Shown here: piece by piece, positions 1 through 64,000 of the stretch | How the letters are laid out: every line of letters begins with the position of its first letter | How positions within the stretch are numbered: the stretch's first letter is position 1 | Source of the DNA: Ariolimax columbianus | Lineage: Eukaryota > Mollusca > Gastropoda > Stylommatophora > Arionidae | Direction: 5' to 3' | DNA: 64,000 bases | Assembly: GCA_036924085.1 (NCBI GenBank) | Contig: JAVGWX010000025.1 | Coordinates: 25,769,488-25,833,487, forward strand | Position numbers and translations under genes: made by a program | Notes under the pieces: model-generated | What the model was told of the DNA's origin: nothing | Database searches by the model: none | Seen by the model: only the letters and a program-made list of their open reading frames with translations

Positions 1-783
1 TTCTGGATTCACAAATATGACTGAAAACAGTTTACTACTTCTTAGTCTTAGTCAACCTGTACTTCTTGAGGGTCGAATGTATTGTGAGCTGGGTGCACCA
101 AGGAGGAGGATGTTCTGCTTAGCGGGCTAGGCTGGAGCAGCTTATTACTGTCCTTATTTAATCCAATGGCTAAGCGGGTCTATTACACAACAAGTTATTA
201 CGCGAGAAACAAATGGGGTCAGCTCTAAATGGGGGTGGGGGGTGGGGGGTCCTGGAAACAAGGAATTATAATTAGCTTGGACCCTATCCGCGCTCAGCTC
301 GTGAGTTTATTGTGCTGTCGGAGACTGTGATACTAAAGGTGCTACTGGTATGTGATTGATGTGATTGGAGGAAGTAAACTGGCAACAAGGAATGACAGAA
401 CAGGCACTCCTGGTATAGTCGGCAATAAAACATTACAGGACCAAGCAACAATGCCTCCGAGCATTGAGAAGCAGGGAAGAATGTATACACTCAAATGGGC
501 TTTATAATGGCATCCATATATTGTAGTTATTGTTTGATATATGGGGTATAACTATCAGTGGCAGATTGTCTGCCCTAACCGCATGCCAGCTAAAAGTCTG
601 TTCAGAATATATATAGTTGGTGTGCAATGGTGTGTTTTGCGCTCGGCATCGCAACCTAGCGATGTCGGGGTCGGCTAGCACTTCTTCTGAGGGGCAAAAA
701 GTGAAATGAGTAGCCTGCCAATAAAGTGAACACACAAGTCAACCTCACCTCCAAGGTGGTGTACACTGGGAAACGAGGACCTT
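1..783. other. Unassigned sequence
   Basis: I recognise no gene, RNA or element here. A G-rich run lies near 228-250. Open frames are short and look like chance. Confidence 0.4.
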
Positions 784-947
784 GAGGCTGTAGCCACACT
801 AGGCAATTACTCGCTTGGGGAGACAGGCTCCTCTAGGTCAGATGCAGATGTTGGCTCGCTCCGGCTTAGAGAGGAGATGGGTTCCACCAAGAGACAACCG
901 CCCAAGATTCACTCATGAAGACACAACCACAATCAAATATGCAGACA

Positions 948-1000
948 AGGGTGTCTTCATGGGTGCCCCAACGACATCACCGGTTAAGGGATGTCCTCAT
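948..1000 (+). mobile_element. Relic of a LINE 3' end
   Basis: A stretch of about 45 bases resembles the extreme 3' end of the LINE relic at 7380-7756. Both contain TGTCTTCATG, then GCCCCAACGAC and CACCGGTTA. Only the tail of the element remains and no coding domain can be read. Confidence 0.4.
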
Positions 1001-1046
1001 ATATGTACACAGAATGTCAAAAATGTTCACCAGAAAGATAATAGTA

Positions 1047-1772
1047 GATCGTTTCAGTCATGACTGACTACAGCAGCCCATTCGAGTCATGATTGACGAC
1101 AGTAGCCGTTTTCAGGGATGATTGACTACAGTAGACCTTTTCAGGTATGACTGGCTATAGTAACCCCTTTTAGTCATGACTGACTAAACTAGCCCATTTC
1201 AGCAATGACTGACTATAATAGCCAATTTCAGTCATGCCTAACTATCGTAGCCTCTTTCAGTCATGACTGACTATAGTAGCCCATTTCAGTCATGACTAAC
1301 TATCGTAGCCTCTTTCAGTAATGACTGACTATAGTAGCCCCTTTCAGCCATGACTGACTATAGTAGCCCTTTTCATTCATGACCAACTATCGCAGCCTCT
1401 TTCAGTCATGACTGACTATAGTAGCCCATTTCAGTCATGACTGACTATAAAAGCCTCTTTCAGTCATGACTGACTATAGTAGCCCCTTTCAGTCATGATT
1501 AATTATAGTAGCCCCTTTCAGTCATGATTAACTATCGTAGCCTCTTAAAGTCATGACTGACTATAGTAGCCATTTCAGCTATGCCTGACTATAGTAGCCC
1601 CTTTCAGTCATGACTAACTGTAGTAGCCAATTTCAGTCATGACTGACTACAGTAGCCCTTTGTGTCTTAACTAACAATATTAACCCCTTTCAGTAATGAC
1701 TGACTATAGCAACCCCTTTCAGACATGACTGACTATAGTAGCCCCTTTCAGGCATGACTGACTATAGTAACC
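1047..1772. repeat. 29-bp minisatellite, about 25 copies
   Basis: The unit carries TCATGACTGACTATAGTAGC followed by CCCTTTCAG. Copies differ by substitutions such as TAGCC/TAACC and CTATAG/CTATCG, and there is little length variation. It is followed by a pyrimidine-rich stretch at about 1773-1830. Confidence 0.9.
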
Positions 1773-2159
1773 TTTCTTCTTCTTTTTCGCTCTCATTGTC
1801 GTCTTCTTTTTTTCTCTTATTCTGGTATACCTTTCAACGTCAGGTAATTTAGAGTTGTTCCAGAGGCAGACAACGTTTTAAGTGGGTGAATAACATCAAC
1901 AGATGGACTGAATAAAGCTACTTAGATCGCACCATTATGGGTAGGGGATAGAGCATCCATTGCAGCTGACCATTGATGTAGAGATGGCATCTGAACTAAG
2001 TGAAGAGATATCTAGAGCGAACCCTATTGTGGACCTCATGCACAGTGGCATACGCCGCTTGAGATATTTCAACCACTTTTTTCGTGGTCTGCCTTGAAGC
2101 CGTTGAATATAAACATCATTGTTTGCTGGACGGACGCTGTGTTGTGTTAGACAAAGATG

Positions 2160-2585
2160 ATAGTGGAATTCCAGAATTACAATTAAGAGGAAAGACTCAG
2201 AGAAACCAGCCTACAGTGTCTAGAAGAGATAAGAATTCATGGTGACAATTCAGGTTTATACGATGATCAGAGGAATGGATAAATTAAACTATAATAAGTT
2301 TCTTTTTATTAATACAGCCGCCCACAAGAACAAGAGGGCATAGCTACAAGCTGACTAAAGAGAGGTCCAGATTAGATATTAGGAACTATTTTTTTAGTCA
2401 GAGAGTGGTGACTGCTTGGAATGCATTGCCAGGAGAGGTAGTGGAGGCAGGGACAGTTAATGCATTAATGAATAAATTGGATATGCATAGCTTTTAGAGC
2501 AAGGCGATATAAATGTAACTGGTTGTATACAGACTCTGCAGGGTGTTCTAAGCCAGTATAAAGACGTTAGGTTAAGGTAAGTTAA
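2160..2585 (+). pseudogene. CR1-like LINE, 3' terminal fragment
   Basis: Plus-strand translation with frameshifts gives the typical end of a CR1/L2-group reverse transcriptase ORF: a GIPELQL-like segment, then YKLTKERSRLDIRNYFF, then VVTAWNALPGEVVEAGTVNA, ending at a stop near 2500. The 3' UTR that follows has a GGTTAAGGTAAGTTAAG tail. The same protein end occurs at about 9790-9975. The endonuclease and the catalytic RT motifs are missing, so this is a dead 5'-truncated copy. CR1 versus L2 is not resolved from this fragment. Confidence 0.75.
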
Positions 2586-3372
2586 GTTAGTCGTCTTCCG
2601 TGGGCAAACCATTTTAGCTGCTGCCTTTTGATGTAGTCTAATACTGGTGTTGTTCTCACTAGTTTTCTGACGTCAACGTTTCTGATTCGGATTACAATAT
2701 TTTTCGCTGGAATTTCATTTGTGCTGTTAGGATTTATTGTTTTTCAATTCAAGTTAGTGTCCTGTTTTGACATTCGTAGCATAGTGTCGGTATATTAATT
2801 ATTTGTTATATATTATTTATAATTTTTAATAGTTCTTGTAGCTTGCTGGTTGTACATACTTCTGATTAGTCTTCGACTAATACAATTCGTATATTGCTGA
2901 CTCATCGATAGCGTGCCATCCTTTAACAAGCAGCCATTAATTGACAAGAGTATGACGCCCCTAGCGTGCTTGTCAAGCCAGGTTATCAGCTAATGTTAGT
3001 GCTATAAACACTGGGTGGACAAGAGCTGCAGATCAATAGACATTCTTGTTATGAATGGATTTTACAAAGTGCTTATGGGAATACGCTTTATCTGCTGGCG
3101 CGTGAAACTGTGTTGATTATAGGAAGAAGTTGGGTTTGTTGTCGGAGTTGACACCTTTGTTTGTTACAGGGAACAGTCATCTTTGATGGAGATTGTACTA
3201 ATATTTAGTCTTGGGAGATGTTCATTTTGATGGAATTTATTTGTTTGTTACACGGAGAAGTTATTTGGGATATATTTTGTGCTTTTGTTTGTTAGAGAGG
3301 TAATAATTTAAAGAAAGAGTTTGTGGTATTGGTCGATTCTGTAGACAAAGACGTAGGAGACAAGGAGAATAT
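2586..3372. other. Unassigned AT-rich sequence
   Basis: No gene is recognised. Around 3160-3310 degenerate GTTTGTTA-type motifs recall the small array at 4800-4995 and may be decayed copies of it. Confidence 0.4.
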
Positions 3373-3790
3373 TTAATATTTAATCGACCACAAGTAGATA
3401 GGGCGATATTTCTCCAGGCGTCTTGTGTCAGCCTTCAAGTGGATGAGTATAGCTTTTGGGGTGTCCCATTGATCTGGAATTCGCTCCTGTGTGAAGCACT
3501 TATTAAATAAATGAGAGAGTTGTAGTGCTAGAATGTCTCCTCCCGCCTTAAGGATGTCTATGGTAATTCTGTCTACTCCTGTGGCAGACTTTGTCTGTTG
3601 GATCGCATGGGTGATCTCATCAGGTTCAATCAATTGAACAGGTTCTCTCCGGTACTTTTTGGACCACCTCCTTCGATGAGAAAAGGTTAGTGTAGTACTG
3701 TTGGCACACTGTCTCTATGGCCCGTCTGTCTGTTGAGGTAGTGTTATCACGAGCTGGAGAAGTGGTCAAGCCGTTTGTGTCGTGTTCAGA
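3373..3790 (-). pseudogene. LINE (family E) reverse transcriptase fragment
   Basis: The minus strand encodes the start of a non-LTR reverse transcriptase: EITHAIQQTKSATGVD, then ILKAGGD, LSHLFNKCF, IPDQWDTPKAILI and RRLEKYRPI. This is the usual spacing of the RT entry region. The reading is split over two frames that meet near 3630, so at least one frameshift is present. Homology stops after the YRPI block at 3373, before the catalytic aspartates. A 22-bp repeat borders its upstream side. It is probably related to the C-terminal family E relics at 18975-19545 and 35300-36215, but this fragment does not overlap them. Confidence 0.7.
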
Positions 3791-3846
3791 TGGTCGAGGT
3801 TCGATTTCGAGCTGCGACGGTCGGTCCATGATGTAAATTTTTTTCC

Positions 3847-3912
3847 GGAGATCCCTGGGTTCATCGCTGGAGATACATGGGTTCATCGCTGGAGATCCCT
3901 GGGTTCATCGCT
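3847..3912. repeat. 22-bp triplication
   Basis: Three head-to-tail units begin GGAGATCCCTGGGTTCATCG. The middle unit differs by a few bases (ATACAT for ATCCCT). Confidence 0.85.
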
Positions 3913-4134
3913 AGAGCTACGGAGTTCGTGCTTTGTGCGATGCTCTCGACAGATGGGGTACCCACCTGCCGAGAGAGACCGAGCTAAACTGGTGAAATAA
4001 AAACGAGGCATTGAAGTCGAGCCCCCGATTAACGTTTTTTTCTTCTTTTTTTTTAAAGTGTTATCGGCCAATTTCAGTGTTTGAAGAATGGTCTTTTTCT
4101 GCGCCATGCTCTTACGACATCTTACTACACTGAG

Positions 4135-4745
4135 CCTATTTTCAGCTGCCTCAACCAGCCTTCGTGTCTGATGTTGCTCGCAGTCAGCATTGAGCTGCCT
4201 TAACTAGCCTTCGTGACTGATGCTGCTTGCAGTCAGCCTTGACCAGCCTTCGTGTCTGATGTTGCTCGCAGTCAGCATTGAGCTGCCTTAACCAGCCTTC
4301 ATGTCTGATGTTGCTCGCAGTCAGCATTGAGCTGCCTTGACCAGCCTTCGTGTCTGATGTTGCTCGCAGTCAGCATTGGGCTGCCTTGACCAGCCTTCGT
4401 GTCTGATGCTGCTCGCAGTCAGCATTGATCTGCCTTGACTAGCCTTCATGTCTGATGCTGCTCACAGTCAGCATTGACCAGCCTTCGTGTCTGATGTTGC
4501 TCGCAGTCATCATTGAGCTGTCTTGACCAACCTTCGTGTCTGATGCTGCTCGCAGTCAGCCTTTACCAGCCTTCGTGTCTGATGTTGCTCGCAGTCATCA
4601 TTGAGCTGTCTTGACCAACCTTCGTGTCTGTTGCTGCTTGCAGTCAGCCTTAACTAGCCTTCGTGTCTGATGTTGCTTGCAGTCAGCATTGAGCTTCCTT
4701 GACCAGCCTTCGTGTCTGATGCTACTCGCAGTCAGCCTTGAGCAT
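4135..4745. repeat. About 49-bp minisatellite, 12-13 units
   Basis: The unit contains CTTGACCAGCCTTCGTGTCT, TGATGTTGCTCGCAGTCAGC and ATTGAGCTGC. Some copies lack the ATTGAGCTGC part and are about 14-17 bases shorter. Confidence 0.85.
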
Positions 4746-4799
4746 ATGATGTATTCTTTTATTTAGTTCGCTTAACGCGATCGTGTTAAGTGTGCCATT

Positions 4800-4995
4800 G
4801 AGTTGGTACTATTGTTTTATTACAAGGAGAACATATTTGTGAGGGAGATTGTACAACCGTTTGTTAAAGGGAGAACATCTGGGGGGGGGGGGCAGTTTGT
4901 ACTATTGTTTGTTTCAAAGAGAAAATATTTGTGAGGGAGTTTGTACAACTGTTTAATGTAGGGAAAACATGTTTTGTGAGTTGTTCTATTGTTTG
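4800..4995. repeat. Degenerate repeat of about 57 bp
   Basis: About three copies carry AAGGAGAACATATTTGTGAG followed by GGAGTTTGTACAACTGTTTG. A run of ten G residues interrupts the second copy. Confidence 0.6.
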
Positions 4996-5079
4996 TTATA
5001 GTTGTTGTTATATATACACGCATCAACATCAAGCGATACAAACATGTAAAGTGTAAGTAGCATTTCAGTTGTGGCACGT

Positions 5080-5475
5080 GCCTACATACAAGGCTCATCA
5101 TGACAACGCACCCGCCCATTCTTCGCATCTAAATCAGACTTTCTTTGCCAAACACAACCTTCCTCTGCTTCACCAGGCTACCTATTCTCCCGACATGGAT
5201 CCTTCCGATTCTGTTCCTCAAGTTGAACATCCACATCCCCTGAAAGGGACCCACTTTGAGTCACAAGAAGAGATTATGTGGAATGCGACGACCCAGCTGT
5301 ACACTATTCCAAAAGAGGCCTTCCTGAATTGCTTCGAACAATCGCAGGACCACTTGGAGGAGTGTGTGTAGTCCCAAGGAGAGTATATTAAACGGGATTA
5401 AGCTTTCAAACCTCCAGCTGGGTAATTGCATTTTTGCAGCTAGAGGTCGAATACTTTTTGAACAAGTCTGGTACA
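5080..5475 (+). pseudogene. Mariner transposase, C-terminal relic
   Basis: The plus strand encodes the end of a mariner-type DDE transposase. HDNAPAHSS holds the second catalytic Asp. YSPDMDPSD follows, and its last Asp lies 34 residues further on, which is the DD34D spacing of mariner. Downstream come LKGTHFESQEEI and IPKEAFLNCFEQ, as in the family C-terminus. A TAG stop after LEECV precedes SQGEYIKRD and a second stop, so the frame closes about 12 codons early. The N-terminal DNA-binding half and the first Asp are absent. A possible degraded 3' terminal repeat ends near 5470 at an (AT)n tract. Confidence 0.85.
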
Positions 5476-6690
5476 TATATATATATATATATTTACATAA
5501 CCTGTTAACAGTGAAGAAGGCAAAAAATCACTTTGTTTTGATTCCATTGACACGATTGAGCTTGTGGGAAACTGAAGTGTCTTGTGTTATTCTCGTTGCA
5601 TCAGTCATTGTAAACCCGTTCCGTTACACAATCACTCTAGTGTCATCTATCCAATTGCCTCGTATACGTCCTCTTTCTCTGAATCCAGATATGCTAGCAT
5701 TGCGAGAAATCAGTGGAAATTGATGATGGGGTACTACTCTCAGGACAATAAACCGAATAGACTTTGTTGTTGGTTGCCTGGAAGTATAGGACGTGTTGCC
5801 TACAATCATTTGAATGTCGTTGTTTCTCATTGTCCTTTCTGATACCATCGATGACCTTTTTCAAGCACTTAATTTCACAATCGAAATTATGCTTATTTAA
5901 TTGGCTATTACACACACATACCTGTACAACTCATGGTACATAAGAGTGACTAAGCGAAGTGAATGTGTATATTTGGGACAATCATATTCGTGTCAAACAA
6001 ATAACATCGCTGCAATGTTTCATAGCGCGTTCACAAACATTGCTTCCATCGAAACACAGATCCTTTAGGATTTTGGAGGCATAACCAGCACTCGACAGCA
6101 GCAGCACTGCAAAGTGGCCCCTGCTGTGTTCTCGTGGTGCTGGATTAGGGCAACTAATAAGGAAGATTAGCTGAAATGTTCTACATACCCAAAGCTCTCA
6201 GCATGAAAGCCATAAAGTGATGAGCAGGTGGAGATGGCATCAGAAAAGGCTTCAGAAAGAATAATAGATTAGCATGTTATGGCTAAAGAACTAAGTGGTC
6301 TCGACGGAAGAGCTGGAGATACGATGGGTGTGTCTAGGATGGGGGATTTCTCACAAAATAAGGAAATACAGAAAAAATGGTTAATTAAGTGAAATGTGAG
6401 AATTACCGAGAGTATCCGTCGGATTTCGTGTACATATATTAAAAAGCATGCCAGGAATTCAAGTCGGAAACTGAAAGTATTGTAGTGAGAAAACATGCTT
6501 TTAATCTGTTTTCTCAGTTTCCTGACACGAGTAGTTCGGGAACAGACTCTGCAGGCACGTGACGCACAACAAAATCCAGCGTGAAAAATAGACGAGTTAA
6601 AAGAGTAATAAAGATTGTAATGGATAAACCATGAGGATAGCTTTTAACACCAGGACACGTGAACAGAATAACGCAGTAATAAGTGCCTTC
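5476..6690. other. Unassigned sequence
   Basis: No gene, RNA or repeat family is recognised. Overlapping open frames on both strands around 5580-5915 are short and have no recognisable domain. Confidence 0.4.
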
Positions 6691-6771
6691 AGATGATTGA
6701 GGATTTGCTACAGTTCGGCTCAAGCAACCGGCCAGTCTCCAGACATACAGTTGTTGGTTTAAATACTATTA

Positions 6772-7124
6772 TTTATGTATGTAAATATGCATGTTTGTAT
6801 GTATGTATGTATGTATGCATGTATGTGTGTGTGCATGTATGTATGTATGCATGTTTGTATGTATGTATGTATGCATGTATGTATGTGTGTATGTATGTAT
6901 GTATGCATGTGTGTATGTATGTATGTATGTATGTATGTATGTATGTATGTATGTATGTGTGTATGTATGTATGTATGTATGTATGTATGTATGTATGTGT
7001 GTATGTATGCATGTATTAATGTATGCATGTATGTATGTTAGTATGTATGTATGTATGTATGGTAGTATATATGTATGTATGTATGCATGTATGTATGTTA
7101 GTATGTTAGTATGTATGTATGGTT
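6772..7124. repeat. (TATG)n microsatellite
   Basis: About 350 bases of TATG/TGTG/CATG tetramers. They give spurious open frames of Tyr-Val-Cys-Met on one strand and His-Thr-Tyr-Ile on the other. Confidence 0.95.
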
Positions 7125-7379
7125 AAAGGAATGGCATGGGAAACAAACGACAGTGGGTTTGATAAACGACACAAGTGATAATCAGAAATAGAGATCCATG
7201 ATCACAAACGCCAACAGACATGGCACACGATAATGCTATCTTTACTTTTCGTTCACAGCGGAAACCAGCGAGTCACTCATACAAACCAGGGTCTTCAAAT
7301 GTTAAGGACGGATATGGTATTTGTAGACAATGCTAAGGAGGTGGCGTTTTATTATACTTATTATACAGTACATATAACT

Positions 7380-7756
7380 AGATGTTTCCGAAAACGTTTA
7401 AACGTCACGTACAAAGATCGATTTACAAATGAGGAAATACGAGATATAATTACAACAGCAATAGGGTCTTTTGAAGACCTCTTGCCAACTGTCAAAAGAA
7501 GGAAACTCACTTGGTACGGTCACATATTGAGAACAAATGGTCTTGCAAATACGATCCTGCTCGGAAAGGTGCAAGGCAGACGACAAAGAGGCCGGCCATA
7601 AAAGAGATGGGAGGACAACATGAAAGAATGGACCAATCTCCAACCAGAAGAGTCACATGCAGCGGCATCTGACAGAGAGGGGTTGCGTGGGGTTGTGAGA
7701 ATGTCTTCATGTGTGCCCCAACGACCTCACCGGTTACGGGATGACCTGACCTGACA
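7380..7756 (+). pseudogene. LINE 3' end (C-terminal ORF fragment)
   Basis: The frame reads RCFRKRLNVTYKDRFTNEEI, KRRKLTWYGHILR, LLGKVQGRRQRGRP, a TAA stop, then KRWEDNMKEWTNL and the terminal EGLRGVVRMSSCVPQRPHR. This WYGH...GRRxRGRPxxRWxDxxxEW pattern is the C-terminal region of many animal non-LTR reverse transcriptase ORFs. The internal stop and the missing RT core show it is inactive. The 3' end matches the short relic at 948-1000. Confidence 0.8.
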
Positions 7757-8458
7757 TATAACTATGCAGGATGATTTATCATCTGGCAGCAACAATAAAA
7801 GTGTATGGGGAGTAATAGATAATGGGGGTGAAAGAAAAGTGACTGGATTATGCTACAGATGTCCTTCAAGTACAACAGAGGGAGATCGGGAGCTAATTAG
7901 TAACATAAAAAGGCTATCACCAGGGAAATGGTAATTAATGGGGGATTTCAATTTTCTTGAAATAAAATGGGATATGGTAGAAGCATATGCAGTCAAATCC
8001 TTTTGCGAAGTGCATAGCTGACACTTTTTTGTTTCAGCATGTAGAGGAAGCTACCAGAAGCAAAAACACACTGGACCTAATACATACTACATAGAAAAAT
8101 GTGATTGAAAACTTTATCGTTGGGGAACTGTTTGGCTCAAGCGAACATCAGATCATCTGTTTGGATCTGATATCAAGGAGAGAAGTAGGCAGATGTTCAG
8201 AAGATGAAAATGGCAGCGAGCCATATAATCTAGAAAGATGTTGTCAGAGTTACAGATGTTGAACAAGAGTGGGAGAGTTTCAAAACAGTTTTGGAACAAC
8301 TAAAAGGGAAATGTGTTCCATGTAGAGAGGTAAGACCCAAGCATAAAAAGTGGATAACTAGATTTGTAGTGAAATGTAGAAGAGCAAACAATATAGCATG
8401 GACACAATATATAGATGAAGGTAAATCGAAAGAAACATATTTAAAATATTTAGACAAA

Positions 8459-8835
8459 GGTTTATTAGGGCAGATACATGGTCAAATGGGAAACAACATA
8501 CTGGCTACACAAACAATGATGCCCATTACCAGTTGAACAGAAGATAGCAGGTCGTGGTCTTCAGGCTCCACACTGGCCACAACAGACTGAGGTACCACCT
8601 ATTCAATAAAATGGAGATAGGTGGCACTGACGAATGCTCGTGTGGTACAGAGAAAATGACCGCTGAACATCTGCTGCAAAATTGCCCGACATACGAGGAC
8701 CAGAGAAAGCACATGTGGCCATCACCAGCGCCAACACTAGACAAGCCCTATGGCAGTGTCGACAGCGTCAGGATGACAGCTGCTTTCTTTGAACAAATTC
8801 AAATTGACGTCTGACAGCGTACGAAGAAGAAGAAG
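8459..8835 (+). mobile_element. Family A LINE, 5'-truncated nested copy
   Basis: The sequence encodes the C-terminus of family A: VVFRLHTGHNRLRYHLFNK, the zinc-knuckle-like CSCGTEKMTAEHLLQNC, and TAAFFEQIQIDV, then TGA, CAGCGTACG and (AAG)n. It lies in the CR1 linker between a 16-base target-site duplication. The left copy is AAAATATTTAGACAAA at 8443-8458. The right copy differs by one base at 8836-8851. It is therefore a 5'-truncated target-primed insertion younger than the CR1 copy. A frameshift lies near the 5' end. Confidence 0.9.
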
Positions 8836-9037
8836 AAAATATTTGGACAAACATAGCTCCGAAATTGAATAAAACACAACAGAAAATAGACTTCGAAAAA
8901 TAACTTACTAAATGGATCAAGACTGATAGTAAAAGCTTATATTCTTATGTTAGAAATAAACAAAAAACGAAAAATAAGGTAGGTCTTCTCATAGATAGCA
9001 CAGGTAAAATAATAAGAGAACATAAGAAATAAGAAGG

Positions 9038-9680
9038 CAGATAGTGAACATAAATAAGGAGTACTCTGAGTGGTGTGAAGTAAAAAGTGGCGTGCCACAG
9101 GGCTCGGTTTTGAGACCGATATTGTTCTTGATACAAGTATATGTAAACGATTTGGACAGTGATATAGGATCCATGATTGAAAAATTTGCGGACGAAACAA
9201 AACTATATAGGAGTGTCTCATCTATAGCAGAGGTGGATATATTGAGATCGGCTTTATATCAAATTCGAGACTGGTCTGTGAGATGGTAAATAGAGTTTAA
9301 TGTAGATAAATGTACAGTCATCCATATGGTAAGATCCAATATGGTACATAATTACAGAATTGACGAGAACAATATTAGATAGATAGATAAGGAAAGGGAC
9401 CTAGGGGTTATAATAGAGCACACAGGTAAAGTGAGTGGATAAGTACAGGTAACAGTGAATAAGGCAAATGCAATGTTAGGTATGGTAAACAAAAATATTA
9501 AACATAGAAACAAGGAGGTGATAGTCAAACTGTATAAAGCTTTAGTTAGACCTAGATTGGAGTACTATGTGCAGGTCTGGAATTTTTATCGTAGATGAGA
9601 TATAAATATGCTAGAAAGGATACAAAGAAGAGCGATACAACTGATAGGGGGATTCCAGAATTACAGTTATGAGGAAAGAT
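9038..9680 (+). pseudogene. CR1-like reverse transcriptase core relic
   Basis: The first open stretch (to 9289) has KSGVPQGSVL (motif B) and FADETKLYR at the catalytic box, where FADDTKLYR is usual, so the second catalytic Asp is Glu. After a stop at 9288 the frame continues with DLGVIIEHTGK, LYKALVRPRLEY and MLERIQRRAIQLIGGF, with two further stops. The RT fingers and first catalytic Asp are absent. The replaced Asp and the stops make it non-functional. Confidence 0.8.
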
Positions 9681-10004
9681 TAAAATAAAACCAGCCTACA
9701 ACGTCTAGAAAAGAGAAGAATTCGAGGTGACGTAATACAGGTTTATAAGATAAAAACAGGTAAGGTTAAATTAGACTATAACAATTTAAAAAAAAATAAA
9801 AATACAACCACCAACGAGAATAAGAGGGCACATATACAAATTAGCTAAAGAAAGTTCCAGATTGGATATTAGGAAATATTTGTTTAGAGAATGGTTAATG
9901 CTTGGAATGCATTGCCCCAGGAAGTAGTGGAAGCAGGGACAGGTAATGCATTTAATAATATATTGCATGCGCATTGCTATATTGCAGCCGTATATTGAGA
10001 ATCG

Positions 10005-10375
10005 ATCTATCTACCTTCAGTTCACCTGTGTCATTAGATGACATATCGAGGTGCGATCACCTTTGTTTCACATTATTTTTAGCAGACGAAACATCCAGGT
10101 CACTGGCCAGGGCAATCCCAGCAAATGTTTCCAGCAGTTAGTTTGGAAGATCCTTGGAAAAAGGATCGCTTATTTGTATGGCTAGTGGTGGTGGAGGTGT
10201 TAATTAGAGCAAGGTAGACCCGCAGCCTGTTAGACGCCACCTACACCGCTCCGATAACCACACACTTTTTTCGACATATTCTCTGTGGGGCGAGAATCCC
10301 TAGAATAATTTGAGTAGATTTTTTAAACTTGAATTGTGTCCAGTCAGCGGCCGTTAAGCCTACTCTTTTCGATTT
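10005..10375. other. Unassigned sequence
   Basis: Nothing recognisable was found in these 370 bases. Confidence 0.4.
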
Positions 10376-11259
10376 CTAACTGTTAAAGACTTTCCAGACT
10401 TTTTCAAATGACTTTTCCAGGTTCACCCACATCGCTACTGTGTGTTTCTGTGCCTGGTAGGCATCTTCTATTTCCTGGGCTATGAGGATGACCTGGTCCT
10501 CAGTGGATCTGTGCTGTCTAAAGCCGGCTTGCTGTGGAATTAGTATTCGTTTTTCTTCCAGATGCCACATCAGTCTGGTGTTTATCATACGTTCCATCAG
10601 CTTGCTGACACAGCTCAGTAGGCTGATAGGCCTGTATCCATTTGTATTTGTTTTGTCTTTTCCTGTTTTTGGTACTGGTACAAGTACTGCGTCTTTCCAT
10701 GCCTGGGGTACAATTCCCCTTTTCCAGCTTTGGTTCAGGACCGATAGCAGTTTACTCTTCGCTGTTTAGGCCCAGCCCCATCAGTATTTCGTTTTTTATC
10801 CCGTCTTTTCTGGGAGATTTCCTTTTCTTTAATGTTCTCATGGCCTCTTCCATTTCGCTCATTGTTAATTTGACCATCATATGCTCTTCAGGGGCCGTAT
10901 TGATGTTGTCGTGCCCCTTTTGCTCTTAACTAATGTATGGATGCCTATCTGCAGGGACCTCGATGTGGTTTGCTCTGGCATAGTGATCGACAAAAGCGTT
11001 TGCGGCTTTCTTACCAGTGAGCAAGTTTTCGCCCTGCTTGATGGTAATTTGTTTGTTTGACGGGGTTTCGTCGTTCATGGCTCTGACTAGCTTCCATAGC
11101 TTGTTCCATTCTTTGTCCAGGTTGAGGCTTTCCGTTTTGTTTTTCCACCTCTCCCTTGCTGTTTGGTTAAGAGTGTATTTGTATTTCGCCGTGGCGGCTT
11201 TGAGGGCGATGTTTGCCTCCGTAGATTGTTCTCGCTCTGCCATGTTCCTAGCCACTGTG
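10376..11259 (-). pseudogene. Family A LINE, internal fragment (linker and RT N-terminus)
   Basis: The minus strand begins with the endonuclease-RT linker (MAEREQSTEANIALKAATAK, LNLDKEWNKLWKLVRAMNDE, GKKAANAFVDHYARANHIEV). It continues into the RT fingers with frameshifts at about 10750 and 10920 and ends in QQAGFRQHRSTEDQVI and TVAMWVNLEKSFEKVW. In the better copy at 36459-38339 this last motif is TVAVWVDLEKAFDKVW, so the first catalytic Asp is Asn here. Both ends are truncated and there is no (GAA)n tail, unlike the other copies. It may have been trimmed after insertion. Confidence 0.85.
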
Positions 11260-11279
11260 ATTTGAATCCGCGACCTCCA

Positions 11280-11755
11280 TCACCCTAGGCAAACACATTG
11301 CCTCAAGACCCTTGGGTCAACCCGCGTCCTCCATCACCCTTACCTCGAGACGACTTGGCCAACACGCGATCTCCGTCACCCTAGACGAACACTTTACATC
11401 GAGACGACTGGGTCAACCCGCGACCTCCATCACCCTTAACTCGAGACGACTGGGCCAACCCACGAGCTCCATCAGCGTAGACGAACACCTTACCTCGAGA
11501 CGACTGGGCAACCCGCGACCTCCATCACTCTAGACGAACACCTTACCTCGAGACGACTGGGTCAACCCGCGACCTCCATCACCCTTAACTCGAGACGACT
11601 GGGCCAACGCGCGACCTCCATCACTCTAGACGAACACCTTACCTCGAGACGACTGGGCCAACCTGCGACCTCCATCACTCTAGACGAACACCTTACCTCG
11701 AGACGACTGGGTCAACCCGCGACATTCATCACCCTAGGCGAACACCTTAAGTTGA
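11280..11755. repeat. About 54-bp minisatellite with shorter variant
   Basis: The unit contains ACCTCGAGACGACTGGGTCA, ACCCGCGACCTCCATCACCC and TAGACGAACACCTT. Alternate units lose most of the TAGACGAACACC segment (CCCTTAACTCGAG). Confidence 0.85.
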
Positions 11756-12086
11756 GATATATTGGAAATGTATATTGTAAAAACGTGTAACTTTGCTAAT
11801 GTTTTATAATGTGAAATATACACGCTCTCACTTATATTTCACACACACTCGCACTGTATAGACCAATCATTAGCTTTGCTTCACCAGTTCCACGTGCAAG
11901 TAAGCGGATTAATATTGTCTTTTACGAAATAATCCAGAACATGCAATATTGATTTTTCACATTCTACACCTCTTGAAACGGCGTTCCTATTTAATGGAAA
12001 CTTCTGTTGTGACTTTAACAAAAATAATTCTGGGGACCTGTAAAACGTCCAGTCTAATTATGGCTGTTCAGTGTTCAGCACCGCAC

Positions 12087-12440
12087 TTTAACCCACTATT
12101 ATATCCACACTCTCACCCACTCTTTAACCCACTATTATATCCACACTCTCACCCACTCTTTAACCCACTATTATATCCACACTCTCACCCACTCTTTAAC
12201 CCACTATTATATCCACACTCTCACCCACTCTTTAACCCACCATTATATCCTCTCACCCACATTTTAACCCACTCTTATACCCACACTTTCACCCCCACTT
12301 TAACCCACTCTTATGCCCACACTCTCACCCACACTTTTATCCACTCTTAAATCCTCTCACCTACTTTTTAACCCAGTCTTATACCCACACTTTCACCCAC
12401 ACTTTAACCCATTATTATACCCACACTTAACTTCCGGTCG
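12087..12440. repeat. 36-bp minisatellite
   Basis: The unit is TTTAACCCACTATTATATCC plus ACACTCTCACCCACTC. About five nearly perfect copies are followed by degraded ones (TTATACCCACACTTTCACCC). The open frame across it (11949-12350) is a by-product. Confidence 0.9.
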
Positions 12441-13695
12441 AGCGCTCTACCTGTCCTCCGACACGCCAGCCTCGGATATTATGTGAAATCTCGTCTTCTT
12501 CCAAGACTCGAATGAGTTCTAGAAGGGTTTTATCGACGGAACTCGATATGAGGACCGTACTACACTTGGTAAATGTGAAATAAGATACACCTATTTGATA
12601 ATGTCCCGTTTTCTAGTTGTAGTCGAACTCTAAGCCTATCGTCTCCTATTCCCGACAACGCGTGAGCACAACATCCCTGGACCGTTCAGGGAAATGCACA
12701 CGTACTCTCGAGGTACCTTGCTTAGACCGGAGGTGTGTAGGAGTCACTCGTTACCACTGGAGGTTATAAGGTGTCTTGCCTACCTTGGAGTCCTTATCAT
12801 TGAGAGACCAAAGCAAACGTGTGGAAAGAAAAGGGGCAGGAGAGGTGGTAAAAGAAAACGTAGGGAGCCAAGAACAGGGAAAGCTTTTTTAGATTTGCCT
12901 TGCCCCGCTCAAGCCCAGCCAGCTAAACTCGTCATCAGGCTACCACGACAGCAAATGTGCTGAGCGGTGTGGACCACACAGAATACGGTGAGGCATTTGG
13001 GCAGCCGTGGTCCTCCACTGTACCCGAGTCCATATCTAGTCGTCCTGACTTGTCTTGCCACTGGTTAAAGTTGGACTCGGGGGAGAGAGCGAGGTCGACG
13101 AACCACGCAACCCTTGCTCAGTTAAATCAAATTCATCGCGCAAGTCATTCTCTTTTCATTTATCCAATACTAACACAGTCGACTCATGTGACTTCTGGCG
13201 AGCGGCGAAGCGGAGTCCGCTGACAAGCTAAGATACAGTTAAAAAGCTGCGTCAATTGTGGGACTCCTGGCTGAGCAATAAAGCGGATGAGATACATGGA
13301 GTTTCTGACAATCATGATCATCGTCCCGCTAAGCGAACTTTCCATGCCTTCACTGCCTGCGAGCATGCAGATCCCAAATCTGACTCGTCAGCCATCTCCG
13401 CACCCATCGACAACCCGGATGTACGGAATACTCGACTGGAAGGGCTGGCAAGGTGAAAGAAGTCAAGCCTTCCATAGAGCAGATCCTGCTGCCACCGTTG
13501 ATTGCCACAAACACTATTTCCTATATCCAATGCGATTAATCAATTAATAAATCTATAGCCGGACATCGATTGGTCGATCTCAAATTCCAACATGTCCAGC
13601 ATAACTACTCTAACAGACAGCATGTTCACATTCATTGCTGTTTGCTGTTCATTTTCTAATTCACTTCAAAAAATATATGTCAAGTTGAAATTGTG
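12441..13695. other. Unassigned sequence with a dispersed repeat
   Basis: No gene is recognised; two open frames at 12694-13223 show no domain. At about 13030-13155 lies one of three copies of a dispersed sequence also seen at about 22350-22440 and 29785-29905. They share TCTAGTCGTCYTGA, CTTGCCACTGG and, in two of the three, CGCGCAAGTCA. Confidence 0.45.
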
Positions 13696-13696
13696 T

Positions 13697-14040
13697 GCAG
13701 TTTTAGAGTTGGCTGTTTGTGTGTGTAGTTGCTGAGTAGGCTGTTTTTGTGGGCAGTTGTAGAGTTGGCTGTTTTTGTGGGCAGTTGTAGAGTTGGCTGT
13801 TTTTGTGGGCAGTTGTAGAGTTGGCTGTTTATGTGGGCAGTTGCAGAGTTGGCTGTTTTTGTGGGCAGTTGTAGAGTTGGCTGTTTTTGTGGGCAGTTGT
13901 AGAGTTGGCTGTTTGTGTGTGTAGTTGTAGAGTTGGCTGTTTTTATGTGTAGTTGTTGAGTTCTCTGTTTTTGTGTTCAGTTATTGAGTTTACTTGTTTG
14001 TGTGTAGTTGCAGAGTTGCATGTTTTTAGGGGTAGTTGTA
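13697..14040. repeat. 28-bp minisatellite
   Basis: About twelve units of TGTAGAGTTGGCTGTTTTTG plus TGGGCAGT, with variants such as TGTGTAGT at both ends. Confidence 0.9.
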
Positions 14041-14061
14041 GTTTACTTCCCTTGTATGTGG

Positions 14062-14235
14062 TTGTAGTTTAACATCCAAACCGTTCAACTGTCCAATGGC
14101 TGATAAGAACATACACCCGTGGTTAAATACAACAACCAAACCGTTCAGCTGTCCAATAGCTGATGAGAACATACACACGTGATCAAGTACAACATCCGAA
14201 CCGTTCAATAGACCAATGACTGAAGAGAAGACGTG
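14062..14235. repeat. About 60-bp repeat, three copies
   Basis: Three head-to-tail copies carry AACCGTTCARCTGTCCAATG, GCTGATRAGAACATACAC and CGTGRTYAARTACAACA. Confidence 0.8.
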
Positions 14236-14635
14236 GCACATAAACCATGCATCCTGTCACCATCATCATCAACATATTTCTGCAACTAACAGTGGAAGCG
14301 ACTTTGAACTGTATGAACTGCTCTGGGACAATCATTCACATTGGCTCTCAACCGTTGTAGTAGTTCAACATTAACCCACTGCTCTCCGAAACCGCACATT
14401 AAAAGCAGCGCACGATCTTCGAGCTGCATTCATTAGAAAGTGCTTTATCTCCGTCAGTGATGTCTCTGCTGGAAATTGGAAATAATTGTGGCTATAGAGA
14501 TAGATTGGCAGATTTTTTACCCTCCGATTTTTTCACGTGGCGTTATGTGGTTCACGCCTAGTGCGTTAGATCATCGGAGTCTCAGCATGTACATACGAAT
14601 CTGTTCTGTTCTGTTTTGTTCTAGGAGTCGACTTC

Positions 14636-15310
14636 ACTGCATTCCGGGCATACCCATAGGTGCTCAGTCTCTCTCAGCAGATGACGCAAAGTGTGGATGA
14701 TGATGGTACCTTTAGCCTGTTGGTTGTACTCCTGTTTCGTCCTCTCAGGTTCCCTGATCCACTAAATCCAAATTTTATATTATAATGCCGCAGCCTGTGC
14801 CTTGCAGACTCATCCAAAGAAGTGTCGTTTTCCAGCAGGTGGTCCTTGATAACCTTCACTATGTCACCTTTATCCATGTCTGTTGTGCCTGTTATGGGTG
14901 CGTGTGACGCAAAAAAACTGAGATCGCTCGTTGCCCGGAACCCCGTCATGACCAGGACAGTAGATTCACACCAGCCCAAGGAGTTTTGAGGTCTCCAGCG
15001 CTGCTATGCACTCATGTCTTAGCCATCCATTCTGCACCTTCCGAAGTAGTGTTTAGGAGTCTGACATGATGACTGCTCCTGTTGAAGATGGCTCAGACAG
15101 CTACCTCAGAACTTTTGTCACCGCCTCCATCTCAATTCTCATACTCGATGTGGCAGTCTCGTATGCGCCACTTCGTTCGACAACGATCCGGTCTCTTATT
15201 CTAGCCGAGAAACCCCAGCCTGATGTTCCACCACTTCGTTCAGCAACGATCCGGTCTCTTATTCTAGCCAAGAAACCCCAGTCTGATGTTCCACTATTTT
15301 GCACCGACCC
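14636..15310 (-). pseudogene. RNase H and C-terminus of a LINE (family C)
   Basis: Minus-strand frames read SGAYETATSSMRIEMEAVT, AVIMSDS followed by TLLRKVQNGWLRHEC, a degraded PGHAGVRGN-type block, then ASHAPITGTTDMDKGD, YNIKFGFSGSGN and RLSTYGYARNAV. These match the RNase HI domain (the acidic E and D positions are visible) and following region of LINEs that encode RNase H. Several stops and frameshifts break it. A 66-bp segment covering WGFxARIRDRIV is tandemly duplicated at about 15170-15300. The region 27190-27420 carries the same C-terminal end. No RT is left. Confidence 0.65.
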
Positions 15311-16050
15311 ACCAGTGTGTATGATGGTATCACTTTCATGCGTGTTGACGCTGGCTGACTTCGAGCTTTACACACGAATCTACAACACACGAACATGATC
15401 ATCAACATAAGATGTATGTCATTTGTCACTCAAACCTGAGTCAATTGTCTCTAACGCACTTAATGACGTCCATCCGTATCGGAACCGTTTACATTTGCAT
15501 TATTCATACCAGGAAATATTCAGAAATGAATGCAATGGGACAGCTGACCAAATGTACAGCTCTCGTGCGCTACATATTCTTGTTGATCAAGACTCCATAA
15601 AAGTGAGGTTCTACATCGCTTACAAAGGCCTGCGGAAGAATACTTGGCAATCTGAGACATGATTTGCATAATGTTAACGGCCGCTCATTCCTACACAACA
15701 TTGGCACTATTTCTACAACAAAAGAATGTCTGTTCATACATTCCACTACACCTTTTATTGTTGGCCTCTGACGTTATGATGCCTAGTAAAAAAATTTTAA
15801 AAAAAGCGAACATTTCATCTGCAGCTGTTTATTTTTTAATTGTGCGTTACACACGTTGGAGTTAATTGTTAACTATATTTTTTGGCATTTCCGTTTCCTT
15901 GTCAATTGTGGAGCAGCTTTCCTTTTGTCTCATTTGTGGTCCGGGAGAGTTTGCTTTGATCCGATCTTCGATTATAGAATTCATTCATCTATTTTCTACA
16001 TATTTCAGCCAGCCTACATTAATTTTCAATTAAATTGGGATTGGTAATTT
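15311..16050. other. Unassigned sequence
   Basis: Short open frames only, with no domain recognised. The 3' half is AT-rich. Confidence 0.4.
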
Positions 16051-16057
16051 ATTACGG

Positions 16058-17195
16058 GGACGGTTGGGTACTTGTTGCTGATATGTGAAGCTTGGGTACT
16101 TAATGCTGATATGTGAAGCTTGGGTACTTAATGCTGATATGCGAAGCTTGGGTACTTAATGCTGATATGTGAAGCTTGGGTACTTAATGCTGATATGTGA
16201 AGCTTGGGTACTTGTTGCTGATATGTGAAGCTTGGGTACTTAATGCTGATATGCGAAGCTTGGGTACTTAATGCTGATAATGCGAAGGCTGGGTACTTGA
16301 TGCTGATATGTGAAGCTTGGGAACTTAATGCTGATAATGCGAAGGCTGGGTACTTGATGCTGATATGTGAAGCTTGGGAACTTAATGCTGATATGCGAAG
16401 CTTGGGTACTTAATGCTGATATGCGAAGCTTGGGTACTTAATGCTGATAATGCGAAGGATGGGTACTTGATGCTGATAACGCGACGGTTGGGTACTTGTT
16501 GCTGATATGTGAAGCTTGGGTACTTAATGCTGATAATGCGAAGGCTGGGTACTTGATGCTGATAATGTCACGGTTGGTACTTAATGCTGATAAAGTCACG
16601 GTTGGTATTTGATGCTGATAATGTGACGGTTGATACTTGATGCTCATAATGTGACGGTTGGTACTTGATGCTGATAATGTGAAGGTTTCGTACTTGATGC
16701 TGATAATGTGACGGTTGGTACTTGATGTTGATAATGTGAAGGTTGGTACTTGATGCTGATAATGTGAAGGTTTGGTACTCGATGCTGATAATGTCACGGT
16801 TGGTACTTGATGCTGATAATGTGACGGTTGGTACTTGATGCACACAATGTGAAGGTTGGTACTTTATGCTGATAATGTGACGGTTGGTACTTGATGCTGA
16901 TAATGTGAAGGTTTGGTACTTGATGCTGATAATGTGAAGCTTGGGTACTTGATGCTGATAATGTGAGGTTGGGTACTTGATGCTGATAATGTGAAGGTTG
17001 GGTACTTGATGCTAATAATGTGAAGGTTGGGTACTTGATGCTGATAATGTGAAGGTTGGGTACTTGATGCTGATAATGTGAAGGTTGGGTACTTGAGGCT
17101 GATAATGTGAAGGTTGGGTACTTGATGCTGATAATGTGAAGGTTGGGTACTTGATGCTGATAATGTGAAGGTTGCGTACTTGATGCTGATAATAC
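16058..17195. repeat. 28/29-bp minisatellite, about 40 copies
   Basis: Units in the first half are mostly GAAGCTTGGGTACTTAATGC plus TGATATGT. Later units are mostly GAAGGTTGGGTACTTGATGC plus TGATAATGT, one base longer. A middle block (about 16560-16900) has GACGGTTGGTACTTGATG. The array is therefore built from at least three local subfamilies. Long SIKYQPSHYQH-type frames on the minus strand are by-products. Confidence 0.95.
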
Positions 17196-17289
17196 GGCAA
17201 GACTGCAACCATAGATTCACATCGTTAGACAAGGCTGTGTCATTAGTTCCATGAGATAAGAAACGGCTGCTTCAGCATATCCAATTAAA

Positions 17290-17390
17290 GGGTGAATCTG
17301 GATGCACGTCACTAGATCAACAACACAAGTAGAGGCCGCGTCACTAGTTCCACAACACAAGTAGAGGCCGCGTCACTAGATCCACAAAAA
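17290..17390. repeat. 32-bp repeat, three copies
   Basis: The unit is GTCACTAGTTCCACAACACA plus AGTAGAGGCCGC, with slight changes. Confidence 0.75.
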
Positions 17391-17874
17391 AGCACCTCTC
17401 TCTTCTGCCGTGCCCATTTCCAAGGACTAGAAATCTGTCAACCAAATGGCTGTTTATTGTTCATGTATTAGTGCCTTTCAGCACCAATAAATACATGCAT
17501 TTACTGCTCAACAGATCTCAAAATGCTGATCTATTTGGCAACTTTAGTGTTCTGCTTTCATTATTGCTATTTGAATGTGTACATATTTCAGTCAGGGTAA
17601 AGTAAAATATCCTGGTTTTCTCTAGCCTTCAATGTGCCGTGTGAAGAAAACATTTCGCTAAGAAATTCGTGTTGTCTATTCCCATGGCTGCAGATCGTAT
17701 TGTCAACTGATGGCTAACTATAGCTATCAAGTCCCTAGCAACACATTTATTATTGTCAGTTATTATCATCATCATCCTGAGTTCCGTAAACTGAAAGGTC
17801 ATTGGGGCACAAATACTGCCGATTGTTAGATCAGTTCCCGCCACTCCACTTAGTTGTTTGCCAGGAAATCTTTT

Positions 17875-18120
17875 TTTTTTTTTTTTTTTTTTTGCGTTCG
17901 CCTAATTTATCTATTCCCCAAGGCGTGTGTGGTTTTTATTTTGCGCCTGTCGGCCCAGTGCATCCGACTCCAGCATGCATTTTATGTAAGGGACTGCTTC
18001 CTCCTGCATTTTCTAAGGGTTTGCTTCCCCGGGGTAACGGCCGGTGCTGTGATGGGGATCGAACCCAGCACCTTCTGGTTGTGAGCCGTGCCCCTTAACC
18101 ACTAGGCCACGCCGTCCCCC
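17875..18120 (-). mobile_element. tRNA-derived SINE with target-site duplication
   Basis: On the minus strand the element begins GGGGACGGCG, has an A box TGGCCTAGTGG (18099-18109) and a B box GGTTCGATCCC (18055-18065), both RNA polymerase III promoter elements. A non-tRNA body follows (AAACCCTTAGAAAATGCAGG, GTCGGATGCACTGGGCCGAC), ending in a long A run. Identical 14-base flanks, CCAGGAAATCTTTT at 17861-17874 and 18119-18132, mark the insertion. The matching flanks and intact boxes suggest a fairly young copy. It encodes no protein and would depend on a LINE for mobility. Confidence 0.92.
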
Positions 18121-18729
18121 AGGAAATCTTTTGTCAGGACGAGTTAACCTCAGTGGTATGATTGTCTTTGTTGTGTATTGAGACGGCTGGCGCATTTGTG
18201 ATTTCTCTCAATGCTTTCTGTAATATCGATATGTATTGGGCAGTTTTGCACTTGGCGGAGTCTATCCCTCTTCATGCAACGTGTCCCTCCACATTGTGAA
18301 TTTTTCTATGATCTCTCTCTATTCAAGCATGACGTCACAGGTTCACTCTCAATGTAATGCCTTGCAGTATTTTTTTTCCGGTCTCGTTTTCATCTTGAAC
18401 GTTTCCTCTCAATCGCTCTTGTACATCCTGTGTTAGACTTTATCCTATAATATGTCCATTTAAATACATCTCTGCGCTTTGAGGGGCACAAGTCCAATTA
18501 GAAAAAAAACGCACACACAAAAATACGTTATTCAAGAGAAATCTGTAACACTACAACTGTAAACCCAAAGATCATAGAAAAACACACGTGATTCAGGAGC
18601 CAATCAGATGAGCAGCCATGTTGGCCCTCGACCCGGAAGAACATTCTATTATTATCCGTGGTTGTAATCCCGCTCGTGGCAAACACATGTAAGACCTTGT
18701 TTATGTTCCAATCTATTTACTGGGAGTTT

Positions 18730-18960
18730 ATCGGCTCACAATACGAAGGACCTGGGTTCGCTCCCCATCACAGCCCGAACCGTTGCCCCGGGGAAGCAAA
18801 CCCTTAGAAAATGGAGGAGGAAGCCGAACCTTACATAAAGTGTATACCAAAGTCGGATGCATTGGGCCGACAGGCGCAAAATAAAAACATAGTGCAATGC
18901 ACAACGCTTTAGGGAATAGAGAAATAAGACAAACGCAAAAAAATATAATAAATAAATATT
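18730..18960 (+). mobile_element. SINE, 5'-truncated copy
   Basis: Same family as 17875-18120. The B box GGTTCGCTCC and the body (AAACCCTTAGAAAATG, GTCGGATGCATTGGGCCGAC, AGGCGCAAAATAAAAAC) are present. The A box has been lost. It ends in an A-rich tail (AAAAAAATATAATAAATAAA). Confidence 0.85.
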
Positions 18961-18974
18961 CATTGTCTGCACTG

Positions 18975-19545
18975 AGTACGCCTCATCGTCATCATTCTGT
19001 AGAATGTTTTATACATAACGTCGCTCCCATCACAGTCTGTCTGAAAGAAACTCTTCCCTTGCCAAAACTCCAGCCTCCGCCACAGTCATACCCAGACATT
19101 CCTGGATATCTTGGTGCCATCGTCTTCTTGGTCTACCCCTTCCTCTTTTTCCTGGCACCATACCTTCCATCACTGTTCTCTCAAGACCGTTGTGTCTCTT
19201 GATGTGACCAAAGTATTTGCATTTTCTAGCCAAAATGGAATTGATAAACCAGTTCTCCTCTATGTTCAACTCTTGCCAAATGTCTACATTTGTTTTTTTC
19301 TCTGTCCATGGTATTTTTAGGATTTATCTGTAACATTTTGACTCGAAGGATTCAATTCTTTGTCTATACGTTGTGGTAATCGTCCATGATGCGTAGTCAT
19401 ATGCTGCCACATGAAAAACACAGACTTTACTTTTGTTGTTTTGTTGGTGCTCTGCCAAAATTTCTTCAGGCTGTTCTATCTCTGCATTGTTAGTCTTCTT
19501 CTGATTTCTTTCGAGAGTACGCCAAGGTTATCTGAATAAAATGTT
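18975..19545 (-). pseudogene. LINE (family E) C-terminal fragment
   Basis: The minus strand encodes RIESFESKCYR, a frame break, IEENWFINSILARKCKYFGH, RTVMEGMVPGKRGRGRPRRR and WHQDIQECLGMTVAEAG. This is the C-terminal region that follows the RT in many non-LTR elements. The 3' side runs into a GATGATGA-type sequence, suggesting a (GAT)n tail. The same end is found at 35300-36215. The RT catalytic core is missing. It lies just downstream of, and opposite in strand to, a SINE copy. Confidence 0.8.
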
Positions 19546-19711
19546 CTTAATCTCTGTTCAGAAATAATGGTAGTGGTTGGAGCTGAGGTTTGGGGGTGGG
19601 GCGGTGGAGGGGAGTGGGTGATTTAGGCTACATAAGGCTCGCATCATAACGAGTGATTAGAGATTAAAGCAACACTTGTCAGGTACAGCTAAACGGTGCA
19701 GGAATTAACGT

Positions 19712-20535
19712 CAAGTCAAGCATTGTCCCATAGTAGTTACACTACTGTCGGAGAATGAAGTTGTTCGAGACTTCAGTATACTAAGTCAAGGTTTGTCCCA
19801 TAGTAGTTGCACTACTGTGAAGGAATGGAGTTGTTAGAGACTTTAGTATACTAAGTCAAGGTTTGTCCCATAGTAGTTACACTACTGTCGGAGAATGAAG
19901 TTGTTCGAGACTTCAGTATACTAAGCCAAGGTGTATCCCATATTAGTTACACTACTATCGGGGGGTGAAGTTGTTAGAGACTTCAGTATACTAAGTCAAG
20001 GTTTGTCCCATAGTAGTTGCACTACTGTGAAGGAATGGAGTTGTTAGAGACTTTAGTATAGTAAGTCAAGGTTTGTCCCATAGTAGTTACACTACTGTCG
20101 GAGAATGAAGTTGTTAGAGACTTCAGTATACTAAGCCAAGGTGTATCCCATATTAGTTACACTACTATCGGGGGGTGAAGTTGTTAGAGACTTCAGTATA
20201 CTAAGTCAAGGTTTGTCCCATAGTAGTTGCACTACTGTGAAGGAATGGAGTTGTTAGAGACTTTAGTATAGTAAGTCAAGGTTTGTCCCATAGTAGTTGC
20301 ACTACTGTGAAGGAATGGAGTTGTTAGAGACTTTAGTATAGTAAGTCAAGGTTTGTCCCATAGTAGTTACACTACTGTCGGAGAATGAAGTTGTTAGAGA
20401 CTTTAGTATACTAAGTCAAGGTTTGTCCCATAGTAGTTACACTACTGTCGGAGAATGAAGTTGTTCGAGACTTCAGTATACTAAGTCAAGGTTTGTCCCA
20501 TAGTAGTTACACTATTGTCGGGGAATGAAGTTGCG
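19712..20535. repeat. 70-bp minisatellite, 12 copies
   Basis: The unit contains TTGTTAGAGACTTCAGTATA, CTAAGTCAAGGTTTGTCCCA, TAGTAGTTACACTACTGTCG and GAGAATGAAG. At least three unit types recur in order: GTGAAGGAATGG, GTCGGAGAATG and ATCGGGGGGTG. This indicates duplication of multi-unit blocks. Inverted copies occur at 21893-22075. Confidence 0.95.
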
Positions 20536-20786
20536 CAGACCAATTATAATAAAAGCGTAGACAACAACTACTTACATATTCGTTGACGAGAGAGCTCAGA
20601 GACACTGCCTGTGTTTACGAGAAGAAGATCACAGGTTCTAGCAAGAAATTGGCACCTTACCGGCCGCTGTCTAGTCTTGTTCTCGTATTTTAATCCATTA
20701 TCGATGCAGCAAGGCAAGGTATTTGACTGGAATTCACGCTTGTTGTCGACTTTCACTTTTGTCTACTGAACTGTGTTTTTGTTTAC

Positions 20787-21778
20787 TTCTTCTTCTTCTT
20801 CTGCGTACACAGTCAGACAGTAACCATTATTTTCTCGAAAAAAGCGGCGGTCATCCTGAGACTCTCGCCACTACCATACAGCTTGTCTTGCAGTTCCACT
20901 GGCAATGGCCACATCTGCTCTCTCTGATCCTCGTATGTCGGGCAGTTCTGCAGCAGATGTTCAGTGGTCATTTTACCAGTACCGCACGGGCATTCGTCGG
21001 TACACCCTATCTTCAGTTTGTTGAATAGGTGGTACCTCAGTCTGTTGTGGCCAGTGCGAAGTCTGAAGACAACGACCTGCTCTCTTCGGTTCAACTGGTA
21101 ATAGGCATCGTTTTTGGTGTAACCAGTATGTTCGGTTTCCCATTTGGACATGTATCTGGCTTTGATAAGCCGTTTTGACTCTTCGTACGTCATACTGGTA
21201 TCTGTTTGTGGTAGCCTTGCACCTTCTTTTGCCAGTCTGTCTGCCTCCTCGTTGCCTAGGATGTTGCAGTGTGACGGAACCCACTGTACCACCACTCTTT
21301 TTGGTGCGGACTGCTGGCACAGTTTGCAGAGTGCTGCTCTTAAGTCATTAAGCTCAGTGTTCTTCTGGCTTTTTAGCGCTGTGACTACTTCGAGAGCATC
21401 TGTCAGCAAGACAATATGGCTCTCATTTTCACTGTGTGTTACCATTTCTTCCACTGCCGCCCTCAGTGCCTCTGCCTCTGCTCTGAAATTGCTTGTGTAC
21501 TTACCAGTAGCGAATGACAGTGTTATATTTCTGCCATTTGGTAGGTTCAGGAATGCTCCTGCCCCTCCGTTCTGTGTAGTGTTTGTTACAGAACCGTCGG
21601 TGTATGCATGGGTCCAGTCCATGCTTGGGTAGCTTTTCGTTATGAAGCTTAGGGTAGTGTCTCTCCTTTCTTTTTCACTCTGGCAGTTTTTGTTTGCAAT
21701 ACCTGGTATATTTTCTACCACCTCTGGAAATATATCCTGCCTCCAAGTAGGTTTTCGTACAGTAGTGATGGGTTTTGG
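20787..21778 (-). mobile_element. Family A LINE, 5'-truncated, with 12-base TSD
   Basis: The (TTC)n run at 20787-20800 is the complement of the 3' (GAA)n tail. The 5' truncation point is at 21778. Identical flanks GTTTTTGTTTAC at 20775-20786 and 21779-21790 are the target-site duplication. The copy is almost identical to that at 27583-28448 over the shared part, so both are probably recent. It keeps only the region from just before RNase H to the 3' end. Confidence 0.93.
20813..21721 (-). CDS. RNase H and C-terminal part of family A polyprotein (truncated)
   Basis: A 302-residue open frame. RNase HI motifs: HAYTDGS (first Asp), FRAEAEAL (Glu), LLTDALEV (Asp) and PSHCNILGNEEAD (His and last Asp). 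After it come QVVVFRLRTGHNRLRYHLFN and the C-x-C...H...C block CPCGTGKMTTEHLLQNC, a zinc-knuckle-like segment found after RNase H in I-group LINEs. The frame ends in FFEKIMVTV and TGA, 10-14 bases before the tail. RNase H would remove the RNA strand from the RNA/cDNA hybrid during retrotransposition. No promoter or RT remains, so this is a fragment and the listed start is only the first Met. Confidence 0.85.
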   Translation of the reverse strand: MVENIPGIANKNCQSEKERRDTTLSFITKSYPSMDWTHAYTDGSVTNTTQNGGAGAFLNLPNGRNITLSFATGKYTSNFRAEAEALRAAVEEMVTHSENESHIVLLTDALEVVTALKSQKNTELNDLRAALCKLCQQSAPKRVVVQWVPSHCNILGNEEADRLAKEGARLPQTDTSMTYEESKRLIKARYMSKWETEHTGYTKNDAYYQLNRREQVVVFRLRTGHNRLRYHLFNKLKIGCTDECPCGTGKMTTEHLLQNCPTYEDQREQMWPLPVELQDKLYGSGESLRMTAAFFEKIMVTV

Positions 21779-21892
21779 GTTTTTGTTTACGATTTGTATT
21801 TGTTAGTTCGTTCATTTTGTGGTGTTTCCCTGCCATTATCCTGCCACGGCTATTTGTAATAGTAATTTGGTTACCCGTATCGTATTTCCACA

Positions 21893-22075
21893 TTCCCCGA
21901 TAGTAGTGCAACTTCTATAGGATAAACCTTGACTTAGTATACTGAAGTCTCTAACAATTTCACCCCCCGACATCAGTGTAACTACTATGGGATAAACCTT
22001 GACTTAGTACACTGAAGTCTCTAACAACTTTACCCCCCGATAGTAGTGTCACTAATATGGGATAAACCTTGAATA
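21893..22075. repeat. 70-bp minisatellite units in inverted orientation
   Basis: About two and a half units are the reverse complement of those at 19712-20535 (GGATAAACCTTGACTTAGTA, CTGAAGTCTCTAACAA). They form an inverted pair around the 1.35-kb segment that holds a family A insertion. Confidence 0.85.
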
Positions 22076-22079
22076 CACA

Positions 22080-23340
22080 GCTGAAATTCACGAGATTTGG
22101 CGTCCTTTGCACTGTTTGCTGTGATGAACGATTTTGGTGTGACTTGGAAATATACAGAGGTCAAAAATGGACAAACACATGACCTTGTAAAGATTGGGCC
22201 CTGTTAACATGTCCATTACACATCGCTCACACAGCGAGTGATGTTGTCGCTCGCCTCTCAGAGCGATGAACGAAACGATGTGCAATCGAATCACGCAAGT
22301 TTCAAGGAACTCCTGGTCTCAAGAGAGGTGAGACCAGAGAGCTTGCATCCTGAGTTATCTCCAGTCGTCTTGACTTATGTCTTGCCACTGGTCCAATGTA
22401 GCTTGAAACCAGAGAGTGAGGCTGATGACCAACGCCGTTTTTTACTCACTATAATCTATGTACACCCAAGTAACATTTTCAAGACAAAGCCGTCTCATGA
22501 TGTCTCATTTTTCGCTAGCGAAACTAACTAGGATGAAAGTATTCCATAATAGATAGGATTTGGTCTCAGCTTTTCTGAGATGCTATGATTTGCCTCCTCC
22601 CTCTTCAAATTAAAGTCAGGTACCTATTAAAAAAACTCAGTGGACAATGACAGGCCGCAATCGGGGATTTATCTCCGTCCCCGAGACACAAAATACAAAA
22701 GCTATCAGTCATCTCCCACTCAGAGACTTCCCAAAATGTTTGCTACCCGTACAGGAGAATTTGTCTGGGGACTAACAGATAGCAACACAGCTCGTGACCA
22801 AACGGATAGGTTCTACAGACTAGAGTGAGCAGCGTGTGGTCCCCCCTTGATACAGTAGAAAACAACCAGATAGACGTAATAACAAGTTACGTCTCAAAAT
22901 CTGGTGACGAATACATTGCCCGACAAGCGGCCATTACCAGAAACCTAACTCATTCCATGGTCAGGGTGAAGTCATTTGTACTGTGGTGTGATTACTGTAC
23001 GTTTTATGTGTCTGTGTGTTTGTTGTCTCACGTGATTGCTTCTATTTATGACCTGTGATTGTCTCTCTCAAATAAAATAAGACACTTTAAGAATAATGAG
23101 AACAATAAACTAGCTCCAGACTGCGCGTTATTGGCTTGCTACAGCCTTGCATGTCGAATCATCACCGCTATCACATTTGTCGATTTGCAGACATGTACAG
23201 TTTGTGCGTAATGTCTGTCCCATTTGAGGATACACTGATTGATACACACTCAGCAACGATTTTCAGTGTTCTGTAACAACCACATCCCTTTCCTTCTCAC
23301 ATTTGTTTCCACAGTTATTGGGAAGAGTGGCCAGAATAGG
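22080..23340. other. Unassigned sequence
   Basis: No gene is recognised. At about 22350-22440 lies a copy of the dispersed sequence also seen at 13030 and 29785 (CCAGTCGTCTTGACTTATG, CTTGCCACTGG). Confidence 0.4.
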
Positions 23341-23359
23341 GAAGAGGGAACCACGAGAT

Positions 23360-23848
23360 GAGAAAAAGAGAGAGAGAGAAAGAGAGAGAGAGAGAGCGAG
23401 AGAGAGATCACCTTTATTGGAAAAATGCCACCAACCATAAGAGAGAGAGGGTGATGTCATGTTTATTTGAGTGAGAGACAAAATATGGGAGTGAGAGGGA
23501 GACCACGTTTAATGATGAGAGGCCACAAACAATATGGAAGAGGGAAGAGACCACGTGTATTGTGGAGAGGCCACCAACAATATGGGGGAGGGAAGAGACC
23601 ACGTGTATTGTGGAGAGGCCACCAACAATATGGAGGAGGGAAGAGACCACGTGTATTGTGGAGAGGCCACCAACAATATGGAGGAGGGAAGAGACCACGT
23701 GTATTGTGGAGAGGCCACCAACAATATGGAGGAGGGAAGAGACCACGTGTATTGTGGAGAGGCCACTAACAATATGGAGGAGGGAAGAGACCCCGTGTTT
23801 TGGAGAGAAAGACCAACAATATGGGAAAGAGGTAGAGGTCATGTCTAT

Positions 23849-23890
<42 letters not shown>

Positions 23891-23989
23891 AACACTATGG
23901 GAAAGAGGCAGAGGTCATATCTATTAGAGAGAGAAAGAGAGTGAGAGAGAGACCAACAATATGGGAAAGAGGTAGAGGTAATGACTATT

Positions 23990-24020
<31 letters not shown>

Positions 24021-24200
24021 CCAACAATCTGAGAGAGAGGGAGAGACTACGTTTATTAAAAAGAGGCTAACGATATGGGAGAGAGGGATAGACCATGTAT
24101 ATTATAGAGAGAGAGAGACCAACACTATGAGAGAGAGACCAATAATCTAGGAGAGAGAAAGACATACCAACAATATGGGAGAGAGACCAAGCAATACGTG
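23360..24200. repeat. 48-bp minisatellite flanked by (GA)n tracts
   Basis: Five to six copies (about 23530-23800) carry AATATGGAGGAGGGAAGAGA, CCACGTGTATTGTGGAGAGG and CCACCAAC. Outer units degrade into ACCAACAATATGGGAAAGAG separated by (GA)n runs at about 23365-23406, 23850-23886 and 23990-24018. Since 48 is divisible by three, spurious frames are open on both strands. Confidence 0.92.
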
Positions 24201-24610
24201 ATGGACCAACAGAAAATGGCCAAAGATTGATGCATTCATTCCCGACAGTCACATCAAGACAAGTTCGATGATCAAGTACGAGAACCAGTGTCTCGCACCG
24301 ACGGTCATTCGATCCAAATAGTAATACAGGTCAAGCACTTTACTTCTAGCTACAGATTTCCACACGATTCAGCGAGGTAGTCAACGCTTCGTATCTGGTT
24401 CATTACATTTTGATATTTAGTTTGGCCTGTTTTTGGCCATGGACGCATTGTTTAACCATGCATACAAATAACCTTGTTGATAACATTATGGTAAACTGGC
24501 TTTAGATTGGTTCACGCTCCCATGTCATTTGGTAGTTTGGTCTGATATTTCTGACTGCGAATGTACCTTCGTTGAGTCTTATAACGAGCGACGGTTTGGT
24601 TTGTGTGTTT

Positions 24611-24768
24611 TGTTGGTCCAACAATGTGAGGTTTGTTTGTTTGTGTGAAAGGTTGGTCCAACAATGTGAGGTTTGTTTGTTTGTGTGAAAGGTTGGTCCA
24701 ACAATGTGAGGTTTGTTTGTTTGTGTGAAAGGTTGGTCCAACAATGTGAGGTTTGTTTGTTTGTTTGT
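24611..24768. repeat. 40-bp repeat, four copies
   Basis: The unit is GTTGGTCCAACAATGTGAGG plus TTTGTTTGTTTGTGTGAAAG. Copies are almost identical, suggesting recent expansion. TTGGTCCAA inside the unit is a short palindrome. Confidence 0.92.
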
Positions 24769-25619
24769 CATTTTGTTTTGCAGATCATTTAATCTGTTTG
24801 CATAAAAAGAGTGACGATAAAGTGTTTATAGATACTGTAAAATGGAGTGTCTGAGTGAAATGAAGCGTCTGATGAAGGTTGTCGCTGTTACCAGTAAAGA
24901 CAGAATGCGACATCCATAGTTTTGTCGGCACTACGTCTTGTGCAGAATATATTTCCAGCCACAAAAGAAAGTTAGTTTGGTCATCTCAAGAGAATGCACC
25001 CTCATCAACTTCCACTGATGGCTTACACAGCCTTACAAGGTCTGGCTGCAGGGCAGGGAGCAGCTGCGAGACAGATGGGCATATGCCATTATTGTGCAGT
25101 AACACGGGTTCACATTGACCGACACAACGCACTTGGCGCAGGACAAATGACTAAATTTGCCAACGTCGCTTAACAGCAAAAGTAGAAACAAAGAACTAAC
25201 TAACGAATTAATTAACCAACTAACCATCTAAACTCGATAACAGCACCAAGACAAAAGCAAAACTAGAACAACGTTACGGCTCCAATGCCTTTGTCAGCAA
25301 AAAAAAAACGAACGGAGGTGACTAACAAATCATAACAAGAAACAGGATATGAAATAACATGAGAAGTAAGTTGGCGGATGTGCCAGGGAAGTGCGAGACA
25401 CGACATGCCAGTTATGATATAGCGTGGATCAAACAAGAAATGGTCAATATTATTGTATACATACAAAAACATAAGAAACATGAATACATTACACACAAAA
25501 AACTAGCCGCCAAAACAAGGAAATGTCAGGAGAGCATCAAGACATGGCTGCACCATTTCCTGAAAACACAATAAGAAGAAGAAAAGGATAGAACGAGTTA
25601 AATTAATATAAATGGAAAA
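24769..25619. other. Unassigned sequence
   Basis: A 71-residue open frame at 25359-25574 is Lys-rich at its end and has no domain I recognise. Nothing else is seen. Confidence 0.4.
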
Positions 25620-26845
25620 GAAGAGAGAGTGTGACGGAAAGAGAGAGAGAGTGGCGAGAGCAGAGAAAGTGAGAAGAGGAAAGAGAGTGAGATAAGAAGA
25701 GATGGAAAGATGAGAAGACAGAGCGAGAAGCGGAGAGAGCGAGAGGAGGAGAGAGAGCGGGAACAGAAAAGAGAGTGGGAAGAGAAGAAAGAGCCAGAAG
25801 AAAAGATAGAGAGTGAAGAGAAGAGAGAGCAGGAAGAGACAAGACAGTTGGAAGAGAAGATGGAGAGTGAAGAGAAGAGAGAGCAGGAAGAGACAAGACA
25901 GTTGGAAGAGAAGATGGAGAGTGAAGAGAAGAGAGAGCAGGAAGAGACAAGACAGTTGGAAGAGAAGATAGAGAGTGAAGAGAAGAGAGAGCAGGAAGAG
26001 ACAAGACAGTTGGAAGAGAAGATGGAGAGTGAAGAGAAGAGAGAGCAGGAAGAGACAAGACAGTTGGAAAAGAAGATAGAGAGTGAAGAGAAGAGAGAGC
26101 AGGAAGAGACAAGACAGTTGGAAGAGAAGATGGAGAGTGAAGAGAAGAGAGAGCAGGAAGAGACAAGACAGTTGGAAGAGAAGATGGAGAGTGAAGAGAA
26201 GAGAGAGCAGGAAGAGACAAGACAGTTGGAAGAGAAGATGGAGAGTGAAGAGAAGAGAGAGCAGGAAGAGACAAGACAGTTGGAAGAGAAGATGGAGAGT
26301 GAAGAGAAGAGAGAGCAGGAAGAGTCAACAGAGTTGGAAGAGAAGATGGAGAGTGAAGAGAAGAGAGAGCAGGAAGAGACAAGACAGTTGGAAGAGAAGA
26401 TGGAGAGTGAAGAGAAGAGAGAGCAGGAAGAGACAAGACAGTTGGAAGAGAAGATGGAGAGTGAAGAGAAGAGAGAGCAGGAAGAGTCAACAGAGTTGGA
26501 AGAGAAGATGGAGAGTGAAGAGAAGAGAGAGCAGGAAGAGACAAGACAGTTGGAAGAGAAGATGGAGAGTGAAGAGAAGAGAGAGCAGGAAGAGACAAGA
26601 CAGTTGGAAGAGAAGATGGAGAGTGAAGAGAAGAGAGAGCAGGAAGAGACAAGACAGTTGGAAGAGAAGATGGAGAGTGAAGAGAAGAGAGAGCAGGAAG
26701 AGACAAGACAGTTGGAAGAGAAGATGGAGAGTGAAGAGAAGAGAGAGCAGGAAGAGACAAGACAGTTGGAAGAGAAGATGGAGAGTGAAGAGAAGAGAGA
26801 GCAGGAAGAGTCAAGAGAGCAGGAAGAGAAGACAGAGTGAGAAGA
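25620..26845. repeat. Polypurine 54-bp minisatellite, about 19 copies
   Basis: The unit contains GAGAAGAGAGAGCAGGAAGA, GACAAGACAGTTGGAAGAGA and AGATGGAGAGTGAA. The plus strand is almost pure purine. The period is a multiple of three with no stops, so frames stay open on both strands: 376 residues plus (25710-26840, an 18-residue EEKMESEEKREQEETRQL repeat) and 427 residues minus (Ser-Leu-Pro rich). The plus frame would be a charged, coiled-coil-like helix. I see no splice sites, homologue or flanking exons that I trust. I therefore treat it as a satellite, though an expressed exon cannot be excluded. Confidence 0.85.
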
Positions 26846-26914
26846 GAAAGAAAGTTCATTCCAACGTTTTCAATGTTTTGAGACAAAACACATAAGGAAA
26901 ATCAAACAATTCAA

Positions 26915-27125
26915 TCAATCAAGCTCAGACTGATCTCGCTCAGAAGACGACGCCAGCCCACCTCGCTCTCGTGTCCAGGGCTTTCAAAGTGGGCAGCGAC
27001 AGGAGTCCCAGATTTATTGGAAATGTCAATGAGGTATTGATAGAAGCGGGCACGAGTTTCAAGGCCAGTTTTCTCTATGGATCTGATGTTGCAACTAGGG
27101 TTCGAAACTGAAAGGTGAATCATTC
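26915..27125 (-). pseudogene. Possible Penelope-like GIY-YIG endonuclease relic
   Basis: The minus-strand frame reads CSNP-like NPSCNIRSIEKTG, LETRARFYQYLIDI and KSGTPVAAHFESPGH. This resembles the core of GIY-YIG endonuclease domains carried by Penelope-like retroelements: a YIGxT segment (here SIEKT), Arg in RxRFxxH, and PVxxHFNxPGH. The YIG box is mutated, the upstream RT is absent and only about 60 residues remain. A degraded LINE of another type is an alternative. Confidence 0.5.
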
Positions 27126-27189
27126 TGTAATCTCTAAAACAGATTGCAGAATGACCACAGAACGTATCTCGATAACATATTCTGTTTAC

Positions 27190-27420
27190 TGTTTCTAAGA
27201 ATTGGTGTCACTGCACTCTGGGCATACCCATAGGTGCTCAGTCTCTCTAATGAAATGGCTTAAGGTAAAGTTGCTGATGGTCACTGTGGCTCGCTGGATG
27301 TACACTCTCCTGCGCTGTCCTCTCATGCGCCCCACTCCGATCGAACCTATAGTTTAATGTCGAATCTTTGCAGTCTGTGGATTGCTGCTTAATCTATTGC
27401 GGTGGCCTCATCCAGCAGGC
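27190..27420 (-). mobile_element. LINE (family C) 3' fragment
   Basis: It shares GCATACCCATAGGTGCTCAG and TCTCTC with 14645-14680, the C-terminal RLSTYGYA region of the family C relic. The rest is divergent and no frame is intact. Confidence 0.5.
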
Positions 27421-27423
27421 AGT

Positions 27424-27582
27424 CATTGATTCTTCTTCTTCTTCTTCTTCGTTCGTTCTCAATCTCCCGCTACCAAACCCTGAAATGGCTTAAGTAGCAG
27501 AATGTAGTCCAGAGAACGGAATGCGTTGTGTCGTAGTTTATAGCTTGGCTGCTATATTTTCACCTTTCGGTCCAACACATCC
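27424..27582 (-). mobile_element. Family B LINE 3' end (outer part, split by insertion)
   Basis: On the minus strand this ends GGGAGATTGAGAACGAACG(AAG)n. Together with 28449-28985 it forms one element interrupted by the family A copy. Its last 11 bases, CCAACACATCC (27572-27582), are duplicated at 28449-28459. The same 3' sequence recurs at 29170-29550 and 46400-46620. Confidence 0.85.
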
Positions 27583-28448
27583 TTCTTCTTCTTCTTCTGC
27601 GTACACAGTCAGACAGTAACCATTATTTTCTCGAAAAAAGCGGCGGTCATCCTGAGACTCTCGCCACTACCATACAGCTTGTCTTGCAGTTCCACTGGCA
27701 ATGGCCACATCTGCTCTCTCTGATCCTCGTATGTCGGGCAGTTCTGCAGCAGATGTTCAGTGGTCATTTTACCAGTACCGCACGGGCATTCGTCGGTACA
27801 CTCTATCTTCAGTTTGTTGAATAGGTGGTACCTCAGTCTGTTGTGGCCAGTGCGAAGTCTGAAGACAACGACCTGCTCTCTTCGGTTCAACTGGTAATAG
27901 GCATCGTTTTTGGTGTAACCAGTATGTTCGGTTTCCCATTTGGACATGTATCTGGCTTTGATAAGCCGTTTTGACTCTTCGTACGTCATACTGGTATCTG
28001 TTTGTGGTAGCCTTGCACCTTCTTTTGCCAGTCTGTCTGCCTCCTCGTTGCCTAGGATGTTGCAGTGTGACGGAACCCACTGTACCACCACCCTTTTTGG
28101 TGCGGACTGCTGGCACAGTTTGCAGAGTGCTGCTCTTAAGTCATTAAGCTCAGTGTTCTTCTGGCTTTTTAGCGCTGTGACTACTTCGAGAGCATCTGTC
28201 AGCAAGACTATATGGCTCTCATTTTCACTGTGTGTTGCCATTTCTTCCACTGCCACCCTCAGTGCCTCTGCCTCTGCTCTGAAATTGCTTGTGTACTTAC
28301 CAGTAGCGAATGACAGTGTTATATTTCTGCCATTTGGTAGGTTCAGGAATGCTCCTGCCCCTCCGTTCTGTGTAGTGTTTGTTACAGAACCGTCGGTGTA
28401 TGCATGGGTCCAGTCCATGCTTGGGTAGCTTTTCGTTATGAAGCTTAG
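27583..28448 (-). mobile_element. Family A LINE, 5'-truncated, nested in family B
   Basis: The (TTC)n run at the left edge is the complement of the tail; the 5' truncation lies at 28448 within the ITKSYPSMDW region. The 11-base target-site duplication CCAACACATCC flanks it. The frame 27609-28457 (282 residues, running a few bases into the flank) holds a complete RNase HI set (HAYTDGS, FRAEAEAL, LLTDALEV, PSHCNILGNEEAD) and the CPCGTGKMTTEHLLQNC block. It ends in FFEKIMVTV. Differences from 20787-21778 are few (for example IECTDEC for IGCTDEC). Confidence 0.93.
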
Positions 28449-28985
28449 CCAACACATCCGACTTCAGCGAGTACCGGGTTAGTATTCCCTCTTCGATCAC
28501 TTCTCCTTAGCCAGTCTGCCCTACTGCAACCTGTTATCCAGGATCACCGCGTGGAGGTGTAGAAGGGTCTTGGTTTGCTGGCCCTGATGCTAGCAGTCAG
28601 CTATGGGTCGTTGACCACTGCAGCTTATGCGTGCGCTGCTCAGCATAAATGTCACTTCTTTCTTTCACTAATGTGCCCATGATGGCAGCTTGTGAAGCCA
28701 TGATTTCAGCTCTTTCATTGCCCTGAACCCCGTCATTACCAGGACAGTAGATCCAGGTCAACGCCTGGAGGTTTGAGGCCTCAACAGCAGCTATCCACTC
28801 GTATCTAAGTCATCCCTTCTGTACTTTCTGAAGTACGGCTTGCGCGTCTGTCACGATGACTCCCCTTGTTATAGAAGTCTCAAATATCAATTTCAGTGCT
28901 GAGATCACTGCTTCCGTCTCCATTCTCATACTGGAGGTTGTTGACATGTATGCCCTACTGCGCTCAGCTCGATAATAGAGGAACT
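28449..28985 (-). pseudogene. RNase H-bearing LINE relic (inner part of split family B element)
   Basis: Minus-strand reading: SMRMETEAVISALKLIF, VIVTDAQAVLQKVQKG with a stop, LRYEWIAAVEASNL, LTWIYCPGNDGVQGNERAEI, ASQAAIMGTLVKERSDI, then a 3' region (TPPRGDPG) that matches 46620-46700. This is an RNase HI domain with its acidic positions (E, D, E) still readable, broken by stops. The RNase H part resembles family C (14636-15310), so B and C may be related or this copy may be a recombinant. Confidence 0.65.
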
Positions 28986-29169
28986 ACTTACACAACTGTG
29001 CATGTCCGTATTTGCAAGACAAGGCGCCATGCGATCCATTAGGTAAGTTTTGAGTCGGCTTCTAACCAGCATGTCACGTGAGCTCATATCGCGTGATATT
29101 GTTTATGTTCTGTTGCAGTCACATATCCATTACCTGTACATGCTTTTATCGACTTCTCATCTTCAGGGA

Positions 29170-29550
29170 TCCTACAGCTTACATCTATCTTCTTCTTCTT
29201 CGTTCGTTCTCAATCCTTCTCTTGTAAGCCCTGAACGGAGCTTTGCAAGTTGCAGGATGAAGTCCATAGAACGGAATGGGTTGACTGCGATATTTGCATC
29301 CTTCGGTCCGACACATCCGTCTTCGGCAGGACCATCTATCTATTTCTCCACGAATGGAGCGACAGCAATCAGCCGTCAGAGCCGGCTTCTCATGCTTTCT
29401 ACCCCAGACTACTCCGCCCGTGTTATTTGGCGTATCTGATTAGTTGATATGGCTTGGCTTGGCTTCGCTTGATTGCGATATTTACACCTTTCGGTCCAAC
29501 ACATCCGACTTCAGCAAGCATTTTTTGAGTACCGGGTTAACATTCCCTCT
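29170..29550 (-). mobile_element. Two family B 3' end remnants
   Basis: The first (about 29189-29330) has TCTTCTTCTTCGTTCGTTCT, the complement of the family B tail. The second (29450-29550) keeps GATATTTACACCTTTCGGTC, CAACACATCCGACTTCAGCA and TTTTTTGAGTACCGGGTTA. Its tail is (GGCTT)n instead of (TTC)n and the segment next to the tail is deleted. Confidence 0.7.
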
Positions 29551-29784
29551 TCGATCCCTTGATATTATTGTTATGTTGGTGTATATTCAAAATATGTAAT
29601 GCGCTGTCGTTTAAAACACAGACAACGCCCTTCTTCGGTTATATGAACACGCACATGATTATAGCCATGAGAGGACTAATTATAATTAGGTACGTGTGTA
29701 TACATTTCCGCTGCCTCGAGGGATGCCTGTATACAGAAACGGTTTTAGGAGTGAATCCTAATGAAAAAATATGTATTTTGTGCT

Positions 29785-29905
29785 ATCTCTAGTCGTCTTG
29801 ATAATGTTTTGCCACTGGACAAAGACAACTCAGGATGAGAGAGTGATGTTGACATATTGCGCAACACTTCCTCCCATTAACTCCAAATCACCGCGCAAGT
29901 CACTT
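29785..29905. repeat. Dispersed repeat of about 120 bp
   Basis: Shares ATCTCTAGTCGTCTTGA, TTGCCACTGGACAAAG, CTCAGGATGAGAGAGTGA and CACCGCGCAAGTCA with 13030-13155 and, in part, 22350-22440. I cannot name the family. Confidence 0.55.
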
Positions 29906-29924
29906 TTGCCAGCGAACAGAGCAA

Positions 29925-30055
29925 CATGAAATGATAAACGGACAGAGAGGCTGGTCATCATCACATGTGATGGACGGACAGAGAGAGGGATCATCATCAC
30001 ATGTGATGGACGGACAGAGAGGCTGGCCATCATCACATGTGATGATGACCACTCC
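29925..30055. repeat. 35-bp repeat with a 20-bp palindrome
   Basis: Three units carry ACGGACAGAGAGGCTGG and CATCATCACATGTGATG. At about 30030-30050 the last unit forms the perfect palindrome CATCATCACATGTGATGATG. Confidence 0.75.
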
Positions 30056-30383
30056 CTCTGTACAGACCTGTAGCCAACCCTTGCTCCTTGTTCTGTCCGC
30101 TGGAACGAATGGCTGGTGCTGTTATTAGGAGTTATATATATAATTTCAACTTTAATGTCCCCACTTTGCAACAACAACTTTTCACATGGCGCTCACAACT
30201 CTCACCAAAGATGATAAGTTAGCCATATAAATATCATTGCCGACGGTCAGGATAGAACGGAGGTAGCGAAGATATCAAATGTGTCACAAACGTCTGGTCC
30301 ATCAATCAGTGCCAAAATAGAACTTGAATGACGTAAGACTACCCTAGTTTCGGCTACAGGTTCCGATATATACATACCTTCTG

Positions 30384-30690
30384 ACTGGCGGATCCGTTTG
30401 AAACGTCACATCCCACGACTGACTAAATAACGGAACTTACATGTTTCAACTATCAAAACAACTTTAATACCTGGTTGGGGACACACATTTGAATCTGGAA
30501 TTTATTTCAGGGCATGTTACTGTGAAAGATTCACTCTCGACATTTATTTGCTCTGTTTTGTACAATCAATTTGTTTCATTTCTCTGTGTGGAGCGTGGAT
30601 TGATTACAAGCCTTGGCACAATATGAGTTCCCTTATTTAATCGGTGGTGGAATGTGACGTTTCAAAGGGATTTTCTAGGTTAGTCAGACC
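30384..30690 (+). mobile_element. MITE-like element with long terminal inverted repeats
   Basis: The left end has GTTTGAAACGTCACATCCCA, then CTGACTAAATAACGGAACTT. The right end, reversed, has CTTTGAAACGTCACATTCCA, then CGATTAAATAAGGGAACTCA. The inverted repeats are thus about 50 bases, possibly longer, around a roughly 200-base non-coding core. A second copy in opposite orientation is at 56690-57015. There is no transposase, so it would be non-autonomous. Superfamily and target duplication are unclear. Confidence 0.8.
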
Positions 30691-30954
30691 ATGCCAGACA
30701 GCCTATCTAAAGTAGCCTATGGTTGTGACACATGTTTTAGTGTGTCTCTCTGGCTTAACACATTTCACTCTTGTGGCAGGCTCTCCCGTCATCTGGCGAC
30801 CCGGATTTTAATTCCTTGTTCCCCAATACTTCACTATATTGCTGTTCGTTATGTATTCCATTTGCAAAAAAAAAAACCTTTGGGATCGTTGTCACAAATC
30901 ATGAATGATGTTTACAATCAGACTTTGCAGCGGGCAATTTTTACACTGCAAGTA

Positions 30955-31075
30955 AGAATACTAGACTAGGTCTAATCTAGGAGAAGAGTGTGATACTATA
31001 CACGACTGTCGCTTACTAGACTAGCTCTAATCTAGGAGAAGAGTGTGGTACTCTACACGACTGTGACTTACTACA
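30955..31075. repeat. About 58-bp duplication
   Basis: Two copies carry ACTAGACTAGSTCTAATCTA, GGAGAAGAGTGTGRTACTMT and ACACGACTGT. Confidence 0.8.
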
Positions 31076-31139
31076 AAAGTGAGCGTTAGTTTAACACTTT
31101 TTCATTTAAAAGTTTTGCATTGCTTCTACATTCAAAGAT

Positions 31140-31277
31140 TGGTTTAATATTCGTAGCTTTGTTTTATATGTGTAGCTTTGTTTTATATTCGTAGCTTTGT
31201 TTCATATTCTTAGCTTTTTTATATTCGTAGCTTTGTTTTATATTCGTAGCTTTGTTTCATATTCGTAGCTTTGTTTC
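31140..31277. repeat. 19-bp minisatellite, left part
   Basis: The unit is ATTCGTAGCTTTGTTTTAT. The array resumes at 33492 after a family A insertion and decays by about 33700. Confidence 0.85.
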
Positions 31278-33491
31278 TTCTTCTTCTTCTTCTGCGTACA
31301 CAGTCAGACAGTAACCATTATTTTCTCGAAAAAAGCGGCGGTCATCCTGAGACTCTCGCCACTACCATAGAGCTTGTCTTGCAGTTCCACTGGCAATGGC
31401 CACATCTGCTCTCTCTGATCCTCGTATGTCGGGCAGTTCTGCAGCAGATGTTCCGTGGTCATTTTACCAGTACCGCACGGGCATTCGTCGGTACACCCTA
31501 TCTTCAGTTTGTTGAATAGGTGGTACCTCAGTCTGTTGTGGCCAGTGCGAAGTCTGAAGACAACGACCTGCTCTCTTCGGTTCAACTGGTAATAGGCATC
31601 GTTTTTGGTGTAACCAGTATCTTCGGTTTCCCATTTGGTCATGTATCTGGCTTTGATAAGCCGTTTTGACTCTTCGTACGTCATACTGGTATCTGTTTGT
31701 GGTAGCCTTGCACCTTCTTTTGCCAGTCTGTCTGCCTCCTCGTTGCCTTGGATGTTGCAGTGTGACGGAACCCACTGTACCACTACCCTTTTTGGTGCGG
31801 ACTGCTGGCACAGTTTGCAGAGTGCTGCTCTTAAGTCATTAAGCTCAGTGTTTTTCTGGCTTTTTAGCGCTGTGACTACTTCGAGAGCATCTGTCAGCAG
31901 GACTATATGGCTCTCATTTTCACTGTGTGTTACCATTTCTTCCACTGCCGCCCTCAGTGCCTCTGCCTCTGCTCTGAAATTGCTTGTGTACTTACCAGTA
32001 GCGAATGACAGTATTATTTTTCTGCCATTTGGTAGGTTCAGGAATGCTCCTGCCCCTCCGTTCTGTGTAGTGTTTGTTACAGAACCGTCGGTGTATGCAT
32101 GGGTCCAGTCCATGCTTGGGTAGCTTTTCGTTATGAAGCTTAGGGTAGTGTCTCTCCTTTCTTTTTCAGTCTGGCAGTTTTTGTTTGCAATACCTGGTAT
32201 ATTTTCTACCACCTCTGGAAAAATGTCCTGCCTCCAAGTAAGTTTTCGTACAGTAATGATGGGTTTTGGTGTTAGTGCGTTTATGGGATCTTCGTGCATC
32301 TTTGCTTTGGCTAATTCTGCAAAGTTTCTCCGCTTTAGTTTCCCATTTCCCACATTGTTTAGTCTCTGGTACATTGGATGGTCCGTCAGTCTTCGGAGTT
32401 TCTCTGACGGCAGCTGGGCTCTGCAGTCTCTTCTATCGGTCATGGATTGCAGTTTTGTAATCTTTTCAAGTTCTACAATTGGCGTTGACTTCATGCCACC
32501 TGTTATAATTCTCATGGCTTGGTTTTGAAGTTTGTTAACTTTATCGAAGTTCGCCTTCGCTGCTGTTGTCCATGCCGCAATGCCATACTCGAGAACTGGT
32601 CTCACTCTTCCAGTGTACAGTTTCTTTAGTATGCCTTCGTCTGCTCCCCAGCTTGTGCCAGCAAGTTTCCTAATGATCGCCATTCTTTCTCTGGCTTTCA
32701 TTCGGTTTCTCTCAATCTGACTTTTCCATGTCATGCGCCGATCAAATGTGACTCCCAGATAGGTTGGGTTGTCGTTTGGCTGCAGGATTTTGCCATTTAG
32801 ACTTAATTTGGTACTTTGGGGTTTTAATGAGAGCGAGAATATTGTGCACGTGGTTTTCTCCTCGTTTATTTTGACCAGCCATGAGTTAGCCCACTCGTCC
32901 AGCGATGTTAGGGCCGTCTGCATCCGATTTCTTGCTATGGTGAGATTCTTTTCAGAGGTCCACATAGCCAGATCGTCTGCAAACATTGAGCTATGGACTC
33001 TTCTTGGTATATTCTCTGTAAAATGTCGTTTATATATACCAGGAAGAGTGTGGGTGACAGTACTCCCCCTTGGGGTACTCCCTGCTCGAGTGTCACCTTT
33101 TTGCTCATCTGCCCTTGTACTTGGACTCTGGCCGTTCTTTGTTTGAGGTAGTGGTTGATCCACTTGTACATCTTCCCACAGACATCACTTCTTCTTAGCT
33201 TGACTCTAAGTCCATCCTTCTAGACTTTGTCAAATGCCTTTTCCAGATCCACCCAAACAGCTACTGTGTGTTTCTGTGCCTGGTAGGCATCTTCTATCTC
33301 CTGGGCTATGAGGATGACCTGGTCCTCAGTGGATCTGTGCTGTCTAAAGCCGGCTTGCTGTGGAATTAGTATTCGTTTTTCTTCCAGATGCCACATCAGT
33401 CTGGTGTTTATCATCCGTTCCATCAGCTTGCCGACACAGCTCAGTAGGCTTATGGGCCTGTATCCATTTGGATCTGTTTTGTCCTTTCCTG
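31278..33491 (-). mobile_element. Family A LINE, 2.2 kb, inserted in 19-bp array
   Basis: The (TTC)n run at the left edge is the complement of the (GAA)n tail; the element is cut at its 5' side within the RT fingers (33491). GCTTTGTTTC occurs on both sides (31268-31277 and 33492-33501). Because the host array itself contains this string, the true target duplication length is uncertain. Lesions: a TAG replaces Trp in the FDKVW motif near 33221, and two extra bases in the run near 33018 shift the frame between RT motifs B and C. Confidence 0.92.
31304..33163 (-). pseudogene. Family A RT (C-terminal part) and RNase H ORF
   Basis: A 619-residue open frame whose first ~50 residues are out of the RT frame because of the frameshift near 33018. 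From there it reads SSMFADDLAMWTSEKN (RT catalytic box FADD), the thumb region (YLGVTFDRRMTWKSQIERN, VRPVLEYGIAAW), then RNase HI with HAYTDGS, FRAEAEAL, LLTDALEV and PSHCNIQGNEEAD. It ends with CPCGTGKMTTEHLLQNC and FFEKIMVTV. RT motif B (QGVPQGGVLSP) is in another frame at 32935-33171 and the first catalytic Asp (AVWVDLEKAFDK) in a third piece at 33220-33423. The protein is therefore split and inactive. Confidence 0.9.
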
Positions 33492-33700
33492 GCTTTGTTT
33501 CAAATTCGTAGCTTTGTTTTATATCCGTAGCTTTGTTTCATATTCATAGCTTTGTTTTATGTTTGTGCGTTTGTTTAGATTCAACGCTTCATTTTACATT
33601 CGTAGATTTGCTTTACATTCAAAGCTTTGTTTTCTAATAACCGCTTCATTTTACATTCAAAGCTTTGTGCTTCATTCACAGCTTGGTTTTACATGAATTG
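33492..33700. repeat. 19-bp minisatellite, right part
   Basis: Continuation of 31140-31277. Units degrade into CATTCAAAGCTTTGTTTTC-like sequences. Confidence 0.7.
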
Positions 33701-33894
33701 TTACCGATAAATTTACAACAATATATAAACGTTTAAGCTGGCTTTCACTAAGTGAAATACATTAGCGCGAGCATACAAAAGCATCGTACTTCGAGGAGCC
33801 GTGGATATTTCTGGAAATTCGTGTATGTGTATGTGCGTGCGTATGTGCATACTGGATTTACAGTACATTCAATTCACTGTTTACAGTCTCAAAT

Positions 33895-34280
33895 AAATTC
33901 AATTCACAGTTTACGATCTCCAGTACAATCAATAACCCATGGTATACGATCTCCAATACAATCAATAATTCACGTTATACGATCTCCAGTACAATCAGTA
34001 ATTCACGGTATACGATCTCCAGTACAATCCTGAATTCACGGTATACGATCTCCTGTAGAATCAATAATTCACGGTATACGACCTCTTGTACAATCAATAA
34101 TTCACGGTTTACTATCTCTAGTGCAATTAATATTCATGATATCCACTACATTCAATTTACGATATCCAGTACATTCAATTCACGATATCCAGTGCATTCA
34201 ATTCACGATATCCAGTACATTCAATTCACGATATCCAGTGCATTCAATTCACGATATCCAGTGCATTCAATTTACGCGTT
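33895..34280. repeat. 33-bp and 23-bp related repeats
   Basis: About 33895-34125: TACGATCTCCAGTACAATCA plus ATAATTCACGGTA. About 34130-34275: TTCACGATATCCAGTACATT plus CAA. The shared CGAT.TCCAGTACA.TC suggests that the shorter unit arose from the longer one. Confidence 0.85.
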
Positions 34281-34367
34281 TGCCACAGTCAGATCAAGCC
34301 GTACTCTCATATCCCTTTATATCTGAATATACATGTCTGATGCTGTCACCATCTTCGCTTGCGGTGG

Positions 34368-34530
34368 GCAACTAACTAACTAAATAACTAACTAACTAAC
34401 AAACGAACTAACTAGCTAACTAACGAACGAACTAACTAACTAGCTAGCTAACAAACTAACTAACTAGCTAACTAACTAAGTAACTAGCTAACTAACTAAC
34501 TAACGAACTAACTAACTAACTAACTAACAC
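34368..34530. repeat. (CTAA)n microsatellite
   Basis: ACTAACTAACTAGCTAACGA-type tetramers run for about 160 bases. Confidence 0.9.
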
Positions 34531-35290
34531 ATTAGACATTCAAAAATATGTATAAGATAAACACATTGTATACATTTAGATCAACAACAAAGAGCAAACA
34601 TTATTTTGTTTGATTTGTTGAAGGTTTTTCTTTGGGGATTCTCATAAAGAAGTCACATGCCGTAACCTTAGTAAAATGAGGACGTAGAGGCCAGTGTATG
34701 GATGAGTGAATCTATTTGTAATCTATTCTTGCGTGCGTGTTCCACTACGTCAGATTAACAAAACATTACTTTGCCAATCGTTTCTTTACCGATAAAAATC
34801 CCTGACATCTACAATAATTTAGCAAACAATAGATTAATAGGTCCTCCTTTGCTTATCCAAAATTGTCCTGTCGGCTGTAGTTCCTATTTATCAGTTCATT
34901 CATCTGTTATATGTTAGACACCATGGCGCTCAAATCTGTCATCTCCCGCTCAAAGCTCGGAGAATATTCAAATCTATCATCTCCCGCTCAAATCTGTCAT
35001 CTCCCGCTCAAAGCTCGAAGAATAGGCAAATCTGTAACATGATCACATATGAACAGTTCCTAAAACACATTTCTATTAGCCAATAAAGGCGAATGCCGCG
35101 TCCTAATTGGTCAGATGTGTGATTGTACTTATGTTGAAGTAATTTCATAGGACAATATTCAAACTGTTCTGGGTTTAAGGTTGAAAGTACTGTTTTGAGG
35201 CTACTCAGGTTTATATTCTACTGTAAGAATAGGTTGTGGGACGGGACACAAACATGAGATGACGTGATGATGATCATCATCATCATGTAG
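34531..35290. other. Unassigned sequence
   Basis: No gene is recognised. A CAAATCTGTCATCTCCCGCT / CAAAGCTCG motif is repeated two to three times at 34930-35030. A GATGATCATCATCATCATG stretch at 35267-35286 may be the (GAT)n tail of the family E LINE that follows. Confidence 0.4.
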
Positions 35291-35299
35291 CATGTCCTT

Positions 35300-36215
35300 T
35301 GTAGAAAGTCGCTCCCATTCACAGTCTGTCTGAAAGAAACTCGTTCTCTTGCCAAAACTCCAGCCTCCGATACAATAAAACCCAGGAATTCCAGGATATC
35401 TTGGTGTCATCGTATTCTTGGTCTACCTCTTCCTCTTTTGCCTGGCACCATATCTTCCATCACTGTTCTCTCAAGATCGTTGTGTCTCTTGATGTGACCA
35501 AAGTATTTGCATTTTCTAGCCAACATGGAATTGATAAACCAGTTTTCCTCTAGGCTCAACTCTAGCTGAATGTCTATATTCGTTTTTTTCTGTGTCCATG
35601 GTATTTTGAGGATATTTCTGTAACATTTTGACTCGAAGGATTCGATTCTTTGTCTAGAAGTTTTGGTAATCGTCCATGATTCACAGCCATAAGCTGCCAC
35701 ATGAAAAACACAGGCTCGCAAGATATTTACTTTTATCATTTTGTTGGTGCCCTGCTATAATTTCTTCAGGCCGTTCAGTCTCTGCATTGCCATAGCTAGT
35801 CTTCTTCTGATTTTTTTCTAGCCGTCGCCATTTTTGTCAATTCTGGAGCCCAGATATTCAAAATGTGTGACCTGATCTATTTCCTAACCACCCACTCTAA
35901 ATTTATGCTGACTGTGTTTTATCGGTGGTCATTATCTTTGTTTTATTTATGTTTATGAACAAGTTTTGATCTATACGGCTGAAAGTAGCTGCTCTAGCCC
36001 TTCTGCACTTCTTGATAGAATCACTGTGTCGTCTGCGTATCGTAACTCTGGAATCTCGTACCCCCCAATCGTAAATGGGTCGAAACTTTCAATGTTCTCG
36101 TCTTTCCGAACATTTCTCATTATACATTCCCTATATATGTTGTACAAATAATGTGAGAGTATACATGTGATTGTAAACTGCTTCATACGAGATTTCATTT
36201 TAGACAAAATCATTC
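35300..36215 (-). pseudogene. LINE (family E) RT C-terminal half
   Basis: On the minus strand: KMKSRMKQFTITC, IPELRYADDTVILSRSAEGL (RT catalytic box YADD), a stretch with stops, then ILRACVFHVAAYGCESWTIT, RIESFESKCYRNILKIPW, LEENWFINSMLARKCKYFGH and EDMVPGKRGRGRPR. This is the RT palm through the C-terminal domain of the same family as 18975-19545. Frameshifts lie at about 35740-35970 and near 35400. The N-terminal half and the endonuclease are lost. Just upstream (36428) ends the tail of the family A chimera, so the open frame at 35971-36558 joins two unrelated elements and is not a real protein. Confidence 0.85.
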
Positions 36216-36458
36216 TTCGTTTAACTGATGCTACGCTTCTAGCCAGGTGAGGTTCGCGAACAATAACTGTGCCTGTCAGGTCTTCGCAGGTCCCCCCCCC
36301 TATATTTACGAGCATGGTGACTACCCCCCGGGCCGGACTACCTCTATTGGGTCTGCCAAAGTGGGGTCCTGCTGCAGGAGATGTTCTGGGGGATACGCAA
36401 TCGCACGTGTAAGTTGGCTTTGAGTCTTCTTCTTCTTCTTCTTCTTCTTCGTACGCAG

Positions 36459-38339
36459 TCAGACAGTAACCATTATTTTTTCGAAAAAAGCGGCGGTCAT
36501 CCTGAGGCTCTCGCCACTGCCATAGAGCTTGTCTTGCAGTTCCACTGGTAATGGCCACATCTGCTCTCTCTGATCTCTCTCTGACTCTTCGTACGTCATA
36601 CTAGTATATGTTTGTGGTAGTCTTGCACCTTCTTTTGCCAGTCTGTCTGCCTCCTCGTTGCCTTGGATGTTGCAGTGTGACGGAACCCACTGTACCACTA
36701 CCCTTTTTGGTGCGGACTGCTGGCACAGTTTGCAGAGTGCTGCTCTTAAGTCATTAAGCTCAGTGTTTTTCTGGCTTTTTAGCGCTGTGACTACGGCGAG
36801 AGCATCTGTCAGCAGGACTATATGGCTCTCATTTTCCCTGTGTGTCACCATTTCTTCCACTGCCGCCCTCAGTGCCTCTGCCTCCGCTCTGAAATTGCTT
36901 GTGTACTTACCAGTAGCGAGTGACAGTGTTATTTGTCTGCCATTTGGTAGGTTCAGGAATGCTCCTGCCCCTCCGTTCTGTGTAGTGTTTGTTACAGAAC
37001 CGTCGGTGTATGCATGGGTCCAGTCCATGCTTGGGTAGCTTTTCGTTATGAAGCTTAGGGTAGTATCTCTCCTTTCTTTTTCAGTCTGGCAGTTTTTGTT
37101 TGCAATACCTGGTATATTTTCTACCACCTCTGGAAATATATCCTGCCTCCAGGTAGGTTTTCGTACAGTAGTGATGGGTTTTGGTGTTGTTAGTGCGTTT
37201 ATGGGATCTTCGTGCATCTCTGCTTTGGCTGTTTCTGCAAAGTTTCTCCGCTTTAGTTTCCCATTTCCCAAATTGTTTAGTATCTGGTGCATTGGATGGT
37301 CAGTCAGTCTTCGGAGTTTCTCTGACTGCAGCTGGGCTCTGCAGTCTCTTCTATCGGTCATGGATTGCAGTTTTGTAATCTTTTCAAGTTCTACAATTGG
37401 CGTTGACTTCATGCCACCTGTTATAATTCTCATGGCTTGGTTTTTAAGTTTGTTAACTTTATCGAAGTTCGACTTCGCTGCTGTTGTCCATGCCGCAATG
37501 CCATACTCGAGAACTGGTCTCACTCTTCCAGTATACAGTTTCTTTAGTATGCCTTCGTCTGCTCCCCAGCTTGTGCCAGCAAGTTTCCTCATGATTGCCA
37601 TTCTTTCTCTGGCTTTCATTCGGTTTCTCTCAATCTGACTTTTCCATGTCATGCGCCGATCAAATGTGACTCCCAGATAGGTTGGGTTGTCGTTTGGCTG
37701 CAGGATTTTGCCATTTAGACCTAATTTGGTACTTTGGGGTTTTAATGAAAGCGAGAATATTGTGCACGTGGTTTTCTCCTCGTTTATTTTTACCAGCCAT
37801 GAGTTCGCCCACTCTTCCAGCGATGTTAGGGCCGTCTGCATCCGATTTCTTGCTATGGTGAGATTCTTTTCAGAGGTCCACATAGCCAGATCGTCTGCAA
37901 ACATTGAGCTATGGACTCTTCTCGGTATATTCTCTGTAATGTCGTTTATATATACCAGGAAGAGTGTGGGTGACAATACTCCCCCTTGGGGTACTCCCTG
38001 CTCGAGTGTCACCTTTTTGCTCATCTGCCCTTGTACTTGGACTCTAGCCGTTCTTTGTTTGAGGTAGTGGTTGATCCACTTGTACATCTTCCCACAGACA
38101 TCACTTCTTCTTAGCTTGACTCTAAGTCCATCCTTCCAGACTTTGTCAAATGCCTTTTCCAGATCCACCCAAACAGCTACTGTGTGTTTCTGTGCCTGGT
38201 AGGCATCTTCTATCTCCTGGGCTATGAGGATGACCTGGTCCTCAGTGGATCTGTGCTGTCTGAAGCCGGCTTGCTGTGGAATTAGTATTCGTTTTTCTTC
38301 CAGATGCCACATCAGTCTGGTGTTTATCATCCGTTCCAT
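36459..38339 (-). pseudogene. Family A reverse transcriptase and RNase H ORF (626 residues)
   Basis: This is the best RT in the window. Motifs: QQAGFRQHRSTEDQVI (22-37), AVWVDLEKAFDKVW with catalytic Asp59, QGVPQGGVLSPTLF (114-127), SSMFADDLA with Asp149 and Asp150, and YLGVTFDRRMTW in the thumb (221-232). RNase HI: Asp446 (HAYTDGS), Glu486, Asp512 and Asp565 (PSHCNIQGNEEAD). Right after it, MTYEESER jumps to DQREQMWP. Compared with 53749-55392, about 80 codons are missing in frame, including the CPCGTGKM...HLLQNC zinc-knuckle-like block. The enzyme would copy element RNA at a nicked target. Frameshifts at about 38340-38480 separate it from its N-terminal part. Confidence 0.92.
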
Positions 38340-38394
38340 CAGCTTGCCGACACAGCTCAGTAGGCTGATGGGCCTGTATCCATTTGGATCTGTT

Positions 38395-39117
38395 TTATCC
38401 TTTACTGTTTTTGGTACTGGTACCAGTATTGCGTCTTTCCATGCCTGGGGTACAATACCCCTTTTCCAGCTTTGATAGTAATTTCCTCTTCGCTATTTGG
38501 CCCAGCCCCATCAGCATTTCGTTTGTTATCCCGTCTTTTCCGGGAGATTTCCTTTTCTTTAGTGTTCTCATAGCCTCTTCCATTTCGCGCATTGTTAGTT
38601 TGGCCATCATGTGCTCTTCAGGAGCCGTATTTATGTGTTCGTGTCCCTTTAGCTCTTCGCTAATGTCTGTATGCTTATCTGCAGGGACCTCGATGTGGTT
38701 TGCTCTGGCATAGTGATCGACAAAGGCGTTAGCGGCTTTCTTACCTGTGATCTAGTTCTCGCCCTGCTTGATAGCAATTTGTTTATTTGACGGGGTTTCG
38801 TCGTTCATGGCTCTGACTAGCTTCCATAGCTTGTTCCCGTCTTTGTCCAGGTTTAGACTTTCCGTTTTATTTTTCCAGCTTTCACTTGCTGTTTGCCTGA
38901 GAGTGTGTTTGTACTTCGCCGCGGAGGCTTTGAGGGCGATGTTTGCCTCCATGGATTTTTCTCGCTCTGCCATGTTCCTAGCAGTTGTTACTGCATCTTC
39001 CACTTTCTGCAATTCATCATTCCAGTAGGGCTTATAGTTTTTCCTAGCTCCTCTTGGGATGGTTTCAGTGGCGGCTTGCATTATTGCCTTGCTTAGGCTC
39101 TCTACCAAGGGCTTCAT
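38395..39117 (-). pseudogene. Family A linker and RT entry region
   Basis: Two open pieces belong here. 38752-39117 (121 residues) has MKPLVESLSKAIMQAATETI, ARKNYKPYWNDEL and LWKLVRAMNDETPSNKQ, and ends at a TAG where the related fragment at 10926-11255 reads LTGKKAAN. 38395-38610 has MREMEEAMRTLKKRKSPGKD, GITNEMLMGLG and a C-terminus that runs out of frame. Together they join the endonuclease to the RT. The TAG and at least one indel inactivate them. Confidence 0.85.
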
Positions 39118-39142
39118 TTTTGAGTGTCGTGTGTTGATGGTT

Positions 39143-40096
39143 TCACACAGCCCATCTGTCAGGATTGCAAATCTGTCCCAGTCGGCTCGTTTGTAATTCC
39201 AACGTGGGAGCGGTTTTGTTTCCTGTGGTTAGTCTGATCGGCCTGTGGTTGCTACCTGCCAGTTGGTTTAGCTCCTGGCGGTCTATTTTATGGTGTATGT
39301 CCTGTGTGGAGAAGGCCAAATCTGGATTCGAGGTGGTATGCCATGTTCTTGAATAGAAGCTAGGGCTATCCTCCGGCCTATTGATTAGGGAGAGATTTGC
39401 ATCTATCTCCCAATCTTCCACTTCGTCACCTCTGCTGTCTGTGTCAGAGTATCCCCATCTCTCCGAGTGGCTGTTTAAATCTCCAACTACTATGCAGTTG
39501 GAGTCTCTGACCTCCATACTCGAGAGCGATAGGTCTCTATTTGGTGGTCCGTACAGATTGAAAATGCGGAGCTTCGTCTCTTGGGCCATTATGTCAACTC
39601 CTACAATTTCTGCTTGTCCGGTGTGATTGACAGATACCGCGCTACTCGGTATGCAGTTTCTGGTCAGTATCAGGACCCCTCCTTTGTGGCCTTCTCTATC
39701 TAGACGGAAGATCTGGTATCCTCTGATTGAGAATTTATGGTTATTGTTGAGGTGCGTTTCCTGGATACATGCCACGTCAATCTTACATTCATGCAGGTGG
39801 TGTGTTAGGGAAAGTTTTTTGTTAATGACTCCCTCTGCATTCCACTGTAGTATTTTGAGGGTCTTGAGGTTTTGGCCAATAGAAGTTGCCCAATAGCCAT
39901 GTGCCTTGACTCCACGACACATGGGTGGGTGACCACCAGTAGTCAAGGGTGGGCCCCTTCGAGGCGTGAGGCCCGGCACTATCGCTGCCTGGCGGGACTC
40001 CGCAGGATGAGCGCCATGCGTTTTTCTGATAGGTTGTACTGCCATCATACTGCGATTTACTTTGCACTGTTTTGTTAGGCTTGCGGCCCCGTGCAT
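39143..40096 (-). pseudogene. Family A AP-type endonuclease domain
   Basis: A 317-residue frame. After an ~80-residue leader it reads LKILQWNAEGVINKK, KIDVACIQETHL (metal-binding Glu in QETH), GGVLILTRN, LRIFNLYGPPNRD, SNCIVVGDLNSHSERWGYSD (Asp/Asn pair of GDLN) and GSNHRPI. The last motif is normally SDHxPI; Asn replaces Asp, which should impair catalysis. The domain nicks target DNA to prime reverse transcription. A frameshift near 39210 shifts the C-terminal part, where the other frame reads RWNYKRADWDRFAILTDGL. The real start is uncertain: a second Met lies at MMAVQPIRKTH. Confidence 0.9.
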
Positions 40097-40099
40097 CCG

Positions 40100-40629
40100 A
40101 TTTCAACAGGCGTTTCTGTAGGGATGCTCTCCTTAGCCTTTGGCTGTCCCAAGCCTATCTGCAAGGCAGCAGTTGTTTATGATCAGAGTTGTCTCTCTTA
40201 TGGAAGTTGTCTTACTAGACTATCGAGTCTTCACTACTCGTGTCTATAGGGTGCAATGATGATATGTGAGATGATATATGAGATGGACTGATTTACCCGG
40301 AAGAGAGGCAGTCCAGTGTGTCTGTATCCCAGGATCGTCACGTCCTGCAAGAAACGTAGCATTTGCATGTGAGTGGGGTATCTCTTTTTCCTTTTATTCT
40401 CTTGGCTTCTATGCAGGGATGGTACGCCTATCATTCCCCGCCACCTGCGGTGTTGACACAGTGGGGCAGGTGTGCAATGTCCGCTGGTCTGCATCTCTTC
40501 TGCGTCCAGCATGATAGTTATATGGCTGATAACGTACAGACGTAGATATCGTAGCCAGAGTGCATTTAGCCAGAGGATAAGCCTAGTAATGTCACAGAGA
40601 TGTTGTTCGCCTGGTGTGCGGACGACTCT
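40100..40629 (-). promoter_or_regulatory. Family A leader between 28S end and ORF
   Basis: About 530 bases shared with 51967-52690 at lower identity (ACGCAGAAGAGATGCAG, GGCGGGGAATG, GCGTACCATC, CATGCAAATGCTACGTTTC, GACGTGACGATCCTGGGA, GACTCGATAGTC). No ORF of note occurs. Near the start codon it has GTTGAAATCGGATGCACGGG, which resembles a module in the SINE family (GAGTCGGATGCACTGGGCCG). A leader role is inferred from position. Confidence 0.6.
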
Positions 40630-41110
40630 CATGGTCAGTGGTTGAGTCTTGACAGTTCACAGTGAGGTGGCTGCTCTACTGTTTTCGACACCCCGACCAG
40701 GTACTAAGTCTTTGGTTGGTGGTTTCGCACCCCATCGCCGTATAAGGTGAGTATCAAGCAGTTGTCCGCCCGCTTTGATTGGCGGACGGCAAGGACCTCT
40801 TTCTGTGGCTCTACCTGATAGGGCTGGGGCGCAAGCCCCAGGTCCCGAGCATGTAGGAGCCTCCCATTGCAGTGGTGCTGAGATTTTGGGCGGGATTGCG
40901 GCTTACAAGGGTTCGGCCGTAATCCCCCACATGATAGCCTCGCGCCCTTGGCTTATCAGCCTGGTACGTGAACCAAAGTGTCTGCGGCTCCTCTCGATTT
41001 GAGCTGGTTTTCTGTAGCAACGCCCTGTCATTTGTAGGTTAAAACTGACCTGTCTTCAGATGATCTATTTCCAGCACCCGTTCACTATTTGGTCAGACGA
41101 ATTTATTGAG
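40630..41110 (-). rRNA. 28S rRNA 3' terminal segment (pseudogene)
   Basis: Minus-strand sequence follows the last several hundred bases of animal 28S rRNA: GAACGGGTGCTGGAAATAGA, AAGACAGGTCAGTTTTAACC, a segment at the sarcin-ricin loop, GCAGACACTTTGGTTCACGT, GGGGGATTACGGCCGAAC, CAATCCCGCCC, then near the 3' terminus ACCTGGTCGGGGTGTCG and CAGTAGAGCAGCCACCTCAC. The loop core, nearly invariant AGTACGAGAGGA, reads AAATCGAGAGGA, so it cannot be a working rRNA. Divergence from 28S is clear, unlike the adjacent 18S part. The 28S assignment is from memory of the conserved sequence. Confidence 0.8.
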
Positions 41111-41677
41111 GGCTTTTGTTTGTCAATGACCAGGTATTTGAAATCTGCGGTTTCTGCGGAGTTAAACACAATTTCCGGAGCGTTCTTTCATTTGAGTGTT
41201 TGAGAGCTGACTTGTCATCCGTGAGTCTAATACCAGCGTACGTTCATTATTAGACCCAAACGGCAGTGCTCTCGATTTGTCAGTTGTTCTACAGTATTGG
41301 CGTGTTCAGTCAAATTAAGCCGCAGGTTCCACACCTGGTGGTGCCCTTCCGTCATTTCCCTTAGCGAGACAATCTAGTTTCGTAGGGGGTAGCCCCAGAT
41401 TTTCGAGGGTCTAATTCCAGCACATGTTCTCTATTAGACCCCACGAAGGTGTACTTTCTGATAGTCATTCTGCAGTATTGGCGTGTTAAGTTAATTTAAG
41501 CCTCAGGCTCCACTCCTGATAGTGCTCTTCCGTCAATTCCTTTTTCAGAACACTGGGTGCAGACCAAACCGGGCCACATGGGGCATAACCCCAGATTTCT
41601 GAGGGTCTAAATCCAGCACCAGTTCCATATTAGACCCCAGAAGAGTGGTCTCGGCATGTCAATCATTTCAGTGTTGG
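41111..41677 (-). repeat. Mosaic of alternating short 18S and 28S segments
   Basis: Between the main 18S and 28S parts lie units of about 150-200 bases. Each joins an 18S piece (AATTGACGGAAGAGCACTAT and GGAGTGGAGCCTGAGGCTTA in one copy) to a 28S piece (GGTCTAATATGGAACTGGTG, CTGGATTTAGACCCTC). Counting the end of the main 18S there are three 18S-28S joints; the chimera at 50232-52748 has two. Units differ from each other by many substitutions, so the mosaic is older than the attached 18S. Confidence 0.8.
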
Positions 41678-41701
41678 CCGTGTTGAGTCAAATTAAGCCG
41701 C

Positions 41702-41750
<49 letters not shown>

Positions 41751-42878
41751 TTTGCAACCATACTTCCAAACACTTTGGTTTCCCGAAAGCTGCCCGCAGA
41801 GTCATCGAAGCAACTCCTGCGGATCGCTAGTCGGAATCGTTTATGGTCAGAACTACGACGGTATCTGATCGTCTTCGCGCCTCTGACTTTCGTTCTTGAT
41901 TAATGAAAACATTCTTGACAAGTGCTTTCGCAGTAGCTCGTCTTGCGGCGATCCAAGAATTTCACCTCTAACGCCGCAATACGAATGCCCCCGTTTGTCA
42001 TTACCTCCAGTTCCAAAAACCAACAAAATAGAACCGAGGTCCTATTCCATTATTCCATGCACCATTATTCAGGCAGCCGAGGCCTGCTTTGAACACTCTA
42101 ATTTTTTCAAAGTAAACGCGCCGGCCACCCAGGACGCTCAGCGAAGAGCACCCGTGGGAGAGAGCCGGCAGACGGTAGGGCAGGAGACAACGGGCAGTGA
42201 ACCGGCGCGAGCCGGACCGCCCGCCTGCGCCTGAGATCCAACTACGAGCTTTTTAACTGCAACAACTTTAATATACGCTATTGGAGCTGGAATTACCGCG
42301 GCTGCTGGCACCAGACTTGCCCTCCAATAGATCCTCGTTAAAGGGTTTAAAGTGTACTCATTCCAATTACGGGGCCTCGAAAGAGTCCCGTATTGTTATT
42401 TTTCGTCACTACCTCCCAGTGCCGGGAGTGGGTAAGTTGCGCGCCTGCTGCCTTCCTTGGATGTGGTAGCCGTTTCTCATGCTCCCTCTCCGGAATCGAA
42501 CCCTGATTCCCCGTTACCCGTTACAAACATGGTAGGCATGTCACGTACCATCGACATTTGATAGGACAGACATTTGAAAGATGCGTCGCCGGCACATGAG
42601 GCCATGCGATCAGCACAAAGTTATCCAGAGTCACCAGTGAGGGGAAACAACGATTGGTTTTGAACTAATAAAAGCGCTCTTTCCGCGAGGGTCGGAGCTT
42701 GGTAAGCATGTATTAGCTCTAGAATTGCCACAGTTATCCAAGTAGGATCGTGTCATCTAAGGAACCTCGACTGATTTAATGAGCCATTCGCGGTTTTACC
42801 GTGAGACAGTGTGAACTTAGACATGCATGGCTTAATCTTTGAGACAAGCATATGACTACTGGCAGGATCAACCAGATA
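41678..42878 (-). rRNA. 18S rRNA, 5' two-thirds (pseudogene)
   Basis: The minus strand begins TATCTGGTTGATCCTGCCAG at 42878, the 18S 5' end. It includes GTGCCAGCAGCCGCGGTAAT and the V4 region, and runs to TTAATTTGACTCAACACGG, where it stops about two-thirds through the gene. Compared with the copy at 50232-51099 it has small deletions in GGTAATGA...CAAACGGGGG and GTGTTTGG...AAGTATGG, otherwise very few differences. Loss of the 3' third and these deletions make it non-functional. It is joined to LINE-linked sequence at the same point as the other copy. Confidence 0.93.
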
Positions 42879-43511
42879 TCTGTCGGAGACGTACGTACAG
42901 CACACACCGGTCGGCGGAGGAAGGGTGTGTAAAAAGCCTCGCTGGGACGACGGCCGCAGGGACCGACTGACGGGACGGACGGTTTGTTCCACCCGTCCCT
43001 CACTCCGTCGACCTAGGACCGCCTGACAGGGGCCTCCCACACGCACCAGACGACCGATCGACCGGGCTCGCTCGAGGAGGGATGGCAGCGCTCTGTGCAG
43101 AACGGATCCCAACGACCTCAGCGATGAATTTCACTGGGACTAGAGACAATTTGGCCTGCCGGCCTGCCCTTCTCCGTAGGAGAACGCAGGGCCTCGAGGC
43201 AACGATTGCTGCTTTCCATTTGCCGGTCACAAGCTCTTTGCGAGAGTCGGACCACCAGCGAGACGTACTGTCGAGCTCTGCTATAAGCCTTAGATAAATC
43301 ACCACGGACGGACCACGTTTCCTGATACGGACCAGACCAGCGCACCTCGGTGGAGGAGCCACTACAACAAACCGCACCCAATTCGCTCTACGGGGAAAGG
43401 CAGGCGAGCGTTTTCCGCAAGCCCGCGCTATCGCTCCGCCTGGCGGGACTGAGATCGCTTTACGAACACTTGTTGAAATTGAGTCGCTGCGGCGAGACAA
43501 CTACCCCAGAT
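42879..43511 (-). rRNA. Probable 5' external transcribed spacer of rDNA
   Basis: GC-rich sequence lies directly upstream of the 18S 5' end in the same orientation. Position and composition suggest the 5' ETS of the host rDNA unit. I cannot confirm this without a reference. The right boundary is set by the proposed target-site duplication at 43512-43523. No tandem promoter repeats are seen. Confidence 0.55.
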
Positions 43512-43734
43512 CTTTGAGTCTTCAATGTCCCGTTTGAGTCTGAAAATCTTTTTCTTTCCATTTCTGCCACATTTGTCTCCACTGTCCTTTTCTGATTTGT
43601 ATTTCTTGTGTCATCGGGGATAGATCTCTCATGTGTTCGCTTTAGTTCACGCACAAACGTAGGGGGTGGGGTGAAGGGGAGGGAGTTTGGTGTAGGGCAC
43701 TCATGTTTTTGATTTGATAGACACCTTTAACGCA

Positions 43735-43890
43735 AAGTTGTTATCTTGTATTGTTGGTGTTGTTATTGTTTTTGCTGTTGTTGTTGCTGTTGTTGCTGCT
43801 GTTGTTGTTGTTGTTGTTGTTGCTGCTGTTGTTCCTCTTGTTGCTTTTGTTAATGATATTGTTGTTGTTGTTGTTGGTGTTGCTGTTGTT

Positions 43891-43923
<33 letters not shown>

Positions 43924-45235
43924 TTTGTTGTTGTTGGTGTTGCTGCTGTTGTTGTTGGTGTTGCTGTTATTGCTGTTGGTGTTGTTATTGCTATTGTTGT
44001 TGCTGTTGCTGTTGTTGTTGATGTTGCTGTTGTTGTTGCGGCTGTTGTTGTTGCTGTTGCTTTTTGTTTTTGCTGTTGCTGTTGTTACTATTGTTGTTGT
44101 TGGTGTTGCTGTTGTTGCTGTTAATGCAATTGTTGTTGCTGTTGTTGTTGCTGTTGTTGTTATTGTTGCTGTTGTTGTTGCTCTTGTTGCTGTTATTGCT
44201 GTTGTTCTTGCTGTTGTTGTTGCTCTTGTTGCTGTTGTTGTTGCTGCTGTTGCTCTTTTTGATGTTGGTGTTTTTTGTTGCTGCTGTTGCTGTTGTTGAT
44301 ATTGCTTTTGTTGCTGTTGATTTTGATATTGTTGTTACTGTTGTTGTTACTGTTGCTGTTACTGTTGGTGTTGCTGTTGTTGCTGTTGTTGCTATTGTTG
44401 TTGCTGTTGTTGTTGTTATTGCTATTGGTGTTGCTATTGTTGTTGCTGTTGCTCTTTTTGATGTTGGTGTTTTTTGTTGCTGCTGTTGTTGCTATTATAG
44501 GGTTTGTTGCTCTTGTTTGTGTTGTTATTGCTATCGTTGTTGCTGTTGTTGTTGATCTTGTTGTTGCTATTATTGTGGTTGCTGTTGTTGTTGTTGCTGT
44601 TGTTGTTGCTATTGTTGTTGTTGCTGTTGTTGTTGTTGCTGTTATTGTTGCTATTGTTGTTGTTGCTGTTGTTGTTGATCTTGTTGTTGCTGTTGTAGTT
44701 GTTGCTATTGTTGTCGTTGCTGTTGTTGTTGCTGTTGTTGCTATTGTTGTTACTGTTGTTGTTACTGTTGTTGTACCTTTTGTTGCGGTTGTTGCTGTTA
44801 TTGTTGCTTTTGCTGTTGTTGCTATTGCTGTTATTGATATTGTTGTTACTGTTGTTGTTGCTGTTGTTGTTACTGTTGTTGTTGCTATTGTTGTTGCTGT
44901 TGTTGTTACTGTTGTTGTTGCTATTGTTGTTGCTGTTGTTGTTACTGTTGTTGTTGCTATTGTTGTTGCTGTTGTTGTTACTGTTTTTGTTGCTGTTGTT
45001 GTTGGTGTTGTAGTTGCTATTGTTGTTGCTGTTGTTGTTACTGTTGTTGTTGTTGTTGTTGCTATTGTAGTTGCTGTTGTTGTTGCTATTGTTGTTGCTT
45101 TTGTTGTTGCTATTGCTGTTGTTGTTGTTGCTATTGTTGTTACTGTTTTTGTTGCTGTTTTGTTGCTGTTGTTGTTGCTGTTGTTATTGTTGCTGTTGTT
45201 GCTATTGTTGTTACAATTGTTGTTGTTGCTATTTA
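43735..45235. repeat. (TTG)-rich trinucleotide array, 1.5 kb
   Basis: GTTGTTGCTGTTGTTGTTGC, TATTGTTGTTACTG and related runs, with local 36-bp higher periods (GTTACTGTTGTTGTTGCTAT near 44870-44990). All three plus frames stay open as poly-Leu, poly-Val/Ala or Cys-rich strings, and the minus frame as Thr/Asn-rich. I do not regard any as a gene. Confidence 0.93.
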
Positions 45236-45391
45236 TGATGGATGTGCAGCTTCCTAACAAGGATGTTAGGTGGTAGGTTGCTGTAGCTTTCCCCCCTTCC
45301 CGAGCGTGCCGATTAAGGTGTACCAGGGTCCTCCAGGCTGTTGTGCCAGCTGAATTTCGCTCGAAACTATGGATATCACCGCGAGTCATGC

Positions 45392-45905
45392 TCGATAGCC
45401 AGACTTCCAAGAAACAGCTTATCTCTCGATAGCCAGACTTCCAAGAAACAGCCTATCTATCGGTAGCCAGACTTCCAAGAAACAGCCTATCTCTCGATAG
45501 CCAGACTTCCAAGAAACAGCCTATCTATCGATAGCCAGACTTCCAAGAAACAGCCTATCTATCGGTAGCCAGACTTCCAAGAAACAGCCTATCTATCGAT
45601 AGCCAGACTTCCAAGAAACAGCCTATCTATCGATAGCCAGACTTCCAAGAAACAGCCTATCTATCGGTAGCCAAACTTCCAAGAAACAGCCTATCTCTCG
45701 GTAGCCAGACTTCCAAGAAACAGCCTATCTCTCGATAGCAAGACTTCCAAGAAACAGCCTATCTCTCGATAGCCAGACTTCCAAGAAACAGCATATCTCT
45801 CGATAGCCAGACTTCCAAGAAACAGCCTATCTATCGATAGCCAGACTTCCAAGAAACAGCCTATCTCTCGATAGCCAGACTTCCAAGAAACAGCCTATCT
45901 CTCGG
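45392..45905. repeat. 34-bp minisatellite, about 15 copies
   Basis: The unit is TATCTCTCGATAGCCAGACT plus TCCAAGAAACAGCC. The only frequent variants are CTCTCG/CTATCG and GATAG/GGTAG. Homogeneity suggests recent expansion. TATCGATA inside the unit is a palindrome. Confidence 0.95.
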
Positions 45906-46379
45906 AAGAACTGTATGGACGTGAGTCCATATATTTTACATATCCTTGACTATCATTTGCCTGACCAGATGTTAGTAATCTCTCACTTTCTACATTGCAT
46001 ATAAACCAAGACAGGAGACTTGGATACAGACAAATGTACATATTTTAAAATAACGAAATGACGAATTTATACATAGACATTAACCTCCGAAGGAAGAATT
46101 GTTATAAAACATTTTGATTTTGGGTTAATGAGAATGAATCGGATTGCAGTTTCTTACAATAAAGAAAAACAGATGACCCAAGCTATTCACACATTGTATG
46201 TTAAAACGGTTTTAATGTAAGATTCAAACCCAACTGTGTCGAGGCTCCTGTTGTTGTTATCTCAAAGCTGCTGAGCAAGCCTGCTCCTGGCAGCCCAATG
46301 CCATTATTGTATTGATACAGGTCCTCTTCAGTTGTTTCACTGCTCCGTACAGTGTGTTTGCAATTGTTGGCAGTGCTTG
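45906..46379. other. Unassigned sequence
   Basis: AT-rich; no gene or repeat recognised. Confidence 0.4.
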
Positions 46380-49215
46380 CAAGAATCTGTTCCTGGTGTC
46401 TTGGCTTGGCTTCGCTCGTTCTCAATCTCCCGCTACTTAACCCTGAAAGGGCTTAGGTATCAGAATGTAGTCCAGAAAACAGAATGCGTTTGTCGTAGTT
46501 TACAGCTTGATTGCGATATTTGCACCTTTCGGTCCAACACATCCGACTTCAGCAATCATTTTTTGAGTACCGGATTAGCTTTCCCATCTTCGATGCTTTC
46601 TCCTTTGCCAGTCTGCCCTGCTGCATCATGTTATCCAGGATCACCACGTGGAGGTGTACAAGGGTCTTAACAGCTCCGGTTCGCTGGCACAGACGCTGGC
46701 AGTCAGCTGTGGGTCGCTGACCACTGTAGCTCATGCGCTGCTCAGCATCTTGATCCTGTTGCTGGTATCTAATGGGCTTTGCACTCATTGAGTAGGTGTC
46801 GAACTGTCTCATCATGATGAGAGCAATGTCTGCACAAAAGCAGGTGCTGGGGATTGATGCGGTTCAAATGGCCATTGACTGGTATATCCTGTTCGGAACT
46901 GACAGATGAGACTTTACTCTCTTCTGTGTAGTTTATTTATGTCATCGTTACTGTTTGACTGTGACATTTCTCAAAATACGCCACGACCTGTTGTTCCGGT
47001 CGCCCACCTGTTCATCCAGTATTCTGGAGTATTACTCTTAATAATGAATGTTACTGTGTGGTTATTGCAGAGTCTTTCCAATTGTTGTTTCGATGATCCT
47101 GTTTGTGCCAATCTGTCGACCGTCTCGATCCTTAGTAGCCCACTATATCCAGGGATCCATTGTAAGGTGACATTTACCCCGTGGGGAGTAATGATGATGT
47201 TGTTGATCGTCCTCCCCGCCAAGAATATCTCTTTTTCTTTGTATAGGGTGTTCTCCGGCGCCTCCAGAACCGACTTGGAGTCACTAAAAATCACAAAATC
47301 CATTTGAAAAAATTCGCTAAATTGAACCTGTTGGCGCAGAATCTCAACTTCTGTTTTGATAGCCTCGGCCTCGGCCTCGGCCTCCGCTTCATCATTTCAA
47401 CGATTTTCGCGCCTGAATAACAAAACTCGTAAATGGACCCATCCGGGTATTTCATATGGATACCATACCATACCCTGCAAAGAGGAGGTAAATTTGAATT
47501 CTAATCCATCTGTATAGACTAGGACTGCCGATTTTGGGTAGCTAGAGACTTTCTCCAAGGCACATGTCTTCAGAATATTAGGTGCCGTTTCCTTGATGGC
47601 TGCCTTTTCTGTCAGATGTGTTTTTATGACAGTCAACCAAACATTTTCCAAAGGGGTGGTCCACAAAACATATTTTCGGTTTCTCTATCCTCTGGTAGAT
47701 GGTGAATATGGCTTTCCTCTCCTGCTACATCCAGTGGAGAATTAATTCAGTCTTCTGTTTTGCTTTCAAGTGTCTATTTGTACCCAAATTGGATGGCCAT
47801 TTATTTGTCTCTTGTATCTCTCTACCGCTTCAGTCCGTGCCCCCTTCCTTATGAAATCAAGCGGTTCTATGTTGGCCTCTATCTCGCACGCAGCTGTAGG
47901 TGTTGATCTCATCCCCCCACAAATGAGTCTGAGAGCTTGATTCTACACCCGGTAAATAGATTGATAAGTTTTTTATACTCACAGTGGTCTGTATGGGAAG
48001 GCTGTAGTCCATCACTGGTCGTACATAACCAAGGTATAGTTGCCGAAGAGTTTATCAGCTCCCCAATTTGTACTAGCAAGTCTTTTGATTACGTTCAAAC
48101 GCTTGGTTGCTTTACTTCTGACGTTGCAGATGTGGCTGCCAAATTTCAACTGTCTGTCCAGTGTTACTCCCAGATAAACTGTGGTATCTTCTTTTACTAG
48201 TAATTCCCCATTCATGTTGATGTTAATGGATCTCTTTGCTTCTTTATGACTGCGGAAAAAGATGGTGTATATGATTTTCTGTGTATTTATCTTTAGTTTC
48301 CACAATTCGCAGTATACTGCAATTGTTAGAAGTGATCTGTCGATATTGGCTTTTGCCAAAATGGATTATATTTCTCGGTGATCCAAACGGCGAGATCATC
48401 AGCAAACAGTGCCTTAGACACGTTTAGTGAGGACAGTTATGTAGAGAAGGTAAAGGGTGCAGCTTAGAGCCCTGGGGCAGTCCTTCTTCTAACGATCTTT
48501 TATTTGATGTTGCCCCTGGAAAGTTGGTATTATGGTTCTGTTGGTCAGGAATGCATGTATCCATTCGTCCATCACTTATTACATTCCAATTTTCCTCATT
48601 TTCATGAAAACCCCCTTACTCGTGACCCTGCCACATGCCTTCTGTAGATCAATAAACACTGTTAGTGTGCTTCTTTCATCTTGGAATATATCCATTACAT
48701 TCTGTGTAAACCTAAAGAGGGGATCATCCGTGCGGTGTCCACGACTGAACCCTGCCTGGTTTCAATCAAGGAGGTTTTTGTTTCCAGCATCCAATAAAGT
48801 TTGTTATTTACCATACTTTCAACCACTTTACCTAAACATGAGGTGAGCGACACAGGTCTATAGCTTCCAGGTGTTCCTGGTTGTTTCCCTTCAGTCTGGG
48901 TTTCATAGTTGCTGAAAGCCATGTAGATGGCAGCTGTCCTCTGTCCCATGTTCTGTTGAAAAACCATTACAAGTACTTCTTTCGTCTTTGGTCAGAATTT
49001 ATTTATCATCTCATTTTTAACTTTATCTGGTCCTGTTGCTTTATTTGTTGCCAGTTTTCTCATCATCATGCTCAGTTCTTGTGAAGTGAAGTGATTTTTA
49101 GAGGCAACTGTATTAGTAGAGTCGATGTTAAATGTTCTTAAAAGTGATTTATCTAGCAGTTTTCTTGGTTGCGCTTTATTCACTCTAGTGTTAAATTTCT
49201 TACAGATCTCAGCTT
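46380..49215 (-). mobile_element. Family B LINE, most complete relic (RT and RNase H)
   Basis: On the minus strand: RT entry at 48992-49183 (LSMMMRKLATNKATGPDKVK); RT fingers at 48695-48967 (GTPGSYRPVSLTSCLGKVVE, VVDTARMI); a degraded palm; thumb at 48012-48359 (WKLKINTQKIIYTIF, TTVYLGVTLDRQLKFGSHI, RLNVIKRLASTNWGAD); then RNase H and the 3' end at 46400-46900. Frames are broken between every block and the catalytic palm box is not readable, near 48390-48420. The 3' end matches 27424-27582. The tail here is AAGCCAAGCC rather than (GAA)n. No endonuclease is seen. Confidence 0.85.
46971..47666 (-). pseudogene. RNase H region of family B
   Basis: Two frames. 47397-47666 contains KSAVLVYTDG, the first RNase HI motif. 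46971-47303 contains DFVIFSDSKSVLEA (third motif), VNVTLQWIPGYSGL and IETVDRLAQTGS (His region and last Asp; Tyr stands where a catalytic-loop His is common). Between them a GCCTCGGCCTCGGCCTCGGC run near 47365-47388 corresponds to the EAEAEAEA segment with the conserved Glu, slightly expanded. Frame changes separate the two. After the domain, CRHCSHHDETVRHLLNEC is a zinc-knuckle-like block in a third frame. Confidence 0.8.
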
Positions 49216-49292
49216 ACTTTGTGGTTAAGTCGAGGTAAGGTGTTCGTCTCGAGTGCTAAAGGTCACGAGTTTAAATCCTGGTGGAGACGGCG
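49215..49292 (+). mobile_element. tRNA-like sequence (possible SINE head or tRNA pseudogene)
   Basis: TTTGTGGTTAAGTCGAGGTA, GTTCGTCTCGAGTGC and GAGTTTAAATCCTGGTGG resemble tRNA D-arm, anticodon arm and T-arm (B box). The acceptor stem does not pair well and no CCA is seen. It does not belong to the other SINE family here. Confidence 0.45.
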
Positions 49293-49549
49293 ATTTTTTC
49301 AAGTGGATCATCCTGTAAAAATGTTCCTTGTTCTCTGAGTAGAGAGATCAGACACCCGTGTAAAGTGGCGCGCAAGTTAAGAAACCCATCGGTAGTTTTA
49401 TATTGAAAAGAGAAGGTCTAACGGCCGCTAAACGGCCGCTAAACGGCCGCTATTCGTGCACAATTTAAGTTAGAAATCGACTTAAGAATTCTCATCCCAC
49501 AGAGCATATGTTACGAAAAGGCGAATGTATAGCTAATTACTTCAGGTCT

Positions 49550-49680
49550 TGGCAATGTGGTCAGCGGAGCGACATAGAAGGCACATAACAAGCTGCGGGT
49601 CTAGCTTGTGTAGCCAGCGCAGCGACATAGATGGCACATGACAAGCTGCAGGTCTAGCTTGTTCTAGTATACGCCCCACC
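49550..49680. repeat. About 64-bp duplication
   Basis: Two copies carry AGCGACATAGAWGGCACATR, ACAAGCTGC and GGTCTAGCTTGT. Confidence 0.75.
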
Positions 49681-49756
49681 ACCACCAGTCCCAAAAATAG
49701 GCTCACGTATATTCCAGGGGCTACCATCCTAACGATTGAAAAAAGAGACAGGGATT

Positions 49757-50231
49757 GACCTGGCAAGTCGCCAGCGGCTTTTCGCCAGTCAAAAGGAAGA
49801 AAAAGAGAAACGAAGGAGGTCACACCTTCACACTCAGGGGACCACGTGGGCCAGTGGTTAAGTGACAGAGCGCACAAGCCGAAGGTGCTGGGTTCAATCC
49901 CCATCACAGCACCAGCCATTACACTGTGAAAGCAAATTCTTAGAAAATGCACGAGGAAGCAGACCATTACATGCTGAAGTTGGATGCACTTGGTCGACAG
50001 GCGAAAAATAAAAATTACAGTGCAGCGCACATCGGCTTGGAGATTAGAGAAAATAAGGAAAACGCAAAAAAGAAACAACCCCCAAAAAAACACCTCCGCA
50101 CGACGTCTAACGACACAATTTGACCTAAGATAGACAAATATAAATAGATAGATTCAAACATGGAGTAAATAGAATGTAGCAACTATTAGAGAAATAGATA
50201 GATTCAAACATAGAGATGAGTAAATAGAATG
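49757..50231. repeat. 475-bp direct repeat, left copy
   Basis: Matches 52749-53223 base for base, with a constant offset of 2992 and no difference found by eye. It contains a SINE and the start of the 55-bp array. It ends exactly where the 18S part of the chimera begins. Confidence 0.95.
49838..50082 (+). mobile_element. tRNA-derived SINE
   Basis: A box TGGGCCAGTGG (49847-49857), B box GGTTCAATCC (49891-49900), body AATTCTTAGAAAATGCACGA and GTTGGATGCACTTGGTCGAC, and an A-rich 3' end. Same family as 17875-18120 but more diverged. It lies inside the 475-bp duplication. Confidence 0.88.
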
Positions 50232-51026
50232 GGTAACGGGTAACGGGGAATCAGGGTTCGATTCCGGAGAGGGAGCATGAGAAACGGCTACCACATCCAA
50301 GGAAGGCAGCAGGCGCGCAACTTACCCACTCCCGGCACGGGGAGGTAGTGACGAAAAATAACAATACGGGACTCTTTCGAGGCCCCGTAATTGGAATGAG
50401 TACACTTTAAACCCTTTAACGAGGATCTATTGGAGGGCAAGTCTGGTGCCAGCAGCCGCGGTAATTCCAGCTCCAATAGCGTATATTAAAGTTGTTGCAG
50501 TTAAAAAGCTCGTAGTTGGATCTCAGGCGCAGGCGGGCGGTCCGGCTCGCGCCGGTTCACTGCCCGTTGTCTCCTGCCCTACCGTCTGCCGGCTCTCTCC
50601 CACGGGTGCTCTTCGCTGAGCGTCCTGGGTGGCCGGCGCGTTTACTTTGAAAAAATTAGAGTGTTCAAAGCAGGCCTCGGCTGCCTGAATAATGGTGCAT
50701 GGAATAATGGAATAGGACCTCGGTTCTATTTTGTTGGTTTTCGGAACTGGAGGTAATGATTAACAGGGACAAACGGGGGCATTCGTATTGCGGCGTTAGA
50801 GGTGAAATTCTTGGATCGCCGCAAGACGAGCTACTGCGAAAGCATTTGTCAAGAATATTTTCATTAATCAAGAACGAAAGTCAGAGGCGCGAAGACGATC
50901 AGATACCGTCGTAGTTCTGACCATAAACGATGCCGACTAGCGATCCGCAGGAGTTGCTTCGATGACTCTGCGGGCAGCTTCCGGGAAACCAAAGTGTTTG
51001 GGTTCCGGGGGAAGTATGGTTGCAAA

Positions 51027-51075
<49 letters not shown>

Positions 51076-51099
51076 GCGGCTTAATTTGACTCAACACGG
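50232..51099 (+). rRNA. 18S rRNA internal segment (pseudogene)
   Basis: Covers the 18S sequence from about 430 bases after the 5' end through GTGCCAGCAGCCGCGGTAAT, the V4 region, GATTAACAGGGACAAACGGG and GGGTTCCGGGGGAAGTATGG to TTAATTTGACTCAACACGG. It appears free of indels over this stretch, unlike the minus-strand copy. It lacks both ends of 18S, so it is not a gene. The 3' joint is at the same base as in 41678-42878. Confidence 0.93.
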
Positions 51100-51499
51100 C
51101 CAACACTGAAATGACTGACATGCCGAGACCACTTCTCTGGGGTCTGATATGGAACTGGTGCTGGATTTAGACCCTCAGAAATCTGGGGTTATGCCCTCTG
51201 TGGCTCGGTTGGTCTGCATCCAGTGTTTGATAAAGGAATTGACGGAAGAGCACTATCAGGAGTGGAGCCTGAGGCTAAAATTGACTGAACACGCCAATAG
51301 TGTAGAATGACTGTCAAAAGAGAACACCTTCGTGGGGTCTAATAGTGAACATGTGCTGGTATTAGACCCACGGAAGACAGGTCAGTCTCCAAACCCCCAA
51401 ATGAAAGAGCGCCTGCTTCGGTAATCTGGTCTTTACCCTGCAGAAATCGCAGACTCCAGAAACTGGGCCATTGACAGACTAAAAGCCCTCTATTGATAC
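51100..51499 (+). repeat. 18S/28S mosaic of the ORF-less chimera
   Basis: A 28S piece (GGTCTGATATGGAACTGGTG, about 51140-51190), an 18S piece (AATTGACGGAAGAGCACTAT, about 51236-51295) and another 28S piece (GGGTCTAATAGTGAACATGT, AGACCCACGGAAGACAGGTC, about 51334-51395). One joint fewer than in 41111-41677. Confidence 0.8.
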
Positions 51500-51966
51500 G
51501 GTCTGGCTAATATTGAACGGGTGCTGGAAATAGACCCTCTGAAGACAGGTCAGCTTTACCCTACAAATGTCAATGCTCTGCTACGGTAATCCTGCTACGC
51601 CCGAGAGGAGCCGCAGACATTTTGGTTCACGTACTAGGCGGATAAGCCAACGGTTCGAGGTGAGGGATTACGGCCGAACGCCTCTAAGCCAAAAATCCCG
51701 CCCAAAAGCAGCCCAGCACGAATGCAAAGGGAGGCTTCGACATGGTGGGGACCTCGGGGTCACGCTCCAGCCCCGCCCGGTCAAGCCGCAGAATGAGGTC
51801 TCTGCCGTCCGCTGATAAAAGCGGGCGGGATCCTGCTCGATATTCACCCCATACGGCGATGAGGAATGCAATCATTTGTAGAAGACTTAGTTCTTGGTCG
51901 GGTTCCCTAAGCAGTAGATCAGCTACCTCACTGCGAACTGCTGAGACTCAACCCTTGACCATGTCC
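51500..51966 (+). rRNA. 28S rRNA 3' terminal segment (pseudogene)
   Basis: GAACGGGTGCTGGAAATAGA, AAGACAGGTCAGCTTTACCC, CTACGGTAATCCTGCT, CCCGAGAGGAGCCGCAGACA, GGGATTACGGCCGAACGCCT, AATCCCGCCC, then CTTGGTCGGGTTCCC, GCAGTAGATCAGCTACCTCA and ACCCTTGACCATG near the 28S 3' terminus. The sarcin-ricin loop is mutated (GCCCGAGAGGA for GTACGAGAGGA). Similar to 40630-41110 in order but with many differences. Confidence 0.8.
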
Positions 51967-52024
51967 GCTCCCTAGGCGGACAACATCTCCGTGCAAGACT
52001 AGGCTTGTCACCTGGTCAAATGCA

Positions 52025-52185
52025 CTATTTCGAGAGGAATCACAGGTCGCTGACATTTGGTCCACGTGCTTGGCTGATAAGCTACCATCTGAGGGATTAC
52101 GGCCGAACGCCTCTAAGCCAGAATCCCACCCAAAATCTCAGCACCGCTAAGATGGGAGGCTACGACATGGCTGGGGCTGTGTCCC
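52025..52185 (+). rRNA. Second 28S 3' segment inside the leader
   Basis: CGAGAGGAATCACAGGTCGC, TGACATTTGGTCCACGTGCT, GGGATTACGGCCGAACGCCT and AAGCCAGAATCCCACCC repeat part of 51600-51720. It is bracketed by CACCTGGTCAAATGCAC (52009-52025) and CACCTGGTAAAATGCAC (52209-52225). The minus-strand chimera lacks this insertion. Confidence 0.75.
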
Positions 52186-52748
52186 GGCCCGATCAAGCCG
52201 CAGGAATGCACCTGGTAAAATGCACTCCTTCCTCACTCTTTGCATCTGTCTGCTATCAGTCATTCCAATGGACGCAGAAGAGATGCAGTCCAGCGGACAC
52301 TGGTGGCAAGCTCCCGGGTGGCGGGGAATGCTAGGCGTACCATCACTGCAGATGAGCCGAGAAAATAGAGCGAGCAAAAAGATACCTCACTCATATGCAT
52401 ATGCTACGTTTCTGGCAGGACGTGACGATCCTGGGAAAAAGTCACACTGGACTGCCTCTCTTCTGGGATAGTACAAACTAGTACATAGTCCATCATATCA
52501 TTGCCAAACGCTATAGACACGAGTAGGGAAGACTCGATAGTCCTGCAAGACAACTTCCCAAGAGAGACAACTCTGACCAAAAACAACTGCTGCCTTGCAG
52601 TTAGGCTGGGGACAGCCAAAGGCTAAGGAGGGCAACCCTACAGAAACGCCTGTTGAAATCGGATGCACTGAGCCACTGGCTAACAAATTAAATCAGTGCA
52701 ACGTAAATATCGCTGTAAACAGCGTACGAAGAAGAAGAAGAAGAAGAA

Positions 52749-53223
52749 GACCTGGCAAGTCGCCAGCGGCTTTTCGCCAGTCAAAAGGAAGAAAAAGAGA
52801 AACGAAGGAGGTCACACCTTCACACTCAGGGGACCACGTGGGCCAGTGGTTAAGTGACAGAGCGCACAAGCCGAAGGTGCTGGGTTCAATCCCCATCACA
52901 GCACCAGCCATTACACTGTGAAAGCAAATTCTTAGAAAATGCACGAGGAAGCAGACCATTACATGCTGAAGTTGGATGCACTTGGTCGACAGGCGAAAAA
53001 TAAAAATTACAGTGCAGCGCACATCGGCTTGGAGATTAGAGAAAATAAGGAAAACGCAAAAAAGAAACAACCCCCAAAAAAACACCTCCGCACGACGTCT
53101 AACGACACAATTTGACCTAAGATAGACAAATATAAATAGATAGATTCAAACATGGAGTAAATAGAATGTAGCAACTATTAGAGAAATAGATAGATTCAAA
53201 CATAGAGATGAGTAAATAGAATG
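52749..53223. repeat. 475-bp direct repeat, right copy
   Basis: Identical to 49757-50231 by eye. It begins directly after the (AAG)n tail; the first two bases are shared with the tail and so are ambiguous. Confidence 0.95.
52830..53074 (+). mobile_element. SINE copy within right direct repeat
   Basis: Identical to 49838-50082, duplicated as part of the 475-bp repeat and not an independent insertion. Confidence 0.88.
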
Positions 53224-53705
53224 TAGCAACTATGACACAAATAGATAGATTCAAACATAGAGATGAGTAAATATAATTTACCAACTATGAGAGCAATAGA
53301 CAGATTCAAAAATAGAGATGAGTAAATAGAATTCATCAACTATTCGAGAAATAGACAGATTCACAAATAGAGATGAGTAAATAGAATTTACCAACTATGA
53401 GAGAAATAGATATATTCAAACATAGAGATGAGTAAATAGAATGTAGCAACTATGACAAAAATAGATAGATTCAAACATAGAGATGAGTAAATAGAATGTA
53501 GCAACTATGAGAGAAATAGATAGATTCAAACATAGAGATGAGTAAATAGAATGTAGCAACTATGACAAAAATAGATATATTCAAACATAGAGATGAGTAA
53601 ATATAATTCACCAAATATACGAGAAATAGATAGATTCAAACATAGAGATGAGTAAATAGAATTCACAAAACTATGAGAGAAATAGATAGATTTAAATATA
53701 GAGAT
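53110..53705. repeat. 55-bp minisatellite, left part
   Basis: The unit contains ATAGATAGATTCAAACATAG, AGATGAGTAAATAGAATTTA and CCAACTATGAGAGAA, with a GTAGCAACTATGACAAA variant in this half. About 11 copies. It continues at 55517 beyond a family A insertion. Confidence 0.93.
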
Positions 53706-55516
53706 TTGACAAAGACGGACTTAGAGTCAAGCTAAGGAGAAGTGAAGTTTGTGGGAGAATGTACAAGTGGATCAACCACTACCTCCAAAAAAGAAAAAGA
53801 ACTGCCAGAGTCCAAGTACAAGTATGTGGACCTCTGAAAAGAATCTAACCATAGCAAGAAATCGGATGCAGACGGCCCTAACATCGCTGGAAAAGTGGGC
53901 GAACTCATGGCTGGTCAAAATAAACGAGGAGAAAACCACATGTACAATATTCTCGCTTTCAATCAAACCACAAAATACCAAATTAAGTTTAAATGGCAAA
54001 TTCCTGCAGCCAAACGACAACCCAAACTATCTGAGAGTCACATTTGATCGGCGCATGACATGGAAAAGTCAGATCGAGAGAAACCGAATGAAAGCCAGAG
54101 AAAGAATGGCAATCATGAGGAAACTTGCTGGCACTAGCTGGGGAGCAGACGATGGCATACTAAAGAAACTGTACACTGGAAGAGTGAGACCAGTTCTCGA
54201 GTATGGCATTGCGGCATGGACAACAGCAGCGAAGGCGAACTTCGATAAAGTTAACAAACTTCAAAACCAAGCCATGAGAATTATAACAGGTGGCATGAAG
54301 TCAACGCCAATTGTAGAACTTGAAAAGATTACAAAACTGCAATCCATGACCGATAGAAGAGACTGCAGAGCCCAGCTGCAGTCAGAGAAACCCCGAAGAC
54401 TGACCGACCATCCAATGCACCAGAGACTAAACAATTTGGGAAATGGGAAACTAAAGCGGAGAAACTTTGCAGAAATAGCCAAAGCAAAGATGCACGAAGA
54501 TCCCATAAACGCACTAACAACACCAAAACCCATCACTACTGTACGAAAACCTACCTGGAAGCAGGATATATTTCCAGAGGTGGTAGAAAATATACCAGGT
54601 ATTGCAAACAAAAACTGCCAGACTGAAAAAGAAAGGAGAGATACTACCCTAAGCTTCATAACGAAAAGCTACCCAAGCATGGACTGGACCCATGCATACA
54701 CCGACGGCTCTGTAACAAACGCAACACAGAACGGAGGGGCAGGAGCATTCCTGAACCTACCAAATGGCAGAAAAATAACACTGTCATTCGCTACTGGTAA
54801 GTACACAAGCAATTTCAGAGCGGAGGCAGAGGCACTGAGGGCAGCAGTGGAAGAAATGGTGACACACAGTGAAAATGAGAGCCATATAGTCCTGCTGACA
54901 GATGCACTCGCCGTAGTCACAGCGCTAAAAAGCCAGAAAAACACTGAGCTTAATGACTTAAGAGCAGCACTCTGCAAACTGTGCCAGCAGTCCGCACCAA
55001 AAAGGGTAGTGGTACAGTGGGTCCCATCACACTGCAACATCCAAGGCAACGAGGAAGCAGACAGACTGGCAAAAGAAGGTGCAAGACTACCACAAACAGA
55101 TACTAGTATGACGTACGAAGAGTCAAAACGGCTTATCAAAGCCAGATACATGACCAAATGGGAAACCGAACATACTGGTTACACCAAAAACGATGCCTAT
55201 TACCAGTTGAACCGAAGAGAGCAGGTCGTTGTCTTCAGACTTCGCACTGGCCACAATAGACTGAGGTACCATCTATTCAACAAATTGAAGATAGGTGGTA
55301 CCGACGAATGCCCGTGTGGTACCGGGAAAATGACCGCTGAGCATCTGCTGCAGAACTGCCCGACATACGAGGATCAGAGAGAGCAGATGTAGCCATCACC
55401 AGTGGCAACACAAGATAAGCTTTATGGCAGTGTCGACAGCCTCAGGATGACCGCCGCTTTTTTGTGAAAAAATAATGGTTCTGTCTGACTGCGTACGATG
55501 AAGAAGAAGAAGAAAA
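53706..55516 (+). mobile_element. Family A LINE, 1.8 kb, inserted in 55-bp array
   Basis: Starts at TTTGACAAAGACGGACTTAG (RT FDKVWKDGL with the GTCTGG codons lost) and ends TGCGTACGATGAAGAAGAAG. The RT segment from motif B to FADD, about 148 bases, is deleted (VQVQ is followed by the MWTSEKN block), removing the catalytic Asp pair. Array sequence ATAGAGAT lies on both sides, but since the host is an array the target duplication is ambiguous. It is the only copy on the plus strand with more than 1 kb. Confidence 0.9.
53749..55392 (+). pseudogene. Family A thumb and RNase H ORF (547 residues)
   Basis: After an out-of-frame start the ORF reads MWTSEKNLTIARNRMQTAL, YLRVTFDRRMTWKSQIERN, VRPVLEYGIAAW, the connecting region, then RNase HI with HAYTDGSVTNATQNGG, FRAEAEAL, LLTDALAV and PSHCNIQGNEEAD. 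The C-terminal CPCGTGKMTAEHLLQNC block, missing from 36459-38339, is intact here. The frame ends at TAG where other copies have the Trp of REQMWP, 39 codons before the usual end. With the RT core deleted, only RNase H could fold. Confidence 0.9.
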
Positions 55517-56095
55517 ATAGAGATGAGTAAATAGAATTTACCAACTATGAGAGAAATAGATAGATTCAAACATAGAGATGAGTAAATAGAATTTACCAAC
55601 TATGAGAGAAATAGATAGATTCAAACATAGAGATGAGTAAATAGAATTTACCAACTTTGAGAGAAATAGATAGATTCAAACATAGAGATGAGTAAATAGA
55701 ATTTACCAACTATGAGAGAAATAGATAGATTCAAACATAGAGATGAGGAAATATAATTTACCAACTATGAGAGAAATAGATAGATTCAAAAACAGAGATG
55801 AGTAAATAGAATTTACCAACTATGAGAGAAATAGATAGATTCAAACATAGAGATGAGTAAATAGAATTTACCAACTATGAGAGAAATAGAAAGATTCAAA
55901 CATAGAGATGAGTAAATAGAATTTACCAACTATGAGAGAAATAGAAAGATTCAAACATAGAGATGAGTAAATAGAATTTACCAACTATGAGAGAAATAGA
56001 TAGATTCAAACATAGAGATGAGTAAATAGAATTTACCAACTATGAGAGAAATAGATAGATTCAAACATAGAGATGAGTATTTAGATTGTAGCAAC
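55517..56095. repeat. 55-bp minisatellite, right part
   Basis: About ten nearly identical units of the TTTACCAACTATGAGAGAAA type, more uniform than the left part. Confidence 0.93.
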
Positions 56096-56689
56096 TATGC
56101 GAGCAAATTTCATGGTGAGAAAAGTGAATCTCTTTGAAACACAGACATCTGCATTGTACTGTTATGAGATAACGGCTAGAATATTTCACCGATAAATCAT
56201 TGCGGTGATCTCAGAAGTCAACTGTTCCCAAAAGGCGAAAGTCGTTATCTTAAAGGACTGAGATGCAGCAGTGGTAGAGAGCTGGCTCAATAAGCGAAAT
56301 ACAGTCACGTGGTATCAGTAGTATGCTTTTCGACTTGCTGTGCGTGTTGGTTTCAGTCTGCTAGACAGCCCGGGGGTGGGGGATTTTAGAAGTACATTGT
56401 GGGGCATGACGTAATTATTTGTGAACAATAAAAACAGATGAAGGAGTTGGGGTAGAGTCTCCGTAACATAATGAGAATATGTGTAGGCAAAATGATCATG
56501 CTGCATGGAACGGAATCAGGGGAATCACCGAGATATGCAACATAACCAAAAGGACTCTATGAGAAATGTGTTCGGTCAGGCCTACTAGACAACCTAACCT
56601 GATATTAAAAGTGCGATACACGGTACTGAATGAAATTAAAATAGACCGAACATAACTGACAGGGTTTTAAAGTCGTGCCTGAGGATGGC
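56096..56689. other. Unassigned sequence
   Basis: Nothing recognisable apart from a short G run (CCCGGGGGTGGGGGA). Confidence 0.4.
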
Positions 56690-57015
56690 TTGCTTTGGAT
56701 AGGCTGGCTGACTCAACGTGAAATCCCCCTTGAAACGACACATTCTACTACGGACTAAATAACGGAACTCATATTGTGCCAAGGATTGTAATCAATCCAA
56801 GCTACAGACAGAGAAATTAAACAATTTAAGGATACAAAACACAACATATCACTGTTGAGAATGATCCTTTCACATAATCCCGCCCTGAAACCAACTGCAT
56901 ATCCGTCTTTGTTTCTCGAACAATCCATTATAGTTGCCCTGAAAGTTTCGCTATTTATTCAGCCCTGGAATGTGACGTTTCAAAGGGGATTTCCCCGTCA
57001 GAAAGCCTGCATCTA
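56690..57015 (-). mobile_element. MITE-like element, second copy
   Basis: The left end CCTTGAAACGACACATTCTA, CGGACTAAATAACGGAACTC, ATATTGTGCCAAGGATTGTA and ATCAATCCAAGCT matches the reversed right end of 30384-30690. The right end GGAATGTGACGTTTCAAAGG is the other inverted repeat. The cores are less conserved than the ends. Confidence 0.8.
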
Positions 57016-57199
57016 CAGTAGGCTGTGATCTGAGCTATTGAAATATGTTCTAAATAGAAGTATTTTTGACATTGTAATTACGTAATTGTACGTGAATTAA
57101 TTTCAAAAACGAGATTAACGTGATGTTAAAATCCTATTGACTGTAGTTTCCTTTTCAAAGATACATTTGATCGATAATGCTTTCAACGCAATGCTGAAA

Positions 57200-57815
57200 A
57201 GCTCTAGTAGAGTTTATATTTGGCTTCAAGTGTAGAGCTTATAATTGGCTTCAAGTGTAGAGCATATATTTGGCTTCAAGTATAGAGCATATATTTGACT
57301 TCAAGTGTAGAGCATATATTTGGCTTCAAGTGTAGAGCATATATTTGGCTTCAAGTGTAGAGCATATATTTGACTTCAAGTGTAGAGCATATATTTGGCT
57401 TCAAGTATAGAGCATATATTTGACTTCAAGTGTAGAGCATATATTTGGCTTCAAGTATAGAGCATATATTTGACTTCAAGTGTAGAGCATATATTTGGCT
57501 TCAAGTGTAGAGCATATATTTGGCTTCAAGTGTAGAGCATATATTTGGCTTCAAGTGTAAAGCATATATGTGGCTTCAAGTGTAGAGCTTACATTTGACT
57601 TCAAGTGTAGAGCTTATATTTGGCTGCAAGTGTAGAGCTTATATTTGGCTTCAAGTGTAGAGCTTATATTTTGCTTCAGGTGTAGAGCTTATATTTGGCT
57701 TCAAGTGTAGAGCTTATATTTGGCTTCAAGTGTAGAGCTTATATTTGGCTTCAAGTGTAGAGCTTATATTTGGCTTCAAGTGTAGAGCTTATATTTGGCT
57801 TAAAGTGTAGAACTT
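57200..57815. repeat. 25-bp minisatellite, about 25 copies
   Basis: The unit is GAGCATATATTTGGCTTCAA plus GTGTA. Early and middle units have GAGCATATA; the later block has GAGCTTATA. Confidence 0.95.
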
Positions 57816-60800
57816 ATATACATCGGCCGCCTCCTCAACATCTACATAGGCCTCCTCCTCAACATCTACCTCGGCCACCAACCTCCTCAACATCAACCTC
57901 GGCCGACTCCTCAACATCTACCTAACCGCCTCCTCAACATCTACCTCGGCACCTCCTCAACATCTGCATAGGCTACCTCCTCAACATCTACCTCGGCCAC
58001 CTCCTCAACATCTACATAGGCGACCTCCTCAATATCTACCTCGCCGCCTCCTCAACATCTACCTCGGCCACCTCCTAAAAATCTACATAGGCCACCTCCT
58101 AAACATCTACATAGGCCGCCTTCTCAAAATCTACATAAGCCACCTCTTCAACATCTACATAAGCCGCCTCCACAACATCTACCTCGCCGCCTACTCAACA
58201 TCTACATAGGTCACCTCCTCAACATCTACATAGGCCGCCTCCTCAACATCTACCTCGCCGCTTACTCAACATCTACATAGGCTGACTCCTCAATATCTAC
58301 ATATGCAACCTCCTCAACATCTACCTCGGCAATCCACCTCCTCAACATATACCTCGCCGCCTCCTCAACATCTACCTCGGCCACCCACCTCCTCAACATC
58401 TACATAGGCCGTCTCCTCAACATCTACCTCGCCGCCTTCTCAACATCTACACAGGCTGACTCCTCAATGTCTACATAGGCAGCCTCCTCAACATCTACCT
58501 CGGCAATCCACCTCCTCAACATATACCTCGCCGCCTCCTCAACATCTACCTCGGCCACCCACCTCCTCAACATCTACCTCGGCCGCCTCCTCAACATCTA
58601 CCACGCCACCTCCTCAACATCTAGCTCGGCCACCTCCTCAACATCTACCTCAGCACCTCCTCAACATCTACCTCTGCCACCCACCTCCTCAAAATCTACC
58701 TCGGCCACCTCATCAACATCTACCTCGGCCACCCACCTCCTCAACATCTACCTCGGCCACCCACCTCCTCAACATCTACCTCAGCCGCCCACCTCCTCAG
58801 CATATGCCACGGCCGCCTCCTGAACATCTACCTCGCCGCCTCCTTAACATCTACCTCCGCCACCTCCTCAACATCTACCTCGGCCACCTCCTCAATATCT
58901 ACCTCGGCCACCTCCTCAACATTTACCTCGGCCACTTCCTCAACATCTACCTCCGCCACCTCCTCAACATCTCCCTCGGCCACCCACCTCCTAAACATCT
59001 ACATATGCCGCCCACCTCCTCAACATCTACATTAGCCGCATCCTCAACATCTACCTCGGCCACCTCCTCAACATCTACCTCTGCCACCGACCTCCTCAAC
59101 ATCTACTTGGGCCGCGTCCTGAAATTCTACCTCGGCCACCTCCTCAACATCTACCTCGGCCACCTCCTCAACATCTACTTCGGCCACCCATCTCCTAAAC
59201 ATCTATCTCGACCACTTCCTCAACATCTACCTCGGCTACCTCCTCAACATCTACCTCGGCCACCTCCTCAAAATCTAAATCGGCCGCCCACCTCATCAAC
59301 ATCTCCATCGGCCACCCACCTCTTCAACATCTACATAGGCCACCCACCTCCTCAACATCTACATTAGCCGCCTCCTCAACATCTACCTCAGCCATATCCT
59401 CAACATCTACCTCGGCCACCCACCTCCTTAACATCTACCTCGGCCGCATCCACAACATCTACCTCGCCGACTCCTCAATATCTACCTCAGCACCTCCTCA
59501 ACATCTACCTCTGCCACCCACCTCCTCAACATCTACCTCAGCCGCCCACCTTCTCAGCATATGCCACGGCCACTTCCTCAACATCTACATAGGCCACCTC
59601 CTCGACATCTACCTCGCCGATTCATCAATATCTACCTCGGCCACCTCCTCAACATCTACCTCGACCACCTCCTCAACATCTACCTCCGCCACCTCCTCAA
59701 CATCTACCTCGGCCACCTCCTCAATATCTACCTCAGCCACCTCCTCAACATTTACCTCGGCCACTTCCTCAACATCTACCTCCGCCACCTCCTCAACATC
59801 TCCCTCCGCCACCCACCTCCTAAACATCTACATATGCCGCCCACCTCCTCAACATCTACATTAGCAGCATCCTCAACATCTACCTCGGCCACCTCCTCAA
59901 CATCTACCTCTGCCACCGACCTCCTCAACATCTACTTCGGCCGCGTCCTGAAATTCTACCTCGGCCACCTCCTCAACATCTACCTCGGCCACCTCCTCAA
60001 CATCTACTTCGGCCACCCATCTCCTAAACATCTATCTCGACCACTTCCTCAACATCTACCTCGGCTACCTCCTCAACATCTACCTCGGCCACCTCCTCAA
60101 AATCTAAATCGGCCGCCCACCTCATCAACATCTCCATCGGCCACCCACCTCTTCAACATCTACATAGGCCACCCACCTCCTCAACATCTACATTAGCCGC
60201 CTCCTCAACATCTACCTCAGCCATATCCTCAACATCTACCTCGGCCACCCACCTCCTTAACATCTACCTCGGCCGCATCCACAACATCTACCTCGCCGAC
60301 TCCTCAATATCTACCTCAGCACCTCCTCAACATCTACCTCTGCCACCCACCTCCTCAAAATCTACCTCGGCCACCTCCTTAACATCTAACTCGGCCACCC
60401 ACCTCCTCAACATCTACCTCGGCCACCCACCTCCTCAACATCTACCTCGGCCACCCACCTCCTCAACATCTACCTCAGCCGCCCACCTTCTCAGCATATG
60501 CCACGGCCACTTCCTCAACATCTACATAGGCCACCTCCTCAACATCTACCTCGCCGATTCATCAATATCTACCTCGGCCACCTCCTCAACATCTACCTCG
60601 ACCACCTCCTAAACATCTACCTCGGCCACCTCCTCAATATCTACCTCAGCCACCTCCTCAACATTTACCTCGGCCACTTCCTCAACATCTACCTCCGCCA
60701 CCTCCTCAACATCTACCTCGGCCACCTCCTCAATATCTACCTCGGCCACCTCCTCAACATTTACCTCGGCCACTTCCTCAACATCTACCTCCGCCACCTC

Positions 60801-62890
60801 CTCAACATCTCCCTCGGCCACCCACCTCCTAAACATCTACATATGCCGCCCACCTCCTCAACATCTACATTAGCCGCATCCTCAACATCTACCTCGGCCA
60901 CCTCCTCAACATCTACCTCTGCCACCGACCTCCTCAACATCTACCTCGGCCGCGTCCTGAAATTCTACATCGGCCACCTCCTCAATATCTACCTCGGCCA
61001 CCCACCTCCTCAACATCTACATAGGCCGCCTCCTCAACATCTACCTAGGCCACCTCCTCAACATCTACTTCGGCCACCCATCTCCTAAACATCTATCTCG
61101 ACCACTTCCTCAACATCTACCTCGGCTACCTCCTCAACATCTACCTCGGCCACCTCCTCAAAATCTAAATCGGCCGCCCACCTCATCAACATCTCCATCG
61201 GCCACTCACCTCTTCAACATCTACATAGGCCACCCACCTCCTTAACATCTACCTCAGCCATCTCCTCAACATCTACCTCTGCCACCAACCTCCTCAACAT
61301 CTAACTCGCCGCCTCCTCAACATCTACCTCTGCCACCAACCTCCTCAACATCTACCTCTGCCACCAACCTCCTCAACATCTAACTCGCCGCCTCCTAAAC
61401 ATCTACCTCGCCACCTCCTCAACATCTACCTCGCCACCTCCTTAACATCTACCTCGGCCGCATCCACAACATCTAGCTCGGCCGCCTCCTCAACATCTAC
61501 CTCGCCGACTCCTCAATATCTACCTCAGCACCTCCTCAACATCTACCTCTGCCACCCACCTCCTCAACATCTACCTCCGCCACCTCCTCAACATCTCCCT
61601 CGGCCACCCACCTCCTAAACATCTACATAGGCCACCCACCTCCTCAACATCTACATTAGCCGCCTCCTTAACATTTTCCTCGGCCACCTCCTCAACATCT
61701 ACCTCTGCCACCGACCTCCTCAACATCTACCTCGTCCGCCTCCTGAAATTCTACCTCGGCCACCTCCTCAACATCTACCTCGGCCACCCACCTCCTCAAC
61801 ATCTACCTCGGCTACCTCCTCAACATCTCCATCGGCCACCCACCTCCTCAACATCTACATAGGCCGCCCACCTCCTTAACATCTACATTAGCCGCCTCTT
61901 CAACATCTACCTCGGCCACCTCCACAACATCTACCTCTGCTACCGACCTCCTCAACATCTACCTCGGCTGCCTCCTCAACATCTACCTCGGCCACCTCCT
62001 CAACATCTACCTCTGCCACCCACCTCCTTAACATCTACATAGGCCGCCCACCTCTTTAACATCCACAAAGGCCACCTCCTCAACATCTACTTCGGCCACC
62101 CATCTCCTAAACATCTATCTCGACCACTTCCTCAACATCTACCTCTGCCACCTCCTCAAAATCTAAATCGGCAGCCCACCTCCTCAACATCTACCTCAGC
62201 CACCCACCTCCTCAACGTCTACATCGGCCACCTCTACGACATCTACCTCGACCGCCTCTCCAACAACTACCTCGTCGGCCTCCTCAACATCTACCTCGGC
62301 CGCCCCCTCAATATCTACATTGGCCGCCTCCTCAACATCTACCTCGGCTACCTCCTTAACATCTACCTCGGCTATCTCCTAGACATCTACCTCGGCTACC
62401 TCAACATCTACTTCGGCCTCCCACCTCCTCAACATCTATCTCGACCACTTCCTCAACATCTACCTCGGCTACCTCCTCAACATCTACCTCGGTAACCTCC
62501 TCAACATCTACATCGGCCGTCCACCTCCTCAACATCTACCTCGGCCCCCTCCTGAACATCTACCTCGGCCACCCACCTCCTCAACATCTACATAGGCCGC
62601 CTCCTCAACATCTACCTAGGCCACCTCCTCAACATCTACTTCGGCCACCCATCTCCTAAACATCTATCTCGACCGCTTCCTAAACATCTACCTCGGCCAC
62701 CTCCTCAACATCTACCTCTACCGCCTCCTCAACATCTACCTCGGCCGCCCCCTCAACATCAACATCGACCGCCTCATCAACATCTACATCGGCCGCATCC
62801 TCAACATCTACCTCGTCGCCTCCTCAACATCTACCTCGGCCGCCTCCTTAACATCTACATCGGCCGCCCCCTCAACATCTACATCGGCCG
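57816..62890. repeat. 24-bp minisatellite, about 5 kb, with higher-order repeats
   Basis: The basic unit is CACCTCCTCAACATCTACCT plus CGGC, with 28-bp forms (CCACCCACCTCCTCAAC). A landmark (CAGCATATGCCACGGCC) recurs at about 58798, 59555 and 60492, with long matching blocks after each, giving higher-order periods of about 757 and 937 bases. The unit translates as NIYLGHLL in one frame. At its right end the array runs in frame into the LINE fragment at 62882. Confidence 0.93.
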
Positions 62891-63110
62891 CCTCATCAAC
62901 ATGGAAAGTAACCTGAAGCCCGAAGTACCAGGCGCCAACGACAAGGCTGGGCCGCCTTTAACTTAGTAAAGACGGCAATAGACGCACAAGAGACAACAGA
63001 CTGACATATTCGATTCATTGGTCCTACCAGGGCTTTGCTATGGATGTGAAACCTGGACTCTAACAAAAGCCACGGACAACCAGCTAAGGACAACCAGGCA
63101 CGGACAACCA
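62882..63110 (+). pseudogene. LINE C-terminal fragment between two arrays
   Basis: Reading with two frame changes: NIYIGRLINMESNLKPE, TRRQRQGWAAFNLVKTAIDA, IFDSLVLPGLCYGCETWTLT, KATDNQLRTT. This matches the post-RT region of non-LTR elements, where a YLGxxIN-type block, a GWAAFN block, LPxLCYGCETWTLTKA and TDxxLRTTQ follow each other. The left block is continuous with the 24-bp array and the right block with the 14-bp array. Confidence 0.8.
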
Positions 63111-64000
63111 GCTAAAGACAACCAGCCACGGACAACCAGATAAGGACAACCAGATAAGGATAACCAACTAAGGACAACCAGCTAAGGACAACCAGCCACG
63201 GACAACCAGCCACGGACAACCAGCAACGGACAACCAGCTACGGACAACCAACAACGGACAACCAGCCACGGACAACCAGCCACGGACAATCATCTAAGGA
63301 CAACCAGCCACCGACAACCAGCTAAGGACAACCAGCCACGGACGACCAGCTAGGGACAGCCATCTAAGGACAACCAGCCACGGACAACCGAGCTAAGGAC
63401 AACCAGCCACGGACAACCAGCTAAGAACAACTAGCCACCGTCAACCAGCCACGGACAACCAGCTATGGACAACCAGCCACGGACAACCAGCTAAGGACAA
63501 CCAGACATGGACAACCAGCTAAGGACAACCAGCTAAGGAAAACCAGCCAAGGACAACCAGCTAAGGACAACCAGCCACGGACAACCAGCAACGAACAACC
63601 AGCTAAGGACAACCAGCCACGGAAAACCAGCTAAGGACAACCAGCCACGGACAACCAGCTAAGGACAACCAGCTAAGGACAACCAGCCACGGACAACCAG
63701 CAACGGATAACCAGCTAAGGATAACCAGGCCATGGACAACCAGCCACGGACAACCAGCTACGGACAACCAACCACGGACAACCAGCTAAGGAAAACCAGC
63801 TATGGACAACCAGCAACGGACAACCAGCTAAGGACAACCAGCCACGAACAACCAGCTAAGGACAACCAGCCACGGACAACCAGCTAAGGACAACCAGCGA
63901 CGGACAACCAGCCACGGACAACCAGCTAAGGACAACCAGCCACGGACAACCAGCTAAGGACAACCAGCTAAGGACAACCAGCTAAGGACAACCAGCTAAG
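63078..64000. repeat. 14-bp minisatellite, about 65 copies, reaching the window end
   Basis: Units alternate between AAGGACAACCAGCT and ACGGACAACCAGCC. The first units coincide with the LINE codons for TDNQLRTT. The array continues beyond the window. Confidence 0.95.

Follow-up and report, generated by a model that had tools for sequence, protein, structure and literature searches.

In a window of 64,000 nucleotides from the gastropod Ariolimax columbianus (contig JAVGWX010000025.1, positions 25,769,488 to 25,833,487), a composite element was identified that is probably a non-LTR retrotransposon with a 5' region of about 3.4 kb consisting largely of captured rRNA, acquired by template jumps onto pre-rRNA and since then passed on as a heritable head. 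The features of this element (copy 1) and of its relatives within the window are listed below.

A preliminary description of the minus strand at 36430..43511 had given the order ETS, 18S, mosaic, 28S 3' end, leader, LINE and (GAA)n, and this order was confirmed. The Rfam matches cover positions 4-1116 of the SSU rRNA model (42875-41759, minus strand, 896.5 bits) and 3005-3399 of the 3401 positions of the LSU model (41026-40624, minus strand, 61.9 bits), and the mosaic between them consists of about four diverged 18S/28S units. Host-identical 18S reaches nt 1237 (window position 41678), beyond the end of the Rfam match, and the element past this point is still 18S-like, but decayed and with 16 bases missing. 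Compared with L098, a locus carrying true ETS-18S sequence, the 18S of copy 1 differs by 8 substitutions and two 10-base deletions; these deletions are private damage of this copy, as are the loss of 240 bases close to the 3' end and the frame breaks. The 12-base repeat at both edges is present as described, with 8 of its 12 bases, instead of the 7 counted previously, independent of the tail. The domains follow the order endonuclease, RT and RNase H (Pfam), an order that marks the I superfamily, and by this domain order copy 1 may be classified as a LINE of the I superfamily type.

Features of the composite elements within the window. Positions are those of the window.
Feature	Position	Strand	Remarks
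Copy 1, whole composite element	36430..43511	-	5' end 43511, (GAA)n tail at 36430; 7.1 kb
5' TSD of copy 1, GAAGACTCAAAG	43512..43523	-	GAAG possibly tail; other 8 bases independent
3' TSD of copy 1, GAAGACTCAAAG	36418..36429	-	Edge match
5' external transcribed spacer (ETS) part	42879..43511	-	Start base common to 10/12 copies and L098
18S nt 1 to ~1237	41678..42878	-	Rfam and comparison with L098
Old decayed mosaic, tandem 18S/28S units	41027..41677	-	Sequence comparison
Decayed 28S 3' end	40624..41026	-	LSU model 3005-3399 of 3401
Leader, 28S 3' end to endonuclease domain	39850..40623	-	Partly common to copy 2
Endonuclease ORF, stop to stop	39143..40102	-	Pfam PF14529 1.8e-16, PF03372 2.7e-12
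Reverse transcriptase-RNase H ORF, stop to stop	36459..38492	-	Pfam PF00078 1.1e-39, PF00075 6.2e-17
Copy 2, ORF-less: 18S, mosaic, 28S 3', leader, GCGTAC(GAA)n	50232..52748	+	5'-truncated in 18S
Left copy of perfect 475-bp direct repeat	49757..50231	+	Adjoins copy 2
Right copy of perfect 475-bp direct repeat	52749..53223	+	Adjoins copy 2
Same LINE, 5'-truncated copy	31275..33497	-	Inside short tandem repeat
Same LINE, 5'-truncated copy	20786..21778	-	TSD TAAACAAAAAC
Same LINE, 5'-truncated copy	27582..28448	-	TSD GATGTGTTGG
Same LINE, truncated copy	53823..55517	+	Between stretches of 55-bp satellite

Copies of the same arrangement are dispersed throughout the genome. The element 5' end (ATCTGGGGTAG..., first 27 bases) was found at 4392 places in the 2.29-Gb genome, and at none with the reversed pattern as control. 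The 18S joint is present in all of the best 40 of 1016 first-look candidates, copy 1 among them, and these joints are spread over many chromosomes; the size of the family was estimated from the count of 5' ends and these best-scored joint candidates. Among 12 copies examined, ten start at the identical base with unrelated flanks. The five copies whose sequence was followed as far as the 3' end all agree with copy 1 along their whole length, apart from internal gaps in two of them, with an identity of 96-98% over the matched stretches, and each carries (GAA)n and a TSD of 11-13 bp (GTATAGAATATGG, GGAACCATGGAGC, GTAAAGAAAAAC, GTTTCCAATAC and GAACTACGGAGG). The proposal that the unit moves as one piece is thus borne out by complete copies bounded by TSDs, and the joints recur in dispersed copies; their being unique to this locus had been named as the outcome that would speak against it. 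Variable 5' truncation, TSDs and a simple 3' tail altogether indicate that the family moved by target-primed reverse transcription. When 100 bases of upstream flank were compared for 20 sampled places, 16 matched neither the element nor one another, three were situated within further copies of the LINE, and one was 18S; in these 20 places the family is not inserted at one rDNA site, and it is not site-specific in the manner of R1, R2, R7 and R8.

Further copies with the 18S-28S-leader order, for which a search had been suggested beforehand, are present in the genome. The window itself contains a second one, copy 2, which the preliminary description had missed. This copy of 2.5 kb has no ORFs, and repeats the 18S-mosaic-28S-leader order of copy 1. 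It can be regarded from its composition as a SIDE or non-autonomous derivative, retaining the head and the tail of its partner LINE, with which the 3' end GCGTAC(GAA)n is shared; its own first base lies outside the view by the 5' truncation. Between copies 1 and 2 the bodies diverge by 20-25%, while the 18S joint is identical in both, as is a 300-base stretch including a variable region. The 475-bp direct repeats around copy 2 represent either a very long TSD or a duplication. Further members of the copy-2 type are L058 and L059.

The origin of the head is indicated by L098, in which true ETS-18S runs from ATCTGGGG to nt ~1290 and is followed by base 1 of another element, the two parts being enclosed by a single TSD, ATATAGATTG. 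The first base of this ETS-18S is the first base of the family element, and its 18S extends past the 18S joint of the element. The 5' end of the element therefore seems to correspond to the host pre-rRNA start, and the pre-rRNA +1 (base 43511 in copy 1) and promoter, as placed from insertion ends, would lie there. Host ETS and 18S are represented here by captured pieces, because each of the 22 5.8S loci read is either a chimera or rearranged. The preliminary description had supposed one RNA that began in the rDNA transcription unit and read through into the LINE; the beginning agrees with the ETS-18S start of L098, but a single read-through transcript is unsupported, the head being heritable with nested ETS subfamilies and relatives having many further joints.

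That the ETS-18S head is a heritable captured head is indicated by one joint in many dispersed copies and by later mutations shared among them. Relative to L098 and L061, the family ETS carries fixed and nested changes of its own, and nested states were recognized at 174, 345-347, 148 and 151. The acquisition of fresh ETS-18S by each copy at insertion was considered and dropped, since it is contradicted by these nested states. The 18S, on the other hand, is frozen: its majority sequence among 12 copies has no site differing from L098 (the truncated copies L028 and L032 being set aside here and in the analysis of ETS states). In 25 of 30 rows (all except L011, L022, L023, L024 and L031), a single shared variant was found in 1186 columns of 18S, against 20.1 expected, versus 33 in 1945 columns elsewhere; the copies in this 18S count had been selected by their similarity over the joint, which biases about 120 of the 1186 columns. 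Singletons are even, at 0.50% in 18S versus 0.54-0.64% elsewhere. The alignments keep the reference length, and the counts do not include insertions. Linkage between ETS and body, as estimated from three ETS sites, gave an r2 of 0.04, which was reached by 99 of 200 shuffles; body pairs separated by 1.0-1.6 kb gave 0.28.

Pre-rRNA is joined to the same LINE at many other points. Among 21 distinct 5.8S/ITS loci (22 were read, of which L059 is a duplicate of L058), 19 are fused in sense to this LINE and together have 17 different joints, and two, L066 and L071, have no sense joint to it. Of 21 end points of pre-rRNA, 18 fall within ITS2 or at the 3' end of 5.8S, and three just inside 28S. On the side of the LINE, the ORF half holds none of the 19 joints, the furthest lying at about position 3004 of 7.3 kb. 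Overlap at the joints is weak: 1-5 bases in six of 19, none in five, and 1-101 unmatched bases in eight. In L058, ITS1-5.8S-ITS2 and the 28S 5' end are fused to a copy-2-type element with the TSD TTATACAGTTC. One TSD around both pre-rRNA and LINE was found in two of four loci tested, L098 and L058; for L060 and L061, neither tail nor TSD was detected within the stretch examined. The identity of some chimeras with copies 1 or 2 is only 75-85%, so that part of the joints may be inherited.

Jumps of the reverse transcriptase onto pre-rRNA fit these joints best. The enzyme would leave its own RNA during target-primed reverse transcription and continue on pre-rRNA or its processing intermediates, and the synthesis after the jump would reach the pre-rRNA +1 or stop short of it. 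The decayed 18S/28S mosaic and 28S 3' end may be the remains of an old capture. The host-identical ETS-18S head would have been added by a later capture, or by homologous exchange in the region of the 18S relic, and would then have become heritable and ridden a burst. Less surely, the 18S part may still be exchanged with host 18S, as RNA or rDNA, by which the 18S would stay identical and the ETS unlinked from the body. Jumping is favoured over insertion in rDNA because the end points cluster in ITS2 and at the 5.8S 3' end, even though 28S is several times as long as ITS2; trimmed ITS2 intermediates would presumably supply the RNA ends for such jumps. The absence of joints from the ORF half is unlike random jumps, so that the enzyme must be assumed either to prefer coding RNA in cis or to jump from 5' ends. 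As a tentative extension, which may hold but is doubtful, the LINE lineage could be tied to the nucleolus, with its RNA starting from the pre-rRNA +1, routine jumps onto pre-rRNA or intermediates, and the 18S head renewed by exchange with the host.

The main rival, judged rather unlikely, repeats many times over the read-through supposed in the preliminary description: LINE copies would reside in rDNA (in 18S, ITS2 and 28S), transcription from the pre-rRNA start would run on through them, and the read-through RNA would be retrotransposed elsewhere; the source copy of the main family would then join 18S at nt 1237. The TSD enclosing pre-rRNA and LINE fits both this explanation and template jumping, and does not by itself discriminate between them. 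Residence in rDNA accounts for the fixed 5' end at the presumed +1, and L098, with 18S nt ~1290 fused to element base 1 within one TSD, is exactly the structure expected from it. The single 18S joint in the best 40 of 1016 candidates and in copy 2, despite the difference between the bodies of copies 1 and 2, is also in its favour, as are the lack of differences between majority 18S and L098 and the reassortment of ETS and body, both of which recombination in an rDNA array would give. Every joint is situated upstream of the ORFs, which cis preference would demand, and joints from ITS2 to 18S are obtainable from a LINE inserted in rDNA. Against it, 17 different joints need equally many transcribed and mobilised rDNA insertions, the end points of pre-rRNA cluster in ITS2 and not in 28S, and the family ETS has fixed and nested changes of its own. 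In addition, the decayed 18S beyond nt 1237, 16 bases short, resembles the edge of an exchange tract more than an insertion junction, and no rDNA-resident copy was seen among the loci read, which contain no true rDNA array.

The frozen 18S might instead be kept by selection, if it aids expression or localisation, or if host small RNAs cannot target the head without also striking the ribosome. The deficit of shared variants agrees with this, but the probability is low: variable 18S regions change readily, and yet the variable region common to copies 1 and 2 is identical as well, while the reassortment of ETS and body across the 18S points to exchange. An artefact of assembly or polishing from abundant rRNA reads is suggested by the difficulty of assembling rDNA and by an 18S that is suspiciously clean. 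It is nevertheless very improbable, in view of TSDs at the outer edges of whole units, identical joints on many chromosomes, and private mutations in 18S at a rate near that elsewhere, which implies that polishing has not cleaned the 18S copies. A single local event, by one read-through RNA or piecemeal recombination, fits copy 1 taken alone, but it is refuted almost beyond question by thousands of 5' ends and by five out of five further complete copies with the identical order and TSDs.

R1 and R7 are LINEs that insert at a fixed rDNA site, and R1 and R2 are not known to carry RNase H, unlike copy 1. Insertion at a fixed rDNA site is likewise described for R2 and R8 in PMC5035012, and R2 RNA is reportedly excised from a co-transcript with 28S (PMC3414825). 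A tie between LINE and rRNA transcription unit is common to R1, R2, R7, R8 and the present family, which differs in that the copies examined here occupy varied non-rDNA sites and carry rRNA as a part of the element. For R2 in Drosophila, PMC3414825 describes a LINE RT that leaves the 5' end of its own RNA and copies another cellular RNA, and a U12-extended form of R2 in D. ambigua that may have founded a subfamily. The jumps of this 28S-specific element, as given there, involve 18-170 bases of U12 or tRNA, whereas the present family has about 1.9 kb of pre-rRNA from +1 in addition to older 18S/28S captures, in a dispersed endonuclease-RT-RNase H LINE with thousands of 5' ends. Copy 2 resembles the SIDEs of the same source in having kept the ends and lost the ORFs. 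Human LINE-1/28S rRNA chimeras, of which 18 insertions with a median 28S length of 269 nt are reported, have rRNA mostly in sense, with template switching or RNA ligation proposed; they are described in the available text of PMC13174262 as single insertions, in contrast to a family that inherits its rRNA. The same text refers to rRNA-derived SINEs with 28S or 5S heads, which like copy 2 combine an rRNA head with a LINE tail; copy 2, at 2.5 kb, differs from them in comprising 18S, mosaic and 28S as well as its own LINE's leader, and in that a head of this kind is also present on the coding LINE. No LINE family of thousands with a heritable pre-rRNA head was found in a literature search by titles and the starts of abstracts, with subscription papers mostly outside its range.

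How the 5' ends and promoters of LINEs are replaced is a long-standing question. The jumps in the cited papers are, as far as the available texts go, mostly single events. Here, one genome offers a graded set: pre-rRNA joints at many points, two of which lie within a TSD that encloses pre-rRNA and LINE together; an ancient capture, by now decayed; and a recent one from which a lineage with thousands of 5' ends arose. This set makes it possible to test how new LINE 5' regions originate and where in the cell LINE reverse transcription takes place. If the lineage is indeed tied to the nucleolus, the host would continually renew the element's own 5' end. Matches to 18S, 5.8S and ITS in such genomes may be parts of retrotransposons and not rDNA, with effects on barcoding and rDNA annotation.

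No Rfam match to an HDV-like ribozyme was obtained at the element 5' end (42870-43530, E up to 5). In viral contigs, the RT pattern gave one unconfirmed match and the 18S joint none. A sequence motif was found to be common to the ETS and the leader; folding of this motif and of the 147 bases at the 5' end gave nothing unusual (z -0.24 to -0.58). The named relatives of the RT of copy 1 are mostly gastropod.

The composite LINE on the minus strand (copy 1) that the preliminary description had reported was borne out, since the order of its parts was recovered by Rfam and open reading frames. The SSU model matches at 42875-41759 (model positions 4-1116) and the LSU model at 41026-40624 (positions 3005-3399 of 3401). 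The mosaic is built from about four diverged units in tandem, all with a 28S piece, preceded in most by an 18S piece. Both outer edges carry GAAGACTCAAAG, of which 8 of 12 bases are independent of the tail.

Copy 1, its relatives and other repeats in the window
Feature	Position	Strand	Composition
Copy 1	36430-43511	-	5' to 3': ETS-like DNA, 18S, 18S/28S mosaic, 28S 3' end, leader, endonuclease ORF, RT-RNase H ORF, (GAA)n
Copy 2	50232-52748	+	18S from about nt 350, mosaic, 28S 3' end, leader, then directly GCGTAC(GAA)n
Direct repeats, perfect, 475 bp	49757-50231 and 52749-53223		Abut copy 2 exactly at both ends
Sixth, internal piece of copy 1's LINE	10392-11252		
Decayed relative, a different LINE	46884-49099	-	Adjoins copy 2; about 23-39% to searched proteins
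24-base tandem repeats	57819-62902		About 5 kb, containing long open frames

Copy 1 is a member of a dispersed family, not a single event. A total of 1016 first-look candidates were obtained from the genome (2.294 Gb, 401 contigs; the window occupies 25769488-25833487 of contig C25) with a 241-base query spanning the 18S joint, the point at 18S nt 1237 where host-identical 18S ends in the element. The best 40, copy 1 included, were scored, and all carried the joint, across many chromosomes. The 27-base element start was found at 4392 genomic places at up to 2 mismatches, and at none with the reversed-pattern control. Twelve copies were chosen for an ETS reaching the locus edge, and their sequence was extended upstream: 10 share the first base of copy 1, and the other two begin further in, at positions 153 and 191. 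All five copies read at the 3' part are 96-98% identical to copy 1 over its bases 1-6930, with internal gaps in L016 and L012, and end in (GAA)n within target-site duplications (TSDs) of 11-13 bases; further copies in the same order, for which the preliminary description had proposed a search, thus exist. Upstream flanks were compared for the first 20 plus-strand places listed among the matches to the 27-base start: 16 have no relation to the element or among themselves, three lie inside other copies of this LINE, and one, L098, follows 18S.

At L098, ETS and 18S do not stop at the element's 18S joint: true 18S (CTCAACACGGGAAAACTCACCCGGTCCGGACACTGTAAGG...) goes on as far as about nt 1290, where base 1 of another element follows without a gap. 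The pre-rRNA piece begins at ATCTGGGG, with unrelated DNA upstream, and a single TSD, ATATAGATTG, encloses pre-rRNA, element and tail. Since this piece has the start of the element and one TSD surrounds both, the element's first base is that of true ETS-18S and the two parts were inserted together; the pre-rRNA itself appears to start at this base. The L098 18S differs from that of copy 2 at 1 of 867 bases. Its joint, at GCTCTTTC, is close to the old 18S/28S joint within the mosaic units.

Joints between pre-rRNA and this LINE are recurrent. A 5.8S search gave 53434 candidates, of which 40, on many chromosomes, were scored and 22 read; these count as 21 distinct loci, the near-identical duplicates L058 and L059 being merged. 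In 19 of the 21, 5.8S-ITS2 is fused in sense to copy 1's LINE, in some loci together with ITS1 or the 5' end of 28S, and no sense joint was found in L066 or L071. The joints are of 17 different kinds, spanning element base 1 to the leader (about position 3004), and none of the 19 joined loci has one in the ORF half. One joint is common to L061 and L067, another to L073 and L077; in L062, 101 other bases intervene. On the pre-rRNA side, three of the 21 end points fall in the first part of 28S; the remaining 18 are within ITS2 or at the 3' end of 5.8S. The L058 chimera is likewise enclosed by a TSD, and no tail was found in the stretches fetched for L060 and L061.

Several loci deserve separate description. 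In L061 and L067, ITS2 ...GGCTG directly precedes ATCTGGGG, and their ETS sequences differ (96% versus 79% identity to copy 1 over the matched stretch); the shared ITS2 end may be where a processing intermediate has its 3' terminus. In the similar chimeras L073 and L077 (contig C4), no more than 2 bases separate the end of the pre-rRNA part from that of the 5.8S model, which looks as though mature 5.8S had served as acceptor. L058 and L059, 86 kb apart on C4 and 99% identical, are each an ITS1-5.8S-ITS2-28S chimera with a copy-2-type element, and in L071 the tail of copy 1's LINE comes directly after ITS2, in inverted orientation.

A LINE enzyme jumping from its own template onto pre-rRNA would generate such joints, with one TSD around both partners. 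Jumps running to +1 most likely gave the 5' ends at ATCTGGGG, and one head ending at +1 most likely became heritable. The 28S piece, we infer, would be an old end-to-end jump, since it ends 2 model positions before the LSU model end with the leader directly after. The read-through RNA of the preliminary description, from an rDNA-inserted LINE copy transcribed from the pre-rRNA start and then retrotransposed, also explains joints with one TSD, and fits L098 taken alone and the joint-free ORF half equally well or better. Template jumping nevertheless has the edge, as judged from sequence, because the joints are many and different and cluster in ITS2, where trimmed intermediates end, because two joints coincide with the 3' end of 5.8S, and because the run-off at base 1 is exact. 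Two reports describe precedents: R2 jumps onto U12 and tRNA, one perhaps the founder of a subfamily (PMC3414825), and 18 human L1/28S chimeras (PMC13174262).

The ETS-18S head is inherited, since ETS states are nested among copies and the L098 state occurs also in L061. The majority of the 12 copies differs from L098 at 0 of 1237 bases in 18S (L061 covering part), whereas the ETS shows 10 substitutions and 3 short gaps relative to L098; 4 of these ETS differences may have arisen in either host or element. Among 25 copies, singletons are even along the element (0.50-0.64% per base), and variants common to at least three copies number 1 in 1186 18S columns versus 33 in 1945 elsewhere, with 20.1 expected in 18S. 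On the basis of three ETS sites, ETS and body are unlinked across 18S (r2 0.04, shuffle level, 99 of 200; body sites 1.0-1.6 kb apart, r2 0.28). These patterns suggest that the 18S of source copies is held equal to host 18S, represented by the L098 piece, by some process, which may be exchange with 18S RNA or rDNA, residence of the source copies in rDNA, or selection. The 28S piece is decayed in copies 1 and 2, including a site that we take to be the sarcin-ricin loop.

Copy 2 lacks the ORFs, and its mosaic is that of copy 1 minus one unit. Two 10-base deletions in copy 1 aside, each 100-base block of 18S is 98-100% identical between the two copies. Identity is 96% over the first mosaic unit, falls to 90-92% for the two blocks that follow and beyond them is mostly 68-87%; one leader block reaches 94%. 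The 475-bp repeats around copy 2 far exceed the 10-13-base duplications of its relatives, and are either an unusually long TSD or a duplication. Five further 3' pieces of copy 1's LINE lie in the window, two with perfect TSDs (10 and 11 bases) and one with an imperfect TSD. A 31-base stretch, AGTCCCGCCAGGC..AGCGATAG..CGGGC, occurs twice on the minus strand, in the ETS part (43421-43450) and just before the endonuclease domain (39970-39999), with a local score of 39 versus a maximum of 27 in 50 shuffles.

Most of the named relatives that the RT has among the best 120 protein matches come from gastropods (Littorina, Batillaria, Bradybaena, Elysia), with 45-48% identity for the best of them. The protein search also returned P0093, a LINE protein that is assigned to a bacterium living as gill symbiont in a bivalve and is probably host contamination.
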